A stretch of 64,000 nt of DNA, taken from assembly GCA_902625725.1 (NCBI GenBank), contig CACOCY010000002.1, forward strand, positions 1-64,000, in the 5' to 3' direction. This document shows, in pieces, positions 1 to 64,000 of this stretch. Position 1 is the stretch's first letter. Each line of letters begins with the position of its first letter. The notes under the pieces were generated by a model, which was not told the DNA's origin, did not search any database, and was given only the letters and a program-made list of their open reading frames with translations. Source of the stretch: an uncultured SAR116 cluster alpha proteobacterium. GTDB taxonomy: Bacteria > Pseudomonadota > Alphaproteobacteria > Puniceispirillales > Puniceispirillaceae. The translations under genes and the position numbers were made by a program.

Positions 1-21
1 TAGATAGATAAGGAGTAACAA

Positions 22-849
22 ATGACCCTTTTGATAAAAGGAACAAACATTGCCGAATATGAGTTAAAAGAGGGTGTTAAACAGAAACTATTGTTAAATA
101 GGCATGAGACAGGAGACTCAAGATTAGAAATTAGAAAAATTATTATGGAATCAAAGCAAAATATTGAGTTAAGTTTTGAACAAGAAAGCTTAAATTGGTT
201 GCACGCTTTGTCAAAGGGTATTGAAATAAACTCCTCAAATTTTGATACACAATCTATCAAAGTAATTAACGGTGGCACCCATTTAACGATCAATAATATT
301 GGTGGAGAAACAGTGGAGCTTTTGATTTGCACCGTTCCAAGAGTAAAAAGGTTTTTGCAAGAAGGAGAACAAATACCATTTGATATTCACTCAGTAGATT
401 GGTCTGTGGAACCGGTTTTATTATCAGAATTTGACACCCGTAAAAGAATTTATCTAGCAAGCTCAGGATTGTGGAATGGAATATCCTGTGTAAAAGGGGA
501 GATGATTATCTATCCAAAGGGTGGAACAGCCCCGCTCCATCATCATCAAAATGCAGAGCATTTTCAATATATTGTGCAAGGAAGTGGGACAGCTATTTTT
601 AATAATACAGAGCATACAGTAAAAAAAGGAGACATTTTATACTTCTTTGAAAATGAAATTCATGCTTTTGAAAATAAGCACTCAGAAGAATTTATATTTT
701 TTGAGTTTTTTGTTCCTGGAAACTATAAAACTATTTGGTCTGAAAATTCTACCATATGCACATGGGTCCCAACAGGTAAAGATATAAAAGGCAGAAAAGC
801 CAGTAGACATATTGAAAAACATATAGCGGGAGAAGGTTCAAATATATAA
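22..849 (+). CDS. Two-domain cupin protein
   Basis: A 275-residue protein of the cupin superfamily; the exact reaction is unknown. The C-terminal half carries a clear cupin metal-binding motif near residues 170-185 (HHH, then EHFQYIVQG), followed by the second cupin motif KKGDILYFFENEIHAF, so a bound metal is likely. The N-terminal half looks like a decayed cupin fold without the histidine cluster. Start chosen at the ATG with an AAGGAG ribosome site at 10-15, six bases upstream. It is the last gene of a rightward unit that begins outside the window and converges on mnmH with a gap of about 20 bases. The two-cupin shape resembles dioxygenases and ureidoglycine-type enzymes of heterocycle catabolism, but nothing here decides between enzyme and ligand binder. 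Confidence 0.8.
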   Translation: MTLLIKGTNIAEYELKEGVKQKLLLNRHETGDSRLEIRKIIMESKQNIELSFEQESLNWLHALSKGIEINSSNFDTQSIKVINGGTHLTINNIGGETVELLICTVPRVKRFLQEGEQIPFDIHSVDWSVEPVLLSEFDTRKRIYLASSGLWNGISCVKGEMIIYPKGGTAPLHHHQNAEHFQYIVQGSGTAIFNNTEHTVKKGDILYFFENEIHAFENKHSEEFIFFEFFVPGNYKTIWSENSTICTWVPTGKDIKGRKASRHIEKHIAGEGSNI

Positions 850-871
850 AGTTTTTATTGCAAAAAAATTT

Positions 872-1945
872 TTATAATAATTTTGTTTTATATTTTTTCA
901 CAATAAAATCAGCAGCCTGTTCAAAAGTGGTGCCGTTATCAATATCTATTTGAATGGTGCATTCTGCTTTTCTTAATTTGCGCATTGATGAACTTTTATA
1001 AGCAGGATCATAATGAGAGCAAATTAATTCGATTGCTAGCTTATACCAGCTTTTGTTTTCTGCCAGTTCACGCCAAACATTAGTTTTGTCTTCCCCATGA
1101 CGAAAAAACATAGCATCGAAAAGTTTGAATAAGGCCTCGGTATGAGTTTGTAAATATTTATATTCTTTAACCAAAAATTGAGCACGCTTTTCTAAAGGCA
1201 TAGATATTTCAATTAAAGGCGCCGTCTTCATCAAATTGAAAAAATGTTTTGGAATTTGAATTTCTCCAATTTTAGAACTTTCCGCCTCAACAAATACTGT
1301 TTCATCCGATTTAAGTTTTTTGATCGCATGCAATAGTAAACTCTCAAAATATTTTTGCGTTGGCTGTTTTTCCCCAGGTCGTAACCCTAACAGAGAACCC
1401 CGATGATTAGCTAATGCTTCTAAGTCTAAAATTTGTCCACCATTTTGCCTTATTTCTTTTAGAAGACGTGTCTTTCCAGTTCCCGTTGGTCCGCTAATTA
1501 AAACGAGTTTTATAGAGGGTGCTTTAGTCTCTAAATCAGTCAAAACTCCCTTTCTATAAGCTTTGTAGCCACCATCAAGCACGTAGGTTTGCCAACCAAT
1601 GTCAGAGCAAATTTGGGCAAATGAATTTGAGCGTTGACCACCGCGCCAGCAATAAATTATGGGTCTGAATTTTGCAGATTTGTCTTGAAGGTAAGCTAAG
1701 ATATGCTTCGAGATATTGCGAGCTACGATAGCTCCGCCATATCGTCTAGCGTGAAATGCACTGATCTGTTTGTACATAGTTCCAATTTCTGCCCGTTCAC
1801 TGTTATTCAGAACAGGCATGTTGGTTGCTCCAGGAATATGATCAATTTCAAACTCAGCAGGAGAGCGTACATCAATTATCATATCTGCTTTAACATCAGC
1901 CCAGTTTTGGATTATTTTTATTGGTGCACCCATGATATCCTGCAA
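872..1945 (-). CDS. mnmH: tRNA 2-selenouridine synthase
   Basis: MnmH (SelU/YbbB) replaces sulfur with selenium at the wobble 2-thiouridine of Lys, Glu and Gln tRNAs, using selenophosphate. The 357-residue length is normal. An N-terminal rhodanese domain (about residues 15-130) holds the catalytic cysteine in CWRGGQRS near residue 98, and a C-terminal P-loop domain begins with GPTGTGKTRLL near residue 150. It lies three bases downstream of the selD fusion, so donor synthesis and use are almost certainly co-transcribed. No selA, selB or Sec tRNA gene occurs in this window, so tRNA modification is the only selenium use seen here. A start four codons later (MGAP) is also possible. Confidence 0.95.
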   Translation of the reverse strand: MQDIMGAPIKIIQNWADVKADMIIDVRSPAEFEIDHIPGATNMPVLNNSERAEIGTMYKQISAFHARRYGGAIVARNISKHILAYLQDKSAKFRPIIYCWRGGQRSNSFAQICSDIGWQTYVLDGGYKAYRKGVLTDLETKAPSIKLVLISGPTGTGKTRLLKEIRQNGGQILDLEALANHRGSLLGLRPGEKQPTQKYFESLLLHAIKKLKSDETVFVEAESSKIGEIQIPKHFFNLMKTAPLIEISMPLEKRAQFLVKEYKYLQTHTEALFKLFDAMFFRHGEDKTNVWRELAENKSWYKLAIELICSHYDPAYKSSSMRKLRKAECTIQIDIDNGTTFEQAADFIVKKYKTKLL

Positions 1946-1948
1946 AAA

Positions 1949-4237
1949 CTAGTTAATAAAAATTCCTGTTTCTTGGAAGATTATAGTTCCTATGACATTA
2001 GATACAGGAGCAATGTCACGTTTTAAAATGTTACATAATTTAGCAGCTCTTGTGGTAGGAACAACAGCTAAGACTCCACCAGATGTCTGGGGATCAAATA
2101 GAATATCACTAAGAGGCATTTGTCGACTTTTTATTCCTTTCAAATATCGAATAGCTTTTTTGTTCGAGGCATTGAGAGTTGCTCGTATTGATGTTTCTTG
2201 TAAAATTTGGGCTATACCAGGTAATAGCGGTATTTCATCAAGATTGAGTTGCGCACCGACACTTGTTCTAAACTGATTTTCCAGAGCCTTAGTAAGATTT
2301 TCAGTGTGTCGTGCGAGACCAAATCCCGTAATATCTGTCATTGCTATGGCTCCGTTTTGCCATAAAAATTCTGCAGCTTTTAGATTAGATTGTAACATAA
2401 TTTTGATACAATCTTGATAATTTTGTTCGCTAGCAGAGTTTCTCATATTCGCTGCTAAGATTAAACCAATGCCAAGTGGCTTTGTTAATATTATAGAAAA
2501 AGCTTTTTGTGCTTTTTTACCCAGTGTTATATCACTTTCAATTTTAGAGATAATTCTTGAAATACCGGTTAAGGCGAATCCCATGCTGGTTTCAACTGAT
2601 TGAGATGTATGTCCACCAACAAGCTTAATTTTTGCTTTGCTAAATTCAAGCATTGCACCGGCAAGCATATTCGTTAAGTCAGATTTTTGTATATTTTTTT
2701 TTGCACGCTCGATATTTATTATACTTAAGGCAGTCAATGGAATGGCATTACTTACCACTAAATCACTTAATGCATGTAACGCAGATATTCTCCCGAAAAT
2801 AAAAGGATCGCTTATCATTTGAGAGATAGAATCGACTGTTTGTATAAGTGATTGACCTTTTCCAAGGGACGCATCAATTGAAAATTCACTGGCATCTGTG
2901 AATGTATTTACTATGGGAAGGTAATTCTTATCACCGCCTAATTTTGTAGCTATTTCAACTGCGTCTGGTAGCACAGTATCTAATATTTGTGCTTCTGCTT
3001 TTGAGCCACACCCTGTGCAAAAGATTTTTTCAAGCAGAGTGTCGTTTTCTGCAAGGAGTTCATTTTCAGAGAGTATAATTGACCGGTGATGATTATGCAC
3101 CATTTTAGGTAATTTTGTGAAGCTGGATATAAATCTCTGGTCAATCCATTTCTTAATAGGCCAAAGCCACTTTGCAGATATAAAAAATCCTCCCCAAATG
3201 GCTATGACATCATTATTATCAAGCATAATTAAGGAAAGATAACGAGATTGTTGAGAGACGTGTTTTAGGGGAGACTTATTTAATGCAAGGCGTAAATTTT
3301 TAGCAAGAGTTGGACCGGCTCGAACAGCAAAAACACCAGAACGGGGACGTGGTTGATGTCTCATTTTTGCTATATCTCCGGCAGCAAAAATTCTTTCATC
3401 TGAGATTGATTGAAATGCATTATTTACCTCAATATAACCGTCATGGGTAAGAGAAATTGATGCTGAATTTAACCAATTTGATGGTCGAGCACCAGTAACG
3501 ACAATTGAACAGTCAGTGGCAACGTTTATTCCTTCTGCAAGTGTAACTGTATTCTTTGACACTTTAATTACAGGTTGCCCAAACTGGACATCTATATCGG
3601 CGGCGCTGCACTTTTTTAATATAGATAAATGACACCTATAAGAGATTTCAGGAAAAAATCTTTCTGCGCTTCCTATTATTGTGATTTTTGGTTTGATATT
3701 ACTCTTACTAAATTTTTTTCTGAAGGCGAATGCTAATTCAATACCAGCCGCCCCTGAACCTATGATAACAATTGATTGTTCAGATGAGGTAATTGACTTT
3801 TCTACTTCGGGTATTTTATTTAAAAAATGAGAAATTGGTTTTACAGGAATGGCATTTTCTTTTGCACCCACGATTTCTCCATAATCAGATGTAATACCTG
3901 TATTTACAGAGATCAAATCATAATTGATATCCGGTCTATTTTCACAATGTATCAATCTCTCTTCAGTATCCACTGATATTATTTTAGCCTGAATAAAACG
4001 CGCACCTGAGAAATTGCATAAATGAAGAAGGTTTATGTGTATTTCATTAAAATCATATTCGCCTGCAATAAAGCCTGGGAGCATGCCGGAGTAGGGTGCG
4101 CTTAGCACATCGCTAATGAGGCTGATTCGTAAACCATCAATTGGACGCATCGCAAATGATTTTAAAACCTGTATATTTGCATGCCCGCCTCCAACCAGCA
4201 CTAGCTCGGTTTGAATTGGAATTGAATTTGTTTTCAT
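1949..4237 (-). CDS. selD: Flavoprotein dehydrogenase fused to selenide, water dikinase
   Basis: A 762-residue fusion. Residues 1 to about 390 form an FAD-dependent pyridine nucleotide oxidoreductase of the type-2 NADH dehydrogenase kind, with the dinucleotide motif VGGGHANIQ at the start and GSGAAGIELAF near residue 160. Residues about 400-760 are SelD, which makes selenophosphate from selenide and ATP. The active site reads GCGSK near residues 406-410, so the catalytic position is cysteine, not selenocysteine, and the essential lysine is present. This fusion is known in other bacteria; the flavoprotein half may supply reduced selenium, which is inference. It overlaps the upstream transporter gene by four bases (ATGA) and is followed by mnmH. 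Confidence 0.95.
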   Translation of the reverse strand: MKTNSIPIQTELVLVGGGHANIQVLKSFAMRPIDGLRISLISDVLSAPYSGMLPGFIAGEYDFNEIHINLLHLCNFSGARFIQAKIISVDTEERLIHCENRPDINYDLISVNTGITSDYGEIVGAKENAIPVKPISHFLNKIPEVEKSITSSEQSIVIIGSGAAGIELAFAFRKKFSKSNIKPKITIIGSAERFFPEISYRCHLSILKKCSAADIDVQFGQPVIKVSKNTVTLAEGINVATDCSIVVTGARPSNWLNSASISLTHDGYIEVNNAFQSISDERIFAAGDIAKMRHQPRPRSGVFAVRAGPTLAKNLRLALNKSPLKHVSQQSRYLSLIMLDNNDVIAIWGGFFISAKWLWPIKKWIDQRFISSFTKLPKMVHNHHRSIILSENELLAENDTLLEKIFCTGCGSKAEAQILDTVLPDAVEIATKLGGDKNYLPIVNTFTDASEFSIDASLGKGQSLIQTVDSISQMISDPFIFGRISALHALSDLVVSNAIPLTALSIINIERAKKNIQKSDLTNMLAGAMLEFSKAKIKLVGGHTSQSVETSMGFALTGISRIISKIESDITLGKKAQKAFSIILTKPLGIGLILAANMRNSASEQNYQDCIKIMLQSNLKAAEFLWQNGAIAMTDITGFGLARHTENLTKALENQFRTSVGAQLNLDEIPLLPGIAQILQETSIRATLNASNKKAIRYLKGIKSRQMPLSDILFDPQTSGGVLAVVPTTRAAKLCNILKRDIAPVSNVIGTIIFQETGIFIN

Positions 4238-5145
4238 CTGCTACTTGATCCGTTAACTTTTATAGTTACCCAGTGGTCTGGAATAACATCAGCAATAATC
4301 ACTGCTAAGAAAATTAGAAAACACCCAAATATTGCAGAAAAGCCAAGTATTTGTGACAAAATGAGCCACCCAGCAATGGCGCCAACAATTGACTCAAGTG
4401 ACAAAATAAATGCAGATGCCGTTGGATCCGAATAGCGTTGTCCTACAATTTGGAACGAAAAACCTAGAGTTCCTAGCAATCCAGCCATTATAATCTCCGG
4501 AGCAGCGGGTAGGAAATCTGATAACACTGGCTTTTCGAATGTTAAAGAAAAAATTAATGATAAAAAGAAACATATAACGCTTTGGATAAAAGAAAGTTGA
4601 AAAGGCATATTAATTTCCTTTGCCACATTTGATATCAATATTATGTGACTAGCCCAAAATAAAACACTTGCAAGTGCTAAAAAGTCCCCAAATTGGCTTA
4701 CAATTGTACCTGACCCTGATAACATCCAAGATCCTGTTATTGAAATGAGTAATGCAAACCAAATTTTTATCTTAATTTTATATTTGTATAAGAGCCAGGT
4801 CAGAAAAGGTACCGCTGGTACATATAAAGCGGTAAGAAAAGCGGCGTTAGCAATGTTTGTGTATTGCAAGGAAGTTTGTTGAAGTGAAATTCCACAAAAC
4901 ATGAAGCAACCCATTGCGCTTGCCTTGGCTAATAAAGACATATCTGTTCTTAAGACTGGGATAATTGAAAGTTGCCTTAACTCTATAAGAGCTATTGGCA
5001 ATATAGCGATGGAGCCGATAAGGTATCGCGCTGACGTGAAGCTCATAGGTCCTAGGGTTTCCATACCTGTTTTCTGCGCAACAAAAGTGAGCCCCCACAA
5101 AATTGTAACGAGAATAAGTAGTAAGTGCGCCTGATTTCGTGTCAT
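4234..5145 (-). CDS. EamA/DMT-family transporter
   Basis: A 303-residue inner-membrane protein with about ten hydrophobic helices arranged as two EamA repeats, typical of the drug/metabolite transporter superfamily. The first helix (LLLILVTILWGLTFVAQK) and the GTLGFSFQIVGQRY segment of the second repeat are characteristic. Substrate unknown; relatives export amino acids or metabolites. Its stop overlaps the selD start by four bases, so it leads a three-gene selenium unit. A selenium-related role is possible from position alone, but family members occur beside many unrelated genes. Confidence 0.85.
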   Translation of the reverse strand: MTRNQAHLLLILVTILWGLTFVAQKTGMETLGPMSFTSARYLIGSIAILPIALIELRQLSIIPVLRTDMSLLAKASAMGCFMFCGISLQQTSLQYTNIANAAFLTALYVPAVPFLTWLLYKYKIKIKIWFALLISITGSWMLSGSGTIVSQFGDFLALASVLFWASHIILISNVAKEINMPFQLSFIQSVICFFLSLIFSLTFEKPVLSDFLPAAPEIIMAGLLGTLGFSFQIVGQRYSDPTASAFILSLESIVGAIAGWLILSQILGFSAIFGCFLIFLAVIIADVIPDHWVTIKVNGSSSR

Positions 5146-5345
5146 AAAGTTTTTCCATTAATATGGGTTAGGGGAGTCCCTGCACTCAGGTGGAAACGAA
5201 TTAGAATTTTGAAAGAAAATTATAAATATTATGATTATTGCCAAACAACCCATTAAAAAGGGGATAAGATATCAAATCAATTGCAAGAAGGCCAAATAAA
5301 AATTTAGTTATTGCACTTAAAATAGTTTCTAAGGATATTTGATAT

Positions 5346-6179
5346 ATGAAAGTCCAGAAAAATTCATTAACGCCATTTTTAAAATGGGCGGGAGGAAAAC
5401 GTCAATTAATTCATGAAATTTTTCCCCGTATTCCTGAATATGAAGGTAGATATATCGAACCTTTTATGGGTGCTGCAGCCGTATTTTTTCGAGTTTGTCC
5501 GCCCAAGTGTTGGTTGAATGACATAAATCAAGAGCTTGTCAATTGTTTTTGCACCGTAAGAGATGAAGTTGAACAGCTCATTGAAAGACTCTCTAGCTAC
5601 CAATATGACAAGGATTTTTATTATCAAATTCGTTCCCTTGATAGACAAGAAGGTGGATTATCTAATTTAGATAAAATAGATCGTGCCGCTCGGTTTATTT
5701 ATTTAAATAGATCTGGCTTCAACGGTCTTTACAGAGTGAATTCAAAAGGTCACTTTAATGTTCCTTTTGGCAGATACAAAAACCCAAATATTATTATGAA
5801 GGAAAAGCTTCTGGCATGTCATAGCCATTTGAAGAGAGCTAGAATAACGCAAATGCATTTCAGAGAAGTGTTATTAAAGGTAGAAAAGGGTGACTTTGTA
5901 TATCTTGATCCTCCTTATTTACCTTTATCCAAAAGTTCAAACTTCACAAATTATGATAAACAAGGTTTTGGTGAAAATGAACAGCTAGAGTTAGCTGAAT
6001 TTCTACACTATTTTAATCGGAAGAATATAAGTTTTTTAGCGTCAAACGCTGATCACCGGAATATTTACGAACTATATGAAGGATTGCAAATTACAAAAAT
6101 TTATGCTAAGCGCTCAATCAATTCTAAATCAGACGGTAGAGCTCAAATAGGGGAGTTATTAATAAGCAATAGCCTCTAA
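5346..6179 (+). CDS. dam: Dam-family adenine-N6 DNA methyltransferase
   Basis: A 277-residue D12-class methyltransferase, the length of E. coli Dam. The S-adenosylmethionine motif FLKWAGGKRQL is near residue 10, the PFMGAAAVF segment near residue 39, and the catalytic DPPYLPLS motif near residue 188. The family usually methylates adenine in GATC. No restriction endonuclease gene is adjacent, so it looks solitary. Alphaproteobacteria normally rely on CcrM (GANTC) instead, so a Dam-like enzyme in the chromosomal backbone is uncommon and may be of phage or transferred origin. The target sequence is inferred from family only. Confidence 0.9.
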   Translation: MKVQKNSLTPFLKWAGGKRQLIHEIFPRIPEYEGRYIEPFMGAAAVFFRVCPPKCWLNDINQELVNCFCTVRDEVEQLIERLSSYQYDKDFYYQIRSLDRQEGGLSNLDKIDRAARFIYLNRSGFNGLYRVNSKGHFNVPFGRYKNPNIIMKEKLLACHSHLKRARITQMHFREVLLKVEKGDFVYLDPPYLPLSKSSNFTNYDKQGFGENEQLELAEFLHYFNRKNISFLASNADHRNIYELYEGLQITKIYAKRSINSKSDGRAQIGELLISNSL

Positions 6180-6194
6180 CAAACTGATATAACG

Positions 6195-6221
6195 AAAAAA
6201 AAAGGGATATATTTATCACCC
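6195..6221 (-). terminator. Rho-independent terminator of tRNA-Cys
   Basis: Read on the minus strand: AGGG, a TG bulge, ATA, a short loop, TAT, CCCT, then nine T residues. It lies 44 bases past the tRNA-Cys 3' end and also separates the tRNA from the convergent dam gene. Confidence 0.7.
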
Positions 6222-6264
6222 TAATCTTGCTCTATATAGTCCGGCATTTTATTCAACTCATTTT

Positions 6265-6338
6265 TGGAGGCCCGGACCGGAATTGAACCGATGTCCACGG
6301 TTTTGCAAACCGCTGCATAACCACTCTGCCACCGGGCC
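6265..6338 (-). tRNA. tRNA-Cys (GCA)
   Basis: A 74-nt cloverleaf. The acceptor stem is a perfect GGCCCGG/CCGGGCC followed by discriminator U and an encoded CCA. The anticodon loop is TTGCAAA, giving anticodon GCA, and the T-arm contains the GGTTCAATTCC pattern. The U discriminator is the expected cysteine identity base. Confidence 0.95.
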
Positions 6339-6360
6339 TAAAAATTTGAAGAACCATATT

Positions 6361-6389
6361 CTGCTACTCCAAGGTATACTTGCTGTCAA
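6361..6389 (-). promoter_or_regulatory. Probable promoter of tRNA-Cys
   Basis: On the minus strand a perfect -35 box TTGACA (6384-6389) is followed after 17 bases by a weak -10 (TAGCAG, 6361-6366). The predicted start would fall about 15-20 bases before the tRNA. The weak -10 makes the exact start uncertain. Confidence 0.4.
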
Positions 6390-6549
6390 TAAAGTTTAAT
6401 TAATCTATACTATAAAAAAAATAATTTTTGTTTCAAAAGCTTTCTAATTTGAATTTTAATATTTAACCAGATAAATTATTCACGGTATGGTATGACATTT
6501 TTATTGTGGTGATAAAAGTTTGATGAAAAAATTATTATTGGGTTATTAA

Positions 6550-7740
6550 ATGAAAAAAGCTGTTATTTGTGGTGGATCAATTGGCGGTTTGTTTGCAGCT
6601 GCCGCTCTTCGTAAATTTGGTTGGCAAGTTGATGTTTATGAGCGTACAGAAATAGAATTATCCGGGCGTGGCGCTGGAATTGTGACACATGATGTTCTAA
6701 TAAAAGCACTAAAAGCTGTTGACATCACAACCGATGACCTTGGTGTTTTTGTAAAAGATAGAACAGCGTATGATAAAAATGGGAACGAGCTAATGAGATT
6801 GCCATTTCCACAGATAGTTACTTCTTGGGACAGAATACACAGTCTTCTTCGCGCCTCTCACCCTGATCGACATCATCATTTAGGTCGTGCGGCTATTGGT
6901 TATCGTCAAGAACTTAATAAGGCAGTTGCAATACTTGATGATAAAACAGAAATAGAGGCCGATCTCGTTATTGGAGCAGACGGTTTTGGTTCTAATATTC
7001 GTGCTCAAATGTTACCAGAAATAAAGTCGCTTTCGTCTGGATATGTCGTGTGGAGAGCGCTCGCTAATGAGGCTGATTTATCAAAAGAAGTGCGAGAAGA
7101 TGTGTTTAAAACATTTGGTTTTTTTGTGCCTACCGGAAGCCAGATTATAGGTTACCCAATCGCTGGTTTTGGAAATGATTTAAGAGAAGGGTACAGGAGA
7201 TATAATTTTGTCTGGTACATAGGAGTTGAGCAAGATGAATTAAAGGATATGTTAACCGACGATAATGGGAATTATTATTCAGTCTCAATACCTCCTCCAC
7301 TGGTCAGGGATGATGTAATGAGGCGATTTACTGAAACTGCGCACAAAACTTTACCAGCCAATTTTGCAGAAATTCTAGAAAAATCAGAAATGCCCTTTTT
7401 TACTCCTATATATGACCACCATTCACCAATGATGGGTGAGGGTAACGTTGGATTAGTTGGAGATGCAGCTTGTGTTGCTCGTCCACATGTGGGTATGGGC
7501 GTCACAAAAGCTGCATGCGATGCTTTGTGTCTTGCAAATTCTCTTGAGAAGTTTTCAGTAATTTCGGACGCTCTCGCTGCCTATTCTGAGGAGCGGGTGG
7601 CAGCATCTGCAAGAGCACATTATCGAGCGAGAGATTTAGGCGCAACGATTTTTGTGGACCCCAAAGGGGGTAATGAAGATGGAAGTCGAAATCCTAATTT
7701 ACACGAAATTGTAAGCACTACAGCAACAATAGTAAATTAA
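6550..7740 (+). CDS. FAD-dependent aromatic-ring monooxygenase
   Basis: A 396-residue class A flavoprotein monooxygenase of the UbiH/PHBH superfamily. All three family fingerprints are visible: the dinucleotide motif GGSIGGLFAAAAL at the N-terminus, the DG motif (VIGADGFGSNIR, near residue 142), and the GD motif (GLVGDAACVARPHVGMG, near residue 303). The enzyme uses NAD(P)H and O2 to hydroxylate an aromatic or heteroaromatic ring. The general look recalls 2,6-dihydroxypyridine 3-monooxygenase, which would suit the molybdenum hydroxylase genes nearby, but the substrate is not proven. It stands alone on the plus strand and converges on the GST gene with 13 bases between them. Confidence 0.88.
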   Translation: MKKAVICGGSIGGLFAAAALRKFGWQVDVYERTEIELSGRGAGIVTHDVLIKALKAVDITTDDLGVFVKDRTAYDKNGNELMRLPFPQIVTSWDRIHSLLRASHPDRHHHLGRAAIGYRQELNKAVAILDDKTEIEADLVIGADGFGSNIRAQMLPEIKSLSSGYVVWRALANEADLSKEVREDVFKTFGFFVPTGSQIIGYPIAGFGNDLREGYRRYNFVWYIGVEQDELKDMLTDDNGNYYSVSIPPPLVRDDVMRRFTETAHKTLPANFAEILEKSEMPFFTPIYDHHSPMMGEGNVGLVGDAACVARPHVGMGVTKAACDALCLANSLEKFSVISDALAAYSEERVAASARAHYRARDLGATIFVDPKGGNEDGSRNPNLHEIVSTTATIVN

Positions 7741-7753
7741 TTTTTTGTTTTAC

Positions 7754-8389
7754 TCAGTTTTTTGCCCGTAACTCTTCATAACTAGTAGTAACAAATTTGG
7801 TGTATCCTGGGCGTACCAGTAATTTTTCATACCAACGCGTGAGAGCAGGAGTTCCTGCTAAATCAGGAGCAACATCCCGCATTCGATACATTAAAGTTCC
7901 AAGTGCAATATCTGCAATTGTAAAATTATCCAGTAAATAATCCCTATTTTCCAGTCTCTGGCTTACAATTGCCGAAGCAGAAATTAATGATTTGTATTGT
8001 TTGTCTTCGTTTTCTTTTGATCGCTCATTTGATGGTGTGCGCACTAATTCCCAAAAAAGTCCTATAACAGACGGTTGAAAGGCACTACTATTAAAATCGA
8101 TCCAGCAGCTTATTTCCGCTTCTTTACTGATATTATTTACCCCTATCGAAGATTCAGGAAATTTTCTGGCTAAATATCTTAGTATAGAATGGCTTTCCCA
8201 AAGCGCCAGTTCACCATCTTCTAACACTGGTACTAATTTTGTGGGCGTTTTAGAAGCATATTCCTTCCTATCTTTTCCGCCATAAATTCCACCTACAATC
8301 TCATGTTCATATGGTTCTCCCACTTCTTCTAATGCCCAAAGTATTTTTTGAACATTAGAAGATGATTTACGACCCCAAAGACGCAGCAT
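7754..8389 (-). CDS. Glutathione S-transferase family protein
   Basis: A 211-residue cytosolic GST. Residues 1-80 form the thioredoxin-fold domain, with the likely activating serine in GRKSSSNVQK and the glutathione-binding stretch TKLVPVLEDGELALWESHSI; the rest is the helical C-terminal domain with the FTIADIALG signature. Its start overlaps the stop of the cyclase-family gene by one base, so the two are translationally coupled. In a catabolic operon such proteins often act as isomerases or ring-opening partners rather than detoxifying enzymes; the substrate is unknown. Confidence 0.9.
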   Translation of the reverse strand: MLRLWGRKSSSNVQKILWALEEVGEPYEHEIVGGIYGGKDRKEYASKTPTKLVPVLEDGELALWESHSILRYLARKFPESSIGVNNISKEAEISCWIDFNSSAFQPSVIGLFWELVRTPSNERSKENEDKQYKSLISASAIVSQRLENRDYLLDNFTIADIALGTLMYRMRDVAPDLAGTPALTRWYEKLLVRPGYTKFVTTSYEELRAKN

Positions 8390-9345
8390 TATTTTATAGC
8401 CTGTGGATTGATTGGTGAACCCGCAGCGCCTGGAATGTGTAATGGTGGGGCGTTAAAGAAAAATTCATATACTTTATCTTCATCACAATCTTCTGCAAGC
8501 TCTTTTAGATAGAATATTTCACCCATGGAGATTCCGATAGCTGGTATTACAACCCAGTGCCAAGGCTGATTAGCCTCATCTGTTTCATTTGGTCTAACTT
8601 CACATCCCCAGGTGTCGGCACATATAGCGGCAATATCATGATTTTTTATCCAATGTGCCGTTTCGAAAGCAAGTCCAGGTGCGTCTCCCCCTGCATAGCC
8701 AGTCCAATCTTTCTTTGCTAGACATCGTTCTTGATGACCCGTTCTTACAATTACAAAATCTCCTTTTTTTACTTCAACTTTTTGCCAAGCAGCGCAATCA
8801 TCGAGATCTTTATTTGTTATGGGATAACCATCATCAAGACTTGAAACACCCTTGAAACGAGCGATATCTAAAAGTACGCCCCTTCCAGCCATTTTATCTC
8901 TAACATGTTCAATACCTAGATTGCTTGACCCATGAATAGTCACATCAGTTGCAGGATAGCCATTATACATTTTATCATCTAAAAAAATATGACACAACGC
9001 ATCCCATTGAGTTGAGCCCTGACAAGGTAAATTTATTGCGTCATCTGCATAGCGGAGAAATGTCTTTCCATCAGAGTCTTGTACCCCTGCAACAGCATCT
9101 GTACCCGTTGCAAGCATTTGGTGTATCATATTCCATCTTCCACCAAAAAGACCAGACTGAATTTTCTCTTTTAAATTTAGACCTAAAGCAAAAACCTTAC
9201 CCTTTTTTATTAGTTTTGCAGCGTTAACAATATCCTCAGGGGTGATATTGTTTAGTGTGCCAAATTGGTCGTTTTCGCCCCAACGGCCCCAATTTGATAG
9301 TTCTTTAGCTGTATCGTAAATATGTTGTCTGGTAAATTTTGCCAT
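8389..9345 (-). CDS. Cyclase-family metal-dependent hydrolase
   Basis: A 318-residue member of the cyclase family (kynurenine formamidase-like fold), of the longer subtype. The usual HxGTHxDxxxH metal motif appears as GSTQWDALCHIF near residue 105, and later segments (HQERC, ICADTWGCEVRP) fit this subtype. Family members hydrolyse formamide, lactone or related C-N and C-O bonds in aromatic breakdown. Start chosen at the ATG with a ribosome site (AAGGAG) just upstream, visible on the minus strand. It leads a two-gene unit with the GST. A second, shorter cyclase-family gene lies at 58.0 kb beside the other molybdenum hydroxylase. Confidence 0.88.
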   Translation of the reverse strand: MAKFTRQHIYDTAKELSNWGRWGENDQFGTLNNITPEDIVNAAKLIKKGKVFALGLNLKEKIQSGLFGGRWNMIHQMLATGTDAVAGVQDSDGKTFLRYADDAINLPCQGSTQWDALCHIFLDDKMYNGYPATDVTIHGSSNLGIEHVRDKMAGRGVLLDIARFKGVSSLDDGYPITNKDLDDCAAWQKVEVKKGDFVIVRTGHQERCLAKKDWTGYAGGDAPGLAFETAHWIKNHDIAAICADTWGCEVRPNETDEANQPWHWVVIPAIGISMGEIFYLKELAEDCDEDKVYEFFFNAPPLHIPGAAGSPINPQAIK

Positions 9346-9402
9346 TTAGTTACTCCTTTTCTAAAAAATTTTAAAACTACGATTTTTTATTCACATTTCA
9401 AT

Positions 9403-9927
9403 TTAGACTGCATTTGTACCACGTGCCGGATAACTATTTTCGACCGCAAATTGTGCTTTTGGCATAAGTGTTTCTAGGTTTGGTCTTGCCCATGGCATAT
9501 TCGAAATGTCGACTAAATATAATCGACCATCTGGTCTAATCCACATTAATCCAGGTTCACAAAAAATATCGTTTTCTGACTCTTTAATAGAAGATGAGAT
9601 ATAAAGTCCCCAATTTTTAGCTGTTTGGATATCTAGCCCATAGGCTATGTCAACTTTATCAAGACCCCAATCCACTTTAGCTTGTTCCGCGCGCTGTTTT
9701 TGATCCATAGAGGCAACAACAACTGAGAAACCTAATTCTGAAATTTCATCCATCATTTTATTCAATGTACCCAGATAATTCTTACATATTGGACAATGCA
9801 ATCCACGGTAAAAAATAATCATTGTGAAATTTTTTGGTGTTTGCATAGATAAAATCCATTTTCCACCCCCTACTTTAGGGAGTGATAATTCTGGTGCTTG
9901 TGCATCTGGGATTAACGCTTGTGTCAT
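9403..9927 (-). CDS. Peroxiredoxin-like redoxin
   Basis: A 174-residue AhpC/TSA thioredoxin-fold protein. It carries a CxxC pair (GLHCPICKNYL, near residues 48-51) and the usual FYRG lead-in. The rest matches peroxiredoxin-like family 2 rather than true two-cysteine AhpC. It probably reduces peroxides or disulfides in the cytoplasm; no signal peptide is visible. It lies between osmC and the cyclase gene on the same strand with 57-64 base gaps, so it may protect against peroxide formed by the neighbouring flavin and molybdenum enzymes, which is inference. Confidence 0.85.
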   Translation of the reverse strand: MTQALIPDAQAPELSLPKVGGGKWILSMQTPKNFTMIIFYRGLHCPICKNYLGTLNKMMDEISELGFSVVVASMDQKQRAEQAKVDWGLDKVDIAYGLDIQTAKNWGLYISSSIKESENDIFCEPGLMWIRPDGRLYLVDISNMPWARPNLETLMPKAQFAVENSYPARGTNAV

Positions 9928-9991
9928 TTAGTGTGATCCTTGTTTATTCATAACTTATCAAAAATGAAATGCTAGTATATGAAGAGAATGT

Positions 9992-10456
9992 CTAAAGTGA
10001 GTTTATAATCCAATTCTCAGTTATTTTTACCCCGCTGCCACGCAGCACCTTTGCTATCGGACAAAACTTTGCCAAGTCCGTTTTTAGTGCGTTCATTTGC
10101 TCCTCTGTTGCATCTGTATCAATTTCAATGTCCATCGTTACAGAGGAAAATGGTACATCTATTTCTTCTTCTAACATTGTACCACGCCTGTCGAATTTTG
10201 CGCTAAGTTGAATATCCATTACACCTAATTCGACACCCATTTTATCAGCAATTCTTTTGCTAATAACATTGGTACAGCCAATCAGTGAAGCCATTAATGT
10301 TTCAGTTGGAGTTAATCCTTGATTCGTTCCACCTCTCGCTTCAGGCTCATCTATAATAGAGCTTACATCGCGGATATTAATTTTAGTTCTCGCATGCGTT
10401 TCACCTATTGCTGACATTGACATAGTCACTTCTGTTTTTGGCGTCATATTTGTCAT
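9992..10456 (-). CDS. OsmC/Ohr-family peroxide-resistance protein
   Basis: A 154-residue OsmC-like protein. Both redox cysteines are present: one in LIGCTNVISKRIADKMG near residue 76 and one in KFCPIAKVLRGSGV near residue 131. The family reduces organic peroxides. It is transcribed away from the molybdenum hydroxylase operon, with a 122-base gap shared as a divergent promoter region, so the two units may be co-regulated. A slightly later methionine (M4) is an alternative start. Confidence 0.88.
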   Translation of the reverse strand: MTNMTPKTEVTMSMSAIGETHARTKINIRDVSSIIDEPEARGGTNQGLTPTETLMASLIGCTNVISKRIADKMGVELGVMDIQLSAKFDRRGTMLEEEIDVPFSSVTMDIEIDTDATEEQMNALKTDLAKFCPIAKVLRGSGVKITENWIINSL

Positions 10457-10578
10457 AGTTAATCCTTTTTAAGGGTTGTTTATTTAAAAGAAATAGATAA
10501 TCGTTAATAATTGTTATGGTCATCCGCGTAGAATGCAAGATCAAAAAAAAGTATATTAGTTAAAATAGGATCAAGAAA

Positions 10579-11424
10579 ATGAAAGCTCCTGATTTCAGTT
10601 ATGAAAAGCCAACCACCATTTCAGATGTGTTAGCTTTGCTAGCAAATAACGAATTAGAGTGTCAGTTGCTGGCAGGTGGCCAGAGCCTCATGCCTATGAT
10701 GAATTTTAGGATGGCAAGTCCCGGCACACTGGTTGATATCTCAAATGTTTCAGAACTCTCTGGCATAAATGAGCGTGACGAGACTATCGAGATCGGGGCT
10801 ATGGTACGATACCGCGAATTGGAGTTGAGTGAAATTATAAAAGCTCATTGCCCACTTGTTGCAATGGTGCTGCCATATGTTGCTCACGCGGCTATCAGAA
10901 ATCGTGGAACAATTGGCGGCTCTATAGGTCTTTCAGACCCTGCAGCAGAACTTCCAGCAGTACTTTTAGTATTAGATGGCAAGATTGAAATAACTTCGGA
11001 AAAGGGAATTAGGTTAGAACCAGCGCGGACTTTTTTTAAGGGAATTTACGAAACTTCATGCGAACCTGATGAACTAATTACTAAAATAATTCTGCCTAAA
11101 AAGCACCTAAAGCAAAAATTTGGTTTTCATGAAATCGCCAGGAGGCATGGTGATTACGCCATGGCGGGTGTTTGTATTGCACAAGATATTGATTTAAAAG
11201 TAAGGGTCGCTTTTTTTGGAGTCGCTGATAGAGCTGTCAGGTCAATTGCCGTTGAAAAGTTACTTTCTGGCAATTCTGATCTCTCAGAACAATTAATCAA
11301 AGATGCCCAAAATGCATTGAATGACATAGAATTTGAAGGTGACATGAATGCAGGTCCTGAGGCAAAACAACATATTGCTAAGGTTGTTTTGGAGCGTGCA
11401 TTAAAGGAGATGAAAAATGAATAA
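10579..11424 (+). CDS. Molybdenum hydroxylase, FAD-binding subunit
   Basis: A 281-residue medium subunit of the xanthine dehydrogenase/CO dehydrogenase family (CoxM/CutM type). The two FAD loops are intact: AGGQSLMPMM near residue 33 and TIGGSIGLSDPAAE near residue 113. It passes electrons from the iron-sulfur subunit to FAD and the final acceptor. It is the first gene of a tight operon and overlaps the next gene by eight bases. Together the three genes make a complete (LMS)2-type hydroxylase. Confidence 0.95.
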   Translation: MKAPDFSYEKPTTISDVLALLANNELECQLLAGGQSLMPMMNFRMASPGTLVDISNVSELSGINERDETIEIGAMVRYRELELSEIIKAHCPLVAMVLPYVAHAAIRNRGTIGGSIGLSDPAAELPAVLLVLDGKIEITSEKGIRLEPARTFFKGIYETSCEPDELITKIILPKKHLKQKFGFHEIARRHGDYAMAGVCIAQDIDLKVRVAFFGVADRAVRSIAVEKLLSGNSDLSEQLIKDAQNALNDIEFEGDMNAGPEAKQHIAKVVLERALKEMKNE

Positions 11425-11896
11425 AACAGCGCAGATTGAGTTGATTGTAAATGGAGAAAAATATTTTGAAAATGTGCCTGTTCGCATGAATTTAGCGGAT
11501 TTTCTTAGAAATAAATTAGGGCTTACCGGGACACATGTTGGCTGTGAGCATGGTGTTTGTGGCGCCTGCACGATATTTCTTGATGGTGTTACCGCACGAA
11601 GTTGTCTTACACTTGCGGTACAAGCCGATGAAACGGAAATAACAACTATTGAGGGGTATGAAACGGACAAAAATGCTTCTGACTTAATTAAAAATTTTCA
11701 CAAACGAAATGCATTACAATGCGGATATTGTACGCCCGGAATGCTTGCTTCTTCAATTGAATACATTGAGCAAGGAAATCCTCCTGACCGTAAAAAAGTC
11801 AAAGAGCATATATCTGGAAACTACTGCAGATGCACAGGTTACCAAGCTATTGTAGATGCTATCTGCACAACAATACAAGAGAGGCAAAGCAGATGA
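11417..11896 (+). CDS. Molybdenum hydroxylase, [2Fe-2S] subunit
   Basis: A 159-residue small subunit (CoxS/CutS type) carrying two [2Fe-2S] clusters. The plant-ferredoxin-type cluster motif is GCEHGVCGACTIFLDG near residue 43. The second, proximal to the molybdenum centre, is CGYCTPGM near residue 102 plus CRCTGY near residue 137. All eight cysteines are visible. It sits between the FAD and molybdopterin subunit genes and overlaps both. Confidence 0.95.
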   Translation: MNKTAQIELIVNGEKYFENVPVRMNLADFLRNKLGLTGTHVGCEHGVCGACTIFLDGVTARSCLTLAVQADETEITTIEGYETDKNASDLIKNFHKRNALQCGYCTPGMLASSIEYIEQGNPPDRKKVKEHISGNYCRCTGYQAIVDAICTTIQERQSR

Positions 11897-14271
11897 CTGG
11901 TCCTGCAACAGTTTTTGACAAACCCACTGATTATATTGGAAAATCAATTCCCCGTTCAGATGCTGCTAGACTGTTAAGAGGGAAGGGCAGGTATGTTGAT
12001 GATATGCAATTGCCTCGAATGGTGCACGCTGTCTTCTTGCGGTCTCCATACGCACATGCAAAAATAAATGCGATCGACATATCCCAAGCCATGAAATTAC
12101 CAGGCGTTGTGGCCATTTACACTGGTAAAGACATTGCTCAGCATGTTGAACCCTATGTGGGCGTTTTAAGTCATTTACCTGGATTAAGATCGCCAGCTCA
12201 ATATCCTTTAGCTGTTGACGTTGCTCGCTGGCAGGGTGAGCCTGTTGCTGTTGTTATCTGCGCATCAAGAGCATTAGGTGAAGATGCGCTCGAACATATA
12301 AGAGTTGACTACGAAAAACTGACTGCGGTTACGGACACATTGAATGCGCTTTCGCCAGATGCGCCCCTCATTCATGAGGAATACGACAGTAATCTTGCTT
12401 GGAAACGACAAGTTGAGGTTGGTAATCTTGAAGAAGCGCTCGCTCAAGATGATGTGGTTGTCGTTGAAAAGCAAATAAAATTTGGTCGCCATACGGGTGT
12501 TACTTTGGAAACGAGGGCAACAGTATGTGATTATATTCCGGGGGATGGACAGCTTATCATGTATTATGCAGGACAGGCGCCGCATATGCTTCAATTTATA
12601 TTAGCAAAACATCTTGATATGCTAGAAGAAAATGTGCGTGTGGTAGCCCATGATGTTGGAGGGTCTTTCGGAATAAAAGTACATACTTATGGCGATGAAA
12701 TAGCAACAGCTATTGTTGCTAAATTATTAAAAAGACCTGTGAAATTTACCGCAGATAGATTAGAAAGTTTTGTTACAGATATACATGCCCGGGACCATTT
12801 TGTTGATGCAAAAATTGGGGTAAAAAAAGATGGGACTATTGTTGGAATGGGATTTAACGACTTTACAGGTATAGGACCTTTTTCAATGTATCCGCGAACT
12901 TCTGCTATTGAATGTAATCAAATACTTAATTTAACAGGGGCTCCTTACCAATTTGAGCATTATCACGCTGTAGGACATGTTGTGTTCCAGAATAAAACCT
13001 TGATGTGTCAGTATCGCGCTGTTGGTCACCCAATTGCTATGGCGATTTCTGATTGTATGATCGAAGAAGCAGCGCGCGTAATAGGAATGGACCCTGTAAA
13101 GATCCGCAGGAAAAATTTAATCCCAGACGATGCTTATCCTACAAAATCAACAACTGGGATGCGCTTTGATGATTTATCCCATCACGCATGTTTAGATAAA
13201 CTTTTAGAAATTATGGATTATGATGCGTTGCTTGAAGACCAACAAAACGCCAGAGGTAACGGAATATATCGAGGCATTGGATTTGTTTCTTTAGTTGAGG
13301 TGACTAACCCATCACCAATGTTTTATGGTGTTGGCGGTGCTCCCATAGCTTCTCAGGATGGTGCTACTGTTAGACTAGATGCAGCGGGGGCACTTCATAT
13401 TTCCTCATCGGTTACTGAACAAGGACAGGGTACAAACGCAATTTTGCAACAAATTGCAGCTGACGTTTTTGGTGTTTCTATAGAAAGGGTTAAAGTTACA
13501 ACCGGCGATACGGCAACCGTGCCTTATGGCGGAGGGACTTGGGCCTCAAGAGGTGCAGGCATTGGAGGTGAAGCCATGCTTTTAGCCTCCCATGCATTGA
13601 AAGAGCAGGTATTAGACACAGCCGCTGTCATTCTTCAGGCAAAGCCGGAAGACCTAGACATCGCTTTTGGAGAAATAGTAAACAAAGGCAGTAGAGAACG
13701 AAAAATTTCGTTGGGTGATCTAGCAAAAATTGTCTATTATAGAGGAAATGAATTGCCCCATGATCTTAAACCAGAATTAATTGCTACTCGTCATTATCGT
13801 GTAACTGATTTCCCTTTCGTTTTCACAAATGGCGCAATGGCTGCGCATGTGGAGGTCGATACAAATACTGGTCTTATCAAAATTTTACATTTTTGGGCAG
13901 TAGAGGATTGTGGTAGAGTGATTAATCCACAGCTTGTTGATGACCAAATTCGAGGCGGCGTTGTTCAGGGTATCGGGGGCGCACTGTATGAAGAGTGTGT
14001 TTATGATTCAGATGGTCAAATGCAAAATGCTAGTATGGCGGATTATCTAGTCCCAATGGCTAGTGAAATGCCAGAAATTACGGTAGCACATGTTGAAACT
14101 TATACTAAAACATCTGTCTTAGGAGCAAAAGGGGCTGGAGAAGCGGGTACAGGCGGTGCACCAGCTGCAATAATGAATGCTGTAAACAATGCATTAGAGC
14201 CTTTAAATTGTGGGTTATGGCAAATGCCTATGACACCCGAGAGAGTTTTAAAAGCCCTAGGTAAGATTTAA
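11893..14271 (+). CDS. Molybdenum hydroxylase, molybdopterin large subunit
   Basis: The 792-residue catalytic subunit of the xanthine dehydrogenase/CoxL family. The start is the ATG overlapping the small-subunit stop (ATGA); an in-frame ATG 63 bases upstream lies inside the small-subunit gene and is unlikely. The N-terminal hammerhead domain (SDAARLLRGKGRYVDD) and the active-site glutamate in GAKGAGEAG near residue 746 are present. The CO dehydrogenase form I signature AYxCSFR is absent; the position reads CQYRAVGHP, so this is not a true CO dehydrogenase and the substrate is more likely an N-heterocycle or aldehyde. It needs the molybdopterin cytosine dinucleotide or a similar cofactor, whose genes are not here. 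Confidence 0.93.
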   Translation: MTGPATVFDKPTDYIGKSIPRSDAARLLRGKGRYVDDMQLPRMVHAVFLRSPYAHAKINAIDISQAMKLPGVVAIYTGKDIAQHVEPYVGVLSHLPGLRSPAQYPLAVDVARWQGEPVAVVICASRALGEDALEHIRVDYEKLTAVTDTLNALSPDAPLIHEEYDSNLAWKRQVEVGNLEEALAQDDVVVVEKQIKFGRHTGVTLETRATVCDYIPGDGQLIMYYAGQAPHMLQFILAKHLDMLEENVRVVAHDVGGSFGIKVHTYGDEIATAIVAKLLKRPVKFTADRLESFVTDIHARDHFVDAKIGVKKDGTIVGMGFNDFTGIGPFSMYPRTSAIECNQILNLTGAPYQFEHYHAVGHVVFQNKTLMCQYRAVGHPIAMAISDCMIEEAARVIGMDPVKIRRKNLIPDDAYPTKSTTGMRFDDLSHHACLDKLLEIMDYDALLEDQQNARGNGIYRGIGFVSLVEVTNPSPMFYGVGGAPIASQDGATVRLDAAGALHISSSVTEQGQGTNAILQQIAADVFGVSIERVKVTTGDTATVPYGGGTWASRGAGIGGEAMLLASHALKEQVLDTAAVILQAKPEDLDIAFGEIVNKGSRERKISLGDLAKIVYYRGNELPHDLKPELIATRHYRVTDFPFVFTNGAMAAHVEVDTNTGLIKILHFWAVEDCGRVINPQLVDDQIRGGVVQGIGGALYEECVYDSDGQMQNASMADYLVPMASEMPEITVAHVETYTKTSVLGAKGAGEAGTGGAPAAIMNAVNNALEPLNCGLWQMPMTPERVLKALGKI

Positions 14272-14300
14272 TGTTATAAATTATTGTTAAATCACAAACT

Positions 14301-14324
14301 CCATATTTTTGTCTAAAAATATGG
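14301..14324. terminator. Hairpin between convergent genes
   Basis: A perfect 10-bp inverted repeat, CCATATTTTT and AAAAATATGG, with a GTCT loop. It lies between the large-subunit gene and the convergent LysR gene. The arms themselves supply A/T tracts in both directions, so it may end transcripts from both sides. No separate T run follows, so strength is uncertain. Confidence 0.5.
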
Positions 14325-14338
14325 GTAAAAATATGGTG

Positions 14339-15268
14339 TCAATTCATATACCGGTTTGGTTGAACCTCTTGCCAAGCTATTGATGTTATTTCTTCTTTTA
14401 ATAATTTGAGGAAAAACGTCGCCTGTGGTGATAATGATCTTCCTATTGGTTCAATAATTACGAAGTCAGAGTAAATATTTGGTTCACATATAGGGTTAAT
14501 ATACCGCAGATTAGACTGAGTATCAGGCACGCATATCAAATACGGAAGAATAGTAACCCAGTCTGTCGAACCCACCAGTTCGAGAGTTCCTATCATTGAA
14601 TCCATCTCCATAATGTTTGCTATCTCAATAGAGTGAGCTGTGAAGTAATCTTCCAATTTAATACGACGAATATTTGCTTTTGTAGGCAAAACTATTTTTA
14701 ATGGTTCCATTATTTTCAGTGAAATTTCTTCGCCTTGCTTCAAACCAAAAGTTGGAGATGAAACTAACACCTCTCTGTCCCTTACTAAATTTGAATATTT
14801 TATTCCTTGTGTTCCAGTCATGACGGGAACTAGAGCAAAATCGAGCTCACCAGCTTTAACCATATCTGTAAGACTTCCGCTGTAAGACTCAACAACGCTT
14901 ATTTCTATATTAGGATGAGTTGTTGAAATTAACTTTAATACAGGCGCTAAAGCAGCTCGCGTGAAGGTTGGCATTAAACCAGCGTTTACTTTACCAGATA
15001 GTCCTTTTCCGGCGTTAACAGCCTCTTGCTCAGCAGTTTTTAGTGTGCGAATAGCCTCAACGGATTTTTTGTAAAAACCATGGCAAATAGTAGTTGGGAT
15101 GACACCATTAGAGTTTCGTGTAAAAAGAAGAATCCCAAGTTCTTTTTCTATCGCACTTATGTGTTGTGAAATTCCTGATTGAGTTGCGTTCTCTCTTTCT
15201 GATGCTGCAGTAAATGAACCTTCTTCATACACTGCAATTAAAGAATTAAGCTGACGAAGTGATGCCAT
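14339..15268 (-). CDS. LysR-family transcriptional regulator
   Basis: A 309-residue LysR-type regulator. Residues 1-60 form the winged helix-turn-helix (LRQLNSLIAVYEEGSFTAAS, then ISQHISAIEKELGILLF), and the rest is the periplasmic-binding-protein-like effector domain. It is transcribed away from the flavin monooxygenase gene and converges on the molybdenum hydroxylase operon, so it probably controls one or both in response to the pathway substrate. A 7-5-7 inverted repeat in the divergent gap is a candidate binding site. Confidence 0.93.
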   Translation of the reverse strand: MASLRQLNSLIAVYEEGSFTAASERENATQSGISQHISAIEKELGILLFTRNSNGVIPTTICHGFYKKSVEAIRTLKTAEQEAVNAGKGLSGKVNAGLMPTFTRAALAPVLKLISTTHPNIEISVVESYSGSLTDMVKAGELDFALVPVMTGTQGIKYSNLVRDREVLVSSPTFGLKQGEEISLKIMEPLKIVLPTKANIRRIKLEDYFTAHSIEIANIMEMDSMIGTLELVGSTDWVTILPYLICVPDTQSNLRYINPICEPNIYSDFVIIEPIGRSLSPQATFFLKLLKEEITSIAWQEVQPNRYMN

Positions 15269-15304
15269 AACACAAATCCTTTTTAAAATTTTAATTAGTA
15301 ATAG

Positions 15305-15323
15305 GTATTATAAAAAATAATAC
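15305..15323. promoter_or_regulatory. Candidate LysR operator
   Basis: A perfect inverted repeat GTATTAT-AAAAA-ATAATAC (19 bp) lies 36 bases before the LysR start and 126 bases before the flavin monooxygenase start. LysR proteins bind short interrupted dyads in just such divergent gaps. The AT-rich content makes a chance dyad possible. Confidence 0.4.
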
Positions 15324-15449
15324 AGTGTGTAAATTATTATAATTTTATTTTAGTATAAAAAAAGAATATATAAATACCGAATTGGTAAATAGCATCAATT
15401 TATAGATAATAAAACTTAACCTGGCTTAGATTTTTGAGGAATATATAAA

Positions 15450-16565
15450 ATGGAAATTGGATTTTTCACTATGCCCATACACCCAGTTAACAAAGATTGG
15501 CGTGTAAGTTTAAAGGAAGATAGAGAAGCGTTTTTACTAGCAGATGAGCTCGGTTTTTCAGAGGCCTATGTGGGCGAGCATGTCACAGATGCAGCAGAAA
15601 ATATCACTTCATGTGCAATGTTTGTTGCTTCGCTTGCCGCGGCAACAAAACAGATCCGGTTAGGTACTGGCACAGTCAACCTTCCTAATTCTCATCCCGC
15701 ACATGTGGCTGGCCAAGTTGCGATGTTAGACCACATGTTAGATGGACGATTTAATTTTGGTATTTCTCCCGGGGGGTTAGCCTCCGATGCGGAGGTGTTT
15801 GGTACTTTGGATAGCAACCGTAACGAGATGTTTTTGGAAGGAATTGATACTGTTTTGAAAATATGGGAATCTGAGGCTCCATACAACATTGAGGGTAAAT
15901 ATTGGAAAGTAACTACTGAAAGAACATCTTTAACAGATATTGGACAAGGGATCATGGCCAAACCATTGCAAAGGCCGCATCCACCTATAGTTGTTACAGC
16001 CGTCGCACCATTTTCTAAAGGTGTAACGGAGGCAGCAGCAAGGGGATGGGAGCCGATTAGTGCTAATTTCCTTATGCCACAATGGGTAAAATCACACTGG
16101 CCCAAATATGTGGAAGGGTGCGAGCGAGTCGGGAGGCCCGCTGATCCAGCTAATTGGCGGGTTGCAAAATCAGTATTCGTTGCAGATGATTTGGCCACTG
16201 CGAAAGAATATGCATTGGGCCCCGATAGCCCTTATGTGTTTTATTACAATCAACTGTTAACCAAAATGCGGAAACACAACCGCGTCGAACTTTTTAAGAC
16301 TTACCGCGAGCAGCCAGACGACGAAGTCACGTTGGAAGACGTTTGCGATAAGCTTATAATTTGGGGAACACCAGATAAAGTTACAGATGAAATTTTAGAG
16401 TTTCAGGATGAAGTAGGTGAATTCGGTACACTTCTTTATGCTGGAAAAGATTGGGCATCTCCCGAATTGGCAAAACGTTCTATGGTTCTTGCTGCAGAGA
16501 AGGTAATGCCTGCCGTAACGTCTGCTAGTTCAGAAATAAGAAATAACAAAACAGCCGCGGAATAA
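15450..16565 (+). CDS. Luciferase-like flavin-dependent monooxygenase
   Basis: A 371-residue LLM-class oxidoreductase with the bacterial luciferase TIM-barrel fold. The N-terminal strand MEIGFFTMPIHP, the segment LADELGFSEAYVGEHV, and LGTGTVNLPNSHPAHVAGQVAMLDHMLDGRF (read in parts) match the family. Such enzymes use reduced FMN and O2 to oxidise aldehydes, heterocycles or other small organics, and need a flavin reductase, which is not seen nearby. The gene stands alone, divergent from LysR, and is followed by a good hairpin terminator. Its composition looks richer in G+C than the neighbouring housekeeping genes, which may point to transfer. Confidence 0.9.
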   Translation: MEIGFFTMPIHPVNKDWRVSLKEDREAFLLADELGFSEAYVGEHVTDAAENITSCAMFVASLAAATKQIRLGTGTVNLPNSHPAHVAGQVAMLDHMLDGRFNFGISPGGLASDAEVFGTLDSNRNEMFLEGIDTVLKIWESEAPYNIEGKYWKVTTERTSLTDIGQGIMAKPLQRPHPPIVVTAVAPFSKGVTEAAARGWEPISANFLMPQWVKSHWPKYVEGCERVGRPADPANWRVAKSVFVADDLATAKEYALGPDSPYVFYYNQLLTKMRKHNRVELFKTYREQPDDEVTLEDVCDKLIIWGTPDKVTDEILEFQDEVGEFGTLLYAGKDWASPELAKRSMVLAAEKVMPAVTSASSEIRNNKTAAE

Positions 16566-16596
16566 AGTAATAAGAATATTTACATTAGATGAATAT

Positions 16597-16620
16597 AAAG
16601 ACCCTTTAAAAAGGGTCTTT
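16597..16620 (+). terminator. Rho-independent terminator after the LLM gene
   Basis: An 11-bp perfect stem, AAAGACCCTTT and AAAGGGTCTTT, with a two-base apex, located 32 bases past the stop codon. Its descending arm ends in TTTATT. It cleanly separates the catabolic island from the housekeeping region. Confidence 0.75.
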
Positions 16621-16772
16621 ATTGCAATTAATATTTTAAAAGCTCTTTCTGTTATTTTAAGTCAATAAAACTATAGATAGACTGTTATTTAAAAAACCGT
16701 GATTGAATTGTTCTCGCGATAGATTTATAAGTTTTCGTATACTATGTTTCCATAGCGATCAAGAGTTGATAA

Positions 16773-17438
16773 ATGAACAACCAGTCATTTAACCGGGCTA
16801 GAAAAATCATGATAGAGAGCCAGATAAGACCCAATAAAGTCATTGACGAAAAGGTTTTATCCGCTTTTTCTATGATACCTCGTGAGCTATTTGTTCAAAA
16901 ATCAATGCGTGATATAGCTTATATCGATGAAGATTTGCCTCTCAGTAATGGTAGATATTTAATGGAACCAATGGTTTTAGCAAGACTTATACAATCACTG
17001 AACTTAAACGTTTCTGACAATGTTATGATTATTGGCGTTGGTACTGGATATAGTGCTGCAATCATTTCACAAATCGTGGCATCTGTAATTGGAATAGAGT
17101 CTCGAACAAATTTGATACAAAAAGCAGAAAATAATTTAGTTCATCTTGATATTACAAATACTGTTTTATTTAAAGAGCGGTTACAAGACGGCTACAGTAA
17201 AGAGGCTCCATATAATGCTATTTTAATAGACGGTGGTGTGAGTTTTATCCCAGACAATATTTTAAATCAGCTCGCAAAAAATGGTAGACTTGTCTCAATT
17301 TACAGGCAAAAAATCGAGACAGCGGGTGAGGCCAGTTTATGGATGCGTGCTGCACGTAATTTTACCAGAACATGTTTGTTTAATGCACAAGTGCCAACAC
17401 TTGAGGAATTTAAAAAAAAACCAGAATTTAGTTTCTAA
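16773..17438 (+). CDS. Protein-L-isoaspartate O-methyltransferase-like protein
   Basis: A 221-residue SAM-dependent methyltransferase of the PIMT family. The motif I region reads VMIIGVGTGYSAAIISQ near residue 86 and the PIMT pre-motif is PREL-FVQKSMRDIAYIDEDLPL. It is more divergent than the second homologue at 35.2 kb and lacks the usual SQPYI sequence (here GRYLMEPMVLARL). Its position directly before tolC and valS is a conserved alphaproteobacterial arrangement. Whether it still repairs isoaspartate is uncertain. Confidence 0.85.
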   Translation: MNNQSFNRARKIMIESQIRPNKVIDEKVLSAFSMIPRELFVQKSMRDIAYIDEDLPLSNGRYLMEPMVLARLIQSLNLNVSDNVMIIGVGTGYSAAIISQIVASVIGIESRTNLIQKAENNLVHLDITNTVLFKERLQDGYSKEAPYNAILIDGGVSFIPDNILNQLAKNGRLVSIYRQKIETAGEASLWMRAARNFTRTCLFNAQVPTLEEFKKKPEFSF

Positions 17439-17487
17439 ATGTCGTTTGATAGTAAAAGCGTACATTTGATGCTGAAAGGATATTGAA

Positions 17488-18885
17488 GTGTGTGTAAAAA
17501 AAAGAATATCGCTTAAACAATTAATTGTTATTTTCTTTATATCTTTGACAATTATTTTCGGCAATTCTTGGGCTGCTAAAGCTGATAGTTTTGAAAAAGC
17601 ACTCCGCAGCGGAATACTAAAATCTAACTCTCTGGCAAGTGCAAGACAAGATTTTATTACCGCCCATCAGGAAGTAATAATCGCCACTGGTGATACCGAT
17701 TTAAATAGTAAATTTACTATCTCCCAAGATCAATCATTTTATGAGAGGTCTAACCTTTTAAATGATTCATACAGTGAAGCAAAGCTTGCAGGAGCCATAA
17801 CTTTTTCAAAGCAATTATATAACTCCGGAGAAACAAATGCTAAGCGTGAAGCAGCTATTCTATCAATGGAAATAGCTAAATCAGGATTTTACATTGCTGA
17901 GCAATCAGTTCTTCTATCTATTATAAAAACTTATTTGAATTTAATTCTTTCAAAAGAGGAAGTATATTTACATGAAAGTAATTTTGCACGGCTTACCCAA
18001 GAAAACCTCGCTGAAAAATTACGTGTTGAAGCTGGTGTGTCAACCGCTGGTAATTTAGCCTTGTCAAATTCAAAAATGTTGAGTTCTCGTTCAGAATTAA
18101 TAACTTCTAAAGCCGCATATGAAAATTCGTTAGAAGAGTATGAGTCTTTGATTGGAGATATTCCCGAGAATTTAACTGAACCTATGCTTCCTAATTTGAT
18201 TCCTCAAAAGATTCAAAGTAGCGAAAACCAGGCATATAAAAATCACCCATCTTTAGATATAGCGATTGCAACTGAAAATCTTGCCTCGTTACAACAAGAG
18301 ATATTAAAAAAATCTCTTGGGCCATCCGTTGATTTGAGTTTGTCTGCAAGAAAGAGTAATACCGGCGGGGACTCGTCTACCGATGGGAGCGAAATTTCTG
18401 CTAACATTTCAATGTCAGTCCCGATATTGGCAACACCGACAAGTAAGGCTCAGTCTCAAAAATTAATTTCTGCTCTTGTGGCTGCTCAAATTGATAGTGA
18501 TGAAGCTAAACGAGTAGTAGGATTAGCTGCTCGTGCGGGATTTAGAAATCACATTTCTGCCAAAATTCAGCTTAAAGCAGCGGTGTCTGAAGTAGAAGCT
18601 TATAAATTGTTTGTGGAAGCAACAAAAACAGAGGTTGAATTTGGTAATAAAACAGTCCTTGAACAATTAGATGCTGAAGATGATTTAAAAAATGCTATTC
18701 TCAGAGAAATGCGTGCTAAACATGCTGTCCTATTAACCGGATATCAGCTGTTACAAGCGACGGGATTACTTACAGCAAAAAACCTGGGTATAGCTGATTC
18801 CTTAAGCCCTTTAGAGACTAATAAAGACCTGAAGCCAAACATTAAATTCCATCAGTTTTTAAAAAGTGGTTCTACCACGAAATAA
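17488..18885 (+). CDS. tolC: TolC-family outer-membrane efflux protein
   Basis: A 465-residue outer-membrane channel subunit. A signal peptide covers about residues 1-32 (basic start, hydrophobic stretch LIVIFFISLTIIFGNSWA, then AKADS). The body shows the repeated long-helix pattern of TolC, with the typical conserved ends SFEKAL...SNSLASARQ and VEFGNKTVLEQLDAEDDL. It forms the exit duct for type I secretion and drug efflux. Start is GTG, supported by GAAAGGA about eight bases upstream. It lies between the PIMT-like gene and valS, all on the same strand. Confidence 0.92.
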   Translation: MCVKKRISLKQLIVIFFISLTIIFGNSWAAKADSFEKALRSGILKSNSLASARQDFITAHQEVIIATGDTDLNSKFTISQDQSFYERSNLLNDSYSEAKLAGAITFSKQLYNSGETNAKREAAILSMEIAKSGFYIAEQSVLLSIIKTYLNLILSKEEVYLHESNFARLTQENLAEKLRVEAGVSTAGNLALSNSKMLSSRSELITSKAAYENSLEEYESLIGDIPENLTEPMLPNLIPQKIQSSENQAYKNHPSLDIAIATENLASLQQEILKKSLGPSVDLSLSARKSNTGGDSSTDGSEISANISMSVPILATPTSKAQSQKLISALVAAQIDSDEAKRVVGLAARAGFRNHISAKIQLKAAVSEVEAYKLFVEATKTEVEFGNKTVLEQLDAEDDLKNAILREMRAKHAVLLTGYQLLQATGLLTAKNLGIADSLSPLETNKDLKPNIKFHQFLKSGSTTK

Positions 18886-18923
18886 ATTTTTTCGGTACTT
18901 TTAGATTAAAGTTGAATGTATAA

Positions 18924-21542
18924 ATGTTAGATAAAATCTATAACCCAAACATGTTAGAATCAAAATGGTATGAGGCTTCCGAAACAGCAGGAGCCTTTTC
19001 TTGTAAACCTGAAGGGAAAACCACACCTTACACAATAATGATGCCCCCTCCAAATGTTACTGGTTCTCTCCACATGGGGCATGCACTAACTTTTACTTTG
19101 CAAGATGTGCTAATACGTTATTTTCGTAAAATTGGAAGAGACTCTTTTTGGCAACCAGGTATGGATCATGCGGGAATTGCTACCCAGATGGTGGTGGAGC
19201 GTCAATTAGCCAGTGACAACTTGGATAGACGTGATTTGGGGCGGGATAAATTCATCGCTAAGGTTTGGGAATGGAAGTCAAAATCGGGTGGAACAATAGT
19301 TAATCAGCAGAGGCATTTAGGCATTACTCCCGACTGGCCAAGAAGCAGATTTACTCTAGATGACGGATTAAGTATAGCTGTAAATAAAGTTTTTGTTGCA
19401 TTATATAAGCAAAACTTAATTTATCGGGATAAACGACTAGTAAATTGGGACCCAAAGTTGCAAACTGCAATCTCTGACCTCGAAGTCGAGCAGAAAGAAA
19501 TAGAGGGTAATATGTGGTCGTTGCGATACCCACTTAAGTCAGATCCTTCAAAATATATTACTGTTGCAACAACACGGCCAGAAACCATGCTAGGCGATAT
19601 GGCAGTTGTGGTTAACCCAGAAGATAATAGATACTCAGAGCTTGTTGGTCAGACCGTTATACTCCCACTAGTAAACAGAGAAATACCAATTATTGCAGAT
19701 ACTTATTCTGATATGGAAAAAGGAACAGGAGCCGTAAAAATTACACCTGCACATGACTTTAATGATTTTGAGGTAGGAAGAAAGTATAATTTGGAATTGA
19801 TGAACATATTTGACTCTCATGCTTGTATTAATGATTCTGCACCTGAGCGTTTTAGGGGGCTAGATAGATTTGAAGCAAGAAAAAAAATAGTAAATGAGCT
19901 GGATGAGCTTGGATTATTGGTGGAAGTAGAACCTAACAGGCACTCTGTTCCTCATGGAGACCGGTCCGGGGTAATTGTTGAGCCTTGGCTAATGGACCAG
20001 TGGTATGTAGATGCTAAAACACTAGCAAAACCTGCAATCAAAGCGGTTGAAAGTGGAAAAACAAGATTTGTGCCCAATCATTGGGAAAAAACGTATTTCG
20101 AGTGGATGCATAATATTCAGCCTTGGTGTGTGTCAAGACAATTATGGTGGGGACACCGAATTCCTGCTTGGTATGGACCTGATGGTCTAGCCTTTGTAGA
20201 GGAAACAGAAAAAGAAGCACAAAAAGCAGCCAATGAGTATTATGGTAAAGTTGTACCAATAATTCAGGACGAGGATGTTTTAGATACATGGTTTTCTTCT
20301 GCTTTATGGCCTTTCTCAACATTGGGATGGCCAAAATCTAGTGTAGAACTCAAAAAATATTATCCAAGTGACGTGCTAGTTACGGGTTTTGATATTATTT
20401 TCTTCTGGGTAGCTAGAATGATGATGATGAGCATACATTTTATGGAAGGGGAAGTGCCATTTAAGGATGTTTATATACACGCTCTTGTTCGTGATGAAAA
20501 AGGCCAAAAAATGTCAAAATCAAAAGGCAACGTTCTTGATCCTCTAGATTTGACAAAGACGTATGGTTCTGATGCACTTCGTTTTACACTTACGGCAATG
20601 GCGGCTCAGGGACGAGATTTAAAGCTATCTGAGACAAAAATCGAGGGCTATCGCAACTTTGCAACCAAAATATGGAATGCAGCGCGTTTTCTTGAATTTC
20701 ATTCACTAGACGGCAAGCCCTTAAAACCTATTAATGTTTCGTTGCCTGTAAATAAGTGGATTTTATTTGAACTTGATAATTTAATACAATCTTTTAATAA
20801 TTCTATTTTTGCCTATAGATTTAACGAAGCAGCGGATAAAATTTATCATTTTATTTGGAATTTATATTGTGACTGGTACTTAGAATTTATTAAACCTGAC
20901 CTAGACAACGCAGATGAAACGAAGAGAGTCGCTCCTTTTGTGTTGCATGAAGTTATCGGACTACTAAATCCCATTATGCCTTTCATTACAGAGGAGTTGA
21001 ATAAACAGATATTCAAGTCAGAGGACCTGTTGATTACCTCGCCTTTGCCAACAGTTACGAAATTAGGAACTAATGACACTCAATTACCCATGGTTATTGA
21101 CCTAATTTCGGAAATAAGGGCATTGAGGTCGGAGATGAATATTCCCTTATCTGCAAAACCGGACCTGCTTATCAGGACAGCAACAAAATCACAATTTAAT
21201 GTGATTGAGACTATGAAACCTTCTTTGATGAAAATGGCCAGAATTAAGGAAGTTTATGTAATAAAAGAAGAATTTCCGCCAGAAACTGTTATCTCAAATC
21301 TTAACGGCTTCGATATCGGTCTACCTCTCTCTGGAATTTTAGACTTCAAGGTTGAGGCTGTGCGACTAAATAAAGAAATTAGTACATCCCAAATAGAGGT
21401 TGATAAGCTTCGTAAAAAACTATCGAATAAGGGCTTTATTGACAAAGCGCCCTCTAGTGTTATCGCAGATAATGAAGGACGCCTTAAAGCGGAGCAAGGT
21501 AAAATTGAAGCACTTCAATCTGCATTGAAAAGACTTGGTTGA
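18924..21542 (+). CDS. valS: Valyl-tRNA synthetase
   Basis: An 872-residue class I synthetase. The HIGH motif appears as HMGHAL near residue 49 and the KMSKS motif as KMSKSKGN near residue 529. The editing domain between them retains TTRPETMLGDMAV. The C-terminus has the coiled-coil arm typical of ValRS (VEAVRLNKEIS to the end). Length is within the family range. It follows tolC after 38 bases. Housekeeping, cytoplasmic. Confidence 0.98.
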   Translation: MLDKIYNPNMLESKWYEASETAGAFSCKPEGKTTPYTIMMPPPNVTGSLHMGHALTFTLQDVLIRYFRKIGRDSFWQPGMDHAGIATQMVVERQLASDNLDRRDLGRDKFIAKVWEWKSKSGGTIVNQQRHLGITPDWPRSRFTLDDGLSIAVNKVFVALYKQNLIYRDKRLVNWDPKLQTAISDLEVEQKEIEGNMWSLRYPLKSDPSKYITVATTRPETMLGDMAVVVNPEDNRYSELVGQTVILPLVNREIPIIADTYSDMEKGTGAVKITPAHDFNDFEVGRKYNLELMNIFDSHACINDSAPERFRGLDRFEARKKIVNELDELGLLVEVEPNRHSVPHGDRSGVIVEPWLMDQWYVDAKTLAKPAIKAVESGKTRFVPNHWEKTYFEWMHNIQPWCVSRQLWWGHRIPAWYGPDGLAFVEETEKEAQKAANEYYGKVVPIIQDEDVLDTWFSSALWPFSTLGWPKSSVELKKYYPSDVLVTGFDIIFFWVARMMMMSIHFMEGEVPFKDVYIHALVRDEKGQKMSKSKGNVLDPLDLTKTYGSDALRFTLTAMAAQGRDLKLSETKIEGYRNFATKIWNAARFLEFHSLDGKPLKPINVSLPVNKWILFELDNLIQSFNNSIFAYRFNEAADKIYHFIWNLYCDWYLEFIKPDLDNADETKRVAPFVLHEVIGLLNPIMPFITEELNKQIFKSEDLLITSPLPTVTKLGTNDTQLPMVIDLISEIRALRSEMNIPLSAKPDLLIRTATKSQFNVIETMKPSLMKMARIKEVYVIKEEFPPETVISNLNGFDIGLPLSGILDFKVEAVRLNKEISTSQIEVDKLRKKLSNKGFIDKAPSSVIADNEGRLKAEQGKIEALQSALKRLG

Positions 21543-21587
21543 GTTATCAAAATTAAATTATATGAAATGGCAAAAGGTTAATATGTA

Positions 21588-23450
21588 ATGATAAAAAACA
21601 CGCGCACGGTTCTAATCGACAAGAATCCTGGAAGAAACTCCCAAACCTATGGAATTGCAAGAGAGTTGGGAACAAACGTTGAGCTTATACATGAGCCATC
21701 CGTCGGAGTTATTGGGAATAAAGGCGACTCTCAGTGTTACTTAGGTGTACTTTCTAAAGTTCAGGCCATTCATGAAGCGCTTAAAGCGCAAATAGGACTT
21801 GCAGAGGATAAAATGAAATATAGGCTTGTGCAGCCTGAATTTACAGTTGCTACTTCTGATGGCATTCGAAATGGCACCAAAGAAATGCGCTATTCCCTGA
21901 TAGGAAGAGAAGTTACGAACGATTCCTTGTGTGAGCATTTAAGTGCAACAGGTCTTGAAGGTCTGATTGCGGTCGTAGCGTGTGATAAACCACCTGTTGG
22001 AACATTAGCAGCGGTTTTAGAACATAATCGGCCTGCAATTATCATGTCAGACGGTTCAATAAGACCCGGCAAAGATTCTGAAAATGGAGAAGCTATCGAC
22101 ATTATTAGCAGCTATCAGATTGCTGGAAGTGATGATGAGATCTTAAAAAAAAGAATTTCATTTGAGTCTTGTCCGGGGTTTGGGAGTTGCGGAGGCATGT
22201 TTACATACAATACCATGCAAACTTTTCTAGGTGTTGTTGGAATGGAGCCATTGCACATGGTTTCTCCTGCATCTGAGGACTCAAAAAGGGTTGACTCATT
22301 TCCAAAAGAGCTTGTTTCTTATTTAGATAAACTCATTAAAAACAATATAACCCCTAGAGATATCGTTAATAGAGATTCTATTCGAAACGCTATAATCGTA
22401 GCTATGGCAGTTGGCGGTTCTACAAATGTTATGCTGCATGCGCCGGAAATTGCCAGAGCGGCAGGTTATAAAGATTTTTATAACGAAATTATGAGTGCTG
22501 AAGAATTTAACGACTTATCAGAAAATGTAGTTCCGGTAATTGTCAATGCTAGACCTTTCGGTAAATATTCTATGGTTGATATTGATAAGAAGGGTGGAAT
22601 ACAAGTTTTCGTCAAAGACCTTTTGGATGCAGGGCTTTTGAAGGGGGACGTTATGACTTGTACTGGTACGACTCTAATAGAGCAAATTGAGAGTTTATCA
22701 CCTAATATACCTGATGAGGATGTGATATACTCCGTCCAAAAACCTTTCAAACAAACTGGTGGACTTCGCTTACTTGGTGGAAATTTATCCCCGGAATTCA
22801 GTGCGGTATTGAAATTAGCTGGAGTAGAAGGTGGACTAGAAAATAATTTATTTACAGGTAATGCGAGAGTATTTAATGGCGAAGAAGAACTTTTAAAATT
22901 TTTAGACTCTACTCCAGATGAGTTACAAAATAACGATATGATTGTGGTGAGATATGAAGGACCGGTTGGTGGCCCTGGGATGCCAGAAATGCTTGATTCT
23001 ACGTCCAGAATAACTACCATTTGCCGTGAGAAGAATATCGTTGCCGGACTTATGACTGATGGGCGTTTTTCCGGTGGCTCTGTTGGTCTGGTGATAGGTC
23101 ACGTTGGACCTGAAGCAGCAATTGGTGGGCCTATTGCTCTTATAAAAGATGGAGACCAGATAGAGGTTAATTTAAATATCAATCAGATAAATTGTAAGCA
23201 GCTTGAAGATAAACATACCCTTCAAGAAAGACTTAACGCTTGGAATAGCGAACTTGATCCAATAAGTGATGTTCATCCTTTTTTAGGCCGCGCGGATACA
23301 CGGCTTTTAAACCGAATGCGAAAATCTGCTGTATCGGCGATCCATGGTGCAGGAATGCACCCTAATAGTGATTTATTTGTGTGCGATCCAAGGCAAGCGG
23401 AGATTTCAGGTTTTAAACCAATAAATAAATTTAAAAACACTGCAACCTAG
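21588..23450 (+). CDS. IlvD/Edd-family dehydratase, atypical
   Basis: A 620-residue dehydratase of the IlvD/Edd family, which uses an iron-sulfur cluster to dehydrate dihydroxy acids or sugar acids. Family landmarks are TSDGIRNG near residue 87, a CDK segment near residue 131, GSCGGMFTYNTM near residue 200, and DGRFSGGSVGLVIGHVGPEA near the C-terminus. The first cluster motif reads CDKPPVG where canonical IlvD has CDKxxPG, and the Gly-Cys after GFGS is retained. Overall it looks like a side branch rather than standard IlvD. It is co-directional with valS after 45 bases, and no other branched-chain amino acid gene is near. It could be a sugar-acid dehydratase. Confidence 0.85.
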   Translation: MIKNTRTVLIDKNPGRNSQTYGIARELGTNVELIHEPSVGVIGNKGDSQCYLGVLSKVQAIHEALKAQIGLAEDKMKYRLVQPEFTVATSDGIRNGTKEMRYSLIGREVTNDSLCEHLSATGLEGLIAVVACDKPPVGTLAAVLEHNRPAIIMSDGSIRPGKDSENGEAIDIISSYQIAGSDDEILKKRISFESCPGFGSCGGMFTYNTMQTFLGVVGMEPLHMVSPASEDSKRVDSFPKELVSYLDKLIKNNITPRDIVNRDSIRNAIIVAMAVGGSTNVMLHAPEIARAAGYKDFYNEIMSAEEFNDLSENVVPVIVNARPFGKYSMVDIDKKGGIQVFVKDLLDAGLLKGDVMTCTGTTLIEQIESLSPNIPDEDVIYSVQKPFKQTGGLRLLGGNLSPEFSAVLKLAGVEGGLENNLFTGNARVFNGEEELLKFLDSTPDELQNNDMIVVRYEGPVGGPGMPEMLDSTSRITTICREKNIVAGLMTDGRFSGGSVGLVIGHVGPEAAIGGPIALIKDGDQIEVNLNINQINCKQLEDKHTLQERLNAWNSELDPISDVHPFLGRADTRLLNRMRKSAVSAIHGAGMHPNSDLFVCDPRQAEISGFKPINKFKNTAT

Positions 23451-23724
23451 TTGACTGATGGTAAAAAGAACACAAGATTTTTCTTTTAAACATTAAATTG
23501 TTTCTAAATTGGCTATTTTTGGTGGCGCAAACTAGGCATTGGTTCTAAATACAGGAAAAATTTACTAATCTTTGGTCGCCTCACCCGATAATAGTGTAAA
23601 AACTTATGTTCAGGTTAAAAGGTGAGCAAAACAATTTAAACTAAATATAAGTAATAGGAACAGCGCTTAAGTTGAGTACTATGGCTACATGAAATCAGAG
23701 TACTATACACAATTTTAGTTCATA

Positions 23725-24495
23725 TTACTCTGATAAATCGCACCAAATTGGTGTATGGTCAGAAGCCCGTTCTAGCCCTCTTGGTTCCTTATCTACCTGA
23801 CAGTCTACTAGTTTGTTTGCTGCTTCGGGTGATAGCAAAAAGTGGTCGATGCGAATACCATTATCTTTTTGCCAAGCTCCACGCTGATAATCCCAAAATG
23901 TGTAATGCGCACCGTGCGGGTTAATTTGCCTTAACGCATCCAGATATCCAACATTACAAATAGCATAAAATTTTTCACGTGTTTCTTTTCTATACAGAGC
24001 GTCCTCCTGCCAAGCAGTTGGATCGTAACAATCTATAGGCTGCGGAATAACATTGAAGTCCCCACCTAAAACAACTGGAATTTCATCGTAAAATAGTTTT
24101 TTAGCTCTATTGTAAAGGCGATTCATCCATTCTAATTTATATTCAAATTTTGGACCTGGGGAAGGGTTTCCATTTGGTAAATAAATACTCGCTAGCCTTA
24201 TGTCTTCAATTTGAGCTTCTATATATCGAGCTTGTTCGTCTTTCTCATTGTCCGGTAAACCTACTTGGGTGACTTCGATATTTTTTTTTGAAACAATAGC
24301 AACTCCATTGTAAGCTTTCTGACCATGTTTGGCGACATGCCATCCTATGTTGTTGAATGAACTCGTAGGAAAATTCTCATCAGTTGTCTTCAATTCTTGC
24401 AGTAAAAGAACATCGGTAGAGGTATTTTGACAATAACTTAATACGTGTTCTAATCTAGCTTTAATTGAGTTTACGTTCCAACTTGCTATTCTCAT
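23725..24495 (-). CDS. xthA: Exodeoxyribonuclease III
   Basis: A 256-residue AP endonuclease/3'-exonuclease of the EEP superfamily. The active-site motifs are IASWNVNSIKARL at the start, LLQELKTTDENFP with the metal-binding glutamate near residue 34, GGDFNVIP near residue 144, and the terminal SDHTPIWCDL. It cleaves abasic sites in base-excision repair. It lies downstream of erpA on the minus strand, 41 bases away, and the 274-base gap on its other side shows no recognisable feature. Confidence 0.96.
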   Translation of the reverse strand: MRIASWNVNSIKARLEHVLSYCQNTSTDVLLLQELKTTDENFPTSSFNNIGWHVAKHGQKAYNGVAIVSKKNIEVTQVGLPDNEKDEQARYIEAQIEDIRLASIYLPNGNPSPGPKFEYKLEWMNRLYNRAKKLFYDEIPVVLGGDFNVIPQPIDCYDPTAWQEDALYRKETREKFYAICNVGYLDALRQINPHGAHYTFWDYQRGAWQKDNGIRIDHFLLSPEAANKLVDCQVDKEPRGLERASDHTPIWCDLSE

Positions 24496-24536
24496 ATATC
24501 CAGTAAACCTTCAAAAAATTCTTCAATCCATAACCA

Positions 24537-24863
24537 TTAAATTGAAAATGAAGTACCACATCCACATGAAGCGGTTGCATTTGGGTTGGTTATTTTAAAA
24601 AAAGAGCCTAACAATTCTTCAACATAATCTAATTTGGCATCTTTTAAAAAGTCCTGTGATATGTCGTCCACCAAAATTTTTACATCATGAGCAATAATTT
24701 CAACGTCATTACCCTGTTTTTTTGAATCAAAATCAAATTTATATTGAAAACCTGAGCAACCACCGCCGTCTACGCTAATTCTAAAATATGGTGCTTCTTC
24801 AATTTTATTTAATTTTTTAATCTGTTTTGCCGCGGCTTGCGTTAGATCAAAATTTATGGTCAT
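24537..24863 (-). CDS. erpA: Iron-sulfur cluster insertion protein ErpA
   Basis: A 108-residue A-type carrier (HesB/IscA/ErpA). The three conserved cysteines are one in GGGCSGFQY and two in the C-terminal CGCGTSFSI. It delivers [4Fe-4S] or [2Fe-2S] clusters to target enzymes. The start used here is the ATG of MTINFD; an ATG four codons upstream (24875) also exists but is outside the family alignment. It is divergent from dgt, an arrangement conserved in alphaproteobacteria. The iron-sulfur enzymes of this window could be clients, which is inference. Confidence 0.93.
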   Translation of the reverse strand: MTINFDLTQAAAKQIKKLNKIEEAPYFRISVDGGGCSGFQYKFDFDSKKQGNDVEIIAHDVKILVDDISQDFLKDAKLDYVEELLGSFFKITNPNATASCGCGTSFSI

Positions 24864-25012
24864 AAAAACATCCATAGAGTTGACAATATTGTAATAATAT
24901 GAAGGTTTAAAATTCGTAAATCAAGTTTGTAGTTACTTGCTCTACAACGTATCGCATCGTATAACGAACATAAACGAATTTGAACACTTGATTGGCGATT
25001 TTGAAAGTAGTT

Positions 25013-26224
25013 ATGAATACTTACAAAACTTTTTCTAACTATGCACCGTATGCATGCGAAAAAATGCACAAAAAGCGTTTGTTTGCAGAAGAAAATACCG
25101 AAGAAAAAATAAACTTTCAGAGGACTGATTTTCAGCGTGACAGGGATAGAATTATTCATGCTTCAGCATTTCGACGTCTCCAATATAAAACGCAGGTTTT
25201 TGTATATCATGAAGGCGATTACTTTAGAACACGGTTAACTCATTCAATTGAAGTAGCTCAAATTGCTAGAACCGTAGCTCGTGCTCTTAGGTTAAACGAA
25301 GATTTATCCGAGGCAATATCTCTAGCGCATGATTTAGGACATACTCCTTTTGGTCATGCTGGTGAAAATGCTTTGCAGGAGATTATGAAAAATTTAGGTG
25401 GCTTTGATCATAATGAGCAAACTCTTAGAATATTATGCCAATTAGAGAAACGATATGCTAGTTTTGATGGGCTAAATTTATCTTGGGATACATTAGAAGG
25501 TGTAGCAAAACATAATGGTCCCGTATCATTAAAATATAGACGGCCAACTCTGAAAAAACTTGATGAGTTATATGATTTTCAGTTGAATAACTTTGCTGGA
25601 GCGGAAGCACAAATAGCAAATTTATCTGACGATATTGCGTATTTATCTCATGATATCGATGATGGATTACGTGCTGAATTATTTACAATTAATTCGTTGT
25701 CTGAGCTTCCAATTATTTCAGATGTGCTGAAAACAATTAAAACTGAACATGCTGACCTACCTTCAGATAGGATTGCAAATGAACTTACAAGGCGGTTAAT
25801 TTCTATTTTTGTTAATGATCTATTGGTTCACTCCTCTTATCTGTTGGACGATGCATCTCCCAAATCACCTGACGATATTCGTTGTGCAGGCTATCCTCTC
25901 ATCTCCCATTCAGAAGTTATGAAAAAGGCTTTATTAGAGATACGTGCGTTTTTATTCAATAATATGTATAGGCATTATCGAGTGAATAGAATGACCAATA
26001 AAGCGCAGAAATTAGTCAAAGAATTATTTTTTGAATTTTTTGAAGCCCCCGCACTTCTTCCAGGTAATTGGCAAAGCAAAAATTTTAATCAAATAGATGT
26101 GAAGAAAAAAAAATATATTAAAGCAAGAATAATAGCTGATTATATTGCCTCGCTTACTGACAGAGAAGCAATGCTAGAACACGATAGATTATTTATTTTA
26201 TCTCCCAAAAGGGAAATAATATGA
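25013..26224 (+). CDS. dgt: Deoxyguanosinetriphosphate triphosphohydrolase-like protein
   Basis: A 403-residue HD-domain dNTPase. The metal-binding HD signature is visible as RLTHSIEVAQIAR near residue 70 and AHDLGHTPFGHAGE near residue 103, with the N-terminal RDRDRIIHASAFRRLQYKTQVF. It removes triphosphate from deoxynucleotides, mainly dGTP. Start is the ATG of MNTYKTF; a TTG seven codons upstream is open but weaker. Its stop overlaps the argS start by four bases (ATGA). Confidence 0.95.
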   Translation: MNTYKTFSNYAPYACEKMHKKRLFAEENTEEKINFQRTDFQRDRDRIIHASAFRRLQYKTQVFVYHEGDYFRTRLTHSIEVAQIARTVARALRLNEDLSEAISLAHDLGHTPFGHAGENALQEIMKNLGGFDHNEQTLRILCQLEKRYASFDGLNLSWDTLEGVAKHNGPVSLKYRRPTLKKLDELYDFQLNNFAGAEAQIANLSDDIAYLSHDIDDGLRAELFTINSLSELPIISDVLKTIKTEHADLPSDRIANELTRRLISIFVNDLLVHSSYLLDDASPKSPDDIRCAGYPLISHSEVMKKALLEIRAFLFNNMYRHYRVNRMTNKAQKLVKELFFEFFEAPALLPGNWQSKNFNQIDVKKKKYIKARIIADYIASLTDREAMLEHDRLFILSPKREII

Positions 26225-27942
26225 ATATTTTTAATGAGTTTAAGAATAAAATAAAACTTATCTATCAAGTTATTTCGGTTCAGAATAACTTTTTTAAAGA
26301 CTTCGATCTCTCAAAATGTGTTATTGAGATTCCTCGTGACGAAACTCATGGAGATCTAGCTTGTAACATTGCTTTAGTACTAGCAAAATCTCTAAATAGA
26401 CCCCCTAGAGAAGTTGCTGAATTATTTGCGGTAGAATTAGAAAAAGACGACAATGTCTTATCTGTCGAAGTTGCTGGTCCCGGATTTATCAATATAAAAC
26501 TTGATCAATCAAGATGGGGAAAAGAAATAGAAACTATTTTATTTCATAGACAGAACTTTGGAAAGAATAATATTGGTGTTGGTCAAAATATTAATATCGA
26601 ATTTGTATCAGCTAATCCAACAGGGCCGTTACATGCGGCACACGCACGAGGAGCAATTTTAGGCGATGCCTTAGCAAATCTACTGAGCTTTAGTGGCTAC
26701 AATGTAACTCGTGAATACTATATAAATGACGCAGGATCTCAAATTGCTGTGCTTTCAAAATCTGCTTATTTACGTTATTGCGAGGCACTAGGAGATAGAA
26801 TATCTGATATTCCGGAGGGTTTATATCCGGGAGATTATCTGATTGAAGTAGGACAATTTCTCGCAACAAAATATGGGGATAAATTAAAATCACTTCCAGA
26901 AAAAAGTGCGCTAGAAAAAATTAAACCTATTGTTTTGAATATTATGATGAAATCAATCAAAAAGGATCTTTTAAGACTTGGGATAGAAATGGATGTTTAT
27001 TCGTCTGAAAGTGAACTTGTTAATGAAGGTAAGGTCTCCGATGCCATAAAAAAACTAGAGGAAATGGGATTGATTTATCAAGGAAAGCCTGAAAAACCAA
27101 AAGGGCAATTAGACAGTAATTGGAAGCCAAGGAAGCAGTTGTTGTTTCGTTCAAAAGAATTTGGGGATGATATAGACAGACCGCTTCAAAAATCAGATAA
27201 AACGTGGACATATTTTGCCTCTGATGTTGCTTATCATTTTGACAAGTTAACTAGAACCAACGGGTTATTAATTGATGTGCTAGGAGCAGATCATAGCGGG
27301 TATGTTAAAAGAATGACTGCAGCAGTCCAAGCAATGACAGGAAAAAAGGAAATGCTAAAAGTTAAGCAATGTGGTCTAGTGACTTTGCTTAATAAAGGTC
27401 AACCAGTAAAGATGTCAAAAAGAGCAGGTAATTTTATAACATTGAGCGATGTTGTGGATGCGGTCGGAGCAGATGTAATACGGTTTGTAATGTTAACAAG
27501 AAAAAATGATCAGGCCATTGAATTTGATTATGCAAAAGTAACTGAAAAAAGTAGAGATAATCCCGTTTTTTATGTTCAATACGCTCATGCGCGAGCAAGT
27601 TCTGTTCTAAGGCAGAAGGGCAAAATTTCTGGTCATACTAATTTATCATTACTAACAGATGTTCATGAAATTCGTTTAATTAAACATCTTGCGACTTGGC
27701 CCAAATATATCGAGTCTGCAGTTCAAAACTACGAGCCTCATCGTATAGCATTCTATTTGATGGATTTAGCTAGTGCGTTTCATGGATTGTGGAACGCTGG
27801 TAGGGAAAATCCTGATTTGAAATTTATTCATCAAACAAATACTGAATTAACAAATGCACGAATACAACTAGTAGAAGCAACAGCATCGATTACCAAATTA
27901 GGATTAAATTTGTTATCTATTAAAGCTCTAGAGGAAATGTAA
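26221..27942 (+). CDS. argS: Arginyl-tRNA synthetase
   Basis: A 573-residue class I synthetase. The N-terminal Add-1 domain is followed by the HIGH-like motif (ANPTGPLHAAHARG, near residue 137) and KMSKRAGNF near residue 397; the C-terminal DALR anticodon-binding domain ends the protein. It is translationally coupled to dgt and followed after four bases by the SPOR gene, as in other alphaproteobacteria. Confidence 0.98.
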   Translation: MNIFNEFKNKIKLIYQVISVQNNFFKDFDLSKCVIEIPRDETHGDLACNIALVLAKSLNRPPREVAELFAVELEKDDNVLSVEVAGPGFINIKLDQSRWGKEIETILFHRQNFGKNNIGVGQNINIEFVSANPTGPLHAAHARGAILGDALANLLSFSGYNVTREYYINDAGSQIAVLSKSAYLRYCEALGDRISDIPEGLYPGDYLIEVGQFLATKYGDKLKSLPEKSALEKIKPIVLNIMMKSIKKDLLRLGIEMDVYSSESELVNEGKVSDAIKKLEEMGLIYQGKPEKPKGQLDSNWKPRKQLLFRSKEFGDDIDRPLQKSDKTWTYFASDVAYHFDKLTRTNGLLIDVLGADHSGYVKRMTAAVQAMTGKKEMLKVKQCGLVTLLNKGQPVKMSKRAGNFITLSDVVDAVGADVIRFVMLTRKNDQAIEFDYAKVTEKSRDNPVFYVQYAHARASSVLRQKGKISGHTNLSLLTDVHEIRLIKHLATWPKYIESAVQNYEPHRIAFYLMDLASAFHGLWNAGRENPDLKFIHQTNTELTNARIQLVEATASITKLGLNLLSIKALEEM

Positions 27943-27946
27943 AATA

Positions 27947-28780
27947 ATGGCTGAATTAGGTACTGGGAAGTCAAACTCTTCCTTTGGAATGTTTATTTTA
28001 ATAGGGTTTATTTTATCAGCTATCACTATTGCTAGTGCAGGTTTTTTTTACTCTATGCAATCATCAGGAGCAAATTCTGAGCTACCGGTGCTCAGGGCTG
28101 ATAATACGATTTTTAAATTTAGACCGGAAAACCCAGGTGGTAAAAATATTCCTCACCAGGATTCTCAGGTTCTTAAAATTTTAGAGGGACTGACGGAAAA
28201 AGATAATATAACAGAAAAATTGCGGCTACCTGATGCAGCTCCTGAATTACCCCCAGTTGCTATAAAAAAAGAAAATAATAGTGAGAAAAATTTAGTTTCA
28301 TCCGAAACTATTTTTCAAGACAATCGCAGTAAAACTGATATTATTGATAATAGCATTAATTTAACTAATATAATTGGGTCTGATAACTTAACTTTAATAT
28401 CTGATACTGAACAAAAACAAGAGACTTCAAATAATCAGATTTTAGAAAATAAAATAGAAAACATACCGACTATTTCTCCTGCCAGTAAGCCAGTTTTACC
28501 AAAAGAGAAATCAAGTAAAGAAACGCATAAAGTTCAGTTAGCAGCCTTTGCTAAACAAGAAAAAGCAAGTCAACAAGCGGCTATTCTTATGGAAAAACAT
28601 AAAATGAGATTAAAAGGTGTTATTTTAGAGGTGACTCAAATTGATACAGGCTCATCTGGCATTTATTGGCGTGTGATTACAGAACCTTTGAGAAAGGAGC
28701 TAGCAATATCGACTTGTGATCTTCTGAAGTCGGCAGGGCAAGATTGCATCGTTAGAAAAATTAGGAAAGAGGAACAATAG
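27947..28780 (+). CDS. SPOR-domain membrane protein
   Basis: A 277-residue inner-membrane protein. A single transmembrane helix lies at about residues 13-35 (FGMFILIGFILSAITIASAG), followed by a long low-complexity periplasmic linker rich in Glu, Asn and Lys. A C-terminal SPOR domain begins near HKVQLAAFAKQEKASQQA. SPOR domains bind denuded septal peptidoglycan, so it likely acts at division. In related genomes nagZ follows this gene; here scpA follows directly with a one-base overlap. Confidence 0.88.
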   Translation: MAELGTGKSNSSFGMFILIGFILSAITIASAGFFYSMQSSGANSELPVLRADNTIFKFRPENPGGKNIPHQDSQVLKILEGLTEKDNITEKLRLPDAAPELPPVAIKKENNSEKNLVSSETIFQDNRSKTDIIDNSINLTNIIGSDNLTLISDTEQKQETSNNQILENKIENIPTISPASKPVLPKEKSSKETHKVQLAAFAKQEKASQQAAILMEKHKMRLKGVILEVTQIDTGSSGIYWRVITEPLRKELAISTCDLLKSAGQDCIVRKIRKEEQ

Positions 28781-29562
28781 TGATAAATGAGGAGATACAA
28801 GAAGCAGAAATAAATGAGAAATCAAAGTTTTCTTTGTTCTTAAATTTAGATGGTTATGATGGACCTATAGACATGTTACTATCGTTAGCAAGAGAGCAAA
28901 AAGTTGACCTAACGCGCATTGCAATCCTTCCATTGGCAGAACAATATCTTGAATTTATTGAAAAAGCTCAAATGCTTGATTTAGAGATTGCTGCAGATTA
29001 TCTCGTAATGGCAGCGTGGCTTGCATACCTTAAATCAAGATTAATATTACCCGATCCAGATCCTGAAGAGACTGGTGAGGTTGTAAATATGACAGATGCA
29101 TTGCGATTTCAGCTTCAGCGTTTGGAAGCAATGCAAACTGCGTCAAAACGTCTGATGCTATTGCCAAAGTTACACAGGTCACGTCTTACACGCGGAATGC
29201 CTTATCAATTTTCAATAACAGAAAAAGTTAAATTTACATCAAATCTTTATGATTTACTTAAGGCATACGGAGATATTCGATCTTTTGAAAATACATCAAA
29301 ATTAACTATTTTTGCAACCAAATTGTATTCTGTTCAAGAAGCAACGGAGCGTCTTCGCAAAATTATTCCTTCTATCCCAGACTGGTCTGATTTCATGGAG
29401 TTTTTGCCTATAAATAACCAGAACGACGAAAACTACTCTTCTGGGGTTGCAGCTCATTTTGGTGCCGTTCTTGAACTGGCAAAGGAAGGATTTATTCAAA
29501 TTAAACAACACACAAAATTTTCACCTATTATGTTGCGTATAAAAAGAAAAACAAATGACTGA
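28780..29562 (+). CDS. scpA: Segregation and condensation protein A
   Basis: A 260-residue kleisin-family ScpA. The N-terminal SMC-binding part reads LDGYDGPIDMLLSLAREQKVDLTRIAIL, followed by AADYLVMAAWLAYLKSRLILP, both hallmarks. The C-terminal winged helix binds the SMC head. With ScpB and SMC it forms the condensin that organises and segregates the chromosome. Start is GTG, sharing its first base with the SPOR stop codon; a GAGG-like site lies just upstream. It overlaps scpB by eight bases. Confidence 0.95.
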   Translation: MINEEIQEAEINEKSKFSLFLNLDGYDGPIDMLLSLAREQKVDLTRIAILPLAEQYLEFIEKAQMLDLEIAADYLVMAAWLAYLKSRLILPDPDPEETGEVVNMTDALRFQLQRLEAMQTASKRLMLLPKLHRSRLTRGMPYQFSITEKVKFTSNLYDLLKAYGDIRSFENTSKLTIFATKLYSVQEATERLRKIIPSIPDWSDFMEFLPINNQNDENYSSGVAAHFGAVLELAKEGFIQIKQHTKFSPIMLRIKRKTND

Positions 29563-30196
29563 TATTAATGATAAAAATTATATCTCAAGAATTGTTGAGG
29601 CTTTAATTTTCGCATCTTCTAAGCCCGTGTCTTCGAAGGATTTGTTGCCTTATATAGGTGATTACGAATCCGACGAAATTATTCAAATAATTCAGAAAAG
29701 ATATAACGAAACTAGCGGTATTGAGTTACAAAAAATTTCTGCTTACAATACTCCTAGTTATTATGCGTTTAGAACTCATCCTGATTTAGCGGCTCGTTTA
29801 AATATTGAGCGAAATATCGAAAAACCTCTATCTCGTGTAGCTACAGAGGTTCTCTCTATTATTGCCTATCATCAACCAATAACACGTTCGGAAATTGAAG
29901 ATATAAGAGGTATTAGCCTTTCCCGAGGAACAATAGATATTTTGTTGGAACATGAATGGATTAAGCCTCTTGGACGACGACGCACCCCTGGAAGACCTTT
30001 AACATGGGGAACCACAATTGCATTTTTAGATTATTTTGGGTTAGCAAGCTTAGATGATTTACCTGGGATGGACGAGCTAAAATCAACTGGTCTGCTTCGA
30101 AAAGGAGCAACAATTGGTGGTTTAGATGAAGGTTCATCTGTTACAGACGAAAGTGAAGAAAATAATTATGAGACAAACATCGAAGATTCTATATAA
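29555..30196 (+). CDS. scpB: Segregation and condensation protein B
   Basis: A 213-residue ScpB with tandem winged-helix domains. Characteristic segments are IVEALIFASSKPVSSKDL at the N-terminus and LSIIAYHQPITRSEIEDIRG followed by WIKPLGRRRTPGRPLTWGTT. It dimerises and bridges the ScpA kleisin. The last 30 residues are an acidic tail (DESEENNYETN). It overlaps scpA, so their ratio is probably fixed by translational coupling. Confidence 0.95.
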   Translation: MTDINDKNYISRIVEALIFASSKPVSSKDLLPYIGDYESDEIIQIIQKRYNETSGIELQKISAYNTPSYYAFRTHPDLAARLNIERNIEKPLSRVATEVLSIIAYHQPITRSEIEDIRGISLSRGTIDILLEHEWIKPLGRRRTPGRPLTWGTTIAFLDYFGLASLDDLPGMDELKSTGLLRKGATIGGLDEGSSVTDESEENNYETNIEDSI

Positions 30197-30228
30197 AATT
30201 ATGAACAAATTAAGGGATAATTTTCACA

Positions 30229-31296
30229 TTGGTTCAGAAAAAAAATAGTGATTTTATGATCTCTTTTGATCAGATTTCACATAGTTATGGAACTGATCAG
30301 GTAATTTTTGAGGTTTCGTTTAACATTCAATCAAACGAAGTTGTCTCGCTCTTAGGCCCTTCAGGTTGCGGAAAAACAACGCTACTGAGATTAGCTGCTG
30401 GTTTAGAAAAACCAAAAGGAGGCTTAATTAGGTTAAATGAGGAGGTCATATCCTCGCCAGATTTTGTGTTGTCACCTGAAGAAAGAGGTGTTGGTCTAGT
30501 ATTTCAATCTTATGCTTTATTTCCGCATCTAACAGTTACACAAAACATTCTTTTTGGCCTTCCGCAAAAATCTACAAAAGACGTAAGCAGTGTTATTGAT
30601 TTAATGCGGGAACTGGATATAGAGGAACTTGGAGATAAATATCCACATGAGTTATCTGGTGGACAGCAACAGCGTGTTGCCCTCGCACGTGCGCTAGCTC
30701 CCAAACCTTCCATCATTTTGTTAGATGAGCCTTTTAGTGGCCTAGATAGTAGATTAAGAGAGCGTGTTCGCGACCAAATGCTTCATATATTAAGGGACAC
30801 TAATACGGCTGCTTTAATGGTAACGCATGATGCTGAAGAGGCTATGTTTATGTCTGATAAAATTATCGTTTTAAATCAGGGTAGAGAAATGCAACAAGGA
30901 AGGCCCATTGATTTATATTGCAGACCAAAAAATAGGTTTGTTGCAGAATTTTTTGGCGAAGTAAACCATATTCCAGCAACCGTCAGGAACAATCAAATTG
31001 ACACGGTTTTCGGAATTTATAGAGCTGCTAACTATGATGAAGGAACAAAAGTACAAATTGTAGTTAGACATGAGGGTCTCAATTTGAATTTAAAATCAGA
31101 GGGTGCTGTTGCCTATGTTGTAGAGACTCACCTTCTTGGAAAAAATTCTCTTGTTCATCTCTCTGTTCCAACTGGAAGCACTGAGCTGCACTTACACGCA
31201 AGGATTCCGGGATTGAGTTGGTTCGAAGTTGGAGAAAAGGTATTTGTAAATATTGACCCAGAGCAGGTATTTATTTTTTCTGAACATAATATGTAG
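30229..31296 (+). CDS. Orphan ABC transporter ATPase (PotA/FbpC-like)
   Basis: A 355-residue ABC ATPase of the spermidine/iron/sulfate importer group. Walker A GPSGCGKTTLL, the signature LSGGQQQRVALARAL, Walker B ILLDEPFSGLD and the switch histidine in MVTHDAEEA are all present; a C-terminal TOBE-type regulatory domain follows residue 240. No permease or binding-protein gene is next to it, so its partner is elsewhere or it serves several transporters. The start is unclear: TTG at 30229 has an AAGGGA site 12 bases upstream, while the ATG at 30256 has no visible site but gives the family-like start MISFDQISHSYG. It interrupts the usual scpB-tatA adjacency. Confidence 0.88.
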   Translation: MVQKKNSDFMISFDQISHSYGTDQVIFEVSFNIQSNEVVSLLGPSGCGKTTLLRLAAGLEKPKGGLIRLNEEVISSPDFVLSPEERGVGLVFQSYALFPHLTVTQNILFGLPQKSTKDVSSVIDLMRELDIEELGDKYPHELSGGQQQRVALARALAPKPSIILLDEPFSGLDSRLRERVRDQMLHILRDTNTAALMVTHDAEEAMFMSDKIIVLNQGREMQQGRPIDLYCRPKNRFVAEFFGEVNHIPATVRNNQIDTVFGIYRAANYDEGTKVQIVVRHEGLNLNLKSEGAVAYVVETHLLGKNSLVHLSVPTGSTELHLHARIPGLSWFEVGEKVFVNIDPEQVFIFSEHNM

Positions 31297-31497
31297 AATT
31301 TTTTTTGTTATGTTTTTATTTGTAAAATTTCAGAAATATAATCTTTTAAGAATAAAGTTCTGTAAATTATTCAGGGATGACGATATAAACTAATAATGTT
31401 CAATTAAATTAAGGGCTGCCCGCATAATACATGTTATCAACCCAAGTTCTTGCGATGTACAAATGTAGGCAATAAAAATTGAAAAGGAGTATAAAAA

Positions 31498-31815
31498 ATG
31501 GGCGCATTTAGTCTTTGGCAATGGCTGGTCGTGTTGGCAGTTGTATTAATATTGTTTGCGAGACCAGGAAAGATATCTGGGATAATGGGTGATTTTGGTA
31601 AGGGACTAAAAAACTTTAAAAAAGGTATGAAAGATGAAAACGCCTCTGATAAAGACAGCTTAGCTAAAGATACTATTTTTATCGAAGATGGCGATTTTGC
31701 TGAACAAACAACTGTTCGTCCAAAAGCGGCAGCTAGTAAAAAAGCTATAAAAAAGAAAACTGCTAAGAAAGCGGCAAAGAAGAAGTCAGCTAAGAAAAAA
31801 TCTTCAAAAAAATAA
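31498..31815 (+). CDS. tatA: Sec-independent translocase subunit TatA
   Basis: A 105-residue TatA. One N-terminal membrane helix ([16 protein letters not shown]) is followed by an amphipathic helix ending in [10 protein letters not shown]. TatA oligomers form the pore for folded proteins with twin-arginine signals. The last 30 residues are almost only Lys, Ala and Ser in KKxAK-type repeats, like a histone H1 tail; this is unusual for the family. GGAG-type ribosome site (AAAAGGAG) lies nine bases before the ATG. The 201 bases upstream probably hold its promoter but show no clear boxes. Confidence 0.93.
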
Positions 31816-31859
31816 ATAAAATTTTTGTGCCATTTTAATTTTTAGGATTAGGTTTGTTA

Positions 31860-32210
31860 ATGTTTGATTTTGGTTGGCAAGAATTTATGGTCATAGCTTT
31901 TGTTTTGGTTCTCGTAGTAGGACCAAAAGATTTACCTAGAGTTTTGCGTGCGTTTACAAAGTTCACTTCGCAAGCACGCAAAATGTCATCCGATTTTACT
32001 AAAAGTCTGCAAGAAATGTCAAAAGATGATGAGCTCAAGGAAATTAAAAACGTTCTTCAGGACGCTAAAGCCGGAAATTTTGACGAAATTTCTGATTTAC
32101 TAGAAGACCCCGTTTCTCAAAATGTTAAGACCATGGGTGAAGAATTAGAGACTGATTTGAAACAAGTTTATAATGACTCGCAAGATACTACTACTTCGAA
32201 GGAGCAGTAA
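31860..32210 (+). CDS. tatB: Sec-independent translocase subunit TatB
   Basis: A 116-residue TatB. The membrane helix MFDFGWQEFMVIAFVLVLVV with the conserved E at residue 8 and the GPKDLPRVLRAF hinge identify it; the remainder is a charged helical tail. It forms the substrate receptor with TatC. The ATG at 31860 gives the family start MFDFGWQE; a TTG two codons upstream is open but not needed. The stop overlaps the tatC start by one base. Confidence 0.95.
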   Translation: MFDFGWQEFMVIAFVLVLVVGPKDLPRVLRAFTKFTSQARKMSSDFTKSLQEMSKDDELKEIKNVLQDAKAGNFDEISDLLEDPVSQNVKTMGEELETDLKQVYNDSQDTTTSKEQ

Positions 32211-33025
32211 TGTCCGACCCTGAACCAAAACAAGATGATGAACTTGTATCTATGTCTCTGATGGAACACCTCACAGAATTGCGAAATCGTATAGGAATAA
32301 TTTTTGTTGCGTTCATTATTTTATTTTTCTTATGTTTTATAAGGCCATTCGGTGCAGATACTTTCAACGCTGCTGATTATGTTTATTTTTGGCTTCAGGC
32401 GCCATTAGCCGAGATACTCTCTGAGCGGGGTGGTAGGATGATTTTTACTGGATTGCATGAAGGTTTTTTCACGCAAGTTAAAGTTGCATTTTTTATTTCA
32501 ATTTGTATTACTTTTCCTTTAATTCTTGTCCAAGTATGGCGTTTTGTTGCTCCGGGTCTGTACAGAAACGAACGTTCTGCCTTCATGCCTTTTCTATTAG
32601 CCACACCTATTTTATTTGTCCTAGGTGCAGCCATGGTTTACTATCTTGTAATTCCTCTTGCATGGGATTTTTTCCTTTCTTTTGAGATGGTTGGAGGGGA
32701 AGGAACCCTTCCAATTGAAGTTGAGCCAAGAATAAGTGAATATTTGAGCCTCGTAATGAGATTGATGTTTGCATTTGGTGTTTCATTTGAGTTGCCAGTT
32801 ATTTTATTATTGCTAACTAAGGCGGGAATTGTGACACCTGCTGGATTAGCAAGAAATCGAAAATACGCAATATTGATTGCTTTCATTGCTGCAGCTATTC
32901 TTACACCGCCGGACGTTATCTCTCAGGTTATGTTAGCAATACCAGTAATTTTGCTTTATGAGATGTCAGTTATCGGAGCTCGTTTTATTTATAAGAACAA
33001 CGATTATGAAGATTCGACTGATTAA
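32210..33025 (+). CDS. tatC: Sec-independent translocase subunit TatC
   Basis: A 271-residue six-helix membrane protein. The conserved N-terminal [15 protein letters not shown] and the segment [19 protein letters not shown] are diagnostic. TatC recognises the twin-arginine signal. It is translationally coupled to tatB and followed after 32 bases by serS. The molybdenum hydroxylases in this window lack signal peptides, so they are not obvious Tat clients. Confidence 0.97.
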
Positions 33026-33057
33026 TTTACTCTGGCTTTCGCGGGGGAGAAAATTTA

Positions 33058-34335
33058 ATGCATGACCTAAAGTTTATTCGTGATCAACCTGAAGAGTTTG
33101 ATAGACTTATGGCGAGAAGAGGTTATAAAAACCCTTCCTCTCATATTTTATTTATTGATAAAAAAAGAAGAAAATTACAAACAGAATTGCAAACTCTGCA
33201 GGCACGAAGGAATGAAGCATCAAAACAAATAGGAAACATAAAATCCTCTGAAGGGAATGCAGATGAATTATTAAACGAAGTTGCGTCTATTAAACAAGAA
33301 ATGCCGAAGTTAGAACTTGAGGTGCAACGACTAGCTAAAGAAATGAATGAATTTTTGATATCAATGCCTAATATCTTACATGAAGATGTACCGGAGGGTA
33401 TAAATGAGGAAGATAATATTACTTTAAGGCAAGTAGGTACAATACCCTCTTTTAACTTTACTCCTCTTGATCATGTGGCTCTTGGAGAAATAAATAAGGG
33501 TCTTGATTTTGAGGCTGCAGCAGAATTATCAGGGTCTAGGTTTGTCGTTCTAAAAGGACAGATGGCAAGATTGGAGCGTGCACTCGCATCATTTATGCTT
33601 GATATGCATACACAGGACTTTGGATATACAGAATTTCTACCTCCCGCCTTAGTTAATACCAAAACAATGACTGGTACGGGACAACTTCCAAAATTCGAGG
33701 ATGATTTATTTAAAACTACTGACGGAAGATGGTTGATCCCAACAGCTGAGGTACCACTTACAAATTTGGTAGCCAATAGAATTTTAGACATTGGGGAATT
33801 ACCCTTAAGAATGACAGCCTATACTTCATGCTTCCGCTCTGAAGCAGGTTCAGCGGGACGTGATACACGGGGTATGATCCGTCAGCACCAGTTCTCTAAA
33901 GTTGAGCTCGTATCAATAACAGATCCTGACGAATCAGAATTAGAACTAGATAGAATGACATCTGTAGCTGAGAGTGTTCTAAAAAAATTAGAACTCCCCT
34001 ATCGTATTATGAAATTATGTGCTGGTGATACTGGTTTTTCTGCCCAGCAAACAAATGATATTGAAGTGTGGTTGCCTGGGCAAGATGAGGGAGAGGGAAG
34101 ATACCGAGAGATATCATCATGTTCAAATTGTGGATCTTTTCAAGCAAGACGAATGAATGCAAGACTTAGAAGGACTGGAAACAAAGAAACGGAATTTGTT
34201 CACACGCTGAACGGTTCAGCATTAGCCGTGGGGAGATGTATTGTTGCTATAATTGAAAATGGTCAACAGGCAGATGGCAGTATTTTGCTTCCTGAGGCAC
34301 TTCACAGTTACATGGGTATAGAAAAAATTGGATGA
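33058..34335 (+). CDS. serS: Seryl-tRNA synthetase
   Basis: A 425-residue class II synthetase. The N-terminal coiled-coil arm that grips the tRNA covers about residues 30-100. Class II motif 2 ([24 protein letters not shown], read in parts) and motif 3 ([20 protein letters not shown]) are intact. A GGGGGAGA ribosome site lies just before the ATG. Housekeeping. Confidence 0.98.
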
Positions 34336-34420
34336 CAATCAAAAAATTCTTATGCAAATCATATCTATTTATGCCAGTTATTACTCAACTTAAACAGAAT
34401 AAAGTGATTTATGCAGCCTG

Positions 34421-35164
34421 ATGAGAATCTTAATTACTAATGATGACGGGATAAATGCTTATGGGCTCGGTTTGCTTGAGAATTTAGCAAAAACAATCAG
34501 TGACGAAATCACAACGGTCGTTCCAATGGATAATCGGTCAGGCACAAGTCAGGCAATCTCACTTCACAAAGAATTATATTTTTCAAATATTTCACCAAAT
34601 CGATACATATGTTCTGGAACTCCTGCTGATTGCGTTATGCTAGCGTTGAATTTATTATTCGCAGATAATCCTCCAGACCTTGTGCTTTCGGGGATCAACC
34701 ACGGAATGAACGCTTCTGACGATGTTGGGTATTCGGGTACAATAGGGGCTGCACGAGAAGCGTCAATCGTTGGTATTCAAGCGATTGCTTTTAGTCAGCA
34801 AAATGGGAAGTTAGAGACAGATTTTGAAGTAGCTAAAAAATTTGGAAAGCGTGTCCTTGATTATGCTATATCCATAAAACTTCCCTCACGACATGTATTA
34901 AATGTAAATTTTCCGTCTAAAAAGGTATCTAAAATTAAGGGGATAAAATCAGCAATATTAGATAGACACAAAACGTCCGACCAGATTTTGCCTAGTAATA
35001 AAGCAGATTATTTTAAAATTGGTCCTATTAATCATCTTCCAGATATGAATCCACAAAGTGATAGATTTTTTTTACAAAAGGGATATATCACTTTTACACC
35101 TTTACTCATAGATACGACAGCAACAGATTTGTTAAGCAAGATTTCAGATTTGACTTATGAGTGA
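34421..35164 (+). CDS. surE: 5'/3'-nucleotidase SurE
   Basis: A 247-residue SurE phosphatase. The metal site is NDDGINAYGL at residues 6-15, with the conserved SGTPADCVMLAL and LSGINHGMNASDDVGYSGTIGAA. It removes phosphate from nucleoside monophosphates and short polyphosphates. It overlaps pcm by eight bases, the classic surE-pcm pair linked to stationary-phase survival. Confidence 0.97.
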   Translation: MRILITNDDGINAYGLGLLENLAKTISDEITTVVPMDNRSGTSQAISLHKELYFSNISPNRYICSGTPADCVMLALNLLFADNPPDLVLSGINHGMNASDDVGYSGTIGAAREASIVGIQAIAFSQQNGKLETDFEVAKKFGKRVLDYAISIKLPSRHVLNVNFPSKKVSKIKGIKSAILDRHKTSDQILPSNKADYFKIGPINHLPDMNPQSDRFFLQKGYITFTPLLIDTTATDLLSKISDLTYE

Positions 35165-35795
35165 TACATCGGAAAAAAAAGTTCGCCTTACAATGTTGCT
35201 CAGGTCACAGGCTATTTTATCCTCCTCAATTCTATCTGCTATTGAGACTATTCCCAGAGAAAAATTTATTGACCATGCATTAAGGCATCACGCCTACGAA
35301 AATGCATCGCTTCCCATTGCTTGTGGGCAAACAATTAGTCAGCCGTATATCGTTGCTAAAATGACAGAAGCGCTTGAATTGAAAAGCCGTCATGTTGTTC
35401 TTGAGATAGGAACGGGCAGTGGTTATCAAGCCTCTGTATTATCTTTGCTAGCAAGACGAGTTTATACCATGGAACGTCATCGTCTGCTATTTGTTGAAGC
35501 ACGCAATCGTTTAGCGAAATTAAAGTTAACAAACATTACAATGCGGTTAGGGGATGGTTTCGTTGGGTGGCCGGAAGCAGCTCCTTTCGATAGAATAATA
35601 ATCACATGTCAGGTTGAAAAGTTGCCTGAGGTCTTAGTCAAACAATTGAAGTCAGATGGCATTTTAATTGCACCAGTTGGCCCAACTGGTAAAGAATTCT
35701 TGACCAAGCTAACAAAAAAAGGTGAAGTTATTCATGTAGAAAGACTAATTTCTGTTCGTTTTGTACCCATGATACCAGGAATTGCAGATGCTTAA
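35157..35795 (+). CDS. pcm: Protein-L-isoaspartate O-methyltransferase
   Basis: A 212-residue PIMT. The signature GQTISQPYIVAKM near residue 60 and SAM motif I LEIGTGSGYQASVL near residue 82 are intact. It starts repair of isoaspartyl residues in aged proteins. It overlaps surE upstream and the NlpD-like lipoprotein gene downstream (14 bases). It is the canonical member of the two PIMT-family genes in the window. Confidence 0.96.
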   Translation: MSDTSEKKVRLTMLLRSQAILSSSILSAIETIPREKFIDHALRHHAYENASLPIACGQTISQPYIVAKMTEALELKSRHVVLEIGTGSGYQASVLSLLARRVYTMERHRLLFVEARNRLAKLKLTNITMRLGDGFVGWPEAAPFDRIIITCQVEKLPEVLVKQLKSDGILIAPVGPTGKEFLTKLTKKGEVIHVERLISVRFVPMIPGIADA

Positions 35796-36813
35796 ATCAC
35801 CTTTAAACATATTCTTTTTTATTGGTATATCTTTTTTCATATTAATTGGTTTTTTTGGATGTAGCAATTTGCCTGCTGAAAAACATTATCCGGTGATTGG
35901 TAATATAAATATTCCATTCGGTACAGGGGAAGAGAAAGAACCTGCGATTGTTGTAAGTAGACAAGATAGCTTCGAAAAAAGCCCTGTGCCCGCCTCTGGC
36001 CTAATTATAGTTCAAAAAGGAGACACTTTATACAGTATAGTAAACAGGTACGACGTTACGCCTTATAATTTGATCTCTCAAAACGAGCTCAAGGATCCTT
36101 TTGAATTAATTGAGGGGCAAGTATTAAAAATTATTCCAAGAAATACACACATTGTGCGTTTGGGAGAAAGTCTATTTTCAATTTCAAAACAATATTCAGT
36201 TAACCAATTTGAAATAGCGCAACTAAATGAGCTTAAAGAACCATATGAACTGCAAGTCGGACAAATTCTTCAGCTTCCAGATTCCAAAGATTTTTCAGTT
36301 TTTCTTATGGAAAAGCCTGATGAGCGGGTTGTAGCAATAGAGACCAAACCAGAAACTCCTGCCATTATATTAAACGAACAAGATCTTTCTGATTTACCAG
36401 AAAAAAAGTTTTTTGTGGCCCCAAAACTAGCCGCAGGAGATGCATTTAATTGGCCCTTATCCGGACAAATTGTAAATAGTTTTGGTCCTGCAGAACGTGG
36501 TATCCATAATGATGGAGTGGACATTGCAGCAAAATTTGGTGCCGATATAAAAACTACCGCTCCAGGTACAGTAGCATATATTGGCTTTGGTCTTAAATCA
36601 TTTGGTACGCTTATTCTTGTGAAGCATGATGGTGGAGTAATTTCAGCCTATGCTCATTTGTCTGAAGTTCTTGTTAACGAGGGGGATGTCCTCTCATCTG
36701 GTCAAATCATTGGCAAGGTTGGACGTTCAGGGCGAGTAGAAACACCAACTCTACATTTTGAAATCAGACAAAATAGAACACCAATAGACCCTGCCAATAT
36801 AATTAATTCATAA
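35782..36813 (+). CDS. NlpD-like lipoprotein with two LysM and a degenerate M23 domain
   Basis: A 343-residue envelope protein. A lipoprotein signal ends at the lipobox GFFGC (near residue 27). Two LysM domains follow (IIVQKGDTLYSIVNRYDVTP and HIVRLGESLFSISKQYSVNQ), then a C-terminal M23/LytM domain. In the first zinc motif the usual His of HxGxD is Asn (NDGVD), although AYAH and LHFEIR remain. E. coli NlpD carries the same Asn, so this is likely an amidase activator for cell separation rather than a peptidase. The start may be the second methionine (35788). Confidence 0.9.
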   Translation: MQMLKSPLNIFFFIGISFFILIGFFGCSNLPAEKHYPVIGNINIPFGTGEEKEPAIVVSRQDSFEKSPVPASGLIIVQKGDTLYSIVNRYDVTPYNLISQNELKDPFELIEGQVLKIIPRNTHIVRLGESLFSISKQYSVNQFEIAQLNELKEPYELQVGQILQLPDSKDFSVFLMEKPDERVVAIETKPETPAIILNEQDLSDLPEKKFFVAPKLAAGDAFNWPLSGQIVNSFGPAERGIHNDGVDIAAKFGADIKTTAPGTVAYIGFGLKSFGTLILVKHDGGVISAYAHLSEVLVNEGDVLSSGQIIGKVGRSGRVETPTLHFEIRQNRTPIDPANIINS

Positions 36814-36838
36814 AAAACTTTATTATTCAATTTTCAAT

Positions 36839-37705
36839 TTACCGTAGTATGACACCAAGTGTGCCCGCCAGCTTAATAATAAATTGATATGCTGTCCGGC
36901 CAGACCGGTGACCGCGTCCAATACACCAGGTCAAAGCTTCGCTTTTTACCTGCTCTAATTCTACGGGGAGGTCATAAAAATCAACATAGGATTCTATTAT
37001 CTCAAGATAAGTGTCCTGATCAACAGAATGAAAACCAATCCACAATCCAAATCTGTCTGATAGTGAAATTTTTTCTTCTATCGCCTCAGACGGGTTGATA
37101 GCTGTTCCAGTCTCATTATCAATCATCTGACGTGGCATTAAATGTCTTCTATTTGAAGTGGCATAAAATACAATGTTATCTGGTCTTCCAGAAAGACCAC
37201 CCTCAAGCACAGCTTTTAAGGATTTGTAACTAGCGTCTTTTTCTTCAAAAGCCAAATCGTCACAAAATAATATAAACCGTCGTTCACTATGTTTTAGTGC
37301 CTGCATTATATGAGGCAAATCCTGTATATCCTCTCTCTGAACTTCTACTATAGCGCAATCCAGTCCCTCAGATAGAAGCTGCCCGTGGACTGCCTTTAAA
37401 AGCGAAGATTTTCCTGTTCCCCTTGCTCCCCACAATAAAGCATTGTTAGCTCTCAATCCTTTTGCAAATGCACGGCTATTTTCTAGTAATTGTTGCTTTT
37501 GTGGTTCAATGCCTTGAAGACATGACAAAGGTAGTCGTTCAATCTCTTCGATAGTTTTAAGTTTACGTAGTTTTGCTTCCCAAATAAATCCCTCAGCTTT
37601 ATCTAGATTTTCTGGAAATTGGTAGGAAGGAGCTATTCTCTCGAGTGCCTCTACCATTCGACTAAGTAATGTTGTAATCTGCTCTAAATCATTATGATGT
37701 GTCAT
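36839..37705 (-). CDS. DUF815-family ATPase
   Basis: A 288-residue AAA-type ATPase of the DUF815 family. The P-loop is LLWGARGTGKSSLLKAVH near residue 92, with a Walker B-like LFCDDLAFEE near residue 147 and an arginine-rich NRRHLMPRQM downstream. Function unknown. The family regularly sits between the M23 lipoprotein gene and yajC in alphaproteobacteria, on the opposite strand as here. Cytoplasmic; no signal or membrane segment. Confidence 0.88.
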   Translation of the reverse strand: MTHHNDLEQITTLLSRMVEALERIAPSYQFPENLDKAEGFIWEAKLRKLKTIEEIERLPLSCLQGIEPQKQQLLENSRAFAKGLRANNALLWGARGTGKSSLLKAVHGQLLSEGLDCAIVEVQREDIQDLPHIMQALKHSERRFILFCDDLAFEEKDASYKSLKAVLEGGLSGRPDNIVFYATSNRRHLMPRQMIDNETGTAINPSEAIEEKISLSDRFGLWIGFHSVDQDTYLEIIESYVDFYDLPVELEQVKSEALTWCIGRGHRSGRTAYQFIIKLAGTLGVILR

Positions 37706-37890
37706 AAGGTTTTCTTAAGTTATTTAATTTAAATATAAGCAATTCTATCAGGTTATGTACTAACATTGCAAAACGAAAAAAAATTGTTTCATAGTAGACG
37801 TTGGACACAAGGTTGTTTATTGTTCGAAAATCAAGCATTTTACTTATGGTTAAGTTAGCTGCAAAATTAAAATTTCTTTGAGAGGTTTTC

Positions 37891-38262
37891 ATGTTTATTA
37901 GCACTGCATTTGCACAGTCCGCCGGTCCTTCTATGATTGTATCCCAATTACTTCCTTTTGTTCTTATTTTTGGTGTTTTTTATCTTCTGTTGATACGACC
38001 ACAGCAGAAACGCGCGAAGCAACATAAAGAAATGGTGTCAAAGCTCTCACGGGGGGACAGGGTTATTATTTCCAGTGGCATCACTGGTATTGTATCAAAA
38101 GCAGTCCAAGAAAAAGAAACAATTGAAGTTGAAATTGCAACTGGTGTGTATGTAAATCTTTTGCGTGCGAATGTAACCACATTGTTAGATAAAGATAGCA
38201 GCATACCATTACCAATTAAAGCTTCTGCAAAAAAACCATCGCAAAAATCAAAAAAATCCTAG
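37891..38262 (+). CDS. yajC: Preprotein translocase subunit YajC
   Basis: A 123-residue YajC. A single membrane helix (LPFVLIFGVFYLLLIRPQQKR) is followed by the conserved cytoplasmic part LSRGDRVIISSGITGIV. It associates with SecDF and YidC. The C-terminus is lysine-rich. It is divergent from the DUF815 gene and heads the yajC-secD-secF unit. Confidence 0.95.
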   Translation: MFISTAFAQSAGPSMIVSQLLPFVLIFGVFYLLLIRPQQKRAKQHKEMVSKLSRGDRVIISSGITGIVSKAVQEKETIEVEIATGVYVNLLRANVTTLLDKDSSIPLPIKASAKKPSQKSKKS

Positions 38263-38324
38263 CTTGAGAAAACCTACTCGATTAGGTATTAGGCGGTTTA
38301 GTTTTATTTTTTGGGGGAAAGCGA

Positions 38325-39866
38325 ATGTTACAATTTGAAGCGTGGAAGCGGCTGGTCGTTTTTTTTGTATGCGTGACAGGGTTGCTTTTAGCATTACCTA
38401 ATATTGCTCAGATACCTTTTTTTCCCGGAAAGGCAATAAATTTAGGGTTAGATCTAAGAGGCGGGTCGCATCTATTGCTTCGGACAGACATTAATGCAGT
38501 CATATCTGAGAGATTAAGTGATATCGCAGATAATATAAGAATTTCTCTTAGGGAGGAGAAAGTTAAATTCAAATCATTGTCCTCTAATGAAACAGCTGTA
38601 AGCTTTACAATTCAAGAAGCGAGTAAGGCTTCTGTGCAAGAAAAGATTTTATCAGAATTTGGTGATAATTTTATTGTAGAAACTACTGCTGACACTACAA
38701 GAATATCATTTAGCGAAAGAGGGTTTCTTGAATTGCAGACGCAAACTATTGAACAAGCCATTGAAATTATTCGTCGTCGATTAGACCCCGATGGAACAAA
38801 AGAGCCAGTTATACAAAGGCAAGGTGCTGACCGAATTCTATTACAAGTCCCTGGGATAGACGACCCAGAGCGAGTGAAAGCTCTTCTCGGTAGGACGGCT
38901 AGATTAACTTTTCAATTAGTGGATATGAGAATTACGGGTGCGGAAGCCAAATCAACCGGTCGAGTCCCCCCTGGAACAGTTTTACTTGAATCTGCCAGTA
39001 GCGATAATCAATATTACGTTGTTGAGAAGAGAGTAATGGTTAGTGGGGATATGCTCGAAACAGCATCAGCTGGTTTTGACCAAAATAATAGTCCTGCAAT
39101 AAACTTTTCATTGAATTCAATTGGAGCAAAAAAATTTGCTACAGCAACAGGTAATAATATTGGTCGACCATTTGCGATAGTTTTGGACAATCTAGTGGTA
39201 TCTGCTCCGACTATTAGGGCACAAATTTTTGCAAATGGGCAGATAACAGGAGATTTTTCGATACAGGAAAGTAATGACCTTGCTCTTGTGCTAAGAGCCG
39301 GAGCATTGCCTGCACCTCTAATAGTATTAGAAGAAAGGTCTATTGGTCCTGGGCTTGGCGCTGACTCAATAGCGGCGGGTCAGCTAGCAGCTATCATAGG
39401 TATTATTCTAGTTATCTTTTATATTGTTTTGAGTTACGGTGTGTATGGTGCCATGGCATCGGCTGGATTACTGGTAAATTTGATTCTTATCCTTGGCCTC
39501 CTGTCTTTAATTCAGGCAACATTAACTCTACCGGGAATAGCAGGTATTGTGCTGACTATGGGAATGGCTGTAGATTCTAACGTTCTTATTTTTGAGAGAA
39601 TACGAGAGGAATTAAGGAGAGGTAGGGCAATCAGAGATGCTATTAAGGCTGGTTATTCACGAGCTATTTCAACTATTATTGATGCAAATTTAACAACTCT
39701 CATTGCCTCAATATTACTTTACATTTTTGGCTCTGGTCCTGTACGGGGGTTCTCAGTTACGCTTGGTATTGGAATTGTAACATCATTATTTACCGCCATT
39801 TTATTTACTAGATTGTTGATTGTACTCTGGATAAATAGAATTAAACCAAAAAAACTAGTTATTTAA
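38325..39866 (+). CDS. secD: Protein translocase subunit SecD
   Basis: A 513-residue SecD. It has one N-terminal helix, a large periplasmic domain with the D1 motif LGLDLRGGSHLLL near residue 38, and five C-terminal helices containing GMAVDSNVLIFERIREELRRG. It uses the proton gradient to pull exported chains through SecYEG. It is followed by secF after 12 bases. Length is slightly shorter than in enterics but normal for this group. Confidence 0.97.
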   Translation: MLQFEAWKRLVVFFVCVTGLLLALPNIAQIPFFPGKAINLGLDLRGGSHLLLRTDINAVISERLSDIADNIRISLREEKVKFKSLSSNETAVSFTIQEASKASVQEKILSEFGDNFIVETTADTTRISFSERGFLELQTQTIEQAIEIIRRRLDPDGTKEPVIQRQGADRILLQVPGIDDPERVKALLGRTARLTFQLVDMRITGAEAKSTGRVPPGTVLLESASSDNQYYVVEKRVMVSGDMLETASAGFDQNNSPAINFSLNSIGAKKFATATGNNIGRPFAIVLDNLVVSAPTIRAQIFANGQITGDFSIQESNDLALVLRAGALPAPLIVLEERSIGPGLGADSIAAGQLAAIIGIILVIFYIVLSYGVYGAMASAGLLVNLILILGLLSLIQATLTLPGIAGIVLTMGMAVDSNVLIFERIREELRRGRAIRDAIKAGYSRAISTIIDANLTTLIASILLYIFGSGPVRGFSVTLGIGIVTSLFTAILFTRLLIVLWINRIKPKKLVI

Positions 39867-39878
39867 GGATTATTAATA

Positions 39879-40817
39879 ATGTTTAGGTTAAAACTTATTC
39901 CAGATGATTCTTCTTTTCCTTTTTTAAATTTTTTAAAATTCGGTTTTGTTTTTTCGGCTATATTAATGGTGCTTTCTATAGGCTCATTCTTTTTCCAGGG
40001 TTTAAATCTTGGGATTGATTTCAAAGGTGGTATCTTAATTGAGGCTAAATCTAAATTTGGTAATGCTGAAGTGCAGCAATTAAGAACCAAGCTTGAAGGT
40101 AGCTCATATGGAGAAGTGTCTATTCAGTTATTTGGAGGAGATGACGAAGTTCTTATACGTATTCAGAAGCAAGAAGGCGATGAACAAGCCCAAGTTAAGG
40201 TAATTAAAGAAGTAAATGCGATTATATCTGATGAATACTCAATAAGAAGAACAGAGTTCGTAGGCCCTACTATAGGAGCAGAATTAACACAGAAGGGTAT
40301 TTTAGCTGTCATCAGTGCGCTCATAGCTATCATGATATATATTTGGTTCAGATTTGAATGGCAGTATTCCGTTGCGGCAATTCTGGCGCTTACTCATGAT
40401 GTGGTTTCCACAATTGGATTTTTTTCAATTACTTCTTTTGAATTTAATCTTGCTACAATCGCAGCTATACTTACTATTTCAGGCTATTCTATAAATGATA
40501 CAGTTGTGGTATTTGATAGAATAAGAGAAAATTTTAGAAGATATAAAAGCTGGGAACAAAACGATATAATCAATAAATCATTGAACGAGACGCTTTCACG
40601 CACAGTAATGACATCTGTTACTACAGCGCTTGCTCTTATTGCCATAATGATTTTTGGTGGTCCTGTTTTGCGGGACTTCGCTGCTGCAATGCTATGGGGT
40701 GTGTTAATAGGCACTTATTCTTCAATTTTTATTGCAGCTGGCGTGCTTACTTATGTTGCGTTAAATAGAGGTGAAGATGATAATGGTGATATCGCAAAAC
40801 CAGAATTCGAAGAGTGA
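39879..40817 (+). CDS. secF: Protein translocase subunit SecF
   Basis: A 312-residue SecF with six membrane helices. Diagnostic segments are GLNLGIDFKGGILIE near residue 44 and ISGYSINDTVVVFDRIREN in helix 4. It pairs with SecD. Eight bases separate it from the Mth938-like gene, so the unit continues downstream. Confidence 0.97.
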   Translation: MFRLKLIPDDSSFPFLNFLKFGFVFSAILMVLSIGSFFFQGLNLGIDFKGGILIEAKSKFGNAEVQQLRTKLEGSSYGEVSIQLFGGDDEVLIRIQKQEGDEQAQVKVIKEVNAIISDEYSIRRTEFVGPTIGAELTQKGILAVISALIAIMIYIWFRFEWQYSVAAILALTHDVVSTIGFFSITSFEFNLATIAAILTISGYSINDTVVVFDRIRENFRRYKSWEQNDIINKSLNETLSRTVMTSVTTALALIAIMIFGGPVLRDFAAAMLWGVLIGTYSSIFIAAGVLTYVALNRGEDDNGDIAKPEFEE

Positions 40818-40825
40818 GTTAACCA

Positions 40826-41236
40826 ATGGGTTCTTCAAATTCTCCCATTGACAAGATTGTTACTATCCAGAATTTTGAGTCTGATGGTAAATTAAAAATT
40901 CTGCGTGGATATGCTGGTGGTGGGTTTCAGGTAAATGACGAATTTATTGCTGGCAGTATCATCTTATATCCAAGGGCAGTTCATAATTTTCCAATAACTC
41001 AAGAAGCAGAAATATCAATAGAATTGTTAGAACCACATCTAAACGCTATTAAGCCTGATATGGTATTAATCGGGGTAGGTGAAAATCCAAAACATCTTTA
41101 TAAGCCGTTAAGAGATTATGCTAAAAAAATAGGAGTTGGTATTGACATTATGTCCACCTCATCAGCGTGTAGAACATGGAATGTATTATTATCTGAAGGA
41201 AGACAAGTGGTTGCTTGCCTTTTAGCTATTCCTTAA
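40826..41236 (+). CDS. Mth938-like domain protein
   Basis: A 136-residue protein of the Mth938/DUF498 family, related to mitochondrial NDUFAF3. Typical segments are the RGYAGGGFQVND start, LIGVGENPKHL, and IMSTSSACRTWNVLLSEGRQVVACLL at the end. NDUFAF3 helps assemble respiratory complex I, but the bacterial role is unknown. It is routinely found after secF in alphaproteobacteria. Confidence 0.88.
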   Translation: MGSSNSPIDKIVTIQNFESDGKLKILRGYAGGGFQVNDEFIAGSIILYPRAVHNFPITQEAEISIELLEPHLNAIKPDMVLIGVGENPKHLYKPLRDYAKKIGVGIDIMSTSSACRTWNVLLSEGRQVVACLLAIP

Positions 41237-41244
41237 TTAATCTT

Positions 41245-41886
41245 ATGAGTTTGCAAGCCGAACAAACAGAGTTAAGAGACCTTAATTACCCCATATATTT
41301 ATGTACCTCTTTTGCGCCATTAATTAATCAACCACTTCTACAAGATTTAATGAGTTTATTCTGTCAGCTTACTATTGCTGCAACACAACCAACTGAAAAA
41401 ATGTTAAGGGCTGTTCGAGTTCAATGGTGGATCGACTCTATTAGTGCACAAAAAGGTCAAAATAGTCCTCTATTAGACAGAGTTTTTGCTCACTTATGTG
41501 ATAACCGTTTAGATAAAGAAAAACTTCTTTCTATTCTAGAGATTTTTCAAAACGCAACATTTGAAGATAGCGCTGAAGAATTATTAGAGCTAAGTTGGAG
41601 TGCCGTTTTTAACTATTATTGTTGTCTATCTGGCAATCAAGCAGATGAAGCCACGGGTCTTCTAGGTGCTTTAGTTTCACACATTATATACGAACCAAAT
41701 GAACTTGAAATATTGTTAAATAATAATAAATTAAAGGGTAAAATTAAAATAATAAACTCAATAAAAACTCAAGATGGATTTATTAAATCCTGTGTACATC
41801 TTCTTAATTTGTCTAAAAATAAAAAGCTTCATAACTATACACTATTACCAATGCGCTTATTCTTTCATATTTTATTAAAAAGATAG
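41245..41886 (+). CDS. Squalene/phytoene synthase-family protein
   Basis: A 213-residue protein matching the short phytoene-synthase-like family found after secF in alphaproteobacteria. The segment AATQPTEKMLRAVRVQWWIDSI resembles the FFAVRAFNVELARI/RLQWWRD region of that family. The aspartate-rich DxxxD catalytic motifs of true prenyl synthases are not evident, so it is probably not a carotenoid enzyme; the mitochondrial relative NDUFAF6 is a complex I assembly factor. Start chosen at ATG 41245; a TTG ten codons earlier is open. It converges on trmFO with seven bases between. Confidence 0.7.
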   Translation: MSLQAEQTELRDLNYPIYLCTSFAPLINQPLLQDLMSLFCQLTIAATQPTEKMLRAVRVQWWIDSISAQKGQNSPLLDRVFAHLCDNRLDKEKLLSILEIFQNATFEDSAEELLELSWSAVFNYYCCLSGNQADEATGLLGALVSHIIYEPNELEILLNNNKLKGKIKIINSIKTQDGFIKSCVHLLNLSKNKKLHNYTLLPMRLFFHILLKR

Positions 41887-41893
41887 TGCAGCT

Positions 41894-43228
41894 CTAAATA
41901 ATGGTTTCTAAAAACTTTTCCATACTCGCAAGAGAGCGCGAGGCATATGCTGCTTTTTTATCTCTACCTTTTAAGTTTTTAGTCATTTTTTCCATAGGCG
42001 GGAATAAGCCAAAATTTATGTTCATTGGCTGAAAATTATCACCAACTGCACCGTCTGTGAGATGTGCTAAAAGAGCTCCATGGGCTGTATCCGGTGGCGG
42101 AGGACACCATTGTTTATCTAATATTTCATAAGCTGCCATTTTTCCTGCCATTCCTCCTATCGCAGCAGATTCTACGTAGCCTTCAACTCCTGTAATTTGA
42201 CCTGCAAAACGTATCTTTGGTTCTGACTTTAATCGTAGCTGATTATCAAGAAGAGAAGGGGTATTAATAAACGTATTTCGATGTAAGCCACCTAAGCGCG
42301 CAAATTGAGCATCTTCCAATCCCGGGATCATTCTAAATATTCGCGTTTGTTCTGAGTGTTTAAGCTTCGTTTGAAATCCCACTATATTATATAAACTCCC
42401 AAGCTTATTATCCTGGCGTAATTGTACCACTGCGTAAGGTCTAGTATTATCGTGTGCATTTGTAAGCCCAACGGGCTTCATAGGTCCAAATCTCAGTGTT
42501 TCGGTGCCTCTTGAGGCCATGACTTCTATTGGCATACAACCGTTGAAATATGGCGTGTTTTGTTCCCATTCTTTGAAAAGCATTTTTTCGCCCATATTAA
42601 GTGCTTGAATGAACGACTCATATTGGCTTTTATTCATTGGACAATTTATATAGTCTTTGCCGTCTCCTTTATCATATCTCGATTGAAACCAAGCAATTTT
42701 CATATTAATGCTGTCAAAATAAACAATAGGGGCAATGGCGTCAAAAAAAGCTAAGTCTGCCGCGCCTGTTTTTTTCTGTATTGCTTTAGCCAATGGTTGC
42801 GCTGTAAGTGGACCTGTAGCAACAATTATGTGGGACCATTCAATTGCATCCAAAGATAGAATTTCTTCCCTCTTAATAGTTATGTTTGGATGAGACTTAA
42901 TTTGATTTTCCACTTCGTTTGCGAAAAGTTCTCTATCAACTGCTAATGCCCCTCCAGCAGGGACTTTATGTAGATCTGCTGCCCGCATGATAAGAGATTT
43001 CATCATTCTCATTTCTTGATGTAATACGCCAACAGCATTGGATTGGTGGTCATCTGAACGAAATGAATTAGAACACACAAGTTCAGCAAGCTTTTGCGTC
43101 TTATGAACTTCTGTTGACTGCTTGGGACGCATTTCGTATAACACCACATTAATCCCTAGATTAGCTGCTTGCCAAGCAGCTTCAGCGCCCGCTAAACCTC
43201 CACCAATGATATGTACAAAAGAGGACAT
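41894..43228 (-). CDS. trmFO: Folate-dependent tRNA (uracil-54-C5)-methyltransferase
   Basis: A 444-residue flavoprotein that makes ribothymidine-54 in tRNA using methylenetetrahydrofolate. The FAD motif [16 protein letters not shown] begins at residue 7; [13 protein letters not shown] and [16 protein letters not shown] carry the conserved cysteines, and [13 protein letters not shown] is also diagnostic. It shares one base with the uvrA stop, so it is the second gene of a uvrA-trmFO unit. Confidence 0.97.
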
Positions 43229-46092
43229 TAGCCTGCTTTTTCTTGATACAGGGGTAATAGACGTCTTAGATACTTACCTGTATAGGAATCATTATGGTTC
43301 GCTATTTGTTCAGGTGTTCCTACAGCGACAATTTGTCCGCCGCCAATTCCGCCTTCTGGACCCAAATCAATCACCCAGTCTGCTGTTTTAATTACGTCTA
43401 AATTATGTTCTATGATGATTACACTATTTCCATTGCTCACGAGTTCTTGAAGAACATCTAATAATTTGGATATATCTTCAAAATGTAAGCCTGTCGTGGG
43501 CTCGTCCAGAATGTAAATTGTTTTTCCAGTAGCTCTTTTGGATAATTCTTTCGAAAGTTTAACTCGCTGAGCTTCCCCTCCCGACAGAGTTGTAGCCTGT
43601 TGCCCAATTTTTACGTATCCAAGTCCTACACGAAGCATGGTCTCTAATTTTTCTCTTATTGAGGGAACAGCAGAAAAAAATTTTACTCCCTCTTCTACAC
43701 TCATATCTAAAATATCGGCTATGGATTTTCCCTTAAATTTTATTTCTAAAGTTTCTCTATTATATCTTTTCCCCTTACAAATGTCACAGGTTACGTATAC
43801 ATCGGGTAGAAAGTGCATTTCTATTTTAATGACACCATCCCCTTGACAGGATTCACACCGACCCCCCTTTACGTTAAAAGAAAATCTGCCAGGATTATAC
43901 CCTCTCACTTTTGCTTCTGGTAATCCAGCAAACCACTCTCGAATGGGGGTGAATGCACCGGTATAAGTCGCAGGATTTGAGCGAGGTGTTCTTCCAATAG
44001 GTGACTGATCAATATCAACAACTTTATCCAATTGATTAATGCCACAAATTCTTTCGCAATCCGCAGGAATTTCTCGTGCTTTATGGAGTTCTCGCGCGAG
44101 AGTTTTCCATAATGTCTCTAAAACAAGAGTTGATTTTCCACTACCGGATACACCACTTACACAGACTAACATTCCTAGTGGAATATCAACAGTTATAGAT
44201 TTCAGATTATTACCACTCGCATTGTTTATATTAAGAATACGACTCTTATTTACCTTCCTTCGGTGCGTTGGTACTTGTATTTGCTTTAATCCTGCTAAAT
44301 ACTGCCCTGTAATAGAGTCCTGAACATTCATAATATTTTCGGCAGTCCCAGAGGCTATAATATTTCCACCATGAAGACCAGCACCAGGGCCAATATCAAC
44401 AACAAAATCAGCAGAACGGATGGCATCTTCATCATGCTCCACAACAATTACTGTGTTGCCAAGATCGCGGAGCCTCGTAAGCGTAACAAGAAGCCTATCA
44501 TTATCTCTTTGATGTAATCCTATAGAAGGTTCATCTAACACATATAATACGCCAGTAAGACCACTACCTATTTGAGAAGCAAGCCGAATCCTCTGAGATT
44601 CTCCACCAGAGAGTGTGCCAGAATTACGTGATAAATTTAAATAATTTAATCCAACGCTATCAAGAAAACCCAGCCGCTCGTTAATTTCCTTTAAAATACG
44701 AGATGCTATTTCATTTTCTTTTTCGGTAAGATACTTAGATATTGAATTAAACCAAATTACTGCATCCCCGATTGATAGAGAAGATATATCTGATATGTCT
44801 TTATTTGCTATTTTTACAGATAGCGCCTCTTTTTTTAATCTTTTCCCGTCGCAGGCACCGCATGGTTGTACAGTTCTATATTTCTCCAATTCTTCCCTGA
44901 CCCAGTTGGAATCAGTTTCTCTGTAACGACGGGTTAGACTCGGCAAAATGCCCTCAAAAGGTTTGAGGGTTTTGTAAGACCTCACTCCATCATCATAAAT
45001 CATCTCGACTGGTTGATCGCCACTCCCAAATAGGATGATATTTTGATAAATGACAGGCAATTTACTAAATGCAATATCAACAGAAAATCCGAATTGGTTG
45101 GCAATTGATTGAAGCGTTTGAAGATAATACTTAGAAGTTGAATTGGTCCATGGCGCGATTGCACCATCTCGCAAAGATATTTCTTTATTCGGAACAATAA
45201 GCTCTTGATCAAAATGACTGCTCACTCCCAATCCATCGCAGGAGGCACAAGCACCAAATGGATTATTAAATGAAAATATACGAGGTTCAATCTCATCAAT
45301 TGTAAATCCGGAAACAGGACAGGCAAATTTTGACGAAAATATTGTTTGACTCTCTGTTAAAGTGTTCTGCACATAAACTAGTCCATCAGACAAAGATAAC
45401 GCAATCTCTAATGAATCTGCTAACCTGGTCGCGAGTGAATCCTCATCACCCTTCAATATTATTCTATCAATGACAATTTCGATATCATGTTTCTTCTTTT
45501 TATCTAGTGTTGGAGTGGAATCTAGGTCATATAACGTTCCGTCTATGCGCACGCGACTAAACCCCTTTTGAAGAAAACCAGAAAGTTCTTTTTTGTATTC
45601 ACCTTTTCTACCTCTAACAATCGGAGACAGTATCATTAATTTACTATTAATTTCCATGTCCATTACAGAGTCGACCATTTGCGAAACTGTTTGAGATTTT
45701 ATTGGAAGACCTGTCTCTGGAGAGTATGGTGTGCCGACACGAGCCCATAATAAACGCATATAATCATATATTTCAGTTACTGTGCCAACTGTAGAGCGTG
45801 GATTGCGTGATGTTGTTTTCTGCTCAATTGATATTGCCGGTGACAAACCTTCAATTAGGTCAACATCTGGCTTTTGCATCATTTCTAGAAATTGTCTAGC
45901 ATAAGCAGATAAAGATTCGACGTAACGCCTCTGGCCTTCAGCGTAAATAGTATCAAATGCAAGAGATGATTTGCCGGACCCCGAAAGGCCTGTAAAAACG
46001 ATTAACTTATCACGTGGTATGTCGAGGTTTACGTCATTTAGGTTGTGCTCTCTCGCGCCTCGAATACTAATTTTTCTTTCAGACTCTTTCAT
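43228..46092 (-). CDS. uvrA: Excinuclease ABC subunit A
   Basis: A 954-residue UvrA with two ABC ATPase modules. Walker A sites are [12 protein letters not shown] near residue 35 and [11 protein letters not shown] near residue 640; the two signature motifs are [12 protein letters not shown] and [12 protein letters not shown]. Zinc-finger cysteines occur in CGACDGKRL and in [10 protein letters not shown] with CDICKGKRY. It recognises DNA damage for nucleotide excision repair. It is divergent from ssb, as is common, but I see no clear alphaproteobacterial LexA box in the 172-base gap. Confidence 0.98.
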
Positions 46093-46264
46093 TTTATACC
46101 AATGTTTTTAAGTTACAATTTAGTTTAATTCTGATAGATTGATATTAATTATTTTGGGTCTTTCTTAGATTTTTGATGTTTGTGTCTGATTTAACCAAAT
46201 ATTTATCTTTTAAATAGCCCACTAATAAAAAATTACAATCCATCATCTACCTCAGGAGATACTA

Positions 46265-46771
46265 ATGGCAGGAAGTGTAAATAAAGTCATCTTATTAGGC
46301 AATCTAGGAAGAGACCCTGATGTTAGAGCAAGTCAAGATGGTAATAAAATTGTGAATTTATCAATTGCTACTTCAGAACGTTGGAAAGACCGTAATTCTG
46401 GAGAGCAAAGAGAAAAAACAGAATGGCATCGAGTTGTTATTTTTAATGAGAATTTAGCTAGAATTGCCGAACAGTATCTGCGAAAAGGGAGCAATGTATA
46501 CCTTGAAGGACAGCTGCAAACGAGAAAATGGACAGACCAACAGGGTATTGAAAAGTACACGACGGAGGTTGTTATTTCTCGGTTCAAAGGAGAATTAACA
46601 TTGCTTGGGGCTAGGGGAGATACCCAGCAGATTAGTGATAGTGGAGATATTCAATCTGATCCATTTCAATCTGTACAGGGAGATACTCAAGATAATTATT
46701 TGTCTAATCAGACCTCAACAGATAGACAATTGCCTCCCATGAATGATTTGGATGACGACATCCCTTTTTAG
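46265..46771 (+). CDS. ssb: Single-stranded DNA-binding protein
   Basis: A 168-residue SSB. The OB-fold covers residues 1 to about 112 (SVNKVILLGNLGRDPDVRAS, and EKTEWHRVVIF). A flexible linker leads to the acidic protein-interaction tip DDDIPF at the very end. It coats single strands and recruits repair proteins. A CAGGAGA ribosome site lies shortly before the ATG. Confidence 0.97.
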   Translation: MAGSVNKVILLGNLGRDPDVRASQDGNKIVNLSIATSERWKDRNSGEQREKTEWHRVVIFNENLARIAEQYLRKGSNVYLEGQLQTRKWTDQQGIEKYTTEVVISRFKGELTLLGARGDTQQISDSGDIQSDPFQSVQGDTQDNYLSNQTSTDRQLPPMNDLDDDIPF

Positions 46772-46923
46772 CATCATTTTTTTTTATAATTCGAGATCAT
46801 ACCATAAATGTTGTACAAACATATTACATTTGAAACAATATGTAGTGTATTTGATATATTTCGTGGTATAATAATTAAAAAGGTCTTTCCAATTGAACGA
46901 CTTTATAAGGTACGCAAAAAACA

Positions 46924-49536
46924 GTGACTGACACACCTCAACAATTTGAGAATAGCATTTCAATTACAGATGAGATGAAAAGTTCTTATCTGGATTATGC
47001 TATGAGTGTTATTGTCTCGAGAGCACTCCCTGATGTTAGAGACGGTTTAAAGCCAGTTCATAGACGCATACTTTATGCTATGATCGAAGGTGGGTATGAT
47101 TGGATAAAACCACATAGAAAATCAGCGCGGATAGTTGGTGATGTAATAAGTAATTTTCACCCTCATGGAGATAGCTCTATTTACGAAGCTATGGTGAGAA
47201 TGGCACAACCATTTTCTATGCGATTGCCTTTAGTGGATGGACAAGGTAATTTTGGCTCGGTTGACGGCGATTCAGCAGCCGCCATGAGGTATACAGAGTC
47301 ACGGTTAGCACGTCCTGCCGAATTTCTACTTAGAGACATTGATAAAGACACCGTGAATTACGTATCTAATTACGACGAAACGCAGCTTGAGCCGTCTGTT
47401 CTACCTGCTGAATATCCAAATATACTTGTAAATGGTGCAGGTGGAATTGCTGTCGGAATGGCAACTAACATACCGCCCCACAACCCAAATGAAGTAATTG
47501 ATGCTTGCATAGCACTGTTTAATAATCCCGAATTAAGCGAGGAGGAGCTGTTACAGATTGTAAAAGGCCCTGATTTCCCAACGGGTGCCCTTATCATGGG
47601 TCGGAAAGGGATAGTTGATGCTTATAAGACTGGTCGTGGTTCAATTATAATGCGCGCAAAAGCATCTGTTATTAACTATGGCAAAGACAGAGAGGCTATC
47701 ATTATTGATGAGATACCCTATCAGGTAAATAAAGCACTGTTACTTGAAAGAATAGGAGAATTAGTCCGTGATAAAACTATCGAGGGCATATCTGATATTC
47801 GTGATGAATCTGACAGAAATGGAATGCGCGTGGTAATTGAAATAAAACGCGACGGCTCGGGTGAAGTTGTTTTAAATCAGCTATATCGTCACTCAAGATT
47901 GCAAACAAGTTTTCCAGTCAATATGCTTGCTATGAATAATGGTAAACCAGGACAAATGAGCTTAATTGAAGTTTTACGAGCTTTTTGTTTGTTTAAAGAA
48001 GAGGTAGTTGAGAGAAGAACACGTTTCTTGCTAGATAAGGCGCGTAATAGGGCCCATATCTTAGCAGGACTTCTTGTAGCGCTAGCTTCAATTGATAAAA
48101 TAATACAAATAATACGCGCGGCCTCCTCCGCAGATACTGCAAGAGCTTCGCTTATGGATAAAGATTGGCCTGCAGAAGAAGTAGCTCCCTTCATTTCTCT
48201 TATAGACGATCTAGGTCATGAGGTGGTTGATGGTAGATATAAGTTATCTGAAGTACAATCGCGAGCAATATTGGAGTTAAGGCTACAGAGATTGACTGGA
48301 ATGGAGCAAGAAAAACTTGCTGATGAAACTCAAGAACTTTCAAAAAAAATTACAGAATATTTAGAGATATTATCTAATAAGAATAGGAAGATAGCAGTCA
48401 TATTAGACGAACTAAATGAAGTTAAAGAAAAGCTTAACTCACCCCGTCGAACTTTTATTTCAGATTCTCTTGCAGAACAAGATGATGAAGACCTAATTCA
48501 ACAAGAGGATATGGTGGTAACGGTATCTCATCGCGGCTATATAAAGCGTGTTGTGTTATCCGATTACAGAGCTCAAAGGCGTGGGGGTAAGGGCCGATCT
48601 GGGATGAAAACTCGTGACGAAGATTTTGTTACTAATTTATTCGTTGCAAATACTCATACTCCTATTTTATTTTTCACCTCCAAGGGCATGGTATATCAAC
48701 TTAAATGTTATAAGCTACCTCTTGGGTCTCCTCAATCAATTGGCAAGGCAATGGTAAATTTATTACCTATTGAGACCGAAGAGCACATTGAGGCTGTTAT
48801 GCCAATGCCCCATGATAAAGAGAGTTGGGATGAGTTAAACATACTATTTGCAACATCGTTAGGTTCCATTAGAAGGAATAAACTAAGTGATTTTATTAAT
48901 ATTAAGCGTAATGGAAAAATTGCTATAAAACTTTCTGATAACGACAGATTGATAGGTGTGACCACTTGTGACAATGATGCACAAGTCTTACTTGCTTCAA
49001 ATAATGGCAAAGCGATTCGTTTCTCAATTAATCAAATCCGAGTCTTTAAAGGGAGAGATAGCTCAGGTGTACGTGGAATAAAACTTCTCAATAAGGATCG
49101 TGTTGTATCAATGAGTGTTATAGCAAATGAGTCAGCAGAATATGTCTTATCAATTTGTGAGAATGGATATGGAAAGAGGACGAAAGTTACAGATTATAGA
49201 GAGACTGGTCGAGGTGGTGTTGGAGTAGCTAATATAGAGACAAGCAACCGTAATGGAAGTGTTGTCGCGTCCTTTACCGTTTTTGAAACTGATCAGATCA
49301 TGTTGGTTACTATTTCAGGTCAGATAATTCGCATTCGAATTAATGGAAATGACGGAGATAATATTCGAATTACTGGTCGAAAAACACAAGGGGTTAGATT
49401 ATTTGAACTTTCTGAAGAGGAAAAAGTTGTTTCAGTTGCCATAATCAGGGAGGATGATAATGAAAATTCGGATAGTTCAGAAATATCCAAACTTATTAAC
49501 GAAGAAATTACCTTGCCTGACAATGAAGTAAATTAA
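46924..49536 (+). CDS. gyrA: DNA gyrase subunit A
   Basis: An 870-residue gyrase A subunit. The catalytic tyrosine is in [11 protein letters not shown] near residue 123 and the DNA-binding helix region reads [19 protein letters not shown]. Position 83 (E. coli numbering) is Ser and position 87 is Glu where E. coli has Asp. The GyrA box [10 protein letters not shown] starts the C-terminal pinwheel that wraps DNA. Start is GTG, with an AAGGTA site about ten bases upstream. coaD follows after 65 bases. Confidence 0.97.
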
Positions 49537-49601
49537 GGTTAAGAAAAGAATAGCGAGCATTCATATCAGGATGACGTTTTCGAACAATTGGAAAGAATGG
49601 A

Positions 49602-50117
49602 ATGGCACATATAGCTCTTTATCCAGGAACTTTTGATCCGCTAACATTCGGACATCTAGATATGATAGTGCGGGCGTCAACTTTATGTAAAAAACTAATT
49701 GTGGGTGTAGCAGAAAATCCCGGTAAAAACCCGACATTAAGCCTAGATAAACGAAAAGAATTGGTAGAAATTGAGATAATTAGGATGAAGGAAACAGGAA
49801 GTATTAGTGAAAACGTTGAGGTTCAAGCGTTTACAGGACTGCTTACTGAGTTTGCAAAACTTTTAGATGCTTCAATGTTGATAAGGGGATTGCGAGCTGT
49901 GTCTGACTTTGAGTATGAGTTTCAAATGGCCAGTGCTAATAAACGTTTGCATCAAAAATTGGAAACAGTTTTTTTGACTGCGTCGGAAAAACAACACTTT
50001 GTTGCTTCACGATTGGTTAAAGAAATAGCAAGGTATGGCGGAGATGTAAGTTCTTTTGTTCCAAAAAATGTTGAACAAGAGTTAATTTTATTATTTAGAG
50101 ACAAAAAGAATATTTAA
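49602..50117 (+). CDS. coaD: Phosphopantetheine adenylyltransferase
   Basis: A 171-residue CoaD that carries out the fourth step of coenzyme A synthesis. The nucleotidyltransferase motif is YPGTFDPLTFGHLDMI at residues 6-21, with LIRGLRAVSDFEYEFQMA in the middle and VKEIARYGGDVSSFVP near the end. Small and complete. It follows gyrA on the same strand, as in many alphaproteobacteria. Confidence 0.97.
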   Translation: MAHIALYPGTFDPLTFGHLDMIVRASTLCKKLIVGVAENPGKNPTLSLDKRKELVEIEIIRMKETGSISENVEVQAFTGLLTEFAKLLDASMLIRGLRAVSDFEYEFQMASANKRLHQKLETVFLTASEKQHFVASRLVKEIARYGGDVSSFVPKNVEQELILLFRDKKNI

Positions 50118-50237
50118 GATGTTGAAGCAATATTTTGAAATGAATTAATATAATTAAGTTGTTAAACATGATTTGTCCTTATAGCAACAAAGCATTAATA
50201 AAAAAATCCGAGAATACTTTTTAGTTCAATAATATAA

Positions 50238-51044
50238 TTAGCTTTTTACTAAAAATATATTTCCACGTGATTGACCATCTCTTTTATATCCATTATTTTC
50301 AAGCCAATTTATAATGTTAATATCCCAATCTGACAGATTTTCTTCAATGATAATTAGAGAGGGGTATTTGTCTTTATTCAATTTTGAAAAATATGGGAAA
50401 AGTATTTTGTCTTCTAACCCTTCAACATCGATTTTTATTATATCTGCTTTCACCTCTTTGAATTGCTGAAGCGCTTTTTCTAAAGTCTTTTGCTCTACTT
50501 CAATCGAATTTTTTGATACAATCTTTTTGCCGATTGCGCTGCTTCCAAGCCCACTCTCTGCAATTTGAAGTTGTACTTGTCCCGTAAAGTCTCCAAGTGC
50601 AAACGGAGCTAAATGTACCCTTTTAGCAAATTGATTTATTGATACATTTTCTTCAATCCTATTAATTAAAACAGGGTTAGGTTCAAAGCTAATGCATTTT
50701 CTCGCCCCGAAACCTGCTACAAAAATAGAATAATACCCAAAATTGGCACCAATATCCAAAAATAATGTAGAATTATTTACAAATTTTTTTATTATTTTTA
50801 GTTCATTTTTTTCTCGGACTTTTGAAGAGAATAGTATGTTTGACTCAATGGTATTTCCGAACGGTCTAACCCTTAATCTTTTCCCATGATAAAATATATC
50901 TACTGGGTTTTCTCCGATATATTTTTTCCACAGAAAATGAAATACTCGTTTTAATCTACCCCGAGATACACCCAAAGATATTATAAATCTGATAAAACGT
51001 CCGAGGGGTGTGGGGAAATAGTAACCAAAAGTTTGAAAATTCAT
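50238..51044 (-). CDS. FkbM-family methyltransferase
   Basis: A 268-residue SAM-dependent methyltransferase. The SAM site is LFLDIGANFGYYSIFVAGFG near residue 95, then ISFEPNPVLINRIEENV; VEVKADIIKIDVEGLE (read in parts) is the FkbM hallmark. Family members O-methylate sugars, lipids or antibiotics; the substrate is unknown. It stands alone at the edge of the gene-poor region, with no glycan genes beside it. Confidence 0.87.
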   Translation of the reverse strand: MNFQTFGYYFPTPLGRFIRFIISLGVSRGRLKRVFHFLWKKYIGENPVDIFYHGKRLRVRPFGNTIESNILFSSKVREKNELKIIKKFVNNSTLFLDIGANFGYYSIFVAGFGARKCISFEPNPVLINRIEENVSINQFAKRVHLAPFALGDFTGQVQLQIAESGLGSSAIGKKIVSKNSIEVEQKTLEKALQQFKEVKADIIKIDVEGLEDKILFPYFSKLNKDKYPSLIIIEENLSDWDINIINWLENNGYKRDGQSRGNIFLVKS

Positions 51045-51243
51045 GTTGAAGCTTTAAGGCAAGTTAAATCTTATCAAAGCTAATAAAATAATTGTATCAA
51101 GGCAACAAATTTACTTATCTCGAAATATTAAATTGGCTTAATTTAATCAAGGCGGATAGCGGAATTTAAATGTTAAGGCATATATTTTCAAAGTCAGACA
51201 TCTGAAATAAGAATTTAAACAATTATAAATACATCTGTCGTGA
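51045..51243. other. Non-coding AT-rich stretch
   Basis: About 200 bases upstream of the FkbM gene with no long reading frame or convincing RNA fold. It presumably holds the FkbM promoter; no clear -35/-10 pair was found. Confidence 0.5.
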
Positions 51244-51477
51244 GAGTTGGTGCTAGTTCTCAGCGGCGGATATCTCTGCGTTGTTAATACTCTTACCAAC
51301 CCTCAATATAGGAGGGCGTATCCACATCCAGAAAATGGGCGTGTGGTGGATAACGGATTTACGATGATAATAAGCCTCAACGAATTTCGATTGGAAGAAG
51401 GTTAATATTATAATCGTTTCAAAGATGGTCAAAGCATTTTTGAGATGGAACGTACTTTTTTAAGGCAAAAAAGGTAA
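51244..51477 (+). pseudogene. Decayed reading frame, possibly helix-turn-helix
   Basis: One reading frame stays open from 51244 to 51477 except for an in-frame TAA at 51403-51405. The first part reads GGYLCVVNTLTNPQYRRAYP and later VVDNGFTMIISLNEFRLEEG; after the stop it reads YNRFKDGQSIFEMERTFLRQ. The last segment recalls the small DNA-binding domain pattern in which a 'GKSI-E-A--L-R--GAI' helix-turn-helix occurs. The identification is weak. The G+C content is higher than the surroundings, which also supports decayed coding sequence or structured RNA. Confidence 0.25.
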
Positions 51478-51560
51478 AGCTCTGCTCTACTTGATTTTAC
51501 TATTAAGTTATTATAATTTTGCAAATTAACGCCCTTAAACAATCAAAAAGAAGATTAATC

Positions 51561-51800
51561 ATGTTTGATTGGAGAGAAATAGGCAAGGCAGCAGAAATTG
51601 CATCAGGGCAATGGGAAGAAGATGTGGAAATTATTGTAAATAATTTAGTGTTTGAACATGTACTAAAATATTATAATTTAGATGATTTAGATAAATTAAC
51701 AAAAACACAGTTAGAGGAAATTAAAAAATTTGTAGATAATATCCATGAATACAAAATTATGAAACTTGGATTTTATAATTTATTAAATCGATATAATTAA
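51561..51800 (+). CDS. Small hypothetical protein, phage-like
   Basis: A 79-residue acidic, helix-rich protein (MFDWREIGKAAEIASGQWEED, then VEIIVNNLVFEHVLKYY). No signal or membrane segment. I do not recognise a named family, but short proteins of this style, with REIGKAAEIASGQWEEDV-like starts, occur in marine phages and prophages as far as I recall. Start taken at the ATG with an AAGAAG site upstream; the frame is open 14 codons further back from a TTG. Its isolated position in a decayed region fits a remnant of a mobile element. Confidence 0.6.
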   Translation: MFDWREIGKAAEIASGQWEEDVEIIVNNLVFEHVLKYYNLDDLDKLTKTQLEEIKKFVDNIHEYKIMKLGFYNLLNRYN

Positions 51801-51988
51801 GTGGTTAGAGTATTTCCTAATTTATACTTACTTATTATTAGAAAATTAGCTTGATTTATTTAAAATAAATTTTTTTTCTAATAAAAATATATGCAGATAT
51901 TGGAATTCACTTATTTTTTACTAGTTTTATAAGTCATAATATTGACTAAAAAAATAATTAATCTAATCCAATCTGTAAGCAATGCACA

Positions 51989-52113
51989 GTATTTAATATT
52001 GGACCTAAATCACTTGACCTCAAGATTGCTTTTGGGCTAGAAGTCTCCCCATGGTGAGGGCGGTTAGGTCAGCTGGTAGAGCAAGTGACTTTTAATTACT
52101 GGGTCACAGGTTT
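51989..52113. repeat. Direct repeat, copy A (tRNA-Lys promoter and 5' part)
   Basis: About 125 bases that match copy B at 52942-53065 with scattered mismatches and one small indel, offset 952 bases. The shared block runs from GTATTTA/CTATT through the TTGACC -35 box, the tRNA 5' half and the T-arm start, and stops at CACAGGTT. After that the copies diverge completely. Confidence 0.8.
52058..52112 (+). pseudogene. Truncated tRNA-Lys pseudogene
   Basis: The first 55 bases match the intact tRNA-Lys at 53010, including the TTT anticodon loop (CTTTTAA). Two changes break stems: G for C in the D-stem (GGTC instead of GCTC) and T for C in the anticodon stem. The T-arm, 3' acceptor strand and CCA are missing; the sequence turns into unrelated DNA after CACAGGTT. 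It cannot fold into a functional tRNA. Confidence 0.8.
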
Positions 52114-52173
52114 CTCTAGCGTAAGTTGTCAAGGTCATGTGATTGCCCTGCATACTCAAAAGAGGATGATACT

Positions 52174-52242
52174 ATGGATAACCAACTTCACTCGTTAGCA
52201 GCCATTGGGTCAGCGGATGAGAACCACAACATCACCTCCTAA
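52174..52242 (+). CDS. Possible 22-residue peptide
   Basis: An ATG with AGAGGATGAT just upstream opens a 22-codon frame (MDNQLHSLAAIGSADENHNI...). No homology recognised. The ribosome-site-like spacing is the only support, so it may be chance in a non-coding region. Confidence 0.2.
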   Translation: MDNQLHSLAAIGSADENHNITS

Positions 52243-52315
52243 AAAAACTATTCAACCACCGACTTCAACAGTGGCTTGCCCTGCGGTGGAACGAAAAACA
52301 CTTATGTATTTAATT

Positions 52316-52531
52316 TCAAAAGCGTGACCAAACTCTTTCATGAAAATAGTAAAGAAACATTTTTGTAACTACTTCAAAAGACATTATGGTTGAGGCTACA
52401 GAGAGGCTACCAGTTATAAGCCAAGCAATTAAAAGTGTGTCTAGTGACGCAACTATTCGCCATGATATTGTTTTAAAAAACGATTTCCTACGCTTTTCGG
52501 TAGAGGGTTTAATAAGTTTATCTATGAACAT
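52316..52531 (-). CDS. DUF2061 membrane protein
   Basis: A 71-residue protein that is a complete DUF2061 domain. It has two hydrophobic segments (SLDTLLIAWLITGSLSVAS and the following helix) and the family signatures KTISWRIVASLDT and VVTKMFLYYFHERVW. Function unknown; the family is a small inner-membrane protein often found near sulfate assimilation genes or alone. It lies between the two tRNA-Lys copies, so it may be cargo of the duplicated segment. Length is full, with no sign of truncation. Confidence 0.85.
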   Translation of the reverse strand: MFIDKLIKPSTEKRRKSFFKTISWRIVASLDTLLIAWLITGSLSVASTIMSFEVVTKMFLYYFHERVWSRF

Positions 52532-52781
52532 TTAATACCAACACATTCAGAAATTAAAATTCTTTAGGTAAAAAAAGTGTAAGAAAATTACCTGATTAAA
52601 AATAATTTTTTAAAACACAATTATATCCTATTTTATAACAAATAAAAATATGGTTTAGATTAATGTCAAAACCAATATCACATTCGTATATTTCTCTGGT
52701 TTGACTAAATATATTGTTTTAAAAAAATGAGTTATAACGTCTTTTTTCAATTTTCCACCATAAAAAATGACTCAAAATCAA
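52532..52781. other. Non-coding AT-rich stretch
   Basis: About 250 bases between the DUF2061 gene and the octamer cluster. No reading frame, RNA or repeat could be supported; very A/T-rich. Confidence 0.5.
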
Positions 52782-52826
52782 TCACTTGACTCTACTCACG
52801 ACCATCAAGTGACCTGCCTCACTTGA
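52782..52826. repeat. TCACTTGA/TCAAGTGA octamer cluster with inverted repeat
   Basis: TCACTTGA occurs at 52782-52789 and 52819-52826, and its reverse complement TCAAGTGA at 52805-52812. The last two form a perfect 8-bp inverted repeat around CCTGCC. The same octamer lies in the -35 region of both tRNA-Lys copies (52010 and 52963), and CAAGTGA also occurs in the tRNA itself. Candidate protein-binding or recombination arm sites. Confidence 0.5.
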
Positions 52827-52941
52827 CCCAACCCACGCAAACTCACGAATCTAATTGAATCTATTCAGTTTTTTCTCACGTAAACTCTTGTAATAAGATA
52901 AAAAAATGACTACAATATGTCCATAGGTAATGTGAGTTGTG

Positions 52942-53065
52942 GTATTTACTATTTGACCTAAATCACTTGACCTGCAGACTACGAAGAGCTAGAAATCTTC
53001 ACATGGTGAGGGCGGTTAGCTCAGCTGGTAGAGCAAGTGACTTTTAATCACTGGGTCACAGGTTC
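52942..53065. repeat. Direct repeat, copy B (intact tRNA-Lys)
   Basis: Partner of copy A at 51989-52113; see that entry. Copy B continues into the functional 3' half of the tRNA. Confidence 0.8.
52967..52995 (+). promoter_or_regulatory. Probable promoter of tRNA-Lys
   Basis: TTGACC (52967-52972) and TAGAAA (52990-52995) are separated by exactly 17 bases, and the predicted start falls about seven bases before the tRNA. The -35 box and its TCAC lead are identical in the pseudo copy. Confidence 0.5.
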
Positions 53066-53085
53066 GAATCCTGTACCGCTCACCA
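53010..53085 (+). tRNA. tRNA-Lys (TTT)
   Basis: A 76-nt cloverleaf: acceptor GGGCGGT/ACCGCTC with one G-T pair, D-stem GCTC/GAGC, anticodon stem AGTGA/TCACT with loop CTTTTAA (anticodon TTT), T-arm ACAGG-TTCGAAT-CCTGT, discriminator A and an encoded CCA. Its wobble uridine is one of the expected targets of MnmH at 872-1945. Confidence 0.96.
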
Positions 53086-53103
53086 CATTTTTGATTGGTC
53101 AAT

Positions 53104-53205
53104 ATGCTTAAAATTGTGTTTTTTACGATTTTAGTCTACGCTTTGATTAAATATGAACATGAGGGAAATAAATTTAACCCTCCTTGGTGTGATGAAAATA
53201 CCTAA
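53104..53205 (+). CDS. Possible 33-residue membrane peptide
   Basis: A short frame just after tRNA-Lys with a hydrophobic start (MLKIVFFTILVYALIKY) and a polar end containing PPWCDE. No ribosome site is evident and no family is recognised. Low support. Confidence 0.25.
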   Translation: MLKIVFFTILVYALIKYEHEGNKFNPPWCDENT

Positions 53206-53236
53206 TATGTTATTCATATAATGTTCTATTTAAATA

Positions 53237-53842
53237 TTAGTTAAGCTCTATTATTTGATTCGCACTCAAATAGGAACTCACGTCCTGATGAGATATTATA
53301 AGTGTGATTGACTTCATTTTTTGCCTTTGCTCTTCAATTAACATGGATGCTTTTTTTATCATATTCAGATCTAGAGCAGAAAAAGGTTCATCCAATAATA
53401 AGATTGGTTGCTCTCGCAATAAGGTTCTTATTAAAGCAATACGTTGGAGTTCACCGCCGGATAAGTCATGAGATTTCCGATTGATTAGAGAATTTACATC
53501 TAAAAAATTAATTTTATTTTTCATATTTTCAATATGTTCTAATTTATTTCTTATTCCTAACATTAAATTTTCTTTCACAGATAAATGAGGAAATAAATTA
53601 TCACTTTGAAACATTGTAGAAACAGGCCTTTTCCAGGGAGGCTTTACACATAAATTTTCACCATTAAATAAAATTGAACCGGACACTGGTTCATAAAATC
53701 CAGAGATAATATTGAATAATGTTGTTTTACCCACACCAGAGCGTCCGCTTATTAAAATTATTTCACCCTTAGAAGCATTTAAATTTACCTCCTGTGAAAA
53801 TGAATCTGGCCATTGATATATTAATTTATTTAATTGAAGCAT
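53237..53842 (-). CDS. thiQ: Thiamine ABC transporter ATPase
   Basis: A 201-residue ABC ATPase. Walker A is SGRSGVGKTTLF, the signature LSGGELQRIAL, and Walker B ILLLDEPFSALD. It powers thiamine, thiamine phosphate and thiamine diphosphate import with ThiP and ThiB. Start taken at the ATG giving MLQLNKLIYQWPDS, which fits the family; the frame is open 13 codons upstream inside thiP. It overlaps thiP by 17 bases. Assignment rests on the operon and the riboswitch as much as on the sequence. Confidence 0.92.
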   Translation of the reverse strand: MLQLNKLIYQWPDSFSQEVNLNASKGEIILISGRSGVGKTTLFNIISGFYEPVSGSILFNGENLCVKPPWKRPVSTMFQSDNLFPHLSVKENLMLGIRNKLEHIENMKNKINFLDVNSLINRKSHDLSGGELQRIALIRTLLREQPILLLDEPFSALDLNMIKKASMLIEEQRQKMKSITLIISHQDVSSYLSANQIIELN

Positions 53843-55538
53843 CTTTAAATACCGTGTGGCTATAAATCCGCAGTTTTTCAATATACATTAAGATAACACC
53901 AAAAATTAAGTAAGCCCCAAAAATATATCCGAGAATGAATATGCCTAGCATATCCGCTTCAGAAGCACCATAACGGCTGAAAAGTTGATAAAGATAATAA
54001 GGTAATGTTTCAAACTCGTGATTACCAAATAAAGTGATTACACTTAAATCACCTAGTGAAAAGGCAAAACTTAAACCCAATACCAGCTGTAATTCACGAT
54101 TTATTGTAGGCATGGTTAATGAAAAGAATTTCCGTGCCCCAGTTATACCTAATTGTAAGGATAACTTATCATGCTGCGAAAGTTTATGTTCTAATGACGG
54201 CGATAATATACGTACAACAAAAGGTAAAGAAAATAATATATTTGCTAATAAAACTAGCCAGAACGCAAATTCAAAAAGATTAATTGTATTTCGCAGTAGG
54301 AGAAAACATCCGGTAGCAAAAACAATAGCTGGCATTAAAAGATAAAATGATACAGAAAAATCAATAAATTGTATCCAAAGGTGAGTGCCGGACTGTGCTA
54401 GTCTAAACCTACTATGGATTAAAATAATGGAGATACTAACGCTTAATATTGAAGAAAAAAAAGCGAGTTTGGTAGACAAATTAAAAGCTCTCCAAAACCT
54501 TTCTTGTTCGAATAACTTAAGTCCGGAATATAAATCTAACCTAAAAAATAATGCTATTAACGGTAATACAATAAGTAGAAAAAAAATAGTGAGGCAAAAT
54601 AAATCTGTGAGCCTTGATACGATAGTATTTGTATCATTTCTTTCGATTTTATTTTTCTCCGCATTTGCTGAAGGGGAGCTAATATTAAAATTTAGTGGCC
54701 TAGATATAAAAATTAGACCAGAGCATATCAAAATTTGTAATATACTTAAACAAGCTGCCAACTGCATATCAAAAGAAAAACGAACTGCGTGATAAATGGA
54801 AACTTCTAACGTTGTTACATCAGGTCCGCCTCCTAGCATAAGAACTATTGAAAAGGAGGTAAAGCAAAGCAAAAAAATCAAACTTGCTAGAGGAAATATA
54901 ATTTTCTTAAATGTTGGCCATTCTATGAATTTAAATATCTCTATTTCCGACAAATTATTATGGGATGCTATTTTCCAATAGTAGCTTGGCTGGGTTATTA
55001 AAGCAGAATAAGCAACTCTTAAAACAAGGGGTGCATTAAAAAATACATGCGCAAGAACAACCATCCATAACCCAAAAAGAGATACACTACTTAATCCTAA
55101 AGAACTTAAGAGACCAGACCTTCCCCAAACCGCCACAATACCTAAAGATGCAACAGTTGTGGGAATTACTAGTGCCACAAAGCTTGTAGACAAAACGATT
55201 CTATTCAGCCAGTAATTTCCCCTTCTATGAAGGGCGCGTGCACATACTATTCCAGCAAATAAAGAAAAAAAAGTAGAGAGGAATGCCTGCCATCCAGCAC
55301 TTTTAATTATATTAAAAGTAGTAGATGAAAAAATAGTATCTAAATTACTGCCATCACCTGCTATCCTAAACATTTGGGTTAATATCAAACATCCAAGAGT
55401 TGATAGAAATAACCCAAAAAACACACCATAAGCTCTTGCAAATTGAAAATGCCTTAATAGAGAAAGTGACTGGGCGGCATAAAATGTTTTTGCTCTCTTT
55501 TTTCCTATTTCTTCTATTTTGTACTTGCGGCTAACCAC
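53826..55538 (-). CDS. thiP: Thiamine ABC transporter permease
   Basis: A 570-residue inner-membrane protein with about twelve helices in two homologous halves, each with the permease EAA-like loop (ASHNNLSEIEIFKFIEWP and LQLGITGARKFFSLTMP). This duplicated form is the ThiP/FbpB type. The start is GTG, lying 25 bases inside the end of thiB, which suggests translational coupling. ThiB delivers the ligand and ThiQ supplies ATP hydrolysis. Confidence 0.93.
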   Translation of the reverse strand: MVSRKYKIEEIGKKRAKTFYAAQSLSLLRHFQFARAYGVFFGLFLSTLGCLILTQMFRIAGDGSNLDTIFSSTTFNIIKSAGWQAFLSTFFSLFAGIVCARALHRRGNYWLNRIVLSTSFVALVIPTTVASLGIVAVWGRSGLLSSLGLSSVSLFGLWMVVLAHVFFNAPLVLRVAYSALITQPSYYWKIASHNNLSEIEIFKFIEWPTFKKIIFPLASLIFLLCFTSFSIVLMLGGGPDVTTLEVSIYHAVRFSFDMQLAACLSILQILICSGLIFISRPLNFNISSPSANAEKNKIERNDTNTIVSRLTDLFCLTIFFLLIVLPLIALFFRLDLYSGLKLFEQERFWRAFNLSTKLAFFSSILSVSISIILIHSRFRLAQSGTHLWIQFIDFSVSFYLLMPAIVFATGCFLLLRNTINLFEFAFWLVLLANILFSLPFVVRILSPSLEHKLSQHDKLSLQLGITGARKFFSLTMPTINRELQLVLGLSFAFSLGDLSVITLFGNHEFETLPYYLYQLFSRYGASEADMLGIFILGYIFGAYLIFGVILMYIEKLRIYSHTVFKDASIK

Positions 55539-56533
55539 TCATCAATCCATTTTTTCTGGTTTGAAGCTACATCTTTGGATTTGAAAATAAGCGATTTGGT
55601 CGGTTTGGCCAGTGTTTCAAAACCTCCTGGTATTTCGCCAGTAAAGGCCGGATACATCCAGTTCGTTGTAGGTATGGTATTCTGAAATGCGGGGGAAGCA
55701 ATGAATTCCATGAATTTAGCTGCAAGTTCTGGTTCGGAGGAGCTTTTTAACATGGCTCCTACCTCAATTTGTAAATAGTTACCCTCTGCAAAAACAGCGG
55801 CGTCAAAATTATCATTTCCTTCCGCAATTAAGTGATACGCAGGTGAAGTAGTGTAAGATAATACCATGTCCGCTTCCCCGTCCAAGAAAAGAGCATAGGC
55901 CTCTGACCATCCTTTCGTGACGGTTAGGATCTTAGGTTGTAACTCTCTCCAATAGTTTAAAGCCTTATCACCATAAACAGATTTAACCCAAAGCAATAAT
56001 CCCAAACCAGGTGTTGATGTTCTTGGGTCTTGGATGACAATTTTAATATCATCAGACATTTTTGATAATTCTTGAAATGATTTTGGTGGACTTTTTAAAG
56101 AATTTTTATTGTAAACAAAACCAAACCAGCCCCAATCAAACGGCATAAATATATCGTCGTTGTATACAATAGGCAATGAGCTGCGCTCATTATTGATATC
56201 TTTGACTTTAGTTGGTAGTGGTGCAAAAAGCCCTGTCTCTTTTGCAATATGAACAAGATTGGTATCGAGACCAAGTGCAATATCTGCTTTTGTATTTTTT
56301 CCTTCAAGCTGAATTCTGCCCAAAATTCCGATAGAGCTATCTAGTCCAATAAATTGCAAGTCGCATTCACATATCTCCTCAAATTTTAACTCAACAGTTG
56401 GACCTGGACCCCAATCAGATGTAAATGAATCATATGTGTAGACCGTAAGAACTGGTTTGTCCGCTACGGCTGGATGTATACCTAATAAATAAGTGATAAA
56501 AACAATGGCGATTCTTAAAATATTCATATTCAT
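55514..56533 (-). CDS. thiB: Periplasmic thiamine-binding protein
   Basis: A 339-residue binding protein. A signal peptide covers about residues 1-24 and ends at HPAVADKP. The mature start LTVYTYDSFTSDWGPGPTVELKFE matches the ThiB family well, as does DIALGLDTNLV and TSPAYHLIAEGN. It captures thiamine and its phosphates. It is the first gene after the TPP riboswitch. The second methionine (M3) is an alternative start. Confidence 0.95.
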   Translation of the reverse strand: MNMNILRIAIVFITYLLGIHPAVADKPVLTVYTYDSFTSDWGPGPTVELKFEEICECDLQFIGLDSSIGILGRIQLEGKNTKADIALGLDTNLVHIAKETGLFAPLPTKVKDINNERSSLPIVYNDDIFMPFDWGWFGFVYNKNSLKSPPKSFQELSKMSDDIKIVIQDPRTSTPGLGLLLWVKSVYGDKALNYWRELQPKILTVTKGWSEAYALFLDGEADMVLSYTTSPAYHLIAEGNDNFDAAVFAEGNYLQIEVGAMLKSSSEPELAAKFMEFIASPAFQNTIPTTNWMYPAFTGEIPGGFETLAKPTKSLIFKSKDVASNQKKWIDEWLAASTK

Positions 56534-56619
56534 ATTTCCATTCTATTCAATAAACAAAAATTTTGCTTCGCGCGAAGATAAAGAAAATAATAATATTAAT
56601 ATGTATGAACATTTTCGTT

Positions 56620-56702
56620 ATTCTCTTTCCTACGCCAGCATTATCCGGTTCAGGTTCATGGGTATATCTCAGCCCCAAAAGTCTGGGCACCCCAAGAGTT
56701 AA
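56620..56702 (-). ncRNA. TPP riboswitch (THI element)
   Basis: On the minus strand the aptamer is easily read: GGGGTGCC, then GGCTGAGATATACCC, then GAACCTGAACCGGATAATG and CTGGCGTAGGAAAGAG. P1 is closed by CTCTT and AAGAG. The CTGAGA and ACCTGA bulges are the conserved pyrimidine- and pyrophosphate-binding parts. It ends about 90 bases before thiB, so thiamine diphosphate should shut off thiBPQ expression. No terminator hairpin with a T run follows it, so control is more likely at translation. Confidence 0.95.
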
Positions 56703-56754
56703 ATCATTTTAAAATAAGTTAATAAAAAATGGTAAAAAGTAAATATAATTTTAA

Positions 56755-56776
56755 TAAAAATTTGTTTAAGACAAAT
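56755..56776 (-). terminator. Weak terminator after the amidase operon
   Basis: On the minus strand ATTTGT-CTTAA-ACAAAT is followed by TTTTATT. The stem is only six A/T-rich pairs, 15 bases past the amidase stop, so confidence is moderate. It would separate the amidase unit from the riboswitch-controlled thi operon. Confidence 0.45.
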
Positions 56777-56790
56777 AAATGATTACTGAT

Positions 56791-57966
56791 CTATCTTTTT
56801 TCCAAATAAATTTTCTCTGTTAATGAAATTAATTGTTCATCTTTGTTTAAACTGCCTAAAATTGAAATTCCAAAAGGTTGAGGAGTATCTATCTTAAGTG
56901 GCAGTGATATTTGTGGCCTACCGGTTAGCCCCGCAATACAAGTGAAATTATGAATTTTTTTTCGAAATATTGATAATTCTTCATTTATTTTGCTTTTATT
57001 CAAAGCTGGCATGGGTGTTGTTGGGAAAATAGCAACACAATCATCTTCTATTAGTGCATCAATGCGGCTCTTGAAATTCTTTCTATTTTTATTTGCGTTT
57101 TCAAATTCAGCTTTAGTTATGCTATCTGCAAAATCAATTCTCTCTTTAATATTTTTTCTTAGTTTTAAGCGATGTTTTTTTACATGTTTTACTAAGCCGA
57201 GTTTTGCCTCCCATCCTTGTATTATTTGGAAATCCATAATTGAACTTTCAAAGTCAATTGCAGAAAAGGTTTTAGCTTCTATATTAAAATGGGCTTCCAA
57301 TATTTTTATCCACTGTTTTGAATCAGCAGAAACTTGTTGCGTGCTGTATTTAAATAAATCCTCTATTATAATGATTTTATTTATTTTATTTTTTTGTGTA
57401 CTATAATTCTTTAATAGTATTTGTCCTACCTTTGATAGTAGTTCTGGTTTTTTTGTTAACCATCCAAGTGTATCTAGTGAAGGCGCTAGTGCTGTCATAC
57501 CATTTGTTGGGATTCTCCCATGTGTTGGTCGAATTCCAAACAAACTACAAAAGGAAGCCGGTACTCTAATCGATCCACCCGTGTCACTTCCAAGGGCAAA
57601 ATCAGCTAAGTCAAAACCCACAGAAGCGGCAGCTCCCGATGATGACCCGCCGGGAACTAACTTTGTATTTATCCAGTTCTCAGGTTGTTGAAATGAGCTT
57701 TCTATGCCAGTCAGACTATAAAAAAATTCATCGCAGTTAGTTAGTCCAACCAGTTTTGCTCCCTCACGCATAAGCGAGGTTATTATAGGACTAGTAGAAC
57801 TAGACGGTTCAAACTTATTTAAGCTTCCCTTGTGGCCATTACTCTTAATATGTCCTTTCAAATCAAATAAGTCTTTTGCTGAAAAGGTGTAGTTATCTAA
57901 AATTCCCAACGTCTTTGGAAATTCGTTAAAATTTGACTTGCATTCAACAAAAATGTTACTCGGCAT
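56791..57966 (-). CDS. Amidase-signature family hydrolase
   Basis: A 391-residue amidase. The Ser-cisSer-Lys triad is complete: lysine in FSAKDLFDLKG near residue 32, cis-serine in PGGSSSGAAASVG near residue 110, and the nucleophile in GSDTGGSIRVPASF near residue 135. It is shorter than typical amidases (about 450-500 residues), with a compact C-terminal part. The family cleaves carboxamides, ureas or indole-acetamide-like compounds. It is the last gene of a cupin-cupin-cyclase-amidase unit transcribed away from the second molybdenum hydroxylase, so an amide intermediate of that pathway is the natural guess. Confidence 0.9.
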   Translation of the reverse strand: MPSNIFVECKSNFNEFPKTLGILDNYTFSAKDLFDLKGHIKSNGHKGSLNKFEPSSSTSPIITSLMREGAKLVGLTNCDEFFYSLTGIESSFQQPENWINTKLVPGGSSSGAAASVGFDLADFALGSDTGGSIRVPASFCSLFGIRPTHGRIPTNGMTALAPSLDTLGWLTKKPELLSKVGQILLKNYSTQKNKINKIIIIEDLFKYSTQQVSADSKQWIKILEAHFNIEAKTFSAIDFESSIMDFQIIQGWEAKLGLVKHVKKHRLKLRKNIKERIDFADSITKAEFENANKNRKNFKSRIDALIEDDCVAIFPTTPMPALNKSKINEELSIFRKKIHNFTCIAGLTGRPQISLPLKIDTPQPFGISILGSLNKDEQLISLTEKIYLEKR

Positions 57967-58001
57967 GGAAATTTTTATAATAAATTTTTGTAGTATTTTT
58001 T

Positions 58002-58841
58002 TTAATTTCTTGCGTTCGCAAAATCCCCAATGAAATCCAAGGGTCCATCGTAGTCCTCAAATAATAAAATCCTGCATGGACAAGCTTCTAGTCCTTCATA
58101 TCTCCAAGGAAAGGCACCAATTAACCCCCTTTTATTTGAGGCTAATTCAATGTCGCCGCCTATATTTTCTGCGTGAGTTAAACCCCTATCAAATGCATAA
58201 GTATGAAAAGGAAAAATATCGTCAGTTATTTCTCTCCCTGATTTAGCGTGTTTATAAGAAAAATCTCCAAAAAATTTTTCGCAGGACATACCAATTTGCT
58301 TTTCAAATTTTTTTGCTAAATCAGGTCGCATGTTTCTAATGGAGGTATTCATGGAATGATCACCAGAACCACAATCGATACCAAACCATTTAATTTTCTT
58401 ATCAAGCATCCATTCTAATAATTCAATCTTACCTCCTGGATGCATACAAAAATATCTGACTAAATCTTGATTTTCTTGCCCTTCCCAATATTTATGAAAA
58501 CCAGTGTTTAAAATAAGAATGTCACCTTCTTTAACTTCAACTGGTGAGTCTTCTATCATTTGTGGAGTGATAACAGACCAGTCGTCACAATATTTTGATA
58601 TGTCCACTACTGCTCCGGGTCCCATCAAAAAATCTAAAGAGTAAGAAGCCATGTCTCCCATACCATCAGTACCGTGCATTGCCCCATCTATATGTGTTCC
58701 AGAATGTAGGGCAATATCAATCCGTTGAGTTACAATTGTTTTTGTTTGAAGGTTGGCAGCATAAAACATTTTATTACCGGCGTAACCAACCCAACCTGGG
58801 GTATGTATATTCATTTTATGTGTCAAATCATATATTTTCAT
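58002..58841 (-). CDS. Cyclase-family metal-dependent hydrolase
   Basis: A 279-residue member of the cyclase/kynurenine formamidase-like family. The metal motif is canonical, HSGTHIDGAMHGTDGMGD near residue 47, followed by GPGAVVDIS and GDILILNTGFHKYW. Such enzymes hydrolyse formamides, lactams or cyclic imides, often through a Zn or Mn centre. It differs from the longer cyclase at 8.4-9.3 kb, which has a degenerate form of this motif, so they are different subtypes. It lies 13 bases after a cupin gene and 35 bases before the amidase gene. Confidence 0.92.
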   Translation of the reverse strand: MKIYDLTHKMNIHTPGWVGYAGNKMFYAANLQTKTIVTQRIDIALHSGTHIDGAMHGTDGMGDMASYSLDFLMGPGAVVDISKYCDDWSVITPQMIEDSPVEVKEGDILILNTGFHKYWEGQENQDLVRYFCMHPGGKIELLEWMLDKKIKWFGIDCGSGDHSMNTSIRNMRPDLAKKFEKQIGMSCEKFFGDFSYKHAKSGREITDDIFPFHTYAFDRGLTHAENIGGDIELASNKRGLIGAFPWRYEGLEACPCRILLFEDYDGPLDFIGDFANARN

Positions 58842-58854
58842 TTACTTCTCCTAA

Positions 58855-59247
58855 TTAAAATTCATACTTTTTAGGCAACTTACCAACATTCTTTAAAAGA
58901 TGTTTGTCTGCCGGTGATGGTCCTCCAACACTTACGATTTTTTTTCCACCATCTGCTCGTACCGCATGTTTAATTCCAATAGGAACGTGTATAAGGTCGT
59001 TTTTATCGAATTGATGTACTTCGCCTGTGTCATAATTTTTAATGCTTCCTCTCCCCTCTATTATAAAAATAGTATCTTCAGAATCTTTGTGTATATGGGG
59101 GATGTTTTCCTCGCCCGGTTCTAAAACGACATAATTCATATTTGCATGCTCGGAGTCCTCTCCAAGCCAAACAATAAAACGAGCGTCACTAGAGATTATA
59201 GGTAATCTAAGACTTGGATTATTTATATCAAAAATTTTGATTGTCAT
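58855..59247 (-). CDS. Cupin-domain protein
   Basis: A 130-residue single-domain cupin. The metal motif reads PHIHKDSEDTIFIIEGRG near residue 50, with the second motif DKNDLIHVPIGIKHAV. It may be an isomerase, a dioxygenase-like enzyme or a sensor. It lies two bases after the next cupin-like gene and immediately before the cyclase gene, so it belongs to the same unit. Confidence 0.88.
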   Translation of the reverse strand: MTIKIFDINNPSLRLPIISSDARFIVWLGEDSEHANMNYVVLEPGEENIPHIHKDSEDTIFIIEGRGSIKNYDTGEVHQFDKNDLIHVPIGIKHAVRADGGKKIVSVGGPSPADKHLLKNVGKLPKKYEF

Positions 59248-59249
59248 AA

Positions 59250-59618
59250 TTATTCACCTATATTCATTATATTTTTATCAAAAGGACAGGGACCTCCGAG
59301 TAAGGTTAGTTCATCTCCAAAGGTAATAAAACAAAACATGGTATTGGGAGTTATAAATACCATTTTATCTTCTGAAATGTTTTCTTTTTGATTTTCTGTT
59401 TCATCAAAAATAACGCCTTTGCCCTTCATAACAAAAAAGACACATTCAGAACTTAAATTTACCGAGTTTGTTTGTTGATTTTTTGATAAATGAATTTTTA
59501 ACGATGTTCTCCATTTAGCACCATCATCTGGAGTAAGGATAGGTGTAAGCGATATTTCTTTATTTTTAAAAACTATAGGTTCAATATTTGTAGAATTTAT
59601 AATTTGTATACTTTCCAT
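59250..59618 (-). CDS. Cupin-like small protein
   Basis: A 122-residue protein with cupin-like beta-strand spacing (SSECVFFVMKGKGVIFDE, then EDKMVFITPNTMFCFITFGDE), but the histidines that bind metal are missing. Start at the ATG near 59618; it heads the minus-strand unit. No specific function can be assigned. It could be a non-catalytic partner of the adjacent cupin, because the two genes are only two bases apart. Confidence 0.7.
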   Translation of the reverse strand: MESIQIINSTNIEPIVFKNKEISLTPILTPDDGAKWRTSLKIHLSKNQQTNSVNLSSECVFFVMKGKGVIFDETENQKENISEDKMVFITPNTMFCFITFGDELTLLGGPCPFDKNIMNIGE

Positions 59619-59702
59619 ACAGTTTTACCAATCTATTATTTAAAAATACTTATCAGACAAGCAATCTGTGCATAAACTATAACAGCATATTTACGCTATT
59701 TT

Positions 59703-59715
59703 GTATATTGTATAC
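59703..59715. promoter_or_regulatory. Palindromic candidate operator
   Basis: GTATA-TTG-TATAC is a perfect inverted repeat in the 159-base gap between the divergent cupin and molybdenum hydroxylase units. GntR-family repressors commonly bind GTATAC-type palindromes, so a shared repressor is plausible. No regulator gene lies in the visible part of the island. Confidence 0.35.
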
Positions 59716-59777
59716 TGAAACATATTACATTAATATGATCAAACAAATTAAATGAGTGTTATGAACTGGAAAAAGTT

Positions 59778-60629
59778 TTGAAAGCAAGTAATTTTCTTTA
59801 TTTGAAACCTAAAAGTTTAGACGAAGCTTTATCTTTTCTATCATCAAATGAGGAACCAAGGATAATGGCTGGAGGGCAAAGTCTTGTCGCAGCAATGAAT
59901 ATGAAGTTGGCACAGCCAGAAACCATTATTGATATCGGAGAAATTGAAGAACTTAAAATTTTAGAATCTAACTCTAATGAAGTTCAGATTGGAGCTTTAA
60001 TTACGCATGGTGATATTGAGTTTTGCAAAAATTCGTCGAAGTTGCTTCTTTTTTTAAGCACTGTTTCAAAGAATATAGCCCATACACCTATAAGATTTAA
60101 AGGTACTTTTTGTGGGGCCGTTGCTAATTCTGATCCAGCTTCAGAATGGTGTTCTTGTTTACTAGCTCTTGATGGAGTCGTTGAGGTAATCGGGCAAGAT
60201 AGAAAAAAAAGAATTGTTGATAGCAAGGAATTTTTTATTGCTCCCTATTTAACAAATGTTGGTTATGACGAAATATTATTATCTATAAAATTTCCTGAAA
60301 TTAATGAAAATACAAAGTTAGGCTTTAATGAGTATGCGAGACGAGCTGGAGATTATGCAATTGCAATGTGTGTATCAAAATTAAATATGGTTGATGAGAA
60401 AGTTAAAGATGGAAATATAGTCATAGGTGCAGCTGCCGAAACACCAGTAATTATTGAAGAAGCAATAAATTTTTTACAAGGTAAGGCAATTAACCAAAAA
60501 ACATCTTGGGAAGCAGCTATTATCGCATCCGAAAATATCAAAATCTTACCTGACATTGATTCTTCCGAAGAATACAAACGAGATATTGTTAAAGCCGTAA
60601 CTTACCGTTCCTTGCTAGCGTGCTCATAA
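59778..60629 (+). CDS. Molybdenum hydroxylase, FAD-binding subunit (second locus)
   Basis: A 283-residue FAD subunit homologous to the one at 10.6 kb. The first FAD loop AGGQSLVAAMN is normal. The second, usually TIGGS/N, reads TFCGAVANSDPA near residue 114, so the first glycine of the pair is cysteine. Start is TTG: it aligns with the methionine of the paralogue (MKASNF versus MKAPDF) and has GGAAAA upstream. It is the first gene of an operon, with one base before the large-subunit gene. Confidence 0.93.
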   Translation: MKASNFLYLKPKSLDEALSFLSSNEEPRIMAGGQSLVAAMNMKLAQPETIIDIGEIEELKILESNSNEVQIGALITHGDIEFCKNSSKLLLFLSTVSKNIAHTPIRFKGTFCGAVANSDPASEWCSCLLALDGVVEVIGQDRKKRIVDSKEFFIAPYLTNVGYDEILLSIKFPEINENTKLGFNEYARRAGDYAIAMCVSKLNMVDEKVKDGNIVIGAAAETPVIIEEAINFLQGKAINQKTSWEAAIIASENIKILPDIDSSEEYKRDIVKAVTYRSLLACS

Positions 60630-60630
60630 A

Positions 60631-62943
60631 ATGGTTGCCATCGGAATATCGCAAAAACGAAAAGAAGACCCTTCTTTATTAACCGGAAGGGCAAAGTTTG
60701 TTGCGGATATGTGCAGTGATTCAACAGAAGTACAATTCATAAGAAGCCCTATAGCAAAAGGAAAAATAAAAAAAATAAACAGGAATCAGCATACAGAGTT
60801 GATTACTGGTCAAGCATTAGAAGAGATAAATGATATATCTTGCAAGTTAGATAAGTTTAATTTTATTCCCATTGCTCAGCCAATTCTTCCATCTGAAGAC
60901 ATAAAATATGTAGGTCAAGCCATCGGCGCTATTTACAACCACGATCCAAGGAGAGAATTGAAACAGGATTTTTCGTTCTTTGAATTTGAAGTTGAAAAAG
61001 GTGTTTACGAAATCAATGATGCGTTAAAAGCTAACGCCCCCATAGTTCACGAGCATATAAAAGATAATATTGTTGTTCACGGAAAATTTGAGACTGATGA
61101 CTTTGAAAGCAAATTTGGCGAGGGTGATTGTAAAATTGAAATCCAATTCAATTCAAAAAGACAAAATGCTTCGCCTCTTGAAACAAGAGGTTGTGCTGTA
61201 AAATTTAATGTGTCCACGGAAAGAATAGAATTATATGTCTCTGCTCAGATGCCACATATGTTGAGAACAGGAATTTGTGATTGTTTAAATATAGCTGAGA
61301 GCAAATTAAGAGTTATCGCTCTAAATGTTGGTGGAGCGTTTGGTCAGAAGATGGCATTATTTCCAGAATATGTTTTTCTCTGTTGGCTCGCATTGCGCAA
61401 AAAAAGAAATTTTCATTGGATTGAAGACCGTCAAGAAAATTTTTCTTCATCGGCACATAGCAGAGACCAAATTCATGAAGTTAATGCGTCCTTTGATAGA
61501 AAAGGAAAATTGCTCGCTTTAAAAACACATATCAAAGCTAACGTAGGCGCTTATTCAAATTATCCAGTAACAGCCGGCGTAGAACCGTTGATGGCACTCG
61601 CGGAATATACTGGGCCTTATGACGTCTCAGCCTATTCATCTGAAGCAATTGGCGTGCTCACAAACACGTGTATGATGGCGCCTTACAGAGGGGTTTCAAG
61701 ACCAGTTATAACAGCTGTTCTGGAAAGGCTTATGGATAAAGCATCTAAAATATTAGGTATTGATAAAATTGAAATACGAAATAGAAATTTGATAAAAAAA
61801 TTTCCCTATAAAACACCCACGAATTTAATTATTGACGAGGGTTCTTATTCGGAAACGCTTTCATTTGCAAAAGATATTATCCTTCGGGAAAACAAATATT
61901 TAGAGTTTGATAATAAAAAAAACAATTATGAATTAACTGGTATTGGTCTCTCCGTTTTTGGTGAAAGAACTGGATACGGAACAAGCGCTTTTGCAGCTAG
62001 AGGAATGCAAATAACACCAGGTTTTGAGAATTGTGATCTAAGCATGGACCCCTCTGGTAATATTACTGCTAGAGTTGGTATTTGTTCAAACGGACAGGGA
62101 ATAGCTACCACATTATCTCAGATAATAGCCGACAATTTGGGACTTACCGTTGAAAATATAAATATTGTGCAGGGTGATACAGACAATACACCCTATGGAT
62201 GGGGAACATTTGCAAGTAGATCTGTAGTTATATCGGGTGGCGCTTGTCAAATATCAGCTCAAAAACTTGCTAAAAAGATTAAAGAGATAGCTTCTTTCTA
62301 CTTACAATGTGACATAGATGAGTTGGAGTTGGAGGGTGGATATGCCATAAACAAGAAAACAAATTCGAATCTCTCTTTAAAAACAATTGGGCGAAAAGTT
62401 TATCATTCTAATCATGAAGTTAAGGATATAGCTGGAAGCGAACTTCGTGTTTCTAGCGCTTACGATCCTGTTGGCACATTTTCGAATGCATGCCACATTG
62501 CAAAAATTAGAATAGATACTCTCACAGGTAATGTATTAGTCGAAAAATATTTTGTAATAGAAGATGCTGGAAAATTAATTAATCCAAAAATAGTTGATGG
62601 GCAGATAGTTGGTGGAGTAATTCAAGGCATAGGCAATGCTTTATTTGAAGAAATAAAATATGATAAAAATGGAACTATATTAACAACTAATTTTGCAGAT
62701 TTCAAAATTCCTACCATGCATGAAACACCAAAAATAGAGATCAAACATTTAGAAACAATAACAGAATATTCTGAGACTGGAGCTAAAGGGTTAGGTGAGG
62801 GAGGACTTATTGGTGCTCCGGGCGCCATATTGAGTGCAATAAATAATGCGCTGGAGCAGTATGGAGAAGAGATTAATTTTTTTCCTGTACATCCAAATGA
62901 CATTAGAGAGGTGTTGAGGAAACATGAGCAAAGAAAATATTGA
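60631..62943 (+). CDS. Molybdenum hydroxylase, molybdopterin large subunit (second locus, first copy)
   Basis: A 770-residue catalytic subunit of the xanthine dehydrogenase/CoxL family. It starts ISQKRKEDPSLLTGRAKFVAD and keeps the active-site glutamate in GAKGLGEGG near residue 718. The form-II-like position reads APYRGVSRP; the CO dehydrogenase AYxCSFR motif is absent. It has GGAFGQKM near residue 235, a cofactor-contact segment. It overlaps the small-subunit gene by 20 bases. Unlike the first locus, gene order is FAD, large, small, and a second large subunit follows. Confidence 0.93.
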   Translation: MVAIGISQKRKEDPSLLTGRAKFVADMCSDSTEVQFIRSPIAKGKIKKINRNQHTELITGQALEEINDISCKLDKFNFIPIAQPILPSEDIKYVGQAIGAIYNHDPRRELKQDFSFFEFEVEKGVYEINDALKANAPIVHEHIKDNIVVHGKFETDDFESKFGEGDCKIEIQFNSKRQNASPLETRGCAVKFNVSTERIELYVSAQMPHMLRTGICDCLNIAESKLRVIALNVGGAFGQKMALFPEYVFLCWLALRKKRNFHWIEDRQENFSSSAHSRDQIHEVNASFDRKGKLLALKTHIKANVGAYSNYPVTAGVEPLMALAEYTGPYDVSAYSSEAIGVLTNTCMMAPYRGVSRPVITAVLERLMDKASKILGIDKIEIRNRNLIKKFPYKTPTNLIIDEGSYSETLSFAKDIILRENKYLEFDNKKNNYELTGIGLSVFGERTGYGTSAFAARGMQITPGFENCDLSMDPSGNITARVGICSNGQGIATTLSQIIADNLGLTVENINIVQGDTDNTPYGWGTFASRSVVISGGACQISAQKLAKKIKEIASFYLQCDIDELELEGGYAINKKTNSNLSLKTIGRKVYHSNHEVKDIAGSELRVSSAYDPVGTFSNACHIAKIRIDTLTGNVLVEKYFVIEDAGKLINPKIVDGQIVGGVIQGIGNALFEEIKYDKNGTILTTNFADFKIPTMHETPKIEIKHLETITEYSETGAKGLGEGGLIGAPGAILSAINNALEQYGEEINFFPVHPNDIREVLRKHEQRKY

Positions 62944-63418
62944 GCAAAATATAGAATTTTTTGTTAATGAGCAGAAATTCAACATTTCTGTGAGACCAAG
63001 TACTCATCTTGCTGATGCAATTAGAGACAAATGTTCGCTTACCGGAACTCATCTTGGATGTGAACATGGAGTTTGTGGGGCCTGTACCATATTGGTTGAT
63101 AATTTGCCGGTGAGGGGTTGTCTTTACTTAGCTGTTCAGGCAGATGGTAAAAAGATAGAGACTGTAGAGGGTCTATCTTATAATGACGAACTTAATGATA
63201 TTCAGAATTCTTTTTGGGAAAATCATGGTCTTCAATGTGGGTTTTGTACTCCAGGGTTTTTAATCTTAACTAAATGGATGCTTGAAAATTTTAAAGAACT
63301 ATCTGAGGATATAGTCAAAGATGTTCTGTCCTCGAATATATGCAGATGTACCGGATATCAAAATATAATTAAATCAGTAAAACAAGTGGCAATAGAGCAA
63401 AATAAATGGGTGGAATAG
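62924..63418 (+). CDS. Molybdenum hydroxylase, [2Fe-2S] subunit (second locus)
   Basis: A 164-residue small subunit. Cluster motifs are GCEHGVCGACTILVDN near residue 46, CGFCTPGF near residue 105, and CRCTGYQN near residue 139; all cysteines are present. Its start lies 20 bases inside the first large-subunit gene and its end overlaps the second one by 13 bases. A single small subunit might therefore serve two large subunits. Confidence 0.95.
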   Translation: MSKENIEQNIEFFVNEQKFNISVRPSTHLADAIRDKCSLTGTHLGCEHGVCGACTILVDNLPVRGCLYLAVQADGKKIETVEGLSYNDELNDIQNSFWENHGLQCGFCTPGFLILTKWMLENFKELSEDIVKDVLSSNICRCTGYQNIIKSVKQVAIEQNKWVE

Positions 63419-64000
63419 GTACATCGACCAAGCGTTTAGAGGATCCACCATTATTACTTGGCAAGGGCATATTTGTAGCTGATATAAATCACGATAATCA
63501 AATTTACATGCGGGTAGTTCGCTCAGATGTTTCTCATGGTAAAATAAATTTTATAAACACAGAATTGGCAAAGAATCTAGAAGGGGTTTTGGATGTGTGG
63601 AGCGCCGCCGATTTTGAGGAAATACCCAAAATAAAATTTAGAATGATGGGGCGTAACGATTTAGAAAACTATCTACAACCTATCCTTGCAGATGGCACAG
63701 TTAGGTATGTTGGTGAACCAATTGCTGTTATTTTTGCAACAGAAAACCATATAGCTGATCATGCAGCTGAGCTGCTAGAAATTAATATTGAGATAATGCA
63801 ACCGCAAATTTCAGCTACTGAAAATCCCTTAATATTCTCTAAGCATCTCAATAATGAGGCCTGTTTGGTTACAAAAAAATATGGGGATGTGGATAAAGTT
63901 ATAAAAACTAGCGACAATTTCTTAGAATTAGAATTTTATGTTGGAAGACATAGCGGAGTACCGCTAGAAACAAGAGGACTATCAACATTTTTTGACGAGG
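63406..64000 (+). CDS. Molybdenum hydroxylase, second large subunit (partial)
   Basis: An open frame from the ATG at 63406 to the window end, about 198 codons. It begins MGGIGTSTKRLEDPPLLLGK and continues with FVADINHDNQIYMRVVRSDV, the standard hammerhead start of xanthine dehydrogenase-family large subunits; DGTVRYVGEPIAVIFA and HSGVPLETRG are also typical. It is a different sequence from the 60631 gene, not a tandem copy. The molybdenum site lies beyond the window, so intactness cannot be judged. The overlap with the small-subunit gene supports co-translation. Confidence 0.88.
   Translation, partial: MGGIGTSTKRLEDPPLLLGKGIFVADINHDNQIYMRVVRSDVSHGKINFINTELAKNLEGVLDVWSAADFEEIPKIKFRMMGRNDLENYLQPILADGTVRYVGEPIAVIFATENHIADHAAELLEINIEIMQPQISATENPLIFSKHLNNEACLVTKKYGDVDKVIKTSDNFLELEFYVGRHSGVPLETRGLSTFFDE

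Follow-up and report, generated by a model that had tools for sequence, protein, structure and literature searches.

An island of genes in an uncultured SAR116 cluster alpha proteobacterium (Puniceispirillaceae) may encode the catabolism of a small N-heteroaromatic compound, most likely one with a pyridine-type ring. We consider the chances of this reading to be about even, and we infer the reactions, their order, and the substrate. The DNA analyzed comprises positions 1-64,000 of the forward strand of contig CACOCY010000002.1 (assembly GCA_902625725.1), and this 64,000-nt stretch is referred to as the window. An eight-gene set is located at its 3′ edge (56791-64000), where the last gene, CutL2, crosses the window end. 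An earlier note had described a cupin-cupin-cyclase-amidase unit opposite a molybdenum hydroxylase, and this arrangement is upheld by the list of open reading frames, by Pfam matches, and by intact active-site motifs. The features are as follows:

56791-57966, minus strand: amidase of the amidase-signature family, 391 amino acids (open reading frame; Pfam Amidase, 2.6e-50; GGSSSG)
58002-58841, minus strand: PF04199 cyclase-family metal-dependent hydrolase, 279 amino acids (Pfam Cyclase, 3.1e-27; HSGTHID motif)
58855-59247, minus strand: cupin B, 130 amino acids (Pfam Cupin_2, 1.4e-11; HxHx3-4E metal motif)
59250-59618, minus strand: cupin A, 122 amino acids, lacking the metal motif (no Pfam match; likeness via relatives)
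59701-59728, no strand assigned: conserved block in the divergent gap with TTGTATAC at 59708-59715 (candidate operator)
59778-60629, plus strand: CutM, FAD subunit, TTG start (FAD_binding_5/CO_deh_flav_C)
60631-62943, plus strand: CutL1, molybdenum large subunit, active-site loop PYRGVS (MoCoBD_1/2)
62924-63418, plus strand: CutS, 2Fe-2S subunit (Fer2/Fer2_2)
63406-64000 in the window, continuing to 65679 on the contig, plus strand: CutL2, second molybdenum large subunit, 757 amino acids, loop TYRSPG

In the members inspected, the cyclase retains HxGTHxD, the amidase retains GGSSSG, and both molybdenum subunits retain the glutamate of GxGExG. The eight genes form a real unit, as originally suggested, but they are only the edge of a much larger island on the contig. 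Downstream are genes for a branched-chain-type ABC transporter (liv), a Rieske oxygenase, a RidA protein, an old-yellow-enzyme (OYE) homolog, and a GntR regulator. The Rieske protein carries the Rieske and iron-site motifs, and its best solved matches are the methylxanthine N-demethylases NdmA (9e-34) and NdmB (3e-32). This sequence likeness suggests that the protein may be an N-demethylase of the NdmA type. In a departure from the NdmA/NdmB system, a VanB-type reductase for the Rieske protein was not found in the genome, the assembly of which is 90.5% complete. The island also holds genes for a BMP-type nucleoside-like transporter, for RidA proteins, and for an isochorismatase whose relatives include biuret hydrolase, RutB, and N-carbamoylsarcosine hydrolase. 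Of these, the genes for the BMP transporter, the isochorismatase, and RidA3 are optional: neither of the other two SAR116 genomes has them in the island stretch, and none were seen near Rhodobacteraceae cyclase loci. A second molybdenum hydroxylase cluster of the window (6550-16565) was rejected as part of the same unit since its genome distribution differs: among 61 family genomes, its cyclase is present in 8, versus 3 for the island cyclase.

Conservation as a unit had been set beforehand as the test that the idea could fail, and the gene set is indeed linked in unrelated genomes. The core also occurs in Pseudogemmobacter, Roseisalinus, and another alphaproteobacterium, as well as in one MAG each of Afifellaceae, Rhizobium, and Acidimicrobiia, and it is therefore a conserved, rare, and patchily distributed unit. 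Linkage was counted at 11 loci that carry the island's cyclase clade. Cupin B is present at nine of these loci, orthologs of both CutL1 and CutL2 at eight, the Rieske gene at eight, and the liv transporter at six, while an amidase or CN_hydrolase is found at 10/11, with one case (G060 C21) being weak. The Acidimicrobiia genome carries CutL1, CutL2, liv, and OYE homologs on further contigs. No relatives (0) were found among viral contigs. In the SAR116 genome itself, the XRE-cupin regulator of relatives has no match, and their CN_hydrolase has only two weak ones (28% and 24%). We propose that the island is mobile or lineage-sorted.

Joint control of the two arms had been suggested on the basis of a palindrome in their shared gap, which spans 159 bp between cupin A and CutM. 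The palindrome does not carry this claim, since the score of the best one was reached by 112 of 300 dinucleotide shuffles and thus is no better than chance. Rather, a 28-column block of the gap has 27 columns conserved across three SAR116 genomes (0/5000 column shuffles), and each of the island's three divergent gaps contains the operator-like TTGTATAC, as do the matching gaps of two relatives. Besides the block at 59701-59728, candidate sites lie at 67818 and 80270. Joint control is supported because the same operator-like element precedes several transcription units. We propose that the TTGTATAC block is the operator of the island's GntR-family regulator, a pairing of regulator and site that is predicted.

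Pfam matches for the MoCo, 2x2Fe-2S, and FAD subunits, together with the active-site glutamate, place the molybdenum hydroxylase in the XDH/Kdh/Qor superfamily. The glutamate equivalent to KdhL Glu748 is present in all aligned rows. The substrates initially listed were purines, pyrimidines, hydantoins, nicotinate, and indoles, and the two large subunits narrow this range toward pyridine-type rings. The best solved match of CutL2 is KdhL (5e-154), and the two proteins form a clade with support of 99/97 in a 29-row tree, which places CutL2 in the KdhL lineage. For CutL1, the best solved match is quinoline 2-oxidoreductase (9e-119). These two affinities indicate pyridine-type chemistry. Among proteins of the nicotine plasmid pAO1, CutL1 matches NdhL best (415 bits vs 298 for KdhL), but the 29-row tree does not resolve CutL1 as the sister of NdhL, which counts against the pyridine-type reading. 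The substrate residues of KdhL are Glu345 and Trp551, according to the available text of PMC8305194. In 7/7 aligned CutL2 proteins, Glu345, which binds the amine tail, is replaced by Gly or Ala, and Trp551 is replaced by Phe or Tyr. Because both residues are replaced, the substrate of CutL2 is predicted to differ from the nicotine intermediate.

The cyclase scores 96 bits against a PF04199 cut-off of 23.1, and HxGTHxD is present in 12 of the 12 cyclase rows shown. The nearest folds to its AlphaFold model are 3krv, 8hmo, 1r61, and kynurenine formamidase 4co9, although these matches simply agree with the family because confidence in the model is low (mean pLDDT 60.5). We propose from its family that the protein is a ring-opening hydrolase. 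It matches PKC, the pAO1 cyclase, at 25% over 137 amino acids (E 2e-4) and belongs to a different subfamily; since the two are only distantly related, the island enzyme may open another ring. Cupin A is assigned through its relatives, which align with the N-terminal half of a fused Rhodococcus plasmid protein, where Cupin_3 is found. This 260-amino-acid protein joins the cupin A and cupin B types, and the island cupins are a split bicupin of which cupin B is the metal-bearing half. The idea that the bicupin is a ureidoglycine aminohydrolase was rejected, as no such family was matched in profile searches. The amidase belongs to the amidase-signature family (172 bits vs 27; GGSSSG), with the lysine of the Ser-cisSer-Lys triad read by eye from the unaligned sequence ('SAKDLFD'). 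Its orthologs occur in two SAR116 genomes at 65-76%, and elsewhere a CN_hydrolase takes its place. We propose that the amidase releases ammonia from a ring-opened monoamide.

The order of reactions suggested earlier, ring hydroxylation followed by hydrolytic opening and amide cleavage, fits these enzyme families. In the proposed route, the substrate would be taken up through the liv-type ABC transporter, and the Rieske oxygenase would remove an N-methyl group or hydroxylate the ring. CutL1 and CutL2, working with the common CutM and CutS subunits, would then hydroxylate in turn both carbons flanking the ring nitrogen to give a cyclic imide, the tautomer of 2,6-dihydroxypyridine. The OYE homolog may reduce one double bond of the ring, and unstable intermediates might be dealt with by a RidA protein and the split bicupin. 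The cyclase would open the imide hydrolytically, and the amidase (CN_hydrolase in other genomes) would free ammonia from the monoamide to leave a dicarboxylate for central metabolism. The island-encoded GntR-family regulator would govern the island via the TTGTATAC sites.

Our choice of N-methyl-pyridine betaines as substrates is a guess. Homarine, trigonelline, and similar pyridine-type compounds occur in marine plankton metabolomes, as reported in the portion of PMC8269262 available. Which bacteria degrade such compounds, and how, bears on the flow of nitrogen and carbon in the ocean. It is conceivable, but unlikely as a whole, that SAR116 and scattered relatives use these betaines or a related marine N-heterocycle as a source of carbon and nitrogen by a hitherto undescribed route that combines N-demethylation by the Rieske enzyme, hydroxylation of the two ring positions beside the nitrogen by a single molybdenum enzyme whose large subunits are interchangeable, reduction of the ring, hydrolytic imide opening by a cyclase from a new branch of its family, amide cleavage, and one GntR-type switch. 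No published description of this gene set was found in literature searches, which covered few subscription papers, and searches on homarine and trigonelline breakdown genes, isonicotinate, Rhodococcus ruber MSA14, and GntR operators yielded nothing useful. If the route is true, then its marker genes are those for the cyclase, both CutL1 and CutL2, and the split bicupin, and the PF04199 family would be tied more firmly to the hydrolytic opening of hydroxylated N-rings. Together with the operator prediction and a handful of test compounds, these markers would make the proposal directly testable in relatives such as Roseisalinus antarcticus and Pseudogemmobacter humi.

A purine or pyrimidine route is a possible, although rather doubtful, alternative. 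Here the Rieske enzyme would N-demethylate a methylxanthine-like base, the molybdenum hydroxylase would oxygenate a purine or pyrimidine, the cyclase would open a barbiturate- or hydantoin-like ring, the amidase and isochorismatase would remove ureido groups, and RidA would act as in the Rut pathway. The NdmA/NdmB matches of the Rieske protein are consistent with such a scheme, since NdmA acts on methylxanthines, and among NCBIfam models the replacement CN_hydrolase scores best with N-carbamoylputrescine amidase. The BMP-type transporter, isochorismatase, and RidA also recall pyrimidine (Rut) or biuret chemistry, but BMP, isochorismatase, and RidA3 belong to the optional genes noted above. Moreover, xanthine dehydrogenase is a more distant relative of CutL1 and CutL2 than quinoline and pyridine hydroxylases are, and urate or allantoin genes were not recognized within the stretches read.

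It is slightly less probable still that two or more unrelated pathways adjoin by chance, with the cupins, cyclase, and amidase serving one compound and the molybdenum hydroxylase, Rieske enzyme, and transporters another. The parts are kept together across several lineages despite varied gene orders and orientations, and one operator-like element stands before several transcription units. Conversely, an enzyme of a different family can stand in for the amidase; on the Rhodococcus plasmid, the cyclase, bicupin, and CN_hydrolase occur with no match to a molybdenum hydroxylase; and locus G060 C28 has the cyclase and molybdenum hydroxylase without cupins or an amide hydrolase. An ordinary CO- or aldehyde-oxidizing enzyme beside housekeeping amidase and cyclase genes is highly improbable. 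The top NCBIfam matches are models for glyceraldehyde dehydrogenase and group 5 CO dehydrogenase, but all fall far under the curated cut-offs, and CO or aldehyde oxidation was rejected for this reason. Likewise, the CO dehydrogenase loop AYRCSF (available text of PMC8305194) is absent from both large subunits, and the gene linkage is conserved.

The pyridine-type reading has precedents among known systems. The enzyme combination remains unmatched to any named pathway, as the earlier note stated, but its logic resembles that of known nicotine breakdown. Plasmid pAO1 of Paenarthrobacter nicotinovorans (ndh, kdh, pkc, nit) has the same kinds of parts in one region: two pyridine-hydroxylating molybdenum enzymes, including the KdhL with which CutL2 groups, a cupin, a PF04199 cyclase, an SRPBCC protein, and a CN_hydrolase omega-amidase. 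The accessible part of PMC6214936 assigns the pAO1 cyclase to pfam04199 and hypothesizes N1-C6 hydrolysis of 2,3,6-trihydroxypyridine followed by the action of the omega-amidase NIT. Unlike pAO1, the SAR116 island encodes in a single operon two large subunits with a common FAD subunit and a common 2Fe-2S subunit, and it adds the liv transporter, Rieske enzyme, RidA, OYE, and split bicupin. Membership in the classical nicotine pathway, which brings together ndh, kdh, dhpH, a PKC-type cyclase, NIT, and a DHPON hydrolase, was rejected because the CutL2 residues differ from KdhL Glu345 and Trp551, the cyclase is of another subfamily, and no homolog of DhpH (an FAD monooxygenase) or DHPON hydrolase was recognized among the island open reading frames read. 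A separate cluster at a distance of ∼50 kb encodes a DhpH-like protein.

In the hpo pathway, trihydroxypyridine is reached by a dioxygenase route. As described in the part of PMC6214936 available, 2-hydroxypyridine degradation by hpo in Rhodococcus rhodochrous PY11 proceeds via trihydroxypyridine, on which HpoH acts, and HpoI is a 2-ketoglutaramate amidase. By this description, these two last steps are the same as those proposed for the SAR116 island. The hxn nicotinate pathway of Aspergillus nidulans includes a molybdenum hydroxylase, an OYE, a cyclic imide hydrolase, and an amide hydrolase (PMC9304392, available portion), all of which are also proposed for the island. However, this pathway is eukaryotic, it has the monooxygenases HxnX and HxnV where the island has a Rieske enzyme, and its imidase HxnM is related to peptidoglycan-deacetylase-like imidases and not to PF04199, according to the same portion of that source. 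A riboflavin pathway likewise combines a molybdenum enzyme with a Rieske enzyme, but within a different gene set, as far as the available text of PMC12746152 describes it.

The ORFs of the divergent cupin-cyclase-amidase and molybdenum hydroxylase unit named in the earlier note are all present and intact, as judged by ORF reading, Pfam matches, and inspection of active-site motifs. The 122-aa ORF has no Pfam match and is assigned as cupin A because it is homologous to the fused Rhodococcus bicupin. In the bicupin of the island, one half carries the metal motif HxHx3-4E and the other half lacks it. CutL2, a second full-length molybdenum subunit, starts at 63406 and ends beyond the window at 65679. 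The unit is larger than had been reported, and the gene set runs on past the window end in the 228,703-bp contig (genome size 2.0 Mb):

65685-66404, minus strand, livF
66473-67726, minus strand, livK, substrate-binding
67877-70444, plus strand, livH, livM, and livG
70441-71472, plus strand, Rieske oxygenase (Pfam Rieske and VanA_C)
71520-72878, minus strand, triple-RidA protein (RidA3)
72903-74012, minus strand, BMP binding protein
74009-74773, minus strand, isochorismatase
74794-76077, minus strand, second RidA protein (RidA2)
76169-77056, minus strand, DMT transporter
3′ end at 77075, minus strand, old-yellow-enzyme (OYE) homologue
78286-80203, minus strand, BMP permeases
80340-81845, plus strand, BMP ATPase
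81848-82486, minus strand, GntR/FCD regulator

Two other SAR116 genomes share the order GntR, OYE, DMT, RidA2, Rieske, livGMH, livK, livF, CutL2, CutS, CutL1, CutM, cupin A, cupin B, cyclase, amidase. Both lack the BMP, isochorismatase, and RidA3 genes in the corresponding stretch, and this module is therefore an optional part of the island. The module adjoins the cyclase in an Acidimicrobiia MAG (isochorismatase 79%, BMP 59%, RidA3 54% identity) and, diverged and without RidA3, lies beside it in an Afifellaceae MAG. The isochorismatase identity between SAR116 and the Acidimicrobiia MAG (records L010, 9-773, and L008, 16163-16960) exceeds that of the other genes common to both loci, which hints at either recent transfer or tight constraint.

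Loci were gathered by the cyclase alone and their neighbors were examined afterwards. The sample comprises 11 loci of the cyclase clade (62%-100% identity), three of them from SAR116; genome G444 occupies two columns of the linkage table, with the cyclase on its L008 contig only, and some genomes, going by the lengths of their contigs and the positions on them, carry several handles (L009 = G025 = G445; L004 = G418 = G446; L003 = G421). The proposal that the gene set is a real, conserved unit is borne out by this linkage: cupin B accompanies the cyclase at 9 of the 11 loci, CutL1 and CutL2 orthologues at 8, the Rieske gene at 8, an amide hydrolase at 10, and the liv transporter at 6. The amide hydrolase is the amidase in the SAR116 genomes, a Rhizobium MAG (31%), and, weakly, locus C21 of genome G060, and is a CN_hydrolase at the remaining five. 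Cupin A at two Rhodobacteraceae loci was missed by tblastn and found by blastp at 25%-26%. In genome G060, locus C28 has the cyclase and four Cut genes but nothing else of the set, and C21 has the cyclase, the weak amidase, and other Cut genes. Among more distant plasmid relatives (29%-38% identity), molybdenum hydroxylase genes are adjacent in one of the three records inspected (L012, L013, and L014, from 31 matched) and not in the other two.

The nearest named relatives of the genome are SAR116 cluster genomes, whose cyclases are 97% and 95% identical to the one here. The clade is rare, occurring in 3/385 Alphaproteobacteria genomes and 3/61 genomes of the source family, all three from the window's genus (threshold 1e-60), and in 1/394 genomes of the Roseisalinus family (threshold 1e-100).

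By phmmer, the nearest solved structure to CutL1 is quinoline 2-oxidoreductase (8.9e-119) and that to CutL2 is 6-hydroxypseudooxynicotine dehydrogenase (5.3e-154; next, 2.2e-96). Against nicotine plasmid pAO1 (L046), CutL1 scores 415 bits with NdhL and 298 with the other large subunit, whereas CutL2 scores 479 bits with KdhL and 353 with the other. A maximum-likelihood tree of 29 rows unites CutL2 with KdhL (support 99/97) and places CutL1 in a separate clade without a settled position relative to NdhL. PMC8305194 gives the active-site loop of KdhL as AYRAPG and that of quinoline 2-oxidoreductase as AYRGVG; the loops found here are TYR[S/A]PG in CutL2 and PYRGVS in CutL1, but PYRGVA in two Rhodobacteraceae CutL1 proteins. 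The catalytic glutamate is retained, and Glu345, the residue that holds the nicotine intermediate by its amine tail, is not. Together, these sequence features suggest that the enzyme is likely to perform pyridine-type chemistry and that nicotine itself is an unlikely substrate.

As described in PMC6214936, the pAO1 PF04199 cyclase shows nicotine-dependent expression and is hypothesized to hydrolyze the N1-C6 bond of 2,3,6-trihydroxypyridine to give alpha-ketoglutaramate, which the omega-amidase NIT converts to alpha-ketoglutarate. A cupin and an SRPBCC protein are likewise encoded in the region of the pAO1 cyclase and NIT. A Pseudogemmobacter CN_hydrolase matches NIT (29%, 3e-20), and a CoxG-like protein of the same organism matches the SRPBCC protein (27%, 2e-16). 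For fungal nicotinate breakdown, PMC9304392 provides a precedent for an OYE acting ahead of imide opening. Given these parallels, the island holds parts for dihydroxylation, reduction, opening, and deamidation. The ring would be hydroxylated at both flanks of its nitrogen, and reduction, opening, and deamidation by island enzymes would follow. We propose this function with moderate confidence; the system is not new in kind, but it follows a known scheme in a new combination.

This route is weakest at the Rieske step. The best solved-structure matches of the Rieske protein are N-demethylases, pointing to a substrate with an N-methyl group, but the protein may just as well hydroxylate the ring and so stand in for a flavin monooxygenase. 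A search of the island's own genome found no VanB-type reductase.

Other organisms carry variants. A Rhodococcus ruber plasmid (L011) has the cyclase, the fused bicupin, a CN_hydrolase, two Rieske/VanB-reductase pairs, and formate dehydrogenase genes, with no CutL1 match; could this be a Rieske-only form of the route? An additional variant, with no cyclase among its listed genes, is a Pantoea sp. At-9b plasmid (L052) with a split bicupin (cupin A, cupin B), FAD monooxygenase, two isochorismatases, CN_hydrolase, two Rieske proteins, and a VanB-type reductase. In Roseisalinus (L041, 1268-6775), an OYE homologue, F420-dependent glucose-6-phosphate dehydrogenase, and bifunctional CofGH (F420 synthesis) adjoin the molybdenum hydroxylase genes; F420-related genes were unexpected in a Rhodobacteraceae genome.

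The palindrome that the earlier note had placed in the divergent gap, with joint control in mind, is no better than those in shuffled sequences. The sequence TTGTATAC occurs six times in contig bases 1-94000, a count in which a perfect palindrome in thiB scores twice and one further occurrence lies inside cupin A. Three of the six fall one per divergent gap of the island (cupin A/CutM, 59708; livK/livH, 67818; BMP permease/ATPase, 80270). The binomial probability of this placement, 2e-6, is optimistic because the motif was chosen after the first gap had been inspected; only 1 of 840 letter permutations of TTGTATAC is found in all three gaps. The exact sequence is absent from the gap ahead of the island's own GntR gene. 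In genome G421, all three sites within 20 kb are in gaps (before RidA2, livH/livK, and CutM/cupin A), as are three of four in G446 (before GntR, livH/livK, and CutM/cupin A), the fourth being within livM. We infer that the GntR protein binds the predicted sites.

The thiBPQ-like thiamine transporter genes (window 53237-56704) adjoin the island yet are separate from it, and a TPP riboswitch precedes them (56610-56704, minus strand). The perfect TTGTATACAA palindrome in the thiB coding sequence (56160-56169) equals the proposed operator core, probably by chance.

A second molybdenum hydroxylase/cyclase cluster, at window 6550-16565, encodes an FAD monooxygenase (30% to pAO1 DhpH; 37% to an FAD monooxygenase on a Pantoea plasmid), GST, a 318-aa PF04199 cyclase, an OsmC-like protein, CutM, CutS, CutL, LysR, and a luciferase-like protein. 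The cyclase of this cluster, present in 8/61 family genomes, is 31% identical over 301 aa to that of pAO1, and the nicotine-breakdown cyclase is nearer to it than to the island's cyclase.

Follow-up and report, generated by a model that had tools for sequence, protein, structure and literature searches.

Molybdenum hydroxylases are usually described as enzymes in which one catalytic subunit works with FAD and iron–sulfur partners of its own. The pAO1 nicotine genes provide the closest characterized comparison, since two successive molybdenum hydroxylations of one pyridine ring are carried out by Ndh and Kdh. Both are complete enzymes, and the FAD-binding medium subunit (M) and 2×[2Fe–2S] small subunit (S) are separate for each: Ndh is an NdhLMS enzyme with M and S subunits of its own (PMC6214936), and kdhA and kdhB are seen for Kdh. 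In the same system, a cyclase has been proposed to open 2,3,6-trihydroxypyridine and an amidase yields 2-oxoglutarate (PMC6214936). Quinoline 2-oxidoreductase (QorLMS, 1t3q) follows the same subunit plan with one large, molybdopterin-binding catalytic subunit (L) only. Nicotinate dehydrogenase of Eubacterium barkeri (NdhFSLM) is encoded by four genes, two of them for molybdopterin-binding subunits, but these are halves of 37 and 50 kDa. By description, the nearest precedent for the locus analyzed here is the Bacillus niacini nicotinate cluster, in which a pair of putative molybdenum oxidoreductases is reported to occur with at least one Fe–S protein (PMC4256190); it likewise involves two molybdenum hydroxylations of one pyridine ring, a likeness drawn from the published description only. 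No report of a two-large-subunit molybdenum hydroxylase of the M–L1–S–L2 type was found in the open-licence literature.

The locus lies at the end of the window, the whole 64,000-nucleotide stretch of DNA analyzed, which comprises positions 1–64000 of contig C2 of a 2.0-Mb SAR116 genome. Four forward-strand genes follow one another there. The first (59778..60629) starts with TTG and encodes M, a xanthine-oxidase-family FAD-binding subunit of 283 aa with Pfam FAD_binding_5 and CO_deh_flav_C domains and an AGGQS FAD motif. The first catalytic subunit, L1 (60631..62943, 770 aa), matches Ald_Xan_dh_C, MoCoBD_1 and MoCoBD_2, the N-terminal Ald_Xan_dh_C match falling below the Pfam cut-off. S (62924..63418, 164 aa) carries Fer2 and Fer2_2 domains and eight cluster cysteines (C46, C51, C54 and C66, and C105, C108, C140 and C142), and the second catalytic subunit, the Kdh-like L2, begins at 63406 and occupies 63406..64000 of the window, with the domains Ald_Xan_dh_C, MoCoBD_1 and MoCoBD_2. 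L1 and S overlap by 20 bases and S and L2 by 13. Pfam matches of all four proteins thus place M, S and MoCoBD large subunits in one operon, which is the subunit plan of the xanthine-oxidase family. The original prediction had read this order and these overlaps from the open reading frames, which are indeed found at these positions, and had noted that the second large gene ran off the window. Extension of the contig confirmed this and gave a complete L2 (C2:63406-65679, intact, 757 aa), which removes the concern that the gene was truncated. The other concern, a second FAD and small-subunit pair directly downstream, proved unfounded as well: 3′ of L2 lies livF, of a branched-chain-type ABC transporter, on the opposite strand and convergent, and in contig C2 read past the window no second M or S gene occurs near downstream of L2.

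The two large subunits differ, as the original prediction had it. L1 and L2 share only ~30–33% identity. L1 is closer to NdhL (32%) than to KdhL (29%), whereas L2 is closer to KdhL (34%) than to NdhL (29%). A tree built as had been proposed, from 90 large subunits, unites the L1 sequences in a single clade (support 100) on the pAO1 NdhL side and groups L2 with KdhL (support 92), although deeper placement in this tree is tentative owing to long branches. The best solved structure for L1, by sequence and by fold, is quinoline 2-oxidoreductase (1t3q_B), ~31% identical; the predicted L1 model (pLDDT 76) matches this QorL chain over its full length. For L2, the best solved structure is 6-hydroxypseudooxynicotine dehydrogenase. 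By identity and phylogeny, L1 and L2 are therefore assigned to different subfamilies, L1 on the nicotine-dehydrogenase/quinoline 2-oxidoreductase side. Three other identities were rejected. A recent tandem duplication is ruled out by the ~30% identity and the separate clades. A split large subunit of the NdhFSLM type is excluded because both L1 and L2 are full length (757–770 aa), each with all three large-subunit domains. Aerobic CO dehydrogenase (CoxMSL) is alike in family, subunit plan and fold, but the AYxCSFR loop of form I is missing from both, being replaced by APYRGVSR in L1 and GTYRSPGR in L2.

Both subunits retain the residues of an active molybdenum site. The equivalent of the catalytic Glu E1261 of xanthine oxidase is E723 in L1 and E717 in L2 and is invariant in nearly all orthologues. 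All 33 L1 sequences keep E723, Q206, GQG, an Arg near the substrate and a Gln, and L2 keeps the catalytic Glu, the substrate-side Arg, GQG and the second molybdopterin Gln with few exceptions. As members of the family, L1 and L2 would be predicted to hydroxylate with water-derived oxygen. The position of the Gln that faces the apical oxo ligand in xanthine oxidase is Gln in 33/33 L1 but Lys in 36/36 L2. In KdhL, Trp551 contacts the substrate, as judged by structure and modelling (PMC8305194). The corresponding position is Phe in all L1 and in all L2 paired with an L1, whereas it is mostly His in unpaired L2, and it is the sole alignment column common to L1 and paired L2 that is absent from unpaired L2 and from the L1-like outgroup. 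Paired and unpaired L2 are separated by three columns (Kdh 380, 551 and 555), all in or beside active-site loops. This pattern fits a common substrate scaffold; the correlation was found by search and was not a prediction set beforehand. Other KdhL substrate residues differ in L2: Glu748 is kept and Trp551 is replaced by Phe, but Glu345, the binder of the amine tail in Kdh, is replaced by Gly or Ala, leaving the Kdh set incomplete.

The arrangement recurs widely. In its own genus, L1 and L2 are found in 3 of 10 genomes, and the same three carry the flanking block, which has an ABC transporter, amidase, cyclase and two cupins to one side of the operon and a liv transporter with a Rieske oxygenase to the other. 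Orthologues of L1 (45–52% identity) occur in Bradyrhizobium, Xanthobacter, Bauldia, Methylobrevis, an Aestuariivirga MAG and Betaproteobacteria, and almost all of them lie within an M–L1–S–L2 operon; this order was seen in ~29 inspected loci from SAR116, the Bradyrhizobium family, Bauldia, Xanthobacter and Betaproteobacteria. Because two congeners repeat it with every gene in place and many further genera carry it as well, the arrangement is neither chance nor an assembly artefact. Among 385 sampled Alphaproteobacteria, five have the L1 type and all five have L2 adjoining it, while 12 have the L2 type (at least 43% identity) without L1, mostly in plain M–S–L2 operons. Within the Bradyrhizobium family, 55 of 249 genomes carry L1 and 54 of these also carry L2, the lone exception being a genome that is 68% complete; L2 lies no more than 1 kb from L1 at 44 of 56 L1 loci. 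The co-occurrence there gives a Fisher p of ~1e-35, a value inflated by genome kinship. An L1 with an M–S pair of its own was found in no inspected locus.

A few loci depart from this order. One (L137) reads M–S–L1–L2, and two (L035 and L139) have L1–L2 with neither M nor S nearby; the L1 and L2 genes are immediate neighbours or overlap in L035, L137 and L140. At L035 (9929-14553) the L1/L2 overlap is 4 bases, no M or S lies between or near them, and the partners would come from elsewhere in the genome. Within the Bradyrhizobium family, one genus has L1, L2 and the best-matching S at three separate but syntenic loci (L125–L135, L151–L159 and L176–L182), and no M was found beside any of the three genes. 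The S of this genus has genes for a UbiD decarboxylase and for a Rieske oxygenase as neighbours, and in that cluster it may serve something else.

The relatedness of M and S points to how the four-gene operon arose. M and S of four-gene operons share mean identities of 52% and 64%, respectively, with those of plain M–S–L2 operons, compared with 36% and 49% for those beside the L1-like outgroup. Since they are closest to the partners found in plain M–S–L2 operons, the simplest history is that L1 probably arrived without partners of its own and was inserted into an existing M–S–L2 operon. The conserved operon structure, the lack of any M–S pair belonging to L1 and the L2 ancestry of M and S together give good comparative sequence support to the reliance of two distinct catalytic subunits on a single M–S pair, in line with the original prediction of a single electron-transfer pair common to both. 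This is where the locus parts from pAO1, in which each enzyme has its own M and S.

The neighbouring genes offer hints about the substrate. A 159-bp intergenic region (59619..59777), presumed to contain the promoters, separates the operon from a divergent operon on the reverse strand. The latter begins with cupB (59250..59618), which encodes a cupin-like protein without a Pfam match; small genes homologous to it are conserved beside the loci of Bradyrhizobium, Bauldia and Methylobrevis, among others. It continues with cupA (58855..59247; Cupin_2, with neighbours in other genera 53–61% identical), a cyclase-family (PF04199) hydrolase (58002..58841; Pfam Cyclase), which is a candidate ring-opening or amide hydrolase and has a 62–77% identical partner in many L1/L2 loci, and an amidase-signature hydrolase (56791..57966; Pfam Amidase) kept in the three SAR116 copies. 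Presumed transport genes follow, for an ABC transporter substrate-binding protein (55514..56533), also kept in the three SAR116 copies, and a permease (53826..55538), kept in the congener G009. Across loci, the conserved neighbours comprise importers, the PF04199 hydrolase, cupins, a CoxG/SRPBCC protein, a CN-hydrolase and hydrolases of the isochorismatase or amidase type. The surroundings of kdhL on pAO1 are similar in kind, with a cupin, an SRPBCC protein, a PF04199 cyclase and a CN-hydrolase. Together, the neighbours support a route of N-heteroaromatic ring opening, but not nicotine itself, because they resemble the pAO1 genes only modestly (25% identity, E 3e-4, for the cyclase and 28–30% for the CN-hydrolase); the identity of the large subunits to their pAO1 counterparts is likewise only 32–34%. 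A kynurenine formamidase-like role for the cyclase was considered and not assigned, the PDB matches being weak. The Rieske gene is nearest to methylxanthine N-demethylases, which suggests N-methylated heterocycles as another possible substrate class. Beyond the window, the Rieske gene is followed (L009 16521-19774 on C2) by genes for a triple RidA-domain protein, a BMP-type binding protein and an isochorismatase-family hydrolase; proteins of the last two types are also encoded beside the operon in Bradyrhizobium. Published work on homarine, on SAR116 and on purine use was searched, and none of it matched the operon.

We consider the chance somewhat better than even that the one M–S pair serves both L1 and L2 and that these hydroxylate one N-heteroaromatic ring in succession. 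Each large subunit would most likely assemble separately with M and S, giving L1–S–M and L2–S–M enzymes in which electrons would pass from the substrate at Mo through the two 2Fe–2S clusters to FAD. L1 would hydroxylate one of the carbons adjoining the ring nitrogen and L2 would then hydroxylate a second position on the L1 product, after which the cyclase-family hydrolase, cupins and amidases nearby would open the ring and release ammonia. We infer that both large subunits use the M–S pair in the cell, that the steps run in this order and that the substrate is pyridine-like or an N-methylated heterocycle. Of the options raised by the original prediction, successive hydroxylation is favoured because L1 resembles Ndh, the nicotine hydroxylase that acts first, and L2 resembles Kdh, the one that acts second, and because L1 and L2 have a pocket residue in common.

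The other option raised was a hetero-oligomer, in which L1 and L2 would be joined in one complex, for example (L1–S–M)(L2–S–M), through the L–L contact known from dimers of heterotrimers and would hand the intermediate from site to site. The asymmetric unit of the Kdh crystal is a dimer of heterotrimers (PMC8305194), the genes for L1, S and L2 overlap, L1 and L2 abut or overlap at L035, L137 and L140, and L1 is essentially never found without L2; a shared pathway, however, explains co-inheritance equally well, and the genus in which L1 and L2 are unlinked indicates that the two need not be made in fixed proportion from a single transcript. We regard such a complex as unlikely, and a tandem hydroxylase with L1 and L2 on a common S–M core, channelling the mono-hydroxylated intermediate between two Mo sites, has a similarly low probability. 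Less probable again is that L1 and L2 are parallel enzymes for different, related substrates: their separate subfamilies and the Gln-to-Lys difference facing the apical oxo ligand would suit this, but parallel use does not demand that the distribution of L1 depend on L2, and the pocket residue unique to the pair also argues against it. A role for L1 as a non-catalytic or chaperone-like partner of L2 is very improbable, for although L1 lacks a separate M–S pair at every inspected locus, a degenerate partner should have lost some of the catalytic Glu, Arg, Gln and molybdopterin motifs kept in all 33 sequences, and the full-length predicted fold of L1 matches QorL.

Six further xanthine-oxidase-family large subunits are encoded, alongside L1 and L2, in this 2-Mb SAR116 genome (G000; contigs C1, C2, C3, C6 and C19). 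A second, separate pyridine-type cluster lies at 6550-14271 of the window and includes a flavoprotein resembling 2,6-dihydroxypyridine-3-monooxygenase (6550-7740; 30% identical to pAO1 DhpH, E 1e-40), a PKC-like cyclase (8389-9345; 31%, E 1e-32) and an ordinary M–S–L hydroxylase (10579-14271), with 34% identity between its L and NdhL.

What is new in the four-gene operon is thus a variation on a known kind of enzyme, a xanthine-oxidase-family hydroxylase in which two full-length large subunits appear to share one M–S pair. A single M–S pair for two catalytic subunits would show that a second reaction can be gained by recruiting just a new L gene. With four genes and cultivable Bradyrhizobium hosts, the operon is a ready test system for subunit sharing or channelling, and it marks what may be a widespread, apparently uncharacterized route of N-heterocycle degradation in the ocean and in soil.
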